Source: Pseudomonadota bacterium
GTDB taxonomy: Bacteria > Desulfobacterota > Binatia > Binatales > Binataceae
Direction of reading: 5' to 3'
DNA length: 35,960 bases
Assembly: GCA_021324855.1 (NCBI GenBank)
Contig: JAJPIG010000016.1
Span: 1 to 35,960, forward strand
Shown: piece by piece, positions 1 through 35,960 of the stretch
How positions within the stretch are numbered: the first letter of the stretch is position 1
How the letters are laid out: each line of letters starts with the position of its first letter
The notes under the pieces: model-generated
The model's database searches: none
What the model was told of the DNA's origin: nothing
What the model saw: only the letters and a program-made list of their open reading frames with translations
Made by a program: the position numbers and the translations under genes

Positions 1-401
1 AGCGGATCGATGCGCGAGATTTCGGTCGCGAAGGCGGGGTTGAAGATATAGCCGTAGGAAAGACGCTCCGCCTCGGCGACGGCGCGGACGACCTCGGGGT
101 CGGCGGAAAAGTCGAGATTTGGAGTTACGTCAGTTTGCGATTGGCGGCCATCGGCTCGACTTGAACTGGGTTCAGTCGGCTGGCGCAGCAGCGCATCCAA
201 CCCGTGTTCCTCGGCTGCAAGAATCCGCTGCCAGGCGAGCGGCGACGGACGCGATTGACCGTTTTCCCAACGGTTGACCGAGGCGAAGGAGACGCCCATC
301 AATTCCGCAAACTGGACCTGGGTCAAGCCCAGCTTGCCCCGCAGCCGCCGGATGCGCTGACCTGCGTCTCTCTGTAACCCCGATTGGGCGCCTGACGCCA
401 T
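1..401 (-). CDS. XRE-family HTH protein fused to SNF2-type helicase (N-terminal fragment, runs off left edge)
   Basis: Only the first ~134 residues are in the window; the gene continues to the left. The ATG is at 399-401. Residues ~15-60 form a Cro/C1-type helix-turn-helix (GQRIRRLRGKLGLTQVQFAE, then GVSFASVNRWENG). After a Ser/Gln-rich linker (~75-95), residues ~97-134 read LDFSADPEVVRAVAEAERL followed by SYGYIFNPAFATEISRIDPL. From memory this matches the region just before the helicase motifs of HepA/DrmD-like SNF2 proteins (normally continuing PHQ...AVY). The helicase part is therefore inferred, since none of its ATPase motifs are in view. HTH-SNF2 fusions occur in phage-defence loci such as class 1 DISARM. 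A palindrome overlaps the probable promoter. No Shine-Dalgarno is seen and the -10-like TATGAT lies 13 nt before the ATG, so it may be nearly leaderless. It could alternatively be a non-defence SNF2 protein. Confidence 0.72.
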   Translation of the reverse strand, partial: MASGAQSGLQRDAGQRIRRLRGKLGLTQVQFAELMGVSFASVNRWENGQSRPSPLAWQRILAAEEHGLDALLRQPTEPSSSRADGRQSQTDVTPNLDFSADPEVVRAVAEAERLSYGYIFNPAFATEISRIDP

Positions 402-408
402 CAAGAGC

Positions 409-427
409 GCTTATATCATAAATAAGC
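409..427. promoter_or_regulatory. Candidate operator: 6-7-6 inverted repeat at the HTH-helicase promoter
   Basis: GCTTAT (409-414) and ATAAGC (422-427) are perfect inverted arms around a 7-bp AT-rich spacer. The site lies 8-26 bp upstream of the ATG of the XRE-type gene. It covers a -10-like TATGAT on the minus strand (+ strand 415-420). Such placement is typical of XRE autoregulation by promoter occlusion. The role is inferred; only the symmetry and position are seen. Confidence 0.45.
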
Positions 428-898
428 AGCTTGAACCAAACGAAGAGTCAACGTCTCACGTCTGTATCAATTGTGCTTCTATCGCAAATGCGATCCGCGG
501 CGTATTTTTGCGCGGTCTTGAAAACCTCGGCAACCTTAACGCTGGATCCTCGATTTTACAGTGATTCGAGAAGAGGATCGCGGTATGATCGTTCGGCTCG
601 GGGGGCCGCAAATGCCCGGAAGGCTCAAAGAGAGCAAGAGACCTCGGAGCTGCCAAAGGGATGAAGCACCATCTCGCATAAGCACCGGCTTCATAGATCA
701 CGCCGCCTTGGGCGCCTTGCCGCCATACGCGCAGAGCAGCGCCACCCTTTTTCGGAAGATTCGCCGCATTTGATCCGGGAAGGTCGCGAGGAACGCTAGC
801 GGCAGCTCTGAAAGGATCATCAGATGATCCCTTGATTTGAAGGGGCGCCGCCCGTGGCTGGTTAGCGACAATTGTTTGTAACGAAAATAGTCGGGGCG

Positions 899-931
899 TT
901 ATTATCGATAGCCCGGACTTTCCGATAATAA
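899..931. repeat. Perfect 9-bp inverted repeat with 15-bp spacer
   Basis: TTATTATCG at 899-907 and CGATAATAA at 923-931. It is AT-rich within a GC-rich genome and lies in the gene-free stretch. The arm and spacer lengths are compatible with a tyrosine-recombinase core site or a regulator site, but no integrase gene is in view. Nothing assigns a function. Confidence 0.4.
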
Positions 932-1112
932 GCGGGAGTAGCGAGCTTGGTTCGTCGTTAAGACAAAGAGCTTCGGAATCCAGAACAGTTCCTGCATCGA
1001 GCCAGCCACACAATCCAAAGCCACCGACAACCCAATGTAAGCCCTTCGACCAACGCGCGCTTGGTGCCTATGAGGTGCCGTAGCCGCATGCCATTCTCAT
1101 CGGTCAAAGCCT

Positions 1113-1179
1113 CCAACAAAAGCCAAAAATCCCCAACAAAAATCAAGAAATTCCGCGATTCATTTTTGGGGCTTGTTGG
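1113..1179. repeat. Imperfect 18-bp inverted repeat (15/18) with 31-bp spacer
   Basis: Arms at 1113-1130 (begins CCAACAAAAG) and 1162-1179 (ends CTTGTTGG) pair at 15 of 18 positions, the mismatches being clustered in the centre of the arm. A 5-bp hairpin and a tandem TTCGGACA repeat follow before the trbF remnant. It could be a decayed terminator, an element end or a recombination site. Confidence 0.35.
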
Positions 1180-1266
1180 GCCTTTTCGTGAAGGCTATTC
1201 GGACAGTTTTCGGACAATTCTCGCGAGTAAATCGACCCGAGGAAATCGGGTTGCGGGAGTTGTCCT

Positions 1267-1933
1267 ATGGCCGCGAATCCGTACTTCGAAGCGCGACGGG
1301 AATGAGATGAACGCTACGCCGATCTGGGACTGGGCAAACGCAACTGGCAGATCGCGGCGGGCGGGCTGCTCGCGGTCGCGCTGATTCTCGCGATCGGCAT
1401 AGTCTGGCTCGCGACGCGAAGCCGCTACATCCCGTACGTGGTCGAGGTCGACAAGCTCGGCTACGCGCTCACCGTTCCGCAGCCACTCACGCCAACGTCG
1501 GTCCCCGACGTAACTGACCGGATCGCACGCTACGAGGTCGCCGCCTTTATCCGCAACGCGCGCGGTCAGCAGCGACGCGCAGGTCGAGCAGGAGATGTTC
1601 AACGCGCTGGTCGCGCATGCGCGCGGCGCGGCGGACAGGTTCCTCGACGAGTACTACCACTCGGACGGCTTCGCCCATAACCCGTTCAAGCGCGCGCAGA
1701 GGGAAACGGTCACGGTCCAGATCGATTCGATCCTGAAGCTCTCGGCCGAGAGCTACCAGGTGCGCTGGACCGAGACGAAGCGCGATCTGAACGGCGCGGC
1801 ACTGGGCGCGCCGGCGCACTGGGAAGCGGTTCTTAAGACCGAAATCGTCCCGCCCAACTCCGACGACGCGATCGTGAGCAATCCGCTCGGCTTCTACGTG
1901 ACCCAGATCAGCTGGACCAGGCAGCAGGGCTGA
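1267..1933 (+). pseudogene. trbF: trbF remnant (VirB8-like conjugal transfer protein), nonsense mutation plus frameshift
   Basis: The reading frame from ATG 1267 (GGGAG upstream) gives MAANPYFEARRE, then TGA, then DERYADLGLGKRNWQIAAGG. TrbF proteins normally have EARREWDERY here, so the TGA at codon 13 replaces the TGG for Trp. The frame continues with one membrane segment (GLLAVALILAIGIVWLA) and the family signature YIPYVVEVDKLGYAL, then is lost near 1560. In a second frame the homologous C-terminal part resumes (SSDAQVEQEMFNALVAHARG to the TGA at 1931-1933, ending VTQISWTRQQG). TrbF is the inner-membrane assembly factor of P/Ti-type type IV secretion. Two independent lesions make this a pseudogene. 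The lipoprotein start that follows is expected for the trbF-trbG order. Confidence in the family is high because of the PYVVEVDKLG motif. Confidence 0.85.
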
Positions 1934-1948
1934 AGGGGAGGAAGCGCG

Positions 1949-2135
1949 ATGAAGGGAATCAAGTCGGCATTCGCGATTGGCATTGCGGTTTCGCTGACGG
2001 CGTGCGCGGCGCAGCAGCAACCGGCTCCGCCGCCGCTTCGGATCGTAACCGAGGCCGCGCCGAAAGCGGCGGCGACGCCGGCGCCGCCGACCGGCGCCGA
2101 GCTTCTGGCCGCGCAGCCGCTCGGCGGAGGAGCGG
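1949..2135 (+). pseudogene. TrbG-like lipoprotein N-terminus, truncated by IS21-type sequence
   Basis: It starts ATG 1949 with GGGAGGAAG upstream, 15 bp after the trbF remnant. The first ~60 residues are a lipoprotein signal (MKGIKSAFAIGIAVSLTACA, lipobox LTAC, Cys19) followed by an Ala/Pro-rich stretch as in the N-termini of TrbG/VirB9 proteins of conjugative elements. Similarity stops near 2130, where istA-like sequence begins. The frame then reads on into meaningless Arg/Ala-rich sequence to 2572. The TrbG assignment rests on position after trbF plus the lipoprotein leader, not on the VirB9 core domain, which is absent. It is a broken gene. Confidence 0.6.
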
Positions 2136-2540
2136 ATACTGCGGGCAGAGCTGGTGCAGGAAATCGTGGCGCGGAAGGAACGCGGCGAGGGCATCAAACG
2201 GATTGCGCGCGAACTCACGTCGATCGCAAGACGGTCAGGGCTGGGCGGGTGGCGACCGCGGCGACCGCGGCGACGAGCTCGCCAACTGGATCGCTTCGCT
2301 GCGTTTATCGAGCGGCGCGCACCGGAAGTCGGCTTCAACGGTGTCGTGCTGCACCGCGAGTTGAAGGCGCTGGGCTTCACCGGCGGCTTGATGCAGGTGC
2401 AGCGTTTCGTGCGGCCCCGCCGCGAGCAGCGCAGATGGTCGGAGCCAGCCACGGTGCGCTACGAGACCGGGCCGGACGAGCAGGCCCAGGTCGATTACGG
2501 CCAGTTGCAGGTGTGGATTGGCGAGCAGCGCGAGACGCTG
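2136..2540 (+). pseudogene. istA: IS21-family transposase (istA) remnant
   Basis: From the ATA at 2136 (probably a mutated ATG) the frame gives LRAELVQEIVARKERGEGIK then RIAREL, the IstA N-terminal helix-turn-helix. A local double frameshift follows: VDRKTVRA is readable in another frame at ~2220-2245. The frame then recovers: RRRARQLDRFAAFIERRAPE, ELKALGFTGGLMQVQRFVRP, YETGPDEQAQVDYGQLQVWI. The Asp in AQVDYG is the first acidic residue of the DDE catalytic triad; the other two are missing because similarity ends at ~2540 (GEQRETL). No istB and no terminal repeats are recognised. The open frame continues to 3683 only as antisense of hemW. It is a dead fragment that interrupted the conjugation genes. 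Confidence 0.8.
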
Positions 2541-2660
2541 GACTTGCGTCGCTTCGGCTCCGGTCGAGATGAAAGAGCGGACGGCGCTTCGCCGCCGCGC
2601 GCTCCGTTCCTCGAGCGAAAAATTCACAGACTCAAAGCAGGGCCGGCAGGCGGCGCGGAG

Positions 2661-3809
2661 TTACACAAACTCCGCGAACACCGCGTCGGCAAGCTCGAGT
2701 CCGCGATCGCTGAGCCGGATTCGATCCGCGCTGCGAATCAGCAGCCCGCTTTCGAGCAGGGGCGCCGCGCGCGCGCCAAAGACAGAATCGAAGTCGCGGC
2801 CGAACCGCCGCTCGAAGTCCGCGCTTGCGAAGCCTTCGCGCAATCTCAGATTCAGGAACACGAACTCGCCCGCCGCGGTCTTTTCGTCGATCGTTTCCGC
2901 GCCGGCTTCGGCCACGCCGCGACTCAGGGCACGCTCGATGTAACGGCTTGGCGCGCGCTCGTTCCACCATCGCCGGCCGCCGGCCCCATTGCGCGCGTAG
3001 CTGTGCGCCCCGGCGCCGATCCCGAGATAGCTCTCGGCGCGCCAGTAGGTGAGATTGTGGCGCGCTTCATGGCCGGGCGGCGCGTAGTTCGAAATCTCGT
3101 ACATCGGAAAGCCCCGGCGCGGAAGCTCCTCGCGCACCGCCGCATACATCGCGGCCTGATCGTCGGACGAGAGCTGGCGGATCTTCCCCCCCTTCAGATC
3201 GGCAAAAAACGCGGTGCCTTCCTCGAAGGTCAGGTTGTAGGCCGAGATATGGTCGGGTTCGAGTTCGGCCGCCGCTTCGATATCCGACCTGACCTCCTCG
3301 AGGCTTTGCCCGGGCACGGCGAAGATCAGATCGAGATTCAGCCGCTCGAAGCCGGCGCGATGCGCGGCGCGGGCCGCCGCCCGCGTCTGGTCGGCGCTGT
3401 GAATCCGGCCGAGAAGCTTAAGCGTCGCGTTATTGAACGACTGCGCGCCGAAGCTGATTCGGTTGACGCCGGCCGCGCGCAAGCCCGCAAGCTTCGCATC
3501 GTCGATCGTTCCCGGATTCGCCTCCAGCGTGATTTCCGCATCGTCCTCGATTCCGAACCGATGCGCCGCGGCGTCGATCACGCGGCCGATCGATTCGGGA
3601 CGAAAGAGCGAGGGCGTGCCGCCGCCGAAGAAGATCGTCGCGACCGGCTGGTTCTTCCACGGTCCCGATTCGGCGCGGCTTGAAAGCTCGGCGATCAGCG
3701 CATCGACATAGCGATCCTCCGGCCACGAACTCGCTGCGTAGGAATTGAAGTCGCAGTACGGGCACTTCGCGTGACAATACGGAATATGCGCGTACAGCGA
3801 AAAGCCCAT
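2661..3809 (-). CDS. hemW: HemW-type radical SAM protein (coproporphyrinogen III oxidase-like)
   Basis: 382 residues, close to E. coli HemW (378). The radical SAM motif CxxxCxxC is at C12, C16, C19 (HIPYCHAKCPYCDF), followed by IFFGGGTPSLF, ITLEANPG, RISFGAQSF and NLDLIFAVPGQ, and the C-terminal HemN-like domain. HemW proteins carry the 3-Cys radical SAM motif but lack the extra N-terminal Cys of HemN. They act in cytoplasmic haem handling or transfer rather than as the oxygen-independent coproporphyrinogen oxidase. Its start lies 2 bp after the upstream enoyl-CoA hydratase-family gene, so the two are probably cotranscribed. Its 3' end borders the mobile-element scar, but the gene itself looks intact. 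Confidence 0.9.
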   Translation of the reverse strand: MGFSLYAHIPYCHAKCPYCDFNSYAASSWPEDRYVDALIAELSSRAESGPWKNQPVATIFFGGGTPSLFRPESIGRVIDAAAHRFGIEDDAEITLEANPGTIDDAKLAGLRAAGVNRISFGAQSFNNATLKLLGRIHSADQTRAAARAAHRAGFERLNLDLIFAVPGQSLEEVRSDIEAAAELEPDHISAYNLTFEEGTAFFADLKGGKIRQLSSDDQAAMYAAVREELPRRGFPMYEISNYAPPGHEARHNLTYWRAESYLGIGAGAHSYARNGAGGRRWWNERAPSRYIERALSRGVAEAGAETIDEKTAAGEFVFLNLRLREGFASADFERRFGRDFDSVFGARAAPLLESGLLIRSADRIRLSDRGLELADAVFAEFV

Positions 3810-3811
3810 CG

Positions 3812-4594
3812 TCAGCGCCCGCGGAAGCTCGGCTTGCGTTTTTCGAGGAAGGCGCGGACGCCTTCGGCGAAGTCCTCGCTCGTCGAGACCATCGCAACCA
3901 TCTCGCGCAGGTAGGTGAGCGCCCCGACGTAGTCCATCGCGGCCGATTCATAGATCGCCCGCTTCCCCATCCCGAGCACGAGCGGACTGTACGCGGCGAG
4001 CTGATTCGCCAGCCGCGCGACTTCGGCATCGAGATCGTCGATCGAGACGACGCGCGTCACCAGCCCAAGCTCGCGGGCGCGGCGCGCATCGATTCGGTCG
4101 CCGGTGAGCGCCAGCTCGATCGCTGAGCGCGGTCCGCAGAGCCGCAGAATCGGCGCCATAACAACCATCGGAAAGAGCCCCAGCGTGATTTCGGGCAGAC
4201 CGAAAATCGCGTTTTCGGCGGCGATCACGAAATCGCATCCGACCGCGAGCCCCATCCCGCCCGCCAGCGCAAAGCCAGCGACGCGCGCGATGACCGGCTG
4301 CGGCATCCGATGGATCGTCTCGAGCAGGTCGGCGACCGCGCCGAAATAGCGGCGGCGCGCCGGCAGATCGGCGATCGCCGCGATCTCCTTGAGATCGGCT
4401 CCCGCCGAGAACGCGGCATTGCCCGCGCCGCGCAGCACGACCACTCGGACGGAAGGATCGGCGGCGAGCTCGGCGAAGATCGCGTTCAGCTCTGCAAGTG
4501 TCGGGCTGTTGAGCGCATTGCGCGCCTCGGGCCGATTGATCGTGACGGTTGCGATCGCATCGGCACGTTCCAGGAGTGTGCTTTTGGCGTCCAC
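3812..4594 (-). CDS. Enoyl-CoA hydratase/isomerase (crotonase) family protein
   Basis: 260 residues, standard crotonase length. The CoA-binding/oxyanion motifs are clear: SAGADLKEI (~63-71) and FALAGGMGLAVGCD (~108-121). Of the two catalytic glutamates of rat crotonase, the second (Glu164) corresponds to E135 (LPEITLG). The first (Glu144) is replaced by G115. A Gly there is known from 3-methylglutaconyl-CoA and isohexenylglutaconyl-CoA hydratase-like members (LiuC/AtuE), so a branched-acyl-CoA substrate is possible; this is inference. Translation appears to start at GTG 4594 with GGAAA just upstream. It is the first gene of a two-gene unit with hemW. Confidence 0.88.
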   Translation of the reverse strand: MDAKSTLLERADAIATVTINRPEARNALNSPTLAELNAIFAELAADPSVRVVVLRGAGNAAFSAGADLKEIAAIADLPARRRYFGAVADLLETIHRMPQPVIARVAGFALAGGMGLAVGCDFVIAAENAIFGLPEITLGLFPMVVMAPILRLCGPRSAIELALTGDRIDARRARELGLVTRVVSIDDLDAEVARLANQLAAYSPLVLGMGKRAIYESAAMDYVGALTYLREMVAMVSTSEDFAEGVRAFLEKRKPSFRGR

Positions 4595-4871
4595 TTTCCA
4601 TCTATCTTACGACCCCGGAGTCAATCGACCAAACATGTGATCGGCGGCGGCCTCCGCCGCCTACATTTGCCGGCGATGCGTCGGTATACTGCTCGCGATC
4701 CATCATTCAAGGAGTCCCGCTTCGCCAGAAATCGATCGTAATTTCGATCCGGCCCTCGCGCCGGATGCTGCGCCCCGCGAGCGATCCACCGTCGCTGTTG
4801 ATCCCGGGCTCGCTCCGAACCTCGCCTGGCTGGTTGCAGCGGGAATCCTGCTCAGCCGGATCGCCGGACTG

Positions 4872-6392
4872 GTGCGCGAGAGCATCTTCGCGCACTATCT
4901 CGGCAACTCCGCCGCCGCCGACGCCTTCAAAGCCGGCTTCCGAATCCCGAACGTGCTGCAGAACCTGTTCGGCGAAGGCGTGCTCTCGGCGTCGTTCATT
5001 CCGGTCTACAGCAAGCTAATCGCCGAAGGCGATCGCGACGCCGCCGACGTGCTGGCGTGGGGCGTGGGCGCGATTCTGTCACTCGCGATGTCAGTGATGG
5101 TCGCGATTGGCGTCATCGGCGCGCCATTCCTGATCGAGGTCATCGCGCCGGGCTTCCAGGGTGACACGCGCGAACTCACGATTACGCTGGTGCGTGTGCT
5201 GTTTCCGGGCGCCGGGATGCTGGTGATGTCCGCGTGGTGCCTGGGCGTCCTCAACAGCCATCATCGATTCTTCGTCTCCTACACCGCGCCGGTCGCGTGG
5301 AACCTCGCCCTCATCGTCGCGCTTGTCTGGTATGGCCCGACGAGCACGCAGGACGGACTCGTAATCGCGCTGGCGTGGGGCGCAGTCATCGGCGCGGCGT
5401 TGCAAATCGCGGTGCAGCTTCCGACCACGCTCGCGTTGCTGCGACGCTTCAAGATCGATCTTCGGCGCTCGGCGGCTTATCTCAAGATTGTTTTCAACAA
5501 TCTTGCGCCGGTGGTGGCCGGACGCGGCGTCGGTCAGATCAGCGGCTATGTGGACAACCTGCTCGCAAGCCTTTTGCCGACCGGAGCGGTCGCGGCGCTC
5601 AACTACGCGCAGATTCTTTACATGCTCCCGGTGAGCCTCTTCGGGTCCTCGGTCGCCGCCTCGGAGCTGCCGACGATGTCGCGCGTAGCCGGCAACCTCG
5701 ATCACATCGGCGCGACCTTGCGACTACGCCTCGACGCCGGCCTCAGGCAAATCTCGTTTATGGTGGTGCCGTCGGCGGCGGCGTTCCTGCTCATCGGCGA
5801 TGTAATCGTCGCCCTGCTCTTCCAGTCCGGACATTTCACTCACGCCGACGCGATCTATGTGTGGGCGGTGCTGGCGGGAACCTCGGTCGGCCTGCTCGCC
5901 ACCACGATGGGCCGCCTGTACAACTCGGCCTTCTATGCGCTGTATGATACGCGCACGCCGCTCAAGATCGCGGCGATTCGCTTTCTTCTGACGCTCGTGC
6001 TCGGCTATCTATGCGCGCTGCCGCTGCCGCCGATGCTCGGGATCGCCCAGCGATGGGGCGTCGCAGGGCTCACGGCTTCGGCCGGCGTGGCCGGATGGGT
6101 CGAGTTCACGCTGCTGCGCCGCTCGCTCAACCGCCGGATCGGGCGCACCGGCCTGGACAGCGCCTACGTCATACGGCTCTGGCTTCATGCCCTGATCGCG
6201 GCCGCCGCCGCGCTGGCAGTGAAATTCGCGCTCGCGGGTCACGGACCGCGGGTGGTTGCGCTTGGCGTGATACCGGTTTACGGCGCGATCTACTTCGGCC
6301 TCGCATGGTGGGCTGGGATGCCCGAGCTGGATCAGTTCGTCGGTTTCATGATGCGCCGGCTGCGCGGTGCGCGCCGACGGAAACCCTCCTGA
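4872..6392 (+). CDS. murJ: MurJ lipid II flippase (annotated from GTG; true N-terminus lies upstream)
   Basis: 506 residues from GTG 4872. Family features are RESIFAHYLGNSAAADAFKA, RIPNVLQNLFGEGVLSASFI, PVYSKL and about 13 hydrophobic segments of the MOP/MVF fold. MurJ flips undecaprenyl-linked lipid II across the inner membrane for peptidoglycan synthesis. The GTG start would delete TM1. The same frame is open back to the TGA at 4638-4640 and encodes AWLVAAGILLSRIAGLV immediately upstream, which is the expected TM1. No ATG, GTG or TTG occurs in frame between 4641 and 4872. An AAGGAG at 4709-4714 and a -10-like TATACT (4685-4690) suggest initiation near 4720-4735, where only ATC (4731) is available in frame. 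The 3' end faces hldE with a 2-bp gap. Confidence 0.88.
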   Translation: MRESIFAHYLGNSAAADAFKAGFRIPNVLQNLFGEGVLSASFIPVYSKLIAEGDRDAADVLAWGVGAILSLAMSVMVAIGVIGAPFLIEVIAPGFQGDTRELTITLVRVLFPGAGMLVMSAWCLGVLNSHHRFFVSYTAPVAWNLALIVALVWYGPTSTQDGLVIALAWGAVIGAALQIAVQLPTTLALLRRFKIDLRRSAAYLKIVFNNLAPVVAGRGVGQISGYVDNLLASLLPTGAVAALNYAQILYMLPVSLFGSSVAASELPTMSRVAGNLDHIGATLRLRLDAGLRQISFMVVPSAAAFLLIGDVIVALLFQSGHFTHADAIYVWAVLAGTSVGLLATTMGRLYNSAFYALYDTRTPLKIAAIRFLLTLVLGYLCALPLPPMLGIAQRWGVAGLTASAGVAGWVEFTLLRRSLNRRIGRTGLDSAYVIRLWLHALIAAAAALAVKFALAGHGPRVVALGVIPVYGAIYFGLAWWAGMPELDQFVGFMMRRLRGARRRKPS

Positions 6393-6394
6393 GC

Positions 6395-7942
6395 TCACGC
6401 CGATGCACGCGACCTCTTCGAGGGTGTCGCGGTGCGAATCCTTTCGAGTGTCGCGGTCGTGCTGCGCCCCGCCAGCAGCGGCGCCAGCACCACCCGTCCC
6501 CCGTATGATTCGACGAAGTCACCACCATCGATGCCCTTGCCGCGCCAGTCCTCGCCTTTGATTAGGACGTCGGGCCGGACTTTGCGGATGATGCGTTCGG
6601 CGCGCGTCTCATCAAAGACCACGACGTACGCGACTGCTTCCAGAGCGGCTAGGATGCGGGCGCGCTCAGAGGCCGGATAGACCGGCCGGCCGTCTCCCTT
6701 GAGCGCTCGTACGCTTCGATCGCTGTTAAGCCCGACCACCAGCAGGTCGCCCTGCGACCGCGCGAAGCTTAGAAGCTGGATGTGGCCGGCGTGCAGCACG
6801 TCGAAGCATCCGTTGGTGAAGACGATCTGGCGCCCGGCGCGGCGTTCTCGCTCCAGGATGGCTTGCAGCTCTGAATCCGACACCAGCTTGCGTTCATAGC
6901 CGCGGTCATCGGGACTGAGCGCACGCTCGAGATCATCGCGCGTGATGACCTCGGCGCCGAGCCGGCCCACCTCGATGCCGGCGGCGAGATTGGCGAGCGT
7001 CGCCGCCGCGGTAAAGCTCAGACCTGCCACGACGAACAGCCCAAATGTCGAGAGCACGACGTCGCCCGCGCCAGTCACGTCATAGACCTCTCGCGGCGTG
7101 GTCGGGATGTATTCATCCGCACCGCCGCGCTCCGACAGATACATCCCGTCGCGATCGAGCGTGATCAGGCAGGCCGCGAGGCCGAGCCGCTTCACGAGCG
7201 CCTCGGCGGCGGAGCGCCAGGCGTCGCGGTCGACCAGCTTCATTCCGGTCGCGACTTCGGTTTCATAACGATTCGGCGTGATCGCGGTTGCGCCGCGGTA
7301 GATTGCGAAATCGCGCTCACGGCCCGGATCAACGATCACCGGGATGCGCCGGCGGCGCCCGCCCTCGATCAGCTCGCGCAGCAGGCCGGCAGTCATCACA
7401 CCCTTGTCGAGGTCGGAAATCAGCACGCCGTCAGCGTCCTTAAGCTCCCGCGCGACCCGCGCTTTGAGCGCCGCCTCGCGCGCGGGACCGATCGAATAGG
7501 TGAGTTCTTCGTCGACGCGTAGAAGCTGCTGGGTCGCGCGATTTGCAGTCTGCACCGAACCAAGCATCCGCTCCTTCACGATCGTCGGGCGCCCGTCGTC
7601 CACCACCAGTGACCGTGTGCGGACCCCAAGCCCGTCGAGGATCTCGCGCAGGCGCTGGCCGTTGCGATCCGCGCCGATCAGGCCGAGCGCGGTTACCTCT
7701 GCGCCGAGCGCGCGCAGGTTGGCCATCACGAAACCCGCATTGCCGAGCTTCTCCTCGCGGCGCGTCACGCGCATCACCGGGATCGGCGCTTCGGGCGAGA
7801 TACGCGAGACGTCACCCCACAGATAGCGATCCAGCACGAGTTCGCCGGCGACCAGGATTCGCAGCGGTCTGAGATCGGGTACACCCGCAAAAGATCCGGC
7901 GCGATGCGGCGTCCGGCGAGCTAAGGTTTTTGCGCGGGACAT
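6395..7942 (-). CDS. hldE: Bifunctional heptose-7-phosphate kinase / heptose-1-phosphate adenylyltransferase
   Basis: 515 residues from ATG 7942, chosen because homology begins at RPLRILVAGELVLDRYLWGD; an upstream in-frame extension to 8230 lacks similarity and overlaps the divergent gene. The N-terminal PfkB/ribokinase domain phosphorylates D-glycero-beta-D-manno-heptose 7-phosphate. Its signatures are SRISPEAPIPV near the N-terminus and DVTGAGDVVLSTFG before residue ~330. The C-terminal cytidylyltransferase-like domain begins about residue 371 with VFTNGCFDVLHAGH (HxGH at 384-387) and ends with KGEDWRGKG and RSTTATLERIR. It produces ADP-heptose for the LPS inner core, acts in the cytoplasm and implies a Gram-negative outer membrane. 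It is convergent with murJ, 2 bp between stops. Confidence 0.94.
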   Translation of the reverse strand: MSRAKTLARRTPHRAGSFAGVPDLRPLRILVAGELVLDRYLWGDVSRISPEAPIPVMRVTRREEKLGNAGFVMANLRALGAEVTALGLIGADRNGQRLREILDGLGVRTRSLVVDDGRPTIVKERMLGSVQTANRATQQLLRVDEELTYSIGPAREAALKARVARELKDADGVLISDLDKGVMTAGLLRELIEGGRRRRIPVIVDPGRERDFAIYRGATAITPNRYETEVATGMKLVDRDAWRSAAEALVKRLGLAACLITLDRDGMYLSERGGADEYIPTTPREVYDVTGAGDVVLSTFGLFVVAGLSFTAAATLANLAAGIEVGRLGAEVITRDDLERALSPDDRGYERKLVSDSELQAILERERRAGRQIVFTNGCFDVLHAGHIQLLSFARSQGDLLVVGLNSDRSVRALKGDGRPVYPASERARILAALEAVAYVVVFDETRAERIIRKVRPDVLIKGEDWRGKGIDGGDFVESYGGRVVLAPLLAGRSTTATLERIRTATPSKRSRASA

Positions 7943-8047
7943 AATGCGCGATGATAAAAGATGTCCTGCGCCGGTTAAACCTTTCCCGCGTGCGCCTATC
8001 TGTGATGTAAACGGATTGCGGCAGGCAGGCCGCCGGAGTAACGAGCG

Positions 8048-9481
8048 ATGGCACTCAGAACAGTGGACGAGTACAAGCAGTCGCTGCGCGATGGGCGCGC
8101 AGTCTTCTTTCGCGGCGCGCGCGTGGCAGACGTCACCGCGCACCCGGTGATCGGGCTCGCAGTCGAGCACGCGGGCACCGATTACCGGATGGCCGAGGAT
8201 CCGCGTTACGAGAAGCTCGCCGTGGTCCACGAGGGAGGCGCGCGCTACAGCCGCTACTACCAGATTCCGCGCGGCGCGGAAGATCTGCTCGCGCGCAAGG
8301 ACCTGATCGCGGCCGCGACGCGTGAGGGCGGCACGTTGGTAGTGCTGATCAAGGAGATCGGCACCGATGCGTTGCTGGCGCTAACCATCATGGGCGAGCG
8401 GATGTCGGCGGCGGGCAAGCTGCCGTACCGCGAGCGCATCCGCGATTTCTACCTCCATTGCCGAGACAATGATCTCGCCGTCGCAGTCGCCCAGACCGAC
8501 GTCAAGGGCGACCGCGCGCTCGGTCCCGCCGCGCAGGAGCATCCGGACTACTACGTGCGCATCGTCGAGGAGCGTCGCGACGGCATCGTGGTGCGTGGCG
8601 CGAAGGTGCATACCTCCGTCTCGACCAACGCCAACGAGATTATCGTGCTGCCGACGCGTGCGATGCGCCCCGAAGATCGCGCCTACGCGGTCGCATTCGC
8701 GGTCCCGGCCAACACTCCCGGCCTCAAGATGATCGCGAGTCCGCACGGCTCCGCACCCAAGGATCCGTTCGAGCATCCCTTGAGCGCGCGCCACAAAATG
8801 ATGGAGACCCTGACAGTCTTCGACGACGTCTTCGTGCCGCGCGACCGAATCTTCCTGCAGGGCGAGACCGAATTCGCCGGACCGATCGCCCTCACCTTCG
8901 TGCGGTTCCATCGCTACACCGCGGTCTCCTACAAACTGCCGCTGCTCGAACTGATGGCGGGCGCGGCGCACGCGATTTCTGAAGCGAACGGGACGCTCCG
9001 CGCGGCCCACGTCCGCGATAAGCTGACGCAGCTTGCGGCGTACCATACGACGGTGCGCGGACTGATAGAGCACGCCGCGATGACCTGCACGATCGAAGAG
9101 GGCGTCGCCGTGCCCAATACGCTGCTCACGAACGTCGCCAAGTATCACTTCGCGCACAACTATCATCAGGCGGTGCAGATCGTGCAGGACCTCGCCGGCG
9201 GATTGCTGGTGACCGCGCCGGCGGCCGAGGATCTGACTAGTGAGGCAACGTGCGATTACGTGCTCCGTTATCTCGGCGGCGCGAAAGGCTTCGATGCCGA
9301 AAAGCGTCTGCGCCTGCTGAACCTGATCGGCGATCTCACGGCGTCGGATTTCGGTGGCTACCAGGAGGTGCTCGCGGTGCATGCCGAGGGCGGACTCGAA
9401 GCCGAGAAACTTCAGGCCTATCGCGAGTACAACTTCGCGCAGCATGCGGCTTACGCACGGCGCCTCGCAGGTATCGAATAG
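8048..9481 (+). CDS. 4-hydroxyphenylacetate 3-hydroxylase (HpaB)/4-hydroxybutyryl-CoA dehydratase superfamily flavoprotein
   Basis: 477 residues; ATG 8048 follows CCGGAGTAACGAGCG. It has the acyl-CoA-dehydrogenase-like fold sequence of the HpaB/AbfD superfamily: MALRTVDEYKQSLRDGRAVF at the N-terminus, AVAQTDVKGDR (~146-156), KVHTSVSTNANEIIVLPT (186-203), FVPRDRIF, FHRY (288-290) and DLAGGLLVTAPA. AbfD dehydratases bind a 4Fe-4S cluster through three Cys and one His. Here the His is present (H289), but no Cys sits seven residues later and the Cys pair near residues 99-103 is absent (only three Cys in the whole protein). A flavin-dependent aromatic monooxygenase supplied by a partner reductase is therefore more likely than a dehydratase. 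No reductase gene is adjacent. Divergent from hldE. Confidence 0.82.
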   Translation: MALRTVDEYKQSLRDGRAVFFRGARVADVTAHPVIGLAVEHAGTDYRMAEDPRYEKLAVVHEGGARYSRYYQIPRGAEDLLARKDLIAAATREGGTLVVLIKEIGTDALLALTIMGERMSAAGKLPYRERIRDFYLHCRDNDLAVAVAQTDVKGDRALGPAAQEHPDYYVRIVEERRDGIVVRGAKVHTSVSTNANEIIVLPTRAMRPEDRAYAVAFAVPANTPGLKMIASPHGSAPKDPFEHPLSARHKMMETLTVFDDVFVPRDRIFLQGETEFAGPIALTFVRFHRYTAVSYKLPLLELMAGAAHAISEANGTLRAAHVRDKLTQLAAYHTTVRGLIEHAAMTCTIEEGVAVPNTLLTNVAKYHFAHNYHQAVQIVQDLAGGLLVTAPAAEDLTSEATCDYVLRYLGGAKGFDAEKRLRLLNLIGDLTASDFGGYQEVLAVHAEGGLEAEKLQAYREYNFAQHAAYARRLAGIE

Positions 9482-9629
9482 CGTTGTATTATTAGCTCGC
9501 CAGTTCCTCGAACTGCCCACATATTAATCATCGGCAGGCGAAATCGGTTCCAGATTTCCCGTCGCTGGCCGAGACGGGCCCGCGATGCTACTGGAAGGGC
9601 CAAATCCTTCGACTTTGGACGGAATCGAT

Positions 9630-11024
9630 ATGAGCGCGAACCAACCCGTCGACTTCCTTATCTCGCATACGATCGTCGTCACCATGAACCCGCGCCGCGA
9701 GGTCATCACTGACGGCGCGGTCGCGATTCGCGGCCGTGAAATTGCCGCAGTCGGCAAGACCGATGACCTGAAGGCCTGCTTTCAAAGCCGCAAAGAACTC
9801 GATGGCTCGCGATTCGTTGTCTGCCCCGGCCTCATCAACTGCCATATCCACATAACCGGCGAGCCCATCACGCGCGGCTACGTGCCGGATGACACCACCT
9901 TCAAGGAGAATGTCTTCGAATGGCTTTGCCCACTCTACGCTTCTGCGAACGAGCGCGAGGAGCAGCTTTCGGCGCAACTGGCGGCGGCCGAGCTACTGAA
10001 ATCAGGAACCACGACTTTTCTAGAGGCTGGCACTATCCGGTTCGTCGATGCGGTTGTCGAGGGCCTCACCGCCGTCGGCATCCGCGGCCGCATAGGAGAA
10101 TGGACCTGGGATCGCCCGGAAGAGCCTGCCGTCTACCGGCGGACGACCGCCGACGCGATCGCGAGCCTTGAGCGCCTGATGAACCGCCATCGCGACGATG
10201 CCGATGGTCGCCTGATGGCCTGGCCGATGCTCGTCGGCCACACCACCTGCACGCCCGAGCTATGGCGCGCCGCCAAGCGAATCGCCGACGAATGCCGCGT
10301 CGGGATGAACTTCCATATGTCGCCCGCCGCGATGGATCCCGCCGGCTTCCTCAAGGAATACGGCATGCGCCCGATGGAATTCCTCGCCCGCAACGGCATC
10401 CTCGATCGGAACGTTGTGGTCACGCATTGCGTCCATCTCGATGACCATGAAGTAGATCTCCTGGCCGAGCATGGCGCCAACGTCGCCCATTGCCCGACCA
10501 CTGCGCTCAAGGTCGCCTATGGCGTCACACAGATTGGCAAAATGCCCGAGATGGTCGAGCGCGGTGTCAATGTCGTGATCGGCACCGACGGCAACAACGC
10601 CTCCAACTACTCCGACATGATGCGGGCGACCTACTTGGTTGCCGGACTGTTCAAGGATGCGCGGCGCGACACCAAGATGTTTCCGGCTGAGAAAGCCTTC
10701 GAGATGGCGACGTTGGGCGGCGCCCGGGCGCTGCTCGCCGAGGATCAGATCGGTTCCATCGAGCCGGGTAAGCGCGCCGATCTCGTGCTGCATGATCGAC
10801 GGCGGCCCGAATGGACCCCGCTGCTGAACGTCGCGAATCAACTGGTCTATTCGGCCGACGGCCGCAGCGTGCATACGGTCTTCGTCGACGGGCGCATCGT
10901 GGTCGAGAACTACCGCCTGACGACCATCGATGAGGATCGGCTGTACGCTGAAGCGCAGCAGGCCGGCGAGGCGATCTGCCGGCGCACCGGCCTTCCCGAT
11001 CGAGCAACGTGGCCGCGCATCTGA
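9630..11024 (+). CDS. ATZ/TRZ-type amidohydrolase (metal-dependent deaminase/chlorohydrolase family)
   Basis: 464 residues from ATG 9630 (an in-frame ATG at 9585 adds 15 residues without similarity). The order is an N-terminal beta-sandwich strand (GAVAIRGREIAAVG), CPGLINCHIHITGE with metal ligands H72 and H74, FHMSP (H229), VVVTHCVHLDD (H266), VVIGTDGNNASNYSDM (D320) and a C-terminal GSIEPGKRADLVLHD strand. This is subtype III of the amidohydrolase superfamily, which includes AtzA, TrzN, guanine deaminase and S-adenosylhomocysteine/methylthioadenosine deaminases. The usual HxH reads HIH, which is acceptable. The substrate cannot be fixed from sequence; a hydrolytic deamination or dechlorination of an N-heteroaromatic is the family reaction. 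Same strand as the HpaB-like gene, 148 bp apart. Confidence 0.86.
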   Translation: MSANQPVDFLISHTIVVTMNPRREVITDGAVAIRGREIAAVGKTDDLKACFQSRKELDGSRFVVCPGLINCHIHITGEPITRGYVPDDTTFKENVFEWLCPLYASANEREEQLSAQLAAAELLKSGTTTFLEAGTIRFVDAVVEGLTAVGIRGRIGEWTWDRPEEPAVYRRTTADAIASLERLMNRHRDDADGRLMAWPMLVGHTTCTPELWRAAKRIADECRVGMNFHMSPAAMDPAGFLKEYGMRPMEFLARNGILDRNVVVTHCVHLDDHEVDLLAEHGANVAHCPTTALKVAYGVTQIGKMPEMVERGVNVVIGTDGNNASNYSDMMRATYLVAGLFKDARRDTKMFPAEKAFEMATLGGARALLAEDQIGSIEPGKRADLVLHDRRRPEWTPLLNVANQLVYSADGRSVHTVFVDGRIVVENYRLTTIDEDRLYAEAQQAGEAICRRTGLPDRATWPRI

Positions 11025-11051
11025 ATTCAAAGCAGGGCGATGAGGCATCTG

Positions 11052-12026
11052 TTATGGCATTCCCGGTGCGAACAGCTCTTCGATCGGAATCTTGCGCGGA
11101 ATCATCGCCTGCTCGAACATGTACGTAACCAGTGCTTCGAGCGTCGGCCGGCTTGCCTCGATTCCGTACGGCCACGGATCGTCACCGAACACTTCGCGAA
11201 GTTCATCGAGGTCGGCGGCGAGCCATGGCAGCATGTAGCGAGTCGCCCCGATGTAGCGCATCTTTTTGAGCGCGATGTCCTTCGAGCGGACCAGCGCATT
11301 GTAGAGGCTCGCGGCGATCGATGGGTTCTTGTCGTAGACATCGCGCCGGATGACGACCAGGTGCATGATCGGGAAAATCCGCGTGCGTCGGTAGAATTCT
11401 TTCTCGACCTCGCGAAAATTCGGAAACAGCCGCTGGACATCCGGGTTCACGCCGAACGCCGCGGGAATTTCAGCGCCGGCGATCGCATCGATCCCACCGC
11501 TCTCGAGTAACTGGCTGAGCGACTTGTCGCTCCGGTTGTTTTCAATCGAAACGGGCTTCAAAAGCGGCAGCACGGTCGGGCTGCCATGCGAGCCCGGGCT
11601 GTTGGTCGCCCCCTGCACCCAATGAATTTTCGACAGGTCGACGCCGTAGTCATGCTGAAGATGGCCGCGAATCCAGATGGCCGCGCTCATCGTGTAGAGC
11701 GGCACGCCGACCCGCTTGCCTTCTAGATCCTTTGGACTGCGGATACCCGCGTTGCGATTGATGAAGATGAAGCTGTGGCGGAAGACGCGCGACGCAAAGG
11801 CCGGGATCGCAACGAACGGGCTCTGGCCGGCCACGGTCCGCGCAATCAATTCTGAACTCGACATCTCGCAGGCATCGAATTCGAGCTTGCCCGCCATTCG
11901 ATCGAAGATTTCGCGCGGCGAATCGATCACGAGGAACTTGAGATCGATTCCTTCCGGCTTCACCTCGCCGGTATAGAGCGGCACCATCCGATCGTAGAGC
12001 CCGCACGCGAACGTTAGTGCAGTCAT
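11052..12026 (-). CDS. 4,5-dihydroxyphthalate decarboxylase-like protein (type II periplasmic-binding-protein fold)
   Basis: 324 residues from ATG 12026. Typical segments are RMVPLYTGEVKPEGIDLKFL at the N-terminus, EMSSSELIAR, FVAIPAFASRVFRHSFIFIN, DLEGKRVGVPLYTMSAAIWI, FPIMHLVVIRRDVY and DPWPYGIEASRPTLEAL. These match Pht5-type 4,5-dihydroxyphthalate decarboxylases, which use a solute-binding-protein fold. No signal peptide or lipobox is present, which favours a cytoplasmic enzyme over a transporter component. Related family members are often misannotated as ABC substrate-binding proteins. The downstream paralogue at 34368-35342 has exactly the same length. The start is 11 bp after the stop of the upstream LLM gene, so the two probably form one transcript. 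The substrate is unknown. Confidence 0.78.
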   Translation of the reverse strand: MTALTFACGLYDRMVPLYTGEVKPEGIDLKFLVIDSPREIFDRMAGKLEFDACEMSSSELIARTVAGQSPFVAIPAFASRVFRHSFIFINRNAGIRSPKDLEGKRVGVPLYTMSAAIWIRGHLQHDYGVDLSKIHWVQGATNSPGSHGSPTVLPLLKPVSIENNRSDKSLSQLLESGGIDAIAGAEIPAAFGVNPDVQRLFPNFREVEKEFYRRTRIFPIMHLVVIRRDVYDKNPSIAASLYNALVRSKDIALKKMRYIGATRYMLPWLAADLDELREVFGDDPWPYGIEASRPTLEALVTYMFEQAMIPRKIPIEELFAPGMP

Positions 12027-12037
12027 GGTCGAGGACC

Positions 12038-12883
12038 TCATCGCGAGAGTTGGCGCGCAACCGCGGCGCATCGATCGAGTATCGGCAGCATGGTTTCGCG
12101 CGCTTCCGATGGCACCTGGAACACGATTCGTTCAATCGGCAAATCGATAATCGCGGCCAGCTTCGCAGCATCGATCGGCGTTGAGACCACGTTGACGGCG
12201 AGCGAGTCGGGCGTCCGGCCGGCGCGCGCGGCGGCGCTGCGAAAGGCGTCGATGCCGGCGCGCAGATCGAAATTGCCGAAGCCGAAGCCGGGGAACCATC
12301 CGTCACAATACTGCGCGGCGCGCTCGATCGTACGCGGCGTATGGCCGCCGAGCAGGATCGGCGGACCACCGGCGCGTTTCGGCTTGGGATTCGAGATGAT
12401 CGGGTCGAAATTGACCACGCTGCCATGAAATTCGGGCTCGGCGGAGTTCCAAATCGCCTTGAGCGCCATCACATGCTCACGCAGCACGTCCCATCGCTGT
12501 TTGGAAGAGACACCGTGGTTCAGATTCGCCTCGGGAATTCCGCCCGCGCCTACGCCCAGGATGAACCGTCCGCCTGACAATTGATCGAGCGTCGCAACTT
12601 CTTTCGCCAGCACGATCGGATCGCGCTGCACCACGACCATCACGCACGTGCCGAGCATGATTCGGCTGGTTGCGCCGGCCGCCGCGGTCAGCGCGATCAG
12701 CGGGTCGAAGGTGTTGAAAAACGGCTCGGGCAGCGGACCGCCGAAGGGCGACTTATGGCGCTTCGGAATATGCGTGTATTCAGCCAGAAACAGCGATTCG
12801 AGGCCGCGCTCTTCGATCGCGCAGGCAAGCTCGCTCACAGCCATCGAGGAGAGCGTGACCTTGGTTTGAATCCCGAATTTCAC
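12038..12883 (-). CDS. Luciferase-like (LLM class) F420/FMN-dependent oxidoreductase
   Basis: 281 residues from GTG 12883, chosen because MKFGIQTKVTLSS is the usual LLM N-terminus and AAAGGTG lies just upstream. Recognisable elements are GLESLFLAEYTHIP, RIMLGTCVMVVVQRDPIVLA, TLDQLSGGRFILGVGAGGIP, NPKPKRAGGPPILLGGHTPR and AAQYCDGWFPGFG. The TIM-barrel family uses reduced F420 or FMN. Bacterial members catalyse oxidation/reduction or monooxygenation of diverse substrates, so the exact role is open. It is the upstream partner of the DHP-decarboxylase-like gene (11 bp apart) and divergent from the cupin at 12999. Confidence 0.85.
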   Translation of the reverse strand: MKFGIQTKVTLSSMAVSELACAIEERGLESLFLAEYTHIPKRHKSPFGGPLPEPFFNTFDPLIALTAAAGATSRIMLGTCVMVVVQRDPIVLAKEVATLDQLSGGRFILGVGAGGIPEANLNHGVSSKQRWDVLREHVMALKAIWNSAEPEFHGSVVNFDPIISNPKPKRAGGPPILLGGHTPRTIERAAQYCDGWFPGFGFGNFDLRAGIDAFRSAAARAGRTPDSLAVNVVSTPIDAAKLAAIIDLPIERIVFQVPSEARETMLPILDRCAAVARQLSR

Positions 12884-12924
12884 CGCGCACCTTTTTCGAT
12901 TGCCCGCCGGACCGGTTTTCCAAT

Positions 12925-12938
12925 ATGCATGAGTGCAT
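12925..12938. promoter_or_regulatory. Short inverted repeat in divergent LLM/cupin promoter region
   Basis: ATGCA (12925-12929) and TGCAT (12934-12938) flank a 4-bp spacer; TGCATG also occurs twice as a direct repeat in the same place. The site lies in the 115-bp divergent intergenic region between the LLM gene and the cupin gene, where a shared regulator site would be expected. The symmetry is short, so chance is possible. Confidence 0.25.
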
Positions 12939-12998
12939 GGCCGTTCGACAATTGCCGCCGTCGACCGGCCTTCAAATTCAGCTCGGGAGGAGATCACG

Positions 12999-13409
12999 AT
13001 GCCAGCAGATTTGAGCAAAAAGATGACTCCGGCGACGCTCGGAACCGGCGTGCTGCGCGACCTCGCGCCGTTTCGCAGTTTCTCCAACCAAGAGGCGAAC
13101 GTGGTCGTCACCTACGAGGATGTCGATCAGACGTTGGTCGTCTGGAACCTCGAGCCGGGGCAGGAAAACGCGCCGCATGTTCATCCGGCGAACGCGCACA
13201 CGATGATGGTGCTCGAAGGCCAGGGTCTGTTCTTGCGCGAGAATGAATCGGTGCCGATCAAGGGGGGCGACTGGATCGTGATTCCGCGTGCGACGCTCCA
13301 CGGCATCCGCAACACCGGTAAAGGGCGGCTCTCCTATCTTGCCGTCACCACCAACGGGCCTGAGGGCTATGTAAAGCAGACCGCGTCAGCGCCAGCCCGT
13401 CAGCACTGA
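12999..13409 (+). CDS. Cupin-domain protein
   Basis: 136 residues from ATG 12999 preceded by GGGAGGAG. A single small beta-barrel cupin: NAPHVHPANAHTMMVLEGQG carries the two His and the later residue of cupin motif 1, and WIVIPRATLHGIRNTG carries the motif 2 His. Metal-binding small cupins of this type are either dioxygenases/isomerases of small aromatic or keto substrates or non-catalytic sensors. The sequence does not decide. It heads a plus-strand run with the dienelactone hydrolase and the SDR, though 175 bp separate it from the next gene. Confidence 0.8.
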   Translation: MPADLSKKMTPATLGTGVLRDLAPFRSFSNQEANVVVTYEDVDQTLVVWNLEPGQENAPHVHPANAHTMMVLEGQGLFLRENESVPIKGGDWIVIPRATLHGIRNTGKGRLSYLAVTTNGPEGYVKQTASAPARQH

Positions 13410-13427
13410 GCCCGGATGCGGCGGACT

Positions 13428-13445
13428 GCTACGCCGTAGCTACGG
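13428..13445. repeat. Overlapping palindromes upstream of the dienelactone hydrolase gene
   Basis: GCTACG (13428-13433) and CGTAGC (13435-13440) form a 13-bp palindrome around one base. CCGTAGCTACGG (13434-13445) is a second perfect 12-bp palindrome sharing half of it. The pair sits 19 bp after the cupin stop and 140 bp before the next start. It could be a regulator site or a weak terminator; there is no T-tract. Confidence 0.35.
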
Positions 13446-13584
13446 AGCCACGCTGTTCTTCAATCGTTGCCCCCGAGGAGCTGCGCAAAAGCCGATCGCC
13501 ATCGCATCGCTCGATCACTTGCCGAACCGATAAGAGCGTGATGTATTGCGCTCGATTTCCAATCGCGACGCTTCGGAGGTTCGC

Positions 13585-14295
13585 ATGAAGACGCAAACCC
13601 TTGAATACAAGCACGATGGTGTTACGTGCCGGGGACTTCTCGCCACCCCCGACGGCTCCGGCAAACGGCCGGGCGTGCTGGTGTTTCACGAAGCGCCGGG
13701 ACTCGATGAACATGCCAAAAAGCGGGTTGGGATGCTGGCCGAGCTTGGCTACGTCGCGCTCGGCGTCGATATGTACGGCGACGGCAAGGTTACTATGGGC
13801 CCCGAGGCGCTCGAGCTGATGAACGCGGTGAAGAACGACCGGCCGAAATTTCTGGGTCGGCTGCGCGCCGGCTACGAAGCGCTCGTCGCGCAATCGAACG
13901 TCGAGAAACGCCAGCTCGCCGCGATCGGCTACTGCTTCGGGGGCTATTGCGTGTTGGAGCTGGCGCGCAGCGGCGTCGATCTCGCCGCGGCTGTTACTTT
14001 CCACGGTCTGCTCGAGACCCAGAATCCCGCGGCGGCCGGCAAGGTCAAGCCGAAGATTTTGGTCTGCACGGGCGCGGAGGATCCGCTGGTGCCGGCTGCG
14101 CAGGTGCTCGAATTCGAAGACGAGATGACCAAGGCGGGCGTTGACTGGCAGGTAATCACCTACAGCGGCGCGAAGCATGCCTTCACCAACACCGGCGCCG
14201 ATCAGATTCCGTTCCCAGGCTTCGGGTATCATCCGTTGGCCGACCGGCGCTCGTGGGCCGCGATGCGCGGATTGTTTTCCGAGGTTTTCGCGTAG
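13585..14295 (+). CDS. Dienelactone hydrolase family protein
   Basis: 236 residues from ATG 13585 with CGGAGG upstream. An alpha/beta hydrolase with the dienelactone-hydrolase triad: nucleophile C117 in GYCFGGYC, D166 in CTGAEDPLVP and H198 in SGAKHAFTN. E36 in VFHEAPGLDEH corresponds to the conserved Glu36 that gates the Cys in DLH. The reaction in characterised relatives is hydrolysis of 4-carboxymethylenebut-2-en-4-olide to maleylacetate in the chlorocatechol pathway, although many family members act on other esters. A maleylacetate-reductase-like gene is in the same window (22878), which makes a DLH-type role more plausible but not proven. 32 bp upstream of the SDR. Confidence 0.87.
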   Translation: MKTQTLEYKHDGVTCRGLLATPDGSGKRPGVLVFHEAPGLDEHAKKRVGMLAELGYVALGVDMYGDGKVTMGPEALELMNAVKNDRPKFLGRLRAGYEALVAQSNVEKRQLAAIGYCFGGYCVLELARSGVDLAAAVTFHGLLETQNPAAAGKVKPKILVCTGAEDPLVPAAQVLEFEDEMTKAGVDWQVITYSGAKHAFTNTGADQIPFPGFGYHPLADRRSWAAMRGLFSEVFA

Positions 14296-14327
14296 GACTC
14301 CACGTCGTTGTCATTTAGGAGGAACGC

Positions 14328-15083
14328 ATGATGCTCGATGGTCGAGTGGCAATCGTGACCGGCGGCGCGCGCGGGCTCGGACAGGAATACAGCGTCGCGT
14401 TGGCAAAGAACGGCGCCAAAATTGTGGTCGCCGACATCCTGCCCGGCGATACGACCGTGGCGAAAGTCGCTCAGGCTGGCAGTGAGGCGATCGCGATCAA
14501 GACCGACGTTTCGAGCGAAACGGCGACGCGCGCGATGGCCGAGGAGGCGCTTCGGCGCTTCGGACGCATCGACGTGCTGGTCAACAACGCGGCCGACCTC
14601 GGACGCTGGGTCGCATTCGACAAGATCACCGAGGCTGAATGGGACCGCGTGATGGCGATCAACGTCAAGGGCATCTGGAACTGCTGCAAGGCGGTGGTGC
14701 CGGCGATGAAGCGCCAGGGCAAGGGCAAGATCATCAACGTGTCATCCGGAACCATCTGGATGGGTACGCCGCTCTATCTGCATTACGTGGCGTCGAAGGG
14801 CGCGGTCTTCGCGATGACGCGCTCGCTCGCACGCGAGCTTGGCGGCGACGGCATCAACGTGAATACCCTGACGCCGGGCTACACGATGACCGAGGCAGCG
14901 ACCAGTCTCGGCGACAAGGAGAGCGTCGAGCTCGTGAAGCGCGAGCTGCTGAATTTGCAGGCGATCAAGCGCAACGAACAGCCCGCCGATCTCGCGCCCA
15001 TGGTCGTCTTTCTCGCTTCCGACGGGAGCGACTTCATCACCGGGCAAGCCTTCAACGTCGACGGCGGCGGCGCGCTTCACTGA
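14328..15083 (+). CDS. Short-chain dehydrogenase/reductase (classical SDR)
   Basis: 251 residues with a strong AGGAGG before ATG 14328. The classical SDR pattern is complete: TGGARGLG (11-18) cofactor motif, ADIL acidic residue after beta2 that favours NAD(H), VNNAAD (85-90), N112, catalytic S139/S140 and Y153-x3-K157 (YVASK). The C-terminal TPGYTMTE and GQAFNVDGGGAL are typical. It oxidises or reduces a secondary alcohol or ketone, cytoplasmic. Its last bases overlap the convergent amidohydrolase gene by 7 bp. Confidence 0.9.
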   Translation: MMLDGRVAIVTGGARGLGQEYSVALAKNGAKIVVADILPGDTTVAKVAQAGSEAIAIKTDVSSETATRAMAEEALRRFGRIDVLVNNAADLGRWVAFDKITEAEWDRVMAINVKGIWNCCKAVVPAMKRQGKGKIINVSSGTIWMGTPLYLHYVASKGAVFAMTRSLARELGGDGINVNTLTPGYTMTEAATSLGDKESVELVKRELLNLQAIKRNEQPADLAPMVVFLASDGSDFITGQAFNVDGGGALH

Positions 15084-16162
15084 CGCGCGACCGTGCGGCG
15101 CGTGAGGCGCAGCAGGCGGGCCGCGTTGCCGCCCGTTATCGCCTCGCGCGCCTCGCGCCCGATCCGCTTAAGACTTCCGACGAAGCCGACCGGGTCGGTC
15201 ATCCCCATGTCGTACGGGTAGTCGGTGCCCATCAAAATGTGATCGCTCCCGTACTCGTCGATTAGATACTGAAGCTGATGCGGCGCGTAGACGATCGTAT
15301 CGAAGTAAAGCCGGCGGAGATAGGTGGTCGGGCGGCGCTTGATGATCTGGCGGCAATCCTCGCGATGCGTCCACGCATGATCCATCCGGCCTGCGTAGGC
15401 AGCAAGATAACCGCCGCCGTGCGCAACACAGATTTTCAGTTTCGGACGGGCTTCTAGCACGCCGCCGAAGATCAGATGACTCACGCCGACTGTCGAATCG
15501 AGCGGGTTGCCGATCACGTTGATGAAGTAATGCTCGCTGAGACGCGCGCCGTCCGAAAAACCCTGCGGATGGATGAAGATCAGCACGCCGAGCTCCTCGG
15601 CCCGCGCGAAGAAGCGACGCAGCCGCACATCGGAAAGTTCCATCCCGGCCACGTGCGGCGCGATCTCGACGCCGCGAAAGTCGAGCCGCTTCACGATTCG
15701 ATCGAGTTCTTCGAGCGCCAGCTCCGGAGCCTGCAGCGGAACCGTGCCGAGGGCCACAAATCGGTCCGGACGCTCAGCAACGATCGCTGCGATGCGATCG
15801 TTAATTAGCCGCGCCGCCTCGCGTCCCAGCTCCGGCTCGGTCCAGTAGTGATATTGCGGCGGCGCCGGCGAAATCGCCTGCACGTCAACGCCCATCCGGT
15901 CCATGTCTTTAAGTCTGGTCTCAACCGAGGTCAGCTTGCCGGCGATCGCCTCCATCTGGCGCCGATTCACTTCACGCGTCGCTGCGCTCGCAAAGCGCGC
16001 CATCGTGTCGTTCTCCGGCTGATAGTGCGGCCTCACCAGTTCCTCGGCCTCGGGCGTAAAGACATGGCAGTGAATATCGACGGTGAAATGCTTTCGGGGT
16101 GCGCGCGATCGGCGCGACGCGCCCGAGCGAACGGCGGAAGCGGGATGGCACGAATAGAGCAC
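15077..16162 (-). CDS. ACMSD-type amidohydrolase family 2 protein
   Basis: 361 residues from GTG 16162 (GAGGAG 10 nt upstream). Metal-ligand motifs of the ACMSD/gamma-resorcylate decarboxylase family are present: DIHCHVF (H31, H33), VLIFIHPQG, ICVAHGGGYLAAYAGR and LMGTDYPYDMG (final Asp). DRFVALGTVPLQAPELALEE and ITGGNAARLLRL are typical family stretches. Members decarboxylate or hydrolyse aromatic acids with a Zn or Mn centre. The substrate here is unknown. The first ~25 residues are Arg/Ser-rich without similarity, so translation could begin later. It overlaps the convergent SDR gene by 7 bp and is divergent from the FAH gene. Confidence 0.86.
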   Translation of the reverse strand: MLYSCHPASAVRSGASRRSRAPRKHFTVDIHCHVFTPEAEELVRPHYQPENDTMARFASAATREVNRRQMEAIAGKLTSVETRLKDMDRMGVDVQAISPAPPQYHYWTEPELGREAARLINDRIAAIVAERPDRFVALGTVPLQAPELALEELDRIVKRLDFRGVEIAPHVAGMELSDVRLRRFFARAEELGVLIFIHPQGFSDGARLSEHYFINVIGNPLDSTVGVSHLIFGGVLEARPKLKICVAHGGGYLAAYAGRMDHAWTHREDCRQIIKRRPTTYLRRLYFDTIVYAPHQLQYLIDEYGSDHILMGTDYPYDMGMTDPVGFVGSLKRIGREAREAITGGNAARLLRLTRRTVARQ

Positions 16163-16263
16163 GATCGATTTCTCCTCGGACGCCGCGGCCGAAATCGTTT
16201 TGCATCGCAGCGCCGTCGTCGTAGAACTAGCACGAGCCTCGGAATCTAAGGAGACGTCATGAC

Positions 16264-17208
16264 ATGAAGCTGGTGCTGTTCCGCCCCGGTTCGAGCAACG
16301 AGATTCTTCCCGGCCTGATGACCGAGCGCGGCGTGGTGAACATTGCGCGGACCGTAAAGACGGGCTACACGCCGGAGCTCACGATGGAGGGCATCATCGA
16401 CGACTTCGAACGGATTCGCCCGGCGCTCGAAGAGGCTGCTGCGCGAGGCGAGGCTGTGCCGCTTGAGTCAGTCCGCTTGATGCCGCCGCTGCCGCGGCCG
16501 GGCAAGATTCTCGGCTGCATCGGAAATTACTGGGAGCATGCGCAGCGCGAGCCGCGCCCGCTCAACATGTTCATGAAAAACCCCGACGCCGTGGTCGGTC
16601 CCGGCGACACCATTGTGCTGCCCGAGTTCACCGAGCCCTGGATATTCATGCACGAGGCCGAGCTTGCGATCGTCATCAAGGGCCCGGCGAAGCGGGTGAG
16701 CCGCGACAACTGGCGAAGCGCCGTGTTCGGCTACACCTGCCTGATCGACGTCTCAGCGCGCGGCGAGGGCCGGATGACGTGGAAAAAAGGAAGCTGGCTC
16801 GGCAAATCATTCGACACCTTCGCGCCGATCGGTCCATGCATCGCGACCGCCGACGAAATTCCCGAGCCTAACGATCTGCACGTCCGTTTCTGGAACAACG
16901 GCGAGCTGCGCCACAACTACAACACCGACGACATGGAGCATCGCGTGCCCGAGCTGGTCGAATTCGCCAGCACCGTGATGACGCTGCGCTCGGGCGACCT
17001 GATCGCGTGCGGCACGAATCACGAGGGACTCGGCGCGCTCCAGGATGGCGAGACGGTCGAGATTGAGATCCAGCGAATTGGGCGGATGTCGCTCAAAGTC
17101 TGCGATCCGCTCAAGCGCAAATGGGAGCGCGGCGTCTACATGGGCGCGGATTCGACCAACCCCGAGGCCGTCAAACGCCATCGCCCGCAAGGCGCGGCTA
17201 AAGGCTAG
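16264..17208 (+). CDS. Fumarylacetoacetate hydrolase (FAH) family protein
   Basis: 314 residues from ATG 16264, AAGGAG 12 nt upstream; an ATG at 16258 runs into an immediate stop. The FAH C-terminal domain shows the divalent-metal ligands HEAELAIVIKG (E131, E133) and D162 (GYTCLIDVSAR), then KSFDTFAPIGPCI and GTNHEGLGAL. Family members cleave C-C bonds of acyl pyruvates, decarboxylate or isomerise catechol meta-cleavage products, or hydrate 2-oxo-alkenoates. Its place among aromatic-catabolism genes fits a meta-pathway step, but substrate is inference. Its stop shares a CTAG with the convergent propeller gene. Confidence 0.88.
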   Translation: MKLVLFRPGSSNEILPGLMTERGVVNIARTVKTGYTPELTMEGIIDDFERIRPALEEAAARGEAVPLESVRLMPPLPRPGKILGCIGNYWEHAQREPRPLNMFMKNPDAVVGPGDTIVLPEFTEPWIFMHEAELAIVIKGPAKRVSRDNWRSAVFGYTCLIDVSARGEGRMTWKKGSWLGKSFDTFAPIGPCIATADEIPEPNDLHVRFWNNGELRHNYNTDDMEHRVPELVEFASTVMTLRSGDLIACGTNHEGLGALQDGETVEIEIQRIGRMSLKVCDPLKRKWERGVYMGADSTNPEAVKRHRPQGAAKG

Positions 17209-18209
17209 TTCGGCAGCAGGGCTTGCGAACGAATCTCCGTGAGCTCGCGCGGCAGCTTGCGCCATGAATCGCCGCCGTCCTCGCTCAAGTAGATGTAGCC
17301 GTAGAAGGTGTTCGCCACCACGACATTCGGATTCGCGGGATTCGTTGCGAAGCCGTAAACGGCCGAGTTAGGCGGCACCGGCAACGGGATGTTCTGCCAG
17401 GTTTGGCCGCCATCGCGCGAGCGCTGCACCAATCCGCTATCGCCGAAGACGACATTCCCATTGCCGACGAAAATCGTCTCTGGATCGCCGGGCTTCACGG
17501 CGACGGCGCGGGTGTACGCGCTCTGCTCCTGGTTCGGAAATTTGAACCCGTGCATCGACCAGTTGCGCCCCTCGTCCACGCTGCTCCAGATCCCGTCCGG
17601 CGTCGTGATCATGATTTTCTTTTGACGGCCGACGCTGATTGCCGAGCCATGGATATCGAGCGAACTTTCGCTTCCGCCGAACGGCGGGATCGCCTGCCAG
17701 CTATCGCCGCCGTCAACGCTATGGAACACGCCTCCGACTTCGGCGCCCGCCCAGACACTTCGATGATCGACCGGATCGACCATCAGCGCGGTCACGCGCG
17801 GCGGACCGATCGGAATCGGGCAGCGCTCCGGGAATGCGACCCGCAGCCGTTCCCAGGTTCGGCCCCCATCAACCGATCGGAACACGGCGGCCGGTTTGGC
17901 GCCGACGAAGATGATGTCGCGATCCATGGGATCGAACGCGATCGACCAGATCTGCCGGCCTTCGATCGGAAACGGCATGGACTTCCATGTGCGGCCGTTG
18001 TCTTCGCTCACGTGAAGGCCGAGTTCTGAGCCTGCGAGCACGCGATGCGCCTCGTGGGGCGACACCGCCATCGCGTAGACCCGGATATCGCCGAGCTCCC
18101 AAAAGTGCGGCAACTCGACGCGCGCCTTGCTCCAATGTTCGCCGCAGTCGGAACTGAGCCAGATTCCCGCGCCGACCGTTCCCATGCAGATCGTGAAATC
18201 GTTCGTCAT
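17205..18209 (-). CDS. Asp-box/BNR-repeat beta-propeller protein (sialidase-fold, probably non-glycosidase)
   Basis: 334 residues from ATG 18209 (GAGGTG upstream). Seven Asp-box (S-x-D-x-G-x-x-W) repeats are visible: SSDCGEHW, SEDNGRTW, SVDGGRTW, SVDGGDSW, SVDEGRNW, SRDGGQTW and SEDGGDSW, spaced to make a complete propeller. No signal peptide and no sialidase RIP motif or catalytic Tyr/Glu set is evident, so the common label exo-alpha-sialidase is probably wrong. Such cytoplasmic propellers (WD40/YCF48-like) are frequent and uncharacterised in uncultured soil lineages. Its stop overlaps the FAH stop within CTAG at 17205-17208. Divergent from the LLM gene at 18340. Confidence 0.8.
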   Translation of the reverse strand: MTNDFTICMGTVGAGIWLSSDCGEHWSKARVELPHFWELGDIRVYAMAVSPHEAHRVLAGSELGLHVSEDNGRTWKSMPFPIEGRQIWSIAFDPMDRDIIFVGAKPAAVFRSVDGGRTWERLRVAFPERCPIPIGPPRVTALMVDPVDHRSVWAGAEVGGVFHSVDGGDSWQAIPPFGGSESSLDIHGSAISVGRQKKIMITTPDGIWSSVDEGRNWSMHGFKFPNQEQSAYTRAVAVKPGDPETIFVGNGNVVFGDSGLVQRSRDGGQTWQNIPLPVPPNSAVYGFATNPANPNVVVANTFYGYIYLSEDGGDSWRKLPRELTEIRSQALLPN

Positions 18210-18265
18210 GGCTGGCACCTCGACGGCATCGGCTCGCCGTCCGCAAGGGGTTGTCGTGGACCCTG

Positions 18266-18288
18266 CCGCTCTTATAGATCGAGAGCGG
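18266..18288. promoter_or_regulatory. Candidate operator: 7-9-7 inverted repeat between divergent genes
   Basis: CCGCTCT (18266-18272) and AGAGCGG (18282-18288) are perfect arms around a 9-bp spacer. A -10-like TACAAT lies at 18295-18300, so the repeat covers the -35 region for the LLM gene that starts at 18340. It also lies upstream of the divergent propeller gene. This geometry fits a repressor such as a TetR or MarR family protein; no regulator gene is in the window. Confidence 0.42.
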
Positions 18289-18339
18289 CCGCGATACAAT
18301 TTGCGGATATTTCGCTGAAACCCGGGACCATCGATTATC

Positions 18340-19398
18340 GTGAAATTCGATCTGATTACGTTGGGCGATCATCTGCCCGATCCTCACACGCATCGCTACC
18401 ACGAAAGCCAGGCCGAACGGCATCAGATGTGGATCGATATGGGCGTGCTGGCCGAAGAGGCAGGCTTCGATGCGGTCTGGGTCGGCGAGCATCATTGCAG
18501 CGATTACATCGTGTCGTCGCCGCAGATGCTGCTCGCGGCTCTCGCAATGCGCACCAGGCGCGTGCGGCTCGGCACCGCGGTCTCGATTCTGCCCAACAAT
18601 GATCCCGTGCGTCTCGCCGAGGATTTCGCGACGCTCGATCTGCTGAGCATGGGACGCGCGGAGATCGGCTTCGGCGCCGGCTTCACTGCGCATACGTTTC
18701 AGCTTTTCGGGCAGGACATCAACCAGAGCGACGAGATCTCGGCTGAGAATCTGGCGCTAATCCAGAAGCTCTGGAACGAGCACGAAATTCATTGGGAGGG
18801 CAAGTTTCGTGCGCCGATCCGCGGACTGGTGATCGAGCCGCGGACATTTTCCGGCCGTGCGATTCCGATCAGCCGCGCGACCGCGGCTTCGATCGACATC
18901 GCACGCGAAGCAGGCCGCGCGGGCCATCGCCTGATGCTGATGACCGTGGTGCGAAGTTTCGCGGATGCGAAGCCGCTCGCCGCCGCCTATCGCGAAGCGT
19001 ACCGGGCGGCGGGACACGACCCCGCCGGGATGGTGGTCTCCGGCATCGCCTACGTCTATGTCCACCGCGACGGGCGGCACGCCCGCAAATTCTGGCATCC
19101 GTATCGCGACAATTATCGCGCGTTCGCCCGCGCACTCACGCGCGTGCGCGGACTGACGCGCGGCCTGAACGAACTGTACGCCACGCTGCCCGACTTGATG
19201 GGCGAACGCGAGGGCGATTTCTGCGGCGACCCGGCCGAGGTTACCGACAAAATTCTGAAGGCGCACGAAGACATGGGCGGCTTCGACAAATTCATCTGCT
19301 ATTTCGACCTCGGCGGGATTTCGCGCGCCGATACTTTCGCGTCGATCGATCTGTTCGCCGAAGCGGTGATGCCCGCGGTCAACGCCGCCTTGCGGTGA
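18340..19398 (+). CDS. Luciferase-like (LLM class) flavin-dependent oxidoreductase, LuxA-like
   Basis: 352 residues from GTG 18340. The LuxA-like pattern is AGFDAVWVGEHHCSDYIVSS, RVRLGTAVSILPNNDPVRLA, TLDLLSMGRAEIGFGAGFTA and a long alpha-helical C-terminal half (PYRDNYRAFARAL). The WVGEHH motif and long C-terminus resemble FMNH2-dependent monooxygenases such as alkanal or alkanesulfonate types more than F420 reductases, but the distinction is not certain. A two-component enzyme would need a reductase, and none is adjacent. It is one of four LLM proteins in the window. Confidence 0.86.
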   Translation: MKFDLITLGDHLPDPHTHRYHESQAERHQMWIDMGVLAEEAGFDAVWVGEHHCSDYIVSSPQMLLAALAMRTRRVRLGTAVSILPNNDPVRLAEDFATLDLLSMGRAEIGFGAGFTAHTFQLFGQDINQSDEISAENLALIQKLWNEHEIHWEGKFRAPIRGLVIEPRTFSGRAIPISRATAASIDIAREAGRAGHRLMLMTVVRSFADAKPLAAAYREAYRAAGHDPAGMVVSGIAYVYVHRDGRHARKFWHPYRDNYRAFARALTRVRGLTRGLNELYATLPDLMGEREGDFCGDPAEVTDKILKAHEDMGGFDKFICYFDLGGISRADTFASIDLFAEAVMPAVNAALR

Positions 19399-19416
19399 CC
19401 GAACCAGCCATCGAAG

Positions 19417-20892
19417 TCAGGGAATGAACGAATAGATGCGGCCGTCGCCGGCGACGTAGAGCCGCCGGTTGGCCGCGACGATCGTTCCAAAATGGCGCAG
19501 CCCGTTGAGTTCCGCGCCGCCGCCGTTGAACACCACAGCGCCGGTGTCGCCGCGGAATCCGTGCAGCAGGTTGTCGCCCTCGGCGCCGGTAATCCAGACG
19601 ACCGGGTTCGACCCGTCGGCAAGCGTGGTCACGATCGGTGCGCCTGACCCGGCAAGCGCCGCGCACCATGCGGTTGCGAGGCGCGGCGGATGAGCCTTCA
19701 CGCGGAGCACCATCAATCCTGCATTGGAATCCGCTTGCGGGCACGCAACGGGATAAGCCGGGAATGCGACCATCGTGCCGCTCTTGTCGCTCCAGAATGC
19801 GGGAGCGGTGCGGATCTGATTGTGCGCGACCGATTCGACCACGAGCGCGCCGCCGATGCCTCCCAGATGCTTGCGTCTCAGCAGATACGCTTTACCATCC
19901 TTGCCCAGCGCCAGGATGAATTGAGCTGTTCCTTTCGCATCCGTCACGTCGATCGGCACCGGGCCGGTACCGCCGAGATCGAGATCGGCATGATCTAGGA
20001 ATTGCCAGTTCGCAGGCGCGAAGAAATCGCGTGAATTGTTATCGTGGTTAAGATTCGCGCCGAGCCTGAACACTGCTTCGCCATCGGACCACGAACTCGC
20101 ACCGAACGTATTCCCGGTCGTCGCGAACATCGAAATGCCGTCGTAACTCATCCCGCCGGGCGCCCAGATGCCGCCACCTTGCGCGCGCGTATGCCAGCTC
20201 CAGAGAGTTGCGGGATTTTTGAGGTTCAAACCGACGACCCAACCGTGATAGTTGCCGCAATCTCCGAAATGCCCGCCGTAGGGAACGAAAAGATTCCCGT
20301 TAACAATCAGTAGCGCGCTGCGCTGGTTCTGAACCTTGGGATCGAAGGTCTGGCCGGTCGACTTGAGCGCGTCGGCGACGTTGATCGGAAAGCCGCTCAG
20401 GAGCGAACCGTCGTTAATTGACAGGCCGAAGAGGTAATGCTGCGGACCCGTGCTGTCGTTGATCATCGCGTCCAGGTAAATGGCCTGATCCGCGCTGTCG
20501 ATCGCGGGCGTCCCGGTGATTCCGAGCGGCAGGATGTTGCCGCACGGCAAGATGCCGGAACCGACCGGTTGCCCGAGCAGCTTCTGCCAGATGACCTTGC
20601 CGCTCGTCGCATCGAGTGCGTAAACGTTGTTGTTCTCGGTCGCGACGATGATCAGGTTCTTGCCATCCTGGTTCCAGTAAAGCGGCTGCGCGTAGATGTT
20701 CCCGTCCACCTGGCCGGCGAAGTTGGGATCGAGATGCATCCCGGCGGCGGTCGCGAAGGTAAGTCCGGGAAAGACGTAGTGGCCGCTGCGGTTCGGCCCT
20801 CCGTGGTACGTGGTGACCGATTGAGCCGCTGCGGCTCCGGACATCGTCGCCATAACACCAATCGTCAGCAGGCATCGGATGAACGTGCGCAT
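19417..20892 (-). CDS. Secreted PQQ-type beta-propeller protein
   Basis: 491 residues with a clear Sec signal peptide (MRTFIRCLLTIGVMATMSGA, cleavage about AAA-AQ near residue 24). The body carries propeller blades with PQQ/quinoprotein-like motifs: NIYAQPLYWNQ, NNNVYALDATSGKVIWQKLL, LGITGTPAIDSADQAIYLDA, GMSYDGISMFATTGNTFG, GAPIVTTLADGSNPVVWITG. The paired-Cys and catalytic Asp pattern of PQQ alcohol dehydrogenases is not evident, and there is no cytochrome domain, so it is probably a non-catalytic or uncharacterised extracytoplasmic propeller. GGAGAG lies upstream of the start. The 99 bp before the next gene hold its promoter region; nothing specific is seen there. Confidence 0.78.
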   Translation of the reverse strand: MRTFIRCLLTIGVMATMSGAAAAQSVTTYHGGPNRSGHYVFPGLTFATAAGMHLDPNFAGQVDGNIYAQPLYWNQDGKNLIIVATENNNVYALDATSGKVIWQKLLGQPVGSGILPCGNILPLGITGTPAIDSADQAIYLDAMINDSTGPQHYLFGLSINDGSLLSGFPINVADALKSTGQTFDPKVQNQRSALLIVNGNLFVPYGGHFGDCGNYHGWVVGLNLKNPATLWSWHTRAQGGGIWAPGGMSYDGISMFATTGNTFGASSWSDGEAVFRLGANLNHDNNSRDFFAPANWQFLDHADLDLGGTGPVPIDVTDAKGTAQFILALGKDGKAYLLRRKHLGGIGGALVVESVAHNQIRTAPAFWSDKSGTMVAFPAYPVACPQADSNAGLMVLRVKAHPPRLATAWCAALAGSGAPIVTTLADGSNPVVWITGAEGDNLLHGFRGDTGAVVFNGGGAELNGLRHFGTIVAANRRLYVAGDGRIYSFIP

Positions 20893-20991
20893 CGTTGTTC
20901 TCTCCTTCTCTGCTGGGTCAAACGGGCGCGGTCGTATTGTCCCCGAACAACCGCGGATGGTTGCTCTGAGATCGTATATGGGTTTACGCGG

Positions 20992-21432
20992 TCACGGGAC
21001 CACGGTCGGCGCAACGCCCGGCTCGAGCGATCCCTGCGGCGTACCGGCGGCTCGTACGCTTATCACGTAGATTACCTTTTCGCCGCTGTTGAGCGTCACA
21101 TCCACCTTCCAACTGCCGTTGTCGCTGCCGACCAGCACGATCTTGCCGGGTGCGCTGCTTTGCACGGCGAGTGTGTTGGCGTTTTCGACCACTTTAATTT
21201 TGGCCATGCCGCGAAAGCCGCTGATCACATAGGTCTCGCCCTTGTTTAGCGACACCGGGATGGTACGAGGCTGTGCTTTCTTGTCCTGACTCTCCTGCCT
21301 GGCCTGCTTCGCCGATTGCGTCTGATCGGCATGTACGAGTTGCACGCTGAGCAGCATCATCGCGAGCATCGCGATGGTAACGGCAATCAGACCGCGACTG
21401 CGATCCGCCTTCGACCTGTCTGGCTTAATCAT
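20992..21432 (-). CDS. Small secreted protein with pilus-assembly (CpaC/RcpA-type) N-terminal domain
   Basis: 146 residues from ATG 21432, preceded by GGGGAGGGGGAG. Residues ~15-36 are a signal peptide/hydrophobic segment (LIAVTIAMLAMMLLSVQLVHA). A short Gln/Lys-rich linker follows. Residues ~58-135 form a compact beta domain: TIPVSLNKGETYVISG, AKIKVVENANTLAVQ, GKIVLVGSDNGSWKVDVTL, VIYVISV. This resembles the N-terminal domain that precedes secretins in Flp/Tad pilus systems (T2SS-T3SS_pil_N). No secretin or other pilus gene is present, so it is an orphan domain. The assignment is from pattern recall and moderate. Confidence 0.66.
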   Translation of the reverse strand: MIKPDRSKADRSRGLIAVTIAMLAMMLLSVQLVHADQTQSAKQARQESQDKKAQPRTIPVSLNKGETYVISGFRGMAKIKVVENANTLAVQSSAPGKIVLVGSDNGSWKVDVTLNSGEKVIYVISVRAAGTPQGSLEPGVAPTVVP

Positions 21433-21501
21433 CTCCCCCTCCCCGTTCAGTAATCTTCTCTTCCGTCCCGAACGAAACAAGAAGGATAAGTTCTGAAATT
21501 C

Positions 21502-22884
21502 TCAGCCTTTAATTGAAGGAGAGGCGGTGCGCAGAATCGCCATGAGCGCTTGAGCGTCCTCGGCCTCGGCGAACTGCGATGCCCCCAACGCCAGCGCTTC
21601 GGCATGATTGGGCGCCAGTACGCGTTCGGCGAGTGAGCGGAATTTGCGACCGATCCGCTCGGCGTCTGCTTCCGCCGCGTGCCCTTCTCTTTGGATTCGC
21701 CGCCCGTCTACAAGCTCGATCTCGATCCGCGCTGCGAAGCCCTCGAGATCGCCGCTCACGATGTAGCCGACGCGGCCGGCAACCGCGATTAACTCGGGGC
21801 GACTGCGCGCGGATTCGGAGAGCGTATCGAGATCGACACGGCCGTCGACCAGCGCGGCTCCAACCTGAAACGGCAGGCTTGCGATCGCCTGGAGCGTCGT
21901 CGCGGGCCGCCGTTTTTCGGCCGCCGGCTCGCATACGATCGGCACTGCCCAGGGCGCAACCGTGCAGGTCACGCGCCGCGCCATGTCGGGTTCCAGCCCG
22001 AGGTCGGCACGCATCGCGAGCGCGAGATCGATATAGGGATGGATCACGTGGGCGCAAGGATAGAGCTTGAAGAGCGCGCTCTCGCCGAGCCATCGCTCGC
22101 CGAGCCGGGCGGTGATCGCGTGAAAGTCCGCCGGCGGGTGGCCGAGAAAGGTGTCGTAGAGATTATGCCGCCCGTCCAGGGCGCCGGCCGGCCCGCGAAA
22201 TCCCTGCTCGGCGAGTTGGGCCGCAAGGATGCCGCCGAAATTACCCCAACCGATGTGCAGCCACTTCGACCAGGAGCCGTCGGCGAGAAAAGCCATCAGG
22301 CCGCCGGACATGCTGGCCGCAAGACCGACCGCAGCGGCGATCGATTCGATTTTCAGATGCATCAACTTGCTCGCAACGAACGCAGCTACGACGGGCGCAA
22401 AAATCCCGGAGGCATGAAAGCCGCGCTCGTGAAAACGTCGGCCGCCTGCGTGCGCGATGCGGGCCGCAATCTCGTAGCCGCCGGTAATCGCGGTCAGGAT
22501 TTCCACGCCGGATGCGCCGCGCTCCTCGCCAATCGCCAGCGCAACCGGGACTACGATGCTGCCCGGATGAACCACCGAGTCCGGAAAAGTGTCATCGTAA
22601 TCGAGACAGTGCGCGATGATACCGTTGGCAAAGGCCGCCCACTCGGCGGGCACGCCCGCCCCGCCCCCGACCACGGTCGCGCTGCCGGCGCCGCCCCGGA
22701 CCGCGCGAGCGCGTGCGATAACCGCCGCTTCGGACTGCGATGCGCCCAGCATCAGGCCGAGTGTATCGAGTAATCGCAGGCTCGCGAGGTCCCGGTCCTC
22801 GCTCGGAATCGTGCGCCACGTGAGACGGCTGAGCCATCCGGCCAGCCGCATCGCAAGAGGTTCGTCGGCACCGGCCCTTACCAT
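21502..22884 (-). CDS. MmgE/PrpD family protein
   Basis: 460 residues, the usual length. Typical MmgE/PrpD segments are RDLASLRLLDTLGLMLGASQ, FANGIIAHCLDYDDTF, VVHPGSIVVPVALAIGEERG, RGFHASGIFAPVVAAFVASK, KWLHIGWGNFGGILAAQLAE and KLYPCAHVIHPYIDLAL. The family includes 2-methylcitrate dehydratase, cis-aconitate decarboxylase and iminodisuccinate epimerase; it works on di- and tricarboxylates without a metal. In this operon a dicarboxylate breakdown product is a reasonable substrate, but that is inference. The start overlaps the end of the upstream iron-ADH gene by 7 bp, so the pair is translationally coupled. It is the last gene of the Rieske operon. Confidence 0.88.
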   Translation of the reverse strand: MVRAGADEPLAMRLAGWLSRLTWRTIPSEDRDLASLRLLDTLGLMLGASQSEAAVIARARAVRGGAGSATVVGGGAGVPAEWAAFANGIIAHCLDYDDTFPDSVVHPGSIVVPVALAIGEERGASGVEILTAITGGYEIAARIAHAGGRRFHERGFHASGIFAPVVAAFVASKLMHLKIESIAAAVGLAASMSGGLMAFLADGSWSKWLHIGWGNFGGILAAQLAEQGFRGPAGALDGRHNLYDTFLGHPPADFHAITARLGERWLGESALFKLYPCAHVIHPYIDLALAMRADLGLEPDMARRVTCTVAPWAVPIVCEPAAEKRRPATTLQAIASLPFQVGAALVDGRVDLDTLSESARSRPELIAVAGRVGYIVSGDLEGFAARIEIELVDGRRIQREGHAAEADAERIGRKFRSLAERVLAPNHAEALALGASQFAEAEDAQALMAILRTASPSIKG

Positions 22885-24053
22885 GCGGCCCGCACCAGCA
22901 TTTCGATATCGGCGACTGTCGTCGGCATCGGCACGTTCGCCATCATGTAGTCATGCTCAGCCTGGCGCGCGATTTCGGGTAGATCGTCGGCAGGGATCGC
23001 GAGATCGCGAAGCCGGCTTTTCAGCGGCAATCGTGCGATTAACGCAGACATCAGATCGGCCGCCATCTGCGCCATCCGATCTATCGGGATGTTGATGTCG
23101 CTGGCGCCCATCGCTTGCAGCACGAGTTTTTGGCGCTCGCCCATCACCGAGATGAAGCGGCGCATCGCCGGGGCGATCAGGATCGCGTGCGAAACGCCAT
23201 GCTGGAGCGCATAGCGGCCGCCGACGATGTGCCCGAGCGCGTGCACGACGGAGACCATCGCGTTGATCGCCGCGACCCCCGACATCGCGCAAGCGACCTG
23301 GCACTGGTAGCGCACCTCGACGTTCGCCGGTTCTTCAACGGCTCGCGGCAGGTTGCGATAGAGCAGGCGCAGCGCGTGCAAGGCGAGGCCCTCGGAAAAC
23401 GGATTGCGATTGACCGAGTAGAGCGATTCGACAGCGCGCGCAACTGCGGTCATTCCGGTCGCCGCGGTCAGCGGAGCATCGGTATGAATTGTCAGCTCCG
23501 GGTCGAGAATCGCGGCGCTCGGCACGAGCGCGTCATCCCAGAATAGCAGCTTGCGGCGTTTGTCGACATCGCGGATTCCCGCCGTCGGCAGCACTTCGCT
23601 CGAGGAGCCGGCAGTGGTCGGGATTGCGATATGCGTGATCGTGGGACCGTCTATCAAATCGCGCTCCATCGTGCCGTCCGGATGGTAGCGAATCACGTAC
23701 GGATCAAGACGGCCCGCGGTCTTTCGTAGCAGCGCCGCGCCCTTGCCCGCATCGATCGCGCTGCCGCCGCCGACACTGACGATCGCGTCGGCATGATTGC
23801 GATCGATCAGGCCGATGATCGACTGGACCATCGGCAAGGGCGTGTGCGGCGCGACCTGATCGAAAATCCCGCAGCAGAGATCGCCGAGCGCAGCGCGCAC
23901 GCGGCGCAGGATCGGTCCCGATGCGACCGTCCGTCCGCACAGCACCAGCACGCGATGCGCTCCGAGTTCACCCGCGACCTCGGCGAGCGACGCGACGCTG
24001 CCGGCGCCGAGAATCAGCCGGTTTGGCCAGGTTTGCACGCGAATCGGATTCAT
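22878..24053 (-). CDS. Iron-type alcohol dehydrogenase / maleylacetate reductase-like protein lacking two metal ligands
   Basis: 391 residues from ATG 24053; a TTG at 24080 overlapping the previous stop is the alternative start. NAD(P)-binding GGGSAIDAGKG (95-105) and IPTTAGSSSEV (144-153) are present. Of the four metal ligands of group III ADHs, the two His are kept (H271, H285, 14 residues apart). The Asp and His of the GMDALAHA motif are replaced by T202 and R206 (GMTAVARAVESLY). The ESLYSVNRNPFSEG stretch resembles maleylacetate reductases, a branch with relaxed metal dependence. A maleylacetate-reductase-like or metal-free reductase is therefore more likely than a classic Fe-ADH. It is coupled by overlap to the asparaginase-like gene upstream and MmgE/PrpD downstream. 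Confidence 0.8.
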   Translation of the reverse strand: MNPIRVQTWPNRLILGAGSVASLAEVAGELGAHRVLVLCGRTVASGPILRRVRAALGDLCCGIFDQVAPHTPLPMVQSIIGLIDRNHADAIVSVGGGSAIDAGKGAALLRKTAGRLDPYVIRYHPDGTMERDLIDGPTITHIAIPTTAGSSSEVLPTAGIRDVDKRRKLLFWDDALVPSAAILDPELTIHTDAPLTAATGMTAVARAVESLYSVNRNPFSEGLALHALRLLYRNLPRAVEEPANVEVRYQCQVACAMSGVAAINAMVSVVHALGHIVGGRYALQHGVSHAILIAPAMRRFISVMGERQKLVLQAMGASDINIPIDRMAQMAADLMSALIARLPLKSRLRDLAIPADDLPEIARQAEHDYMMANVPMPTTVADIEMLVRAAW

Positions 24054-24076
24054 GAAATTTCGCCGCCTGGCGACGA

Positions 24077-25093
24077 TCAAAACTGGTTGAGAATAGCCTG
24101 AATTCCGTCACGATGCCGCACGGAAGCGAGCGCCAACATGAGCAAAATGCGCGCTTTAGGCGGACTCAGGTCGCGGGCGTTGAGAAACCCGTCGCGGGCC
24201 GCGTCTGCCGCAGGCTCGACGATCCCTTTGATCGCGCGGCTCGCGAGCACCACGGCGATGCCGCGGCGCGCCGCGTTCACCAACTCCGCGCGCTCGCGAT
24301 TGGCGGGACGTCCCGGCGGCAGGCCAGCCGAGACGATTCCGCGCGCGCCCGCGGCGACCATCGCTTTGACTGCGGCGCCATCGGCGCCCGCATACGAGTA
24401 GACGATATCGACCCGCGGCAGCGAACGCAGCCGCTCCAGGCGCCATGGACGCCGCGGCGGCAGAGGCACGGGCCGGCGGCGGATGACGACCGCGCCATCG
24501 GCGGCGACACGACCCAGCGGACCATACTCAGGACTCTGAAACGCATCGAGATCATGGTTCGCGAGCTTGGTCACCGAGCGCGCCTCATGAATCTGGTTGT
24601 TCATCACGACCGTCACGCCGCAGCCCGAAAGCGCCGGGCTTGCCGCGGCGAGAATAGCAGCACGGAGATTCGGGCCAGCATCGCTACCGGCGGTATTCGG
24701 CGGCCGCTGCGCGCCGGTGATGACGATTGGCTTCGGGGTGATGACGGTGAGCGCGAGCATCCATGCGGTCTCTTCGAGCGTCGCGGTGCCGTGCGTGATG
24801 ACGATGCCGGCGAGGTCACGCCGCTTCGCGAGCCGCGCGACAAGCTTTGCCAGCGCGAGCCAGTCGTTGACGATGATCGCAGTGCTGCCGATACGCCGGA
24901 ACGGAACCGCCTCGATGGCGACATCGGGAAGCAGGTCAGCGAGCTCGTGCAGCACCTCGGCGGCATCGCGAACGATTCCCGATTCGGCGTAATCGACCCA
25001 GTCGTAAGGATGGCGACCGACCATCGCGATCGTCCCACCCGTGCTGACCAGCGCGACTTTGGGACGCGAGAGGCTGGTGCCTGATGGAGCCAT
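24077..25093 (-). CDS. Asparaginase-family amidohydrolase with altered substrate-binding Asp
   Basis: 338 residues from ATG 25093 (in-frame TTG at 25096). The two-domain asparaginase fold is clear: STGGTIAMVG with nucleophile T21 (Thr12 of E. coli AnsB), Y35 (Tyr25 position), S70 region, ITHGTATLEETA with T103 (Thr89), K176 (Lys162) in SVTKL, and EYGPLGRV. The residue after T103, Asp90 in AnsB, is A104 here. Asp90 holds the alpha-amino group of asparagine, so the loss argues against L-Asn as substrate and for an amide or other acyl compound lacking that group. No signal peptide, so cytoplasmic. It sits between the cupins and the MAR-like reductase in the Rieske operon. Confidence 0.83.
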   Translation of the reverse strand: MAPSGTSLSRPKVALVSTGGTIAMVGRHPYDWVDYAESGIVRDAAEVLHELADLLPDVAIEAVPFRRIGSTAIIVNDWLALAKLVARLAKRRDLAGIVITHGTATLEETAWMLALTVITPKPIVITGAQRPPNTAGSDAGPNLRAAILAAASPALSGCGVTVVMNNQIHEARSVTKLANHDLDAFQSPEYGPLGRVAADGAVVIRRRPVPLPPRRPWRLERLRSLPRVDIVYSYAGADGAAVKAMVAAGARGIVSAGLPPGRPANRERAELVNAARRGIAVVLASRAIKGIVEPAADAARDGFLNARDLSPPKARILLMLALASVRHRDGIQAILNQF

Positions 25094-25133
25094 CAATCCG
25101 CCCCATCTGGAGCGGCGGCGCGGAGAATGCGGC

Positions 25134-25478
25134 TCACTGCGGATTGTCGAGCGCCTTCAACGCGACGCGGTACAGCACGCCATCGTCGCTGACGCATCGC
25201 CAGACGTGCGGCTGATCTTGATCGATTGCGGCGGCCTGACCGGCGTCGAGCGTGCGGGTTTCGTCATCAAAGATAAGCTCGAAGCGCCCCTTCACGATCG
25301 CGCCGACCTCCTCGGTCCAACCCGCGGGCGTGATCGGCGCCGCGATGCGTTCATCGCGAGCGCAAACCGCGATGGCGGCGACCAGCGTGTTGCCGGTCTC
25401 GATGAGTAGACGCGATTCGCCGTCAGTACCGGCGCGCGCGATCACGGCAGCGGCGTTGAGCAGCTTGCAGCTATTCAT
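25134..25478 (-). CDS. Small cupin-like protein
   Basis: 114 residues; its ATG overlaps the stop of the upstream cupin by 4 bp (ATGA at 25475-25478), so the two are translationally coupled. Cupin-like strands EEVGAIVKGRFELIFDD and GQAAAIDQDQPHVWRCVSDD are visible. Only one metal-type His (H in QPHVW) is obvious, so metal binding is doubtful. It may be a structural partner or a divergent ethanolamine-utilisation-type cupin. No function can be assigned. Confidence 0.68.
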   Translation of the reverse strand: MNSCKLLNAAAVIARAGTDGESRLLIETGNTLVAAIAVCARDERIAAPITPAGWTEEVGAIVKGRFELIFDDETRTLDAGQAAAIDQDQPHVWRCVSDDGVLYRVALKALDNPQ

Positions 25479-25894
25479 GGATTCGGTTTTGCAGGCACGT
25501 CGGCGAGCGGATAGAACGGCGCGGCGTCCTTCGCGACAAATTCCGCGCGCGGCGGCGACACCACATTGAGCCGCATGGAGACGCCGCTCTCATCGAAACG
25601 ATTGTTGCCGTAATGCGAGCTGCCCGCTGGGATCAGCAATGCGTCGCCGGCCTCCATTCGGAACTCGGCCTCGGGATTGTCGTCGGGCTGAAACACCGAA
25701 CATCCGCCGGTTAGCTGGAGCGAGGCCTCCTCGCCATGGCTGTGCGCGCGCGCTTTGAGCGATGCGCCTCCCGGCGCCACGAACTTCACGACCGAAACGC
25801 TGATGCGCAGGGTTGAAAAATTTTTAGTATAGAGCCCGCCCTCGACGACCGGAAGCAGCCCTTCATCGATCGTGAAGATTCTGCAGCGCGCCAT
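25475..25894 (-). CDS. Cupin-domain protein
   Basis: 139 residues from ATG 25894. Motif 1 is RAHSHGEEASLQLTGGC, giving His-x-His and a Glu. Motif 2 is AGDALLIPAGSSHYG with its His. The pattern is complete, so it probably binds a divalent metal. In catabolic operons such cupins are often ring-cleavage dioxygenases or isomerases, but one-domain cupins of this size may equally be accessory. It lies 11 bp after the small helical protein gene and overlaps the next cupin by 4 bp. Confidence 0.78.
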   Translation of the reverse strand: MARCRIFTIDEGLLPVVEGGLYTKNFSTLRISVSVVKFVAPGGASLKARAHSHGEEASLQLTGGCSVFQPDDNPEAEFRMEAGDALLIPAGSSHYGNNRFDESGVSMRLNVVSPPRAEFVAKDAAPFYPLADVPAKPNP

Positions 25895-25905
25895 CGACCG
25901 TAGTC

Positions 25906-26253
25906 CTACATGCGCGGGCGCAACGGAAAATCCTCGTCGGCGACGAAGCGATGGGTATCGTAGCCGTCGGGCACATCGGGCCGATGATAAAACTCAACCG
26001 CCGGCGCGACTTCCGCCACCGACAACAGCATCCAGTAGAGACGCTGCCATTGGGGGGGCATCGCATCGAGCGGAAATTCGTTCAGTCTCGCCACGATCTC
26101 ATCGAACCGCGCCAACATCGCATCGACGAACGCTTCGATGTCCGCAACGGTGCTTTCATACCGATGATGATTGCGCGCGGTCTCGGTTGACAGCGCCCAA
26201 TGCGCGAACGGTTCGAGCGCGGCGAATTCAGACGGAAGGATTCCCGATGTCAC
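25906..26253 (-). CDS. Conserved small helical protein coupled to the Rieske oxygenase, unknown function
   Basis: 115 residues from GTG 26253, which overlaps the oxygenase stop as GTGA, so translation is coupled. The larger open frame starting upstream is discarded because it lies antiparallel to nothing similar and reads through the oxygenase. The predicted protein is mainly helical: AALEPFAHWALSTETARNHH, TVADIEAFVDAMLARFDEIV, QWQRLYWMLLSVAEVAPAVE, ending in an acidic/aromatic tail (FYHRPDVPDGYDTHRF). It does not look like the cone-shaped beta subunit of ring-hydroxylating dioxygenases (those are ~170-190 residues, beta-rich). I do not recognise a family. A dedicated partner or chaperone of the oxygenase is possible. 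Confidence 0.72.
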   Translation of the reverse strand: MTSGILPSEFAALEPFAHWALSTETARNHHRYESTVADIEAFVDAMLARFDEIVARLNEFPLDAMPPQWQRLYWMLLSVAEVAPAVEFYHRPDVPDGYDTHRFVADEDFPLRPRM

Positions 26254-27557
26254 GATAATCCCACCTGCGCCCGGGCCTCGCCCTCTCGGATCAGCCGCTC
26301 GACGACGTGGGCGTTGTGACGCACCATCACTTCGTAGTCGTGCAGGATCATGTGGGTCTTCGGTCCGGTCTCGCATCCGGCCTGAATCTGCTCGAGCGTG
26401 CCGAGGTCTTCGAGCAGCACATCGCGCAGCACACACTTCATATATTCCTGATAGAAGCGGCCGCCGGCGTTTTTCATCTCGGGATAATAAACGCGCGCAT
26501 CGAACAGCGTCCGGTTATGCGCGATGGGCCTGAAGTTGTACGCCTGGTAATAATTCGGACGCGTCGAAACGTAAAAATCCGGGAAGAAGACGTTGATGTC
26601 GAAAACCCAGTCGGGATCCTTTCGCCAGTTGATGCCCGGCGGCAGGTCGGCCGGATTGAACGAAAGCTTTGTCGCGCCGCGTCCCGCCCGAAGCGCCGCG
26701 CTCGCGATTTTGCCAACGCGCTGCGTGCCGGCCTGGGCGGTCGATTTATCGACCGTCGTGGCGGCCTTCGGATTGCCGTAGACGGTCTTTGGATTTCCCG
26801 CCATCGAAAGCCGCCGATGAACATCACCGCACAGGCAATCGATCGGGAGCATGCTGCCCTCTTCGTCGCTGCGTAGCGCATCCGCTATCGATCGGCCATG
26901 GACGTAGCGCACGTGATAAGTCTCCTGGAACGCGTCCAGCGCAAGCTTCCAGTTGCAGTTCACGACCGTGCGCCATCGATAGCAGTTGGTCATCTTCTCG
27001 AACGGATAGCCTTCGAGGTCGGCATAGACCGGCCGCAGGAAGTCGTTCAGCGACATCGCGGGATGCGGGTCGACGTTGACGAAGATGAAACCTTGCCACA
27101 GGTCCGCGCTCGCCGGCGTCATTCCGCACTGCTCACGGTCGAGGCCGCTGAAATACTTCTCGTCGGGAACGCCGACCAACCGCCCGGTCAAATCGTAGGA
27201 CCATCCGTGGAACTTGCAGTTGAGGCGGCGGACCGAGCCGCGCGATTCGTAAACCACCTTGTTCAGCCGATGCGAGCAGACATTGTGCAGCGCCCGGATG
27301 ACACCGTCGTGTCCGCGCACCACGATCAGCGAGGCGTCGGAAGCCGGCAAATCGACGACGAAGAAATCGCCCGGGTTCGGGATCTCGGACTCGCGCCCGA
27401 CGTGCTGCCATACGCGTTTGAAGATATGGCGCTTTTCGAGTTCGAAGTATGCGGGCGAAATGTAGGGCTCGACCGGCAGCACGCCGCTGCCCAGCTCGGG
27501 GAAACGATCGCGCATCCGCGAGAGTTGGCCCCCGCCGTTGTTGGCCGTCGCGTCCAT
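26250..27557 (-). CDS. Rieske non-haem iron oxygenase, catalytic (alpha) subunit
   Basis: 435 residues from ATG 27557 (AGGA upstream). The N-terminal Rieske domain has CSH (C94, H96) and CKFH (C114, H117), a CxHx17Cx2H pattern that binds the 2Fe-2S cluster. The catalytic domain has NWKLALDAFQETYHVRYVH with D208 and facial-triad H215 and H220. Around residues ~255-300 there is an unusual Gly/Lys/Thr-rich insertion (GNPKAATTVDKSTAQAGTQR) not typical of the family. These enzymes insert O2 into aromatic or alkyl substrates or demethylate; ferredoxin and reductase partners are needed and are not in the window. First gene of the seven-gene operon down to 21502. Confidence 0.88.
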   Translation of the reverse strand: MDATANNGGGQLSRMRDRFPELGSGVLPVEPYISPAYFELEKRHIFKRVWQHVGRESEIPNPGDFFVVDLPASDASLIVVRGHDGVIRALHNVCSHRLNKVVYESRGSVRRLNCKFHGWSYDLTGRLVGVPDEKYFSGLDREQCGMTPASADLWQGFIFVNVDPHPAMSLNDFLRPVYADLEGYPFEKMTNCYRWRTVVNCNWKLALDAFQETYHVRYVHGRSIADALRSDEEGSMLPIDCLCGDVHRRLSMAGNPKTVYGNPKAATTVDKSTAQAGTQRVGKIASAALRAGRGATKLSFNPADLPPGINWRKDPDWVFDINVFFPDFYVSTRPNYYQAYNFRPIAHNRTLFDARVYYPEMKNAGGRFYQEYMKCVLRDVLLEDLGTLEQIQAGCETGPKTHMILHDYEVMVRHNAHVVERLIREGEARAQVGLS

Positions 27558-27569
27558 CGTCCTGCGATC

Positions 27570-27597
27570 AGTATAGCCGCCTCGATCCGAGCGGCAA
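27570..27597 (-). promoter_or_regulatory. Candidate promoter of the Rieske operon
   Basis: On the minus strand a TATACT (-10, + strand 27570-27575) lies 16 bp downstream of a TTGCCG (-35, + strand 27592-27597). This places the transcription start about 6-7 nt before the ATG at 27557, nearly leaderless. In the same divergent region a TTGACA at 27608-27613 on the plus strand may serve the MFS gene, but no matching -10 is evident. Both are consensus matches by eye. Confidence 0.35.
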
Positions 27598-27693
27598 GCG
27601 CGGGCGTTTGACATTAAGCGGGGCGGGCGTTACCGCAGTGATGTTCATATACGGCTCATAGCGCGGCGAACAACGAAAGTCCGGAGACCAGGA

Positions 27694-28935
27694 ATGACGG
27701 GAACAGCTCAGCGCAGATGGATAATCGTCGGTGGCCTCTTCGTGACCATCGTGATTCTTTTCGGCGGCTTTCTGAACTTCGGCGTCTTCTTCGAGCCGCT
27801 GCGCAGCGCGTTTAACTGGAGCCATGCGCAGACCTCGCTGCTGCTTACCGCGCTCGTGCTGTCGCTGACGGTCGCGAGCCCGTTGGTCGGCCTGATGCTC
27901 GAGCGGGTCGAGGCGCAAACCTCGATGCTCATCGGCGCGATCCTGGCGAGCGTCTCGTATTTCATCGCGAGCAAGGCCGCCGGCTACGGACTGATGCTCG
28001 CCGCGTTCATCATCATGGGCATCGCTCTCGCGATGTCCACACTGGTACCCGCCCAAGTCATCGTCGCCAACTGGTTCGAGGAGCGCCTGCGCGGCACCGC
28101 CTTCGGGATCGCCGCGGCCGGGACCGCCTTCGGCGGCTTCGCGATGGTGCTGTTGGCGGATGCGACACTGCGACGCTGGGGATGGCGCGGCGCATACATC
28201 GCCTCGATTGTTCCCGTCGTCGCGGTCGTGATTCCGCTGATTCTGTTCGTCATCCGTACACGCCCGCCCGAAGGCGCTGTGCAGGGTCACGCGGCGGGTG
28301 AAGTGCCCGGGCTTGAAATCGGCGAAGGCTTCCGCAGCGCCGCCTTCTGGCTCATCATGGCCGCCTACGCCTGCTATGGATTCGCAGTCGGACTGCCGGT
28401 CGCGCACGTAATTCCGTTCTTCATCAGCATCGGGCTGACGCCGCATGAAGGCGCGATGCTGATTGTATGGTACGAAGCCGTCGGCACCGTCGCGAGCCTC
28501 ATCATGGGCCTGTTCGGCGATCGGATCGGCGGCAAGTTCGTGCTGTCGCTTTGCTTCGTGATGATGGCGGTGAGCTTCTGGGCGTTGCTGGGCGCAAGCT
28601 CGCCGGCGCTCCGAGTACTGTTCGTAATCCTGTTCGGATTTTCCGTGGCATCCCCGACCGGGTTGCTCGCGATGCTGCTCGCACAGACGCTTGGCCTCAA
28701 ATCGTTCAGCTTTTTCTCAGGCGCCGGCCAGTTCGTGCTGTTCTTCGGATTGTCATTCGCGCCATTTGTCGGCGGATGGATCGTCGATGTGACTCACAGG
28801 TATCGCGATGCATTCGGACTCTGCGCGCTGCTCGCATTGATCGGCGCGTTCGTTAGCCTCGCGGTTGCGGCGCCCAGGATCGGCGCAGCTGCGGAAAATG
28901 CCGGAGTTGAGCAAGTGGGCGCGAGCGCCCGATGA
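27694..28935 (+). CDS. MFS transporter (OFA/monocarboxylate-like)
   Basis: 413 residues from ATG 27694. About twelve hydrophobic segments are visible, the first being WIIVGGLFVTIVILFGGFLN. The pattern of FFEPLRSAFNWSHAQTS after TM1 and VANWFEERLRGTAFGIAAAG after TM4 is typical of the OFA/MCT branch of the major facilitator superfamily that carries carboxylates. It sits in the inner membrane, probably importing an organic acid substrate or exporting a product. It is divergent from the Rieske operon and its stop overlaps the next gene's ATG (ATGA at 28932-28935), so transporter and LLM are translationally coupled and likely share a substrate. Confidence 0.87.
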   Translation: MTGTAQRRWIIVGGLFVTIVILFGGFLNFGVFFEPLRSAFNWSHAQTSLLLTALVLSLTVASPLVGLMLERVEAQTSMLIGAILASVSYFIASKAAGYGLMLAAFIIMGIALAMSTLVPAQVIVANWFEERLRGTAFGIAAAGTAFGGFAMVLLADATLRRWGWRGAYIASIVPVVAVVIPLILFVIRTRPPEGAVQGHAAGEVPGLEIGEGFRSAAFWLIMAAYACYGFAVGLPVAHVIPFFISIGLTPHEGAMLIVWYEAVGTVASLIMGLFGDRIGGKFVLSLCFVMMAVSFWALLGASSPALRVLFVILFGFSVASPTGLLAMLLAQTLGLKSFSFFSGAGQFVLFFGLSFAPFVGGWIVDVTHRYRDAFGLCALLALIGAFVSLAVAAPRIGAAAENAGVEQVGASAR

Positions 28936-29960
28936 GCATCCAGTTCGGAATACGACTGCCGCCTTGCGAGCCGGTGCGCACGATCGCCGATGCGGCGGCG
29001 CGCGTCGAGGCCGCCGGCTTCGATTCGGTATGGGTTCCCGACTCGCAGTTGCTGTGGCGCGACGCGTGGGTCACGCTGTCGGCGGTCGCGCTCGCGACCA
29101 CACGAATCAAAATCGGCATCGGGGTGACCACGCCGATCACCCGGCATCCGACGGTCACCGCGTGTGCGATTACCTCGCTCAACGAGCTTGCGAACGGCCG
29201 CGCGCTCCTCGGTATCGGCCAGGGCGACAGTTCCGTGCGTCTCATCGGAGTGCGGCCGAGCCGGCTCGCCGAGATGCGCGACACGATCCGGCTGATCCGC
29301 ACGCTCAGCGCCGGCCAATGGATCGATTACGCCGGCCGCCAGCGCCGGCTGAAGAGCGCAGAAGGCCGCACCACCGCGCCGCCGATCTATCTGTCGGCTT
29401 CCGGGCCGAAGATGCTGCAGGTGGCAGGCGAACTTGCCGACGGGGCGATTCTCCTCGCGGGCATCGACCGCGACAACGTGGATTACGCCATTAACAACGT
29501 CCGCACCGGCGCCGAACGCGCGGGCCGCAAGCTGAGCGACCTCGACATCATGCTCGGCGCCTATTGTTATGTCGGCGCGGACTGGCGCGATGCGCGCAAG
29601 CTCGCCCGTCCTTACGCGGCGCTATTTTCGATGCATTGGCCCGAGGTGTTGAAAGCGGTCGGCATTCCGGTGCCTGAGCCGCGCCCGATGCCTGATCTGT
29701 ATCCCGACGTGAACCATTGCGAGGACTGGGATCGCGCGGTCGCGGCTACGGACTGGGTGCCCGATGACGTGCTGGACCTGTTCTGCGCGAAATATACTTT
29801 GATGGGTACCGCGCGCGAGATCGTCCAGAAGCTTGAATTAGTACTCGACCGCGGGATTACTCACTTCTATCTGCTCGGCTTCAAGTCATACGAACTTCCT
29901 ACCGATGTCGCGAATCTGTTTGCGCAGCAGGTAATACCCTACTTCCGTTCCAAACGCTGA
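28932..29960 (+). CDS. Luciferase-like (LLM class) F420-dependent-type oxidoreductase
   Basis: 342 residues; its ATG overlaps the MFS stop by 4 bp. Features are IQFGIRLPPCEPVRTIADAA, AAGFDSVWVPDSQLLWRDAW, RIKIGIGVTTPITRHPTVTA, LNELANGRALLGIGQGDSSV and PIYLSASGPKMLQVAGELAD. The bulge after VTTP and the ASGPK motif resemble F420-dependent methylenetetrahydromethanopterin-reductase-like members. Direct coupling to a transporter suggests it acts on the imported compound. It converges on the SnoaL-like gene 9 bp away. Confidence 0.86.
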   Translation: MSIQFGIRLPPCEPVRTIADAAARVEAAGFDSVWVPDSQLLWRDAWVTLSAVALATTRIKIGIGVTTPITRHPTVTACAITSLNELANGRALLGIGQGDSSVRLIGVRPSRLAEMRDTIRLIRTLSAGQWIDYAGRQRRLKSAEGRTTAPPIYLSASGPKMLQVAGELADGAILLAGIDRDNVDYAINNVRTGAERAGRKLSDLDIMLGAYCYVGADWRDARKLARPYAALFSMHWPEVLKAVGIPVPEPRPMPDLYPDVNHCEDWDRAVAATDWVPDDVLDLFCAKYTLMGTAREIVQKLELVLDRGITHFYLLGFKSYELPTDVANLFAQQVIPYFRSKR

Positions 29961-29961
29961 A

Positions 29962-29977
29962 CTGAGTAGCTACTCAG
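29962..29977. terminator. 16-bp perfect palindrome between convergent genes
   Basis: CTGAGTAG (29962-29969) is followed at once by CTACTCAG (29970-29977). As RNA it folds to a 6-bp stem with a 4-nt loop in either direction. It starts 1 bp after the LLM stop and includes the TAG stop of the minus-strand SnoaL-like gene. No T-run follows, so as a terminator it would be weak; a protein site is also possible. Confidence 0.42.
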
Positions 29978-30422
29978 GCGCCTTCATCGGATAGCCGAGC
30001 TTCACATAGTCGAAGCCGCCCAGTTCCATGCGGTCGAGTTTCGCGTCCTGCGGCGAGGCATAGTAGGCGCGAATTTCCGCAATCAGGCCGCGTTCGCTGA
30101 AGACGTACCATTCATCGCCGCGCAGAACCTTGCCATCCTTGCGCTTGAAATGGGTCCATTCTATGACTGCCTGACGCGATGACGGATCGCACAGGACCCG
30201 ATCGACAGTCCAGTACGAGCCGATGGTCTTTACGAAATGCTCCCAGCGCTCGGCGATAGTGCGCGCGCCCCGGAACGGACCATTATACATACCGGGCGGA
30301 AAATAGTGGACCGCGTCAGGCTCGAAGTACTTCGCGATGCGTTCCGGATCGCCGGAGTTACAAGCGTCGAAATAACCGCGAATGTGGCCTTCCATGTATT
30401 CTCTGGTCAGTTCCTTTGACAA
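29970..30422 (-). CDS. SnoaL-like / NTF2-fold protein
   Basis: 150 residues. TTG 30422 has AAGGAG 8 nt upstream and is the best-placed start; ATG at residue 9 is the alternative. The NTF2-like pattern is REYMEGHIRGYFDACNSGDP, RIAKYFEPDAVHYFPPGM, GARTIAERWEHFVKTIGSYW and AVIEWTHF...GDEWYVF. The fold serves polyketide cyclases, limonene-epoxide hydrolase-like enzymes, dehydratases and ring-hydroxylase beta subunits. There is no way to pick among them here. It lies 33 bp downstream of the DUF3500 gene on the same strand. Confidence 0.8.
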   Translation of the reverse strand: MSKELTREYMEGHIRGYFDACNSGDPERIAKYFEPDAVHYFPPGMYNGPFRGARTIAERWEHFVKTIGSYWTVDRVLCDPSSRQAVIEWTHFKRKDGKVLRGDEWYVFSERGLIAEIRAYYASPQDAKLDRMELGGFDYVKLGYPMKAPE

Positions 30423-30455
30423 CGCGCGGCTCCTTTTGATGACTGACTATTGGCA

Positions 30456-31649
30456 CTAGATTTTCCCCAGTCGATGGGGAGTGTGCGGATGCGAATGATC
30501 GAACTGCTCGTAATGCTGCCGCAGCAGATCCTTGCCATAGTCATTGCCGTTCGGGGTTCGCACCAATGTATGAATGTGATTGCGTGTATGCTCGTCGTTG
30601 TCGAACGCGATTCCGGTCTGATGATCGAACTCGATCAGGATAACGGGGCTGTGGATTCGATAATAAAAAGGGCTCACATCGTTGACCGGGCCGATCCAGG
30701 CGAAATAGGTCTGGTCGAGATGCGCCTTCACTTCCTCGAGCCTGATTTCGGCATGGCCCGGACGGATGCGGCCGACGTAGACTTCAATCAGCCGCATCAG
30801 AAGCGCGCGCTGATCATCAGCGAGTTCGTCGTATCGGATGCCTTCGTACTTCAGTTGCAAGTTGTCACGGAAGGCGGTGGTGAACACGTCGAACGGAAGC
30901 TCGTTGCCGATGATCGCCCTGGCCTGCTGCCCGGGGGTGAGACTTTTCATCAGCGCAAAGCCGCCGGCTTCCTCGTTGTGAAAGACGCGCGTGCCGGCGT
31001 ACTTTCCGCTCTCGGCGTAGACCGGCTCGGAGCCCATGAAATTCGGCGTCATCACGATCTGATCGCCGAGCACGAAACAATTGATAATCAGATGATGGCC
31101 GTCAATCTGCCAGCCCCACGGCTTTTCACCCGAGGGAGTTCCGAACACGCTCATCCAGTACATCCATTCGCCATACTCTTCGTCGCGGCCGGTGATCTCC
31201 CGGATGGTCTCGTTGAGCTTCATCACGCCGCGCGCGGTCTCGTAACCGGCGGCACTCAGGCTCGCGCGAACCATCCCGAGCGCAGCGCTTTTCTGGTCGT
31301 CATTCATGTCGTCAAGGCAGACGCCGTGCCGCACCAGGTACGGATGGACGTTGCACCATAGCTGCCACGCCTTGTCATCGATGCCGAAGGTGGCCGCCTT
31401 GCGCTGCTCGGAATTCAGAGTTGCGAGGAAACGCTCGGTCGCATCGATGATCGGCTGTACCGAGATGCCGGTCTTGCGCAGCGAAAAGAGACCCGGCGCC
31501 GGCTTACCGTCTGTCGTGATGCCGACAAACGGGTTGGCGAGCATCTCTTGGGCACGCGCCATGTAGGTCGGCAGCACGCCTTTGGGAGGCAATTGAAACG
31601 GATGTTTCGCGGGAGTCGGTGGACGGTTGCGCACTTTCGGAGCAGCCAT
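30456..31649 (-). CDS. DUF3500 domain-containing protein
   Basis: 397 residues from ATG 31649 with AAGGAG upstream. The characteristic segments of DUF3500 are present: WGWQIDGHHLIINCFVLGDQ, TPNFMGSEPVYAESGKYAGT, GGFALMKSLTPGQQARAI and SPFYYRIHSPVILIEFDHQT. The last part (HTRNHIHTLVRTPNGNDYG) is also conserved. The His pairs (GHHL, HxH) suggest a metal site. The biochemical function of the family is not established to my knowledge. No signal peptide is present. Located between the alpha/beta hydrolase and SnoaL-like genes on the same strand, it may belong to the same pathway. Confidence 0.82.
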   Translation of the reverse strand: MAAPKVRNRPPTPAKHPFQLPPKGVLPTYMARAQEMLANPFVGITTDGKPAPGLFSLRKTGISVQPIIDATERFLATLNSEQRKAATFGIDDKAWQLWCNVHPYLVRHGVCLDDMNDDQKSAALGMVRASLSAAGYETARGVMKLNETIREITGRDEEYGEWMYWMSVFGTPSGEKPWGWQIDGHHLIINCFVLGDQIVMTPNFMGSEPVYAESGKYAGTRVFHNEEAGGFALMKSLTPGQQARAIIGNELPFDVFTTAFRDNLQLKYEGIRYDELADDQRALLMRLIEVYVGRIRPGHAEIRLEEVKAHLDQTYFAWIGPVNDVSPFYYRIHSPVILIEFDHQTGIAFDNDEHTRNHIHTLVRTPNGNDYGKDLLRQHYEQFDHSHPHTPHRLGKI

Positions 31650-31701
31650 GGTGGTAATCTCCTTTTTGCTGGCCTACCGCCTCAGTACAGGAACCGACTG
31701 A

Positions 31702-32526
31702 CTATTTCTCGAAAAACTGCAGTACCACGCGGTTGAACTCATCGCGATGCTCAACCTGCGCCCAGTGCCCGCATTTTGAGAAAATATACATCCGCGCATC
31801 CTGGAACTGCCGCAGCATAATCAAGCCCACGTCGAGAGCGCCCGCGCGATCGTCCTGGCCCCAGATAATCAGCGCCTTGGACTTTACCCTGGGTATTTCG
31901 AAATAGAGATCTTCGAGCGGCGGGAAGTAATCGCGGAAGAGCGCGACGCTGTCGGGTTGAGCGCTCGCCTCGTAGCGTTCCTTAACCAGCTCATCCGTGA
32001 TGAACCCGTGATCGTAGGTAAGGCTCTTGATGAGGGTGCGCATCTTCTCCGGCGAGGGACCCGAACCCTGGTAGTACTCGATGATGTTGCGGATCGCCTC
32101 GAGCGGCATCGGCTGAAACACCGTGCACTTTATCGGCGTGCTGCCTATGATCACGAAGCGGTCGACTTTATCCGGATGATCAATTGCGAGCTTGATCGTC
32201 GCCTGCCCGCCCATCGAATTGCCGATGAAATGCGCGCGTTTGATATCCAGCTTGTCCATGAACTCTTTCAGGCTCCGCGCGACGAACGCCAGCCAGTTGC
32301 TCTGCACGCGCGGCTTGTCGGAGCGGCCGTAGTCGGGCATGTCGACCAGAATCGTCCGATAATGTTTGCACAGCTCGTCGAAGTTGCCCTTGAAGTTGCT
32401 CCATCCGGACGCGCCGGGGCCGCCGCCGTGCAGGCAGATGAGCGGGTAGCCGCTGCCGCCTTCCTGGTAATGCAGCTTGACCTCGCCGGCCTGAATGAAC
32501 TTGCTCTCGGGAATCCGTTGTTCCAT
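31702..32526 (-). CDS. Alpha/beta hydrolase, meta-cleavage product (C-C bond) hydrolase type
   Basis: 274 residues from ATG 32526, GAGGAGCGC upstream. The triad is S104 in GNSMGGQA, D225 in WGQDDRAGALD and H254 in CGHWAQVEH. The oxyanion loop LHGGGPGASGWSNFKGNF is the hallmark of BphD/MhpC/HsaD-like hydrolases of 2-hydroxy-6-oxo-dienoates. The enzyme would split the product of extradiol ring cleavage, yet no extradiol dioxygenase of the usual types is in the window; one of the cupins might supply it. Its start is separated by 86 bp from the next upstream gene, which is enough for a promoter. Confidence 0.88.
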   Translation of the reverse strand: MEQRIPESKFIQAGEVKLHYQEGGSGYPLICLHGGGPGASGWSNFKGNFDELCKHYRTILVDMPDYGRSDKPRVQSNWLAFVARSLKEFMDKLDIKRAHFIGNSMGGQATIKLAIDHPDKVDRFVIIGSTPIKCTVFQPMPLEAIRNIIEYYQGSGPSPEKMRTLIKSLTYDHGFITDELVKERYEASAQPDSVALFRDYFPPLEDLYFEIPRVKSKALIIWGQDDRAGALDVGLIMLRQFQDARMYIFSKCGHWAQVEHRDEFNRVVLQFFEK

Positions 32527-32612
32527 CGTGCGCTCCTCGAAAATCGTCAGGTCAGGATAACAGGGATAGGCTATACAGCCGATATATCAGGCGCAAACAC
32601 GCCGCAAGCGTC

Positions 32613-33626
32613 TCAGCGCGCCGCGCGCGAAGCGAGATCGAAGCATCGCGCGAGAAGCTCGTACGATCGCATCCGCGCCCCATGGTCATGCACCACGGTT
32701 ATGACCATCAGCTCGTCGATCCGCAATTGTTCGGCGATCGCGGTAAGCTGCGGCACGACCTTGTCCGGCGCGCCGACCACGTAGCGTGGGAATTCGCTCG
32801 GGACGAGAGGTTCGCGCGCCGAACCGAGTTCGCTCAACGCTTCATCGGGCGGCGGAATCGGACGCAGATCGCCGCGCCGGATGCGCCGCCGGAAGAGCCG
32901 CGTGCTCGCGAAATGCCGCTCGGCTTCCGCATCGTCATCGGCACATATCACGCCCATCGCGAGAATCGTGCGCGGCGCGGGCACGCGTCCCGGCACAAAA
33001 TGCAATCGATAGTATTCCAGGGCGGCGCGCGTCGGCTCGGGATCGATGAAGTGCGCGAACGCGTACGGCAATCCAAGCTGGGCTGCCGCCGACGCGCTCC
33101 ACAGACTGGATCCCAGAAGCCAGATTTCGGGGCCGCCCGGCATCACCGGCGAAACCTTGATGCGGCTGAAGGGATGGTCGGGCGGAAACGTACGATCGAG
33201 GAACGCGAACAGCTCGAGCAGGCGCTGCGGAAAATCATCTCTCGGCGGTTCATGCTCGCGCTCGCTCCGCAGCGCGAACGCATCGAGGGGCGTTCCGCCG
33301 GGAGCGCGTCCGACGCCGAGATCGATGCGGCCCGGGTAGAGCGCGTGCAGCATCCGGAAGATTTCCGCAACCTTGAGCGGGCTGTAATGCGGCAGCAGCA
33401 CGCCGCCCGAGCCGACCCGGATGCCGCTGGTCTCGGCCGCTACGCGCGCGATCAGAATCTCGGGCGCCGGACTCGCCAGCGCCTCGATCGCATGATGCTC
33501 CGCGATCCAGTAGCGCTCGTAGCCCAGCCGATCAGCGAGACGGGCGAGCTCGATGGTGTTGTGGAGCGCATCCGCCGGCGTGGAACCCGCCGGAACTGGC
33601 GATTGATCGATGATCGACAGTTTCAC
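32613..33626 (-). CDS. Luciferase-like (LLM class) oxidoreductase, MsnO8/YhbW-like
   Basis: 337 residues from ATG 33626. Typical pattern: KLSIIDQSPVPAGSTPADAL, LADRLGYERYWIAEHHAIEA, ASPAPEILIARVAAETSGIR, SGGVLLPHYSPLKVAEIFRM and PGRIDLGVGRAPGGTPLDAF, WLLGSSLWSASAAAQLGLPY. The LDQSP start and the GGTPLDAFALR segment mark the MsnO8/YhbW-type flavin-dependent branch. Substrate unknown. Divergent from the GST gene over 85 bp that includes a TATATA (33670-33675). Confidence 0.87.
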   Translation of the reverse strand: MKLSIIDQSPVPAGSTPADALHNTIELARLADRLGYERYWIAEHHAIEALASPAPEILIARVAAETSGIRVGSGGVLLPHYSPLKVAEIFRMLHALYPGRIDLGVGRAPGGTPLDAFALRSEREHEPPRDDFPQRLLELFAFLDRTFPPDHPFSRIKVSPVMPGGPEIWLLGSSLWSASAAAQLGLPYAFAHFIDPEPTRAALEYYRLHFVPGRVPAPRTILAMGVICADDDAEAERHFASTRLFRRRIRRGDLRPIPPPDEALSELGSAREPLVPSEFPRYVVGAPDKVVPQLTAIAEQLRIDELMVITVVHDHGARMRSYELLARCFDLASRAAR

Positions 33627-33711
33627 AATGGACTCTTGTGTAACGATAGCGATGGCCGGCGGTTCGGGCTATATAGGCATCACACTGGACAACCGATGGA
33701 GGTAATCACCC

Positions 33712-34317
33712 GTGATCAAGTTGTACGGAACCGCAATGTCGCGATCGGCGCGCTCGCTGTGGGCGCTTGAAGAGCTCGGCCTCAAGTACGAGCACATCCC
33801 GGTCGAAGTGGCAAAGGCAAAAAGCCCGGAGATGCTGAAGCTGAATCCCAATGGACACATCCCGACGCTCGACGACAACGGAGTGGTGGTCTGGGAATCG
33901 ATGGCCGTCAATCTCTATCTCGCCGAGAAATACGGCAAGGCTCCGTTCTGGCCGGCTACGCCGGAGCAGCATGCGCACGTTTACCAGTGGAGTTTCTGGG
34001 GGATGCTCGAGGTCGAGCCACATCTGGTAACGATTTTGCGCAACCGCGTGTTCCTGCCGCCCGAGCAGCGCGATGCCAAGGCGGATCAGGCAGCAGTCGA
34101 GGCGCTCAAGGCTCCGCTCAAAGTGCTCGACGATCATCTGAAGCACAGCAGTTTCATACTCGGCAATGACTTCACCATCGCGGATCTCAATGTCGCGTCG
34201 ATTCTGAGCCTCGCGATGATGGTGAAGCTCGATTTTCCGGCGGCGCCGACCGCGAGCGCATGGCTGCAGAAATGCCTGTCGCGACCGGCGAGCCAGAAGC
34301 TGCACAATATGAAGTGA
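33712..34317 (+). CDS. Glutathione S-transferase family protein
   Basis: 201 residues from GTG 33712, with TGGAGGTAAT before it. The N-terminal thioredoxin-fold domain shows IKLYGTAMSRSARSLWALEE, with Ser residues in the activating position, NPNGHIPTLDDNG (cis-Pro) and ESMAVNLYLAEKYG (Glu-Ser glutathione contact). The helical C-terminal domain ends FTIADLNVASILSL, which contains the folding-motif Asp. Family roles are conjugation, dehalogenation, isomerisation or thiol reduction. It is followed by a strong hairpin, so it is probably a single-gene transcript. Confidence 0.88.
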   Translation: MIKLYGTAMSRSARSLWALEELGLKYEHIPVEVAKAKSPEMLKLNPNGHIPTLDDNGVVVWESMAVNLYLAEKYGKAPFWPATPEQHAHVYQWSFWGMLEVEPHLVTILRNRVFLPPEQRDAKADQAAVEALKAPLKVLDDHLKHSSFILGNDFTIADLNVASILSLAMMVKLDFPAAPTASAWLQKCLSRPASQKLHNMK

Positions 34318-34337
34318 GTTTGGATCAACCGGCTGTC

Positions 34338-34363
34338 GGAACGGCGGCGAGCGCCGCCGTTCC
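34338..34363. terminator. Strong hairpin terminator between convergent genes
   Basis: GGAACGGCGGCG (34338-34349) and CGCCGCCGTTCC (34352-34363) are perfect 12-bp arms around AG. It lies between the stop of the GST gene (34317) and the stop of the minus-strand DHP-decarboxylase-like gene (34368), where transcripts from both sides would end. There is no U-tract, so it may need Rho or act as an RNA-stability stem. Confidence 0.62.
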
Positions 34364-34367
34364 CCGG

Positions 34368-35342
34368 CTATTTCCCCGGATCGATGAAGATCTCTTCCGG
34401 CGTCAGCATCCGATGGCAGGTACCCTGCTCATACGCGTAACGGAGGAACGCTTCCAGCGTGCTGCGATTCGGATCGATTCCATACGGCCAGTAATCACGT
34501 CCGAACATCCGGCTGGAAACGTCGATCGCATCTGAAATATAGAGCGCGGGGATTGGCGACGAATCGTTTACCTTCAAACGTTCGATGCTCGCCTGTTTGG
34601 CGCGCTCGAATGCTGCGTAAAGGCTCGACGCGACCCACGGATGCGCGCGCACGATCTCGGCCTTGATCGCGATTACGTGCATGATTGGAAAGATGCCGGT
34701 TACGCGCCAATATTCCTCTTCGCGCTGCATGAAATCCGGCAGCAGCCGGACGATGTCGCCGCTGCCGTCCTCGAAAGCCTGCGGCGGATGCGCCGACATC
34801 ACGGCATCGAGCTCGCCCGCGAGCAGCATCGCATTCAGCGATTGGTCGCGAACCGGTGTGAGCGCCACGCCCGGCGGTAATCGCAATGCAACCTTCTCAG
34901 CGCGTCCTGGCTGGTTCACGCCCGCCTGGAACCATCGAATCTCGTCGAGTTTGAGTCCCGCGTGACGCGCGAGATAGCCGCGCGAGTAGATCGCCGCGGT
35001 CTGCGCCCATTCGGGAACGCCGATCCTCTTGCCGCGCAACTGCTCGAGTCTTCGCAAGTCCGAGCCGCGCCGCACATAGATCGATGAAAGCCGGAAGACG
35101 CGCGACGGGAAGACCGGCAGCGCCGTGATCGAATCATCTCCCTGCGAGCGCATCGACGAATACTTCCCGAACGACATCTCCGAAACGTCCCATTCGCGGT
35201 AGCGTGTGAAGCGATGGAAGATCTCTTCGATCTGGAGTTCGAGTCCGACCAGCCGGATGCCATCCGCCGCGATTCTCCCGCGCGTCAGGTCACGCGTGTG
35301 ATCGTAGTCGCTTAGTGCGAGCGTGAGCTGAAGCTGATTCAT
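34368..35342 (-). CDS. 4,5-dihydroxyphthalate decarboxylase-like protein, second paralogue
   Basis: 324 residues from ATG 35342, exactly the same length as the paralogue at 11052-12026 but clearly diverged. Shared landmarks: EMSFGKYSSMRSQGDDSITA, ALPVFPSRVFRLSSIYVRRG, LRGKRIGVPEWAQTAAIYSR, GIFPIMHVIAIKAEIV (the FPIMH motif) and YWPYGIDPNRSTLEAFLRYA. No signal peptide is seen, so again probably a cytoplasmic enzyme of the Pht5-like group with a solute-binding fold. It lies 23 bp downstream of the TenA/PqqC-fold gene on the same strand, forming a pair. Confidence 0.78.
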   Translation of the reverse strand: MNQLQLTLALSDYDHTRDLTRGRIAADGIRLVGLELQIEEIFHRFTRYREWDVSEMSFGKYSSMRSQGDDSITALPVFPSRVFRLSSIYVRRGSDLRRLEQLRGKRIGVPEWAQTAAIYSRGYLARHAGLKLDEIRWFQAGVNQPGRAEKVALRLPPGVALTPVRDQSLNAMLLAGELDAVMSAHPPQAFEDGSGDIVRLLPDFMQREEEYWRVTGIFPIMHVIAIKAEIVRAHPWVASSLYAAFERAKQASIERLKVNDSSPIPALYISDAIDVSSRMFGRDYWPYGIDPNRSTLEAFLRYAYEQGTCHRMLTPEEIFIDPGK

Positions 35343-35365
35343 GTCGCGCGCGCAGCGGAGCAGGC

Positions 35366-35960
35366 TCAGGCCTCGGTGCGATCGATGGCGTCGCCGGCCT
35401 CGGCGATGCCGTTGAGGTAGTGCTCCCAGACCATCAGGTTGACGCGGCACGCCTCGACCACGCGCTCGCCCATCCGCAATTCTTCGGCGAAACGGCCGAC
35501 CGCGTTCCAGCCCAGATCAGAATGTTCGAGGTCGGCCTTTTCGTGGACGCCGAAAAAGATCAGCTCCTCGTCCTTGAGGCCGAACAGCTTCGCCCAGCGC
35601 GTGCGCTCAAATCCGAACCATCCGAGCTCCCGGAACAATCCTTCGCCGTAACCGGGCACATTGATGCGCTCGGCACAGGTGTTCGCGACCAGGCCCTCGA
35701 GCCAGTGCCGGTTCGACATCAGCGAGTCCCACGCCAGCCACGCCATCCGCGTCGACGGCAACGGCTCGGCGCGCCGGATGCTTTCGCGATCGAGCCCGAT
35801 CCTGACACCGAGATCTTCGAGCAGCAGCCAATGCGGGCGGCCGTCGGCGAATTCATTGTCCGCGATCAATTCTTGCGAGCACGCCTTGATAATCGCGATG
35901 CGCGTGTCCCAGTCCGGACAGTTGGTGGCGACCCGCAACTTGAGCACCGAGTTGCGCTGG
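35366..35960 (-). CDS. TenA/PqqC-like (haem-oxygenase fold) protein, cut by right edge
   Basis: About 198 residues are in view; the frame is open to the window end (codons for QRNS precede a GTG at 35947), so the N-terminus is outside. All-helical sequence: TRIAIIKACSQELIADNEFA, HWLLLEDLGVRIGL, STRMAWLAWDSLMSNRHWLE, ERTRWAKLFGLKDEELIFFG, and VHEKADLEHSDLGWNAVGRF. The HWLLLED and HEKADLEHSD elements resemble the metal/substrate residues of CADD/PqqC/TenA-like diiron oxidases (annotated as iron-containing redox enzymes). Whether it is oxidase or TenA-like cannot be decided. Operon partner: DHP-decarboxylase-like gene 23 bp downstream. Confidence 0.78.
   Translation of the reverse strand, partial: QRNSVLKLRVATNCPDWDTRIAIIKACSQELIADNEFADGRPHWLLLEDLGVRIGLDRESIRRAEPLPSTRMAWLAWDSLMSNRHWLEGLVANTCAERINVPGYGEGLFRELGWFGFERTRWAKLFGLKDEELIFFGVHEKADLEHSDLGWNAVGRFAEELRMGERVVEACRVNLMVWEHYLNGIAEAGDAIDRTEA

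Follow-up and report, generated by a model that had tools for sequence, protein, structure and literature searches.

The gene cluster described here is a shortened version of a catabolic module that occurs widely and is, as far as the searched literature goes, undescribed. It lies in the window analysed, a stretch of 35,960 bp that makes up an entire contig of a 3.75 Mb assembly in 38 contigs. Its conserved catabolic core, shared with dozens of bacteria from soil and sea, consists of a Rieske oxygenase alpha subunit, a small protein of 115 aa (p115), two cupins (A and B) and an asparaginase-like amidohydrolase. The two remaining genes of the cluster, encoding Fe-ADH and MmgE/PrpD family proteins, are local additions because neither was found in any of 34 orthologous loci. 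No description of the gene set was found in the open-access literature searched. The initial annotation had proposed an undescribed degradation pathway; this idea survives for the conserved module but not for a set of seven genes.

Layout of the locus

Seven intact ORFs run on the minus strand from 27557 to 21502, in the tight arrangement given by the initial annotation. The alpha subunit gene (435 aa; 26250..27557) overlaps that of p115 (25906..26253) by 4 bp, and an 11 bp gap separates p115 from cupin A (25475..25894), which overlaps cupin B (25134..25478) by 4 bp. The asparaginase gene (24077..25093) follows after 40 bp, counted from its ATG at 25093. Its junction with the Fe-ADH gene (22878..24053) is a 23 bp gap if translation starts at the ATG at 24053 or a 4 bp overlap if it starts at an alternative TTG at 24080; the sequence upstream of the ATG is the more purine-rich. 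The Fe-ADH gene overlaps the MmgE/PrpD gene (21502..22884) by 7 bp. This tight packing makes a single transcript of the seven genes likely. Promoter and terminator scans of the locus gave matches no better than chance, and an Rfam search gave no match at gathering scores. An MFS transporter (Pfam MFS_1; 27694..28935) and a luciferase-like (LLM) oxidoreductase (Bac_luciferase; 28932..29960) are encoded divergently on the plus strand, outside the conserved core.

Conservation of the module

The 34 orthologous loci come from one genome scan and two plasmids and span several proteobacterial families. Four loci of 30-40% identity (L082, L084, L088 and L090) and a remnant (L054) were left out of the counts, and the 34 are not all independent: L058 and L087 belong to a single strain, and L053 hardly differs from L059. 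The Rieske alpha subunit is present in 34/34 by construction of the search, as are, by observation, p115, cupin A, an NTF2-like protein and a ferredoxin reductase. Cupin B, a ferredoxin and the asparaginase each occur in 33, the single locus without asparaginase being cut by a contig end, and DHOD-like and PyrK-like genes occur in 29. The window operon is without the ferredoxin reductase, NTF2-like, ferredoxin and DHOD/PyrK genes that are usual in these loci. A conserved-neighbourhood search, suggested by the initial annotation as a check on its seven-gene set, thus upheld co-conservation for five genes (33-34 of 34 loci) but not for Fe-ADH and MmgE/PrpD.

That all seven genes serve one dedicated pathway, as first proposed, is accordingly improbable, even though their unbroken one-strand packing with overlaps favours it. 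Besides the absence of Fe-ADH and MmgE/PrpD from the orthologous loci, the matches listed at E 1e-40 or better in the window's class have only 30-39% identity for Fe-ADH and 28-42% for MmgE, and no two of those listed adjoin. We therefore reject the seven-gene pathway as regards these two genes. The MFS, LLM, SnoaL and DUF3500 neighbours of the window were likewise found in none of the 34 loci.

The Rieske oxygenase and its electron supply

The alpha subunit matches the Pfam families Rieske (PF00355) and Ring_hydroxyl_A (PF00848) and, judged by its CxH...CxxH domain and Dx(6)Hx(4)H-type catalytic motif, is a Rieske alpha protein; C94, H96, C114, H117, D208, H215 and H220 are invariant in the three orthologues compared. 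Among the seven operon proteins, the MFS and the LLM there was no Pfam match to a Ring_hydroxyl_B beta subunit, and the NTF2-like protein of locus L052 is SnoaL_4. On these two grounds the system does not class as an alpha-beta Rieske dioxygenase. Anthranilate 1,2-dioxygenase was also rejected, with alpha scores of 89 against a cut-off of 671.9 (TIGR03228) and 79.1 against 750 (AndAc).

The ferredoxin and reductase genes of the orthologous loci indicate a three-component Rieske system. On the window contig itself, searches for a ferredoxin, an HcaD-type reductase and DHOD gave no match. As these electron-transfer and DHOD genes are missing, the window copy may be decaying or, after transfer, serving another reaction. 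The window Rieske also branches first in its clade, in a tree from which one tblastn piece each of L094 and L109 (with stops) and pieces of <300 residues were dropped. We nevertheless consider decay or a changed reaction distinctly unlikely, given that the seven ORFs are all intact with overlapping junctions and that ferredoxin homologues are encoded elsewhere in the genome (42% identity at contig C21).

A candidate Rieske partner

The usual description of a Rieske system is an alpha or alpha-beta oxygenase supplied by electron donors. p115 had no Pfam, NCBIfam or PHROGs family. A PDB sequence search gave three matches, none significant (best E 1.3); Pfam searches over 33 members gave no consistent family (best E 0.0089); and Foldseek returned nothing at E 0.001 or better, the best Z of 5.2 among its own candidates being uninformative. 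The protein is predicted to be all-helical, with a conserved tail of low prediction confidence. Its gene mostly neighbours that of a Rieske alpha subunit, which holds for other pathways as well, and this linkage together with the tail makes p115 a candidate partner subunit of the alpha protein. The association is not invariable: around a copy at contig C34 of the window's genome, 20 kb contained no homologue of the Rieske gene. In addition, in 7 of 20 plasmid records, these seven being Sphingobium/Sphingomonas plasmids, the match covers just 77% of the query; in the one of the seven inspected it lies by linC, an EthD gene and IS6100, and the annotation of that stretch includes no Rieske gene. 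It is possible, although we lean somewhat against it, that p115 founds a new class of helical Rieske partner whose conserved flexible tail docks on alpha, which replaces a beta subunit or ferredoxin-docking factor, and which marks Rieske systems degrading N-containing aromatics with dedicated amidases.

The asparaginase-like amidohydrolase

The amidohydrolase resembles type II L-asparaginase (E. coli AnsB) in having both Pfam domains (Asparaginase N and C) and the catalytic residues Thr12, Tyr25, Thr89 and Lys162. These four are present in the window protein and all 33 orthologues, and Ser58 is kept throughout as well. It differs from AnsB in scoring 230.6 against an NCBIfam cut-off of 314.3 and in the replacement of Gln59, Asn248 and the alpha-amino-binding Asp90, the last being Ala in the window and in 33/33 orthologues. 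Type II L-asparaginase was therefore rejected, and the initial description of the enzyme as Asp-lacking is correct. The change does not mark this module alone: N or A also stands at this position in four further asparaginases from the window's class. The amide hydrolysis step of the initial annotation gains support from the family assignment and altered pocket.

Cupins and local additions

Both cupins match Cupin_2. In cupin A the metal-binding pattern HxHGEE...H is intact, with HxHGEE and the later His conserved in orthologues; cupin B has no HxH and was ruled out as a metal dioxygenase. The Fe-ADH protein had been called MAR-like. Its Fe-ADH family membership holds (Pfam), but its likeness to MAR is weak. 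Among solved chains it is closest to a bifunctional aldehyde/alcohol dehydrogenase (E 2.2e-49) and to methanol dehydrogenases (E 1.6e-41 and 1.7e-40), Fe-ADH enzymes that outscore a chain named only 'MAR1' (E 3.1e-30) and the chains named maleylacetate reductase (E 1.3e-26 and 5.9e-26). No curated MAR model was among its matches, and two of four metal-ligand positions are replaced. The MmgE/PrpD protein (Pfam MmgE_PrpD N and C) was rejected as 2-methylcitrate dehydratase PrpD on its curated score (57.7 against a cut-off of 950); of the solved chains, iminodisuccinate epimerase and cis-aconitate decarboxylase are the closest to it. Cupin ring cleavage, reduction and dicarboxylate processing are steps that only the gene names suggest, and the nearby 'meta-cleavage hydrolase' is by Pfam a generic alpha/beta hydrolase.

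Proposed chemistry

The module most likely oxidises an N-containing aromatic acid, with hydrolysis of an amide intermediate; in loci with linked ortho-cleavage genes the product is probably catechol. Such linkage was seen for an intradiol dioxygenase in 7/34 loci, from three lineages, and for catB in 5/34. As a whole, the explanation that we tentatively favour, at a little under an even chance, is oxidation of an N-containing aromatic carboxylate by the p115-Rieske pair to a catechol and a carboxamide. A molybdenum hydroxylase would act first in some hosts. The oxygenase, with p115 bound, would then attack at or next to the N-bearing ring carbon, yielding catechol or a similar diol, which in some hosts would enter ortho cleavage through linked genes, and a carboxamide without asparagine's alpha-amino group, which the asparaginase-like enzyme would hydrolyse. 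For the window copy, other parts of the genome would have to supply the electron-transfer proteins, and a downstream acid may be processed by Fe-ADH and MmgE.

In the available text on riboflavin catabolism (PMC12746152), a quinoxaline is opened to a catechol by a Mo hydroxylase followed by a Rieske dioxygenase. We count this precedent for the favoured explanation, together with the co-conservation of the core, the three-component make-up of the orthologous loci, the residue pattern of the asparaginase, the linked intradiol and Mo-hydroxylase genes (the latter in 7/34 loci), an aromatic-acid MFS in 21 loci and a TRAP permease in six, and an unrelated amidase gene (acetamidase/formamidase) next to the p115-Rieske pair in other clusters. 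Against it count the absence of intradiol dioxygenase within the fetched flanks of 27/34 loci, the occurrence of the Asp90 change in asparaginases outside the module, the lack of a linked ferredoxin and reductase in the window, and the absence of an HcaD-type reductase from the window's genome (best match 28%, partial). It assigns no role to the DHOD/PyrK, NTF2, cupin, EthD and racemase-family proteins.

A pyridine- or pyrrole-type route is an unlikely alternative. Here, the Mo hydroxylase and p115-Rieske would hydroxylate an N-heteroaromatic acid, the ring would be opened, the asparaginase-like enzyme would convert maleamate to maleate and an Asp/Glu-racemase-family protein maleate to fumarate. 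In nicotinate breakdown these last steps are performed by NicF and NicE, respectively, and maleamate is asparagine without the amino group. An Amdase/EutA-family (Asp/Glu-racemase-family) gene is linked in 17/34 loci, with the cysteine motifs NCTAA and SCAGI both invariant in 16 sequences, and a p115-Rieske pair of Variovorax WDL1 accompanies genes annotated as 2,5-dihydroxypyridine dioxygenase, isochorismatase family and molybdopterin subunit; the Mo-hydroxylase linkage fits this route also. However, the NicX- and NicF-like proteins of WDL1 were matched in 0/34 loci (at E 1e-4, where distant homologues could escape), a result that does not fit the nicotinate (nic) lower pathway, no ring-opening enzyme is present except possibly cupin A, and the linked catechol genes are left without explanation.

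A conserved small protein of no named family or recognised fold next to many Rieske alpha subunits may be an overlooked component, one that could account for failed heterologous expression. The module's hosts include cultivable Paraburkholderia, Caballeronia, Cupriavidus, Herbaspirillum, sphingomonads and Rhodobacterales, in which gene disruption and growth assays with N-containing aromatic acids can reveal what it degrades. With its altered substrate site, the asparaginase may serve as a useful amidase.

Comparison with known systems

Gene sets for indole catabolism, as given in the available text of PMC12538310 and PMC9871250, did not match that of the module. The lum operon resembles it in having a Mo hydroxylase, a Rieske dioxygenase and a catechol dioxygenase in series, with a later cupin hydratase, but LumC and LumD are alpha and beta subunits and the lum amide hydrolyses without an enzyme, according to the same riboflavin source (PMC12746152). 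The iad auxin operon of Variovorax, as presented in the available text of PMC10374108, combines a Rieske alpha (IadD) and a small partner (IadE) with a reductase to attack an N-heteroaromatic acid, and the module resembles it in this. IadE, however, is a mixed seven-stranded sheet protein whereas p115 is predicted to be helical, and that text does not mention an asparaginase or cupins for iad. Finally, the module resembles three-component Rieske dioxygenases such as HcaEFCD and AndAabcd in its Rieske alpha and, in orthologous loci, its HcaC/AndAb-like ferredoxin and HcaD/AndAa-like reductase. It differs from them in the alpha subunit itself, which scores 109.4 against a curated HcaE cut-off of 830, and in that p115 follows the alpha gene in place of a Ring_hydroxyl_B beta subunit.

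Conservation of a five-gene core

The initial annotation described seven genes on one strand as a tightly coupled unit, and this arrangement was borne out by the analysis of the window, a complete contig from an assembly of 3.75 Mb. All seven ORFs (Rieske oxygenase alpha, p115, cupin A, cupin B, asparaginase-like protein, Fe-ADH and MmgE/PrpD) are present from 27557 to 21502 on the minus strand. Three junctions overlap by 4 bp (the last of these could instead be a 23-bp gap), another overlaps by 7 bp, and the remaining two leave 11 and 40 bp between the genes. Pfam searches backed the named families of six ORFs, the exception being the 115-residue protein encoded directly after the Rieske alpha gene (p115), which matched no Pfam family.

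A single Rieske-alignment scan of the genome collection detected 36 loci, of which 32 were 58–66% identical, and tblastn located the core on plasmids of Azospirillum ramasamyi and Paroceanicella profunda and a remnant in Cupriavidus necator C39 that consists of p115 and cupin A plus 26 Rieske residues. Counts were made on 34 loci, comprising these 32 and the Azospirillum and Paroceanicella plasmids, with flanks of up to 10 kb (less at contig ends). Rieske, p115, cupin A, NTF2-like and ferredoxin reductase genes each occurred in all 34 loci, cupin B, ferredoxin and asparaginase each in 33, and DHOD and PyrK each in 29. The order Rieske-p115-cupin A-cupin B-reductase-NTF2-PyrK-DHOD-ferredoxin-asparaginase was found in 20 loci and, except for an upstream reductase on the opposite strand, in seven more. 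The Fe-ADH, MmgE, MFS, LLM, DUF3500 and SnoaL genes of the window were found in none of the 34 (E 1e-4, 40% coverage, flanks of up to 10 kb). The proposal of a conserved module therefore held for five of the seven genes but not for its borders, which had included Fe-ADH and MmgE. This five-gene core is a real module, apparently without earlier description.

The pathway gene set had been drawn from the window alone and so lacked the electron-transfer genes of relatives. The window contig has no match to the ferredoxin, reductase or DHOD queries; elsewhere in this genome the best reductase match was partial (28%), ferredoxin homologues reached 42% (contig C21) and the one DHOD match (30% identical) may be the biosynthetic enzyme. 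Alignment of the window Fe-ADH with relatives showed Thr in place of Asp and Arg in place of His at two positions that serve as metal ligands in those relatives. The nearest solved chains to MmgE are iminodisuccinate epimerase and cis-aconitate decarboxylase. Elsewhere in the window, a protein of DUF3500, a family of unknown function (30456–31649, E 2.9e-106), is flanked by SnoaL-like and alpha/beta-hydrolase genes, and two seemingly similar proteins (11052–12071 and 34368–35345), without a Pfam match at E 1e-5, may resemble 4,5-dihydroxyphthalate-decarboxylase-like binding proteins.

Distribution and phylogeny

In a Rieske tree of 58 rows, the window and 34 others formed a single clade (support 100/100) with the window as first branch; the grouping of the other 34 was less well supported (94/85). 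In a search of 148 genomes of the window's class, the window's own asparaginase was the sole match above 45% identity (E 1e-20 or better). Relatives of p115 occurred in 13 of 57 near relatives, counting the window's genome (43 matches), while a stricter search of 297 genomes drawn from the phylum matched the window's genome only; these searches differ in genome draw and cut-off. The distribution across genomes fits horizontal spread.

Linked genes and possible substrate

Acid transporters were linked to the core, with an aromatic-acid MFS in 21/34 loci and a TRAP permease in 6/34, which suggests an organic acid substrate. Ortho-cleavage genes were linked in three lineages (Azospirillum, Rhodobacterales and Cupriavidus), suggesting that a catechol arises in the pathway; intradiol dioxygenase was present in seven loci, catB in five and pcaD in four. 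Other linked genes encoded EthD (20/34), an Amdase/EutA-like protein (17/34) and Mo-hydroxylase subunits (7/34). The window's genome has a single intradiol dioxygenase match, on contig C34, 47% identical to the Azospirillum enzyme. In this region (L132, C34:86000-105999), a p115-like ORF (9757–10041) lies ~3.5 kb from the intradiol dioxygenase (13510–14445).

In the asparaginase-like protein, T12, Y25, S58, T89 and K162 were kept in the window and all 33 orthologues, and Asp90 to Ala and Asn248 to Arg were equally universal. The Gln59 position is T in 21 orthologues and the window and V in 12; at Glu283 the orthologues have F, Y or W, and the window residue placed there, within a poorly aligned stretch, is Asp. 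As four other asparaginases of the class carry much of the same pocket change (N or A at 90), the replacements are at most suggestive.

We infer the chemistry of the core, and its best explanation, which we hold tentatively as somewhat short of probable, is a general amide or N-aromatic reading without a named substrate.

p115 and its association with Rieske oxygenases

Flanks were inspected for 22 of the 43 near-relative p115 matches (20 loci and two more copies in the window's genome). A Rieske ORF adjoined p115 in 21, the sole exception being the C34 copy, which has none beside it. Among 20 plasmid records, 12 had the p115 match next to Rieske (ten by region sequence, two by coordinates); the remaining eight were one Cupriavidus remnant and seven partial matches on Sphingobium/Sphingomonas plasmids, one of which was inspected. 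This p115-like ORF of Sphingobium indicum B90A plasmid pSRL1 (L108, 3971–4333; 37% over 77% of the query) follows linC and an EthD gene and adjoins IS6100 inside a lindane-degradation cluster, in a stretch with no annotated Rieske gene.

The AlphaFold2 model of p115 has five helices (mean pLDDT 86.1), with blocks from residue 91 onward averaging 57, 66 and 59. V94, G97, F103 and P113 of this tail are invariant (n=33 sequences). Conservation of a tail not confidently folded alone suggests that it may bind a partner.

The pathways around p115-Rieske vary between hosts. A pair in the window's genome (L135, C14:18000-37000, 8772–11356) adjoins a weakly acetamidase/formamidase-like ORF (25% identity). 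The pair occurs with acetamidase/formamidase in Novosphingobium and with a gene annotated as 2,5-dihydroxypyridine dioxygenase in Variovorax WDL1. On Acinetobacter plasmid pYUSHP14-1 (L094, 4321–11747), the cluster comprises acetamidase/formamidase, Rieske alpha, p115-like, NTF2, styrene/indole monooxygenase, flavin reductase, SDR, ferredoxin and reductase genes, and is possibly another N-aromatic route.
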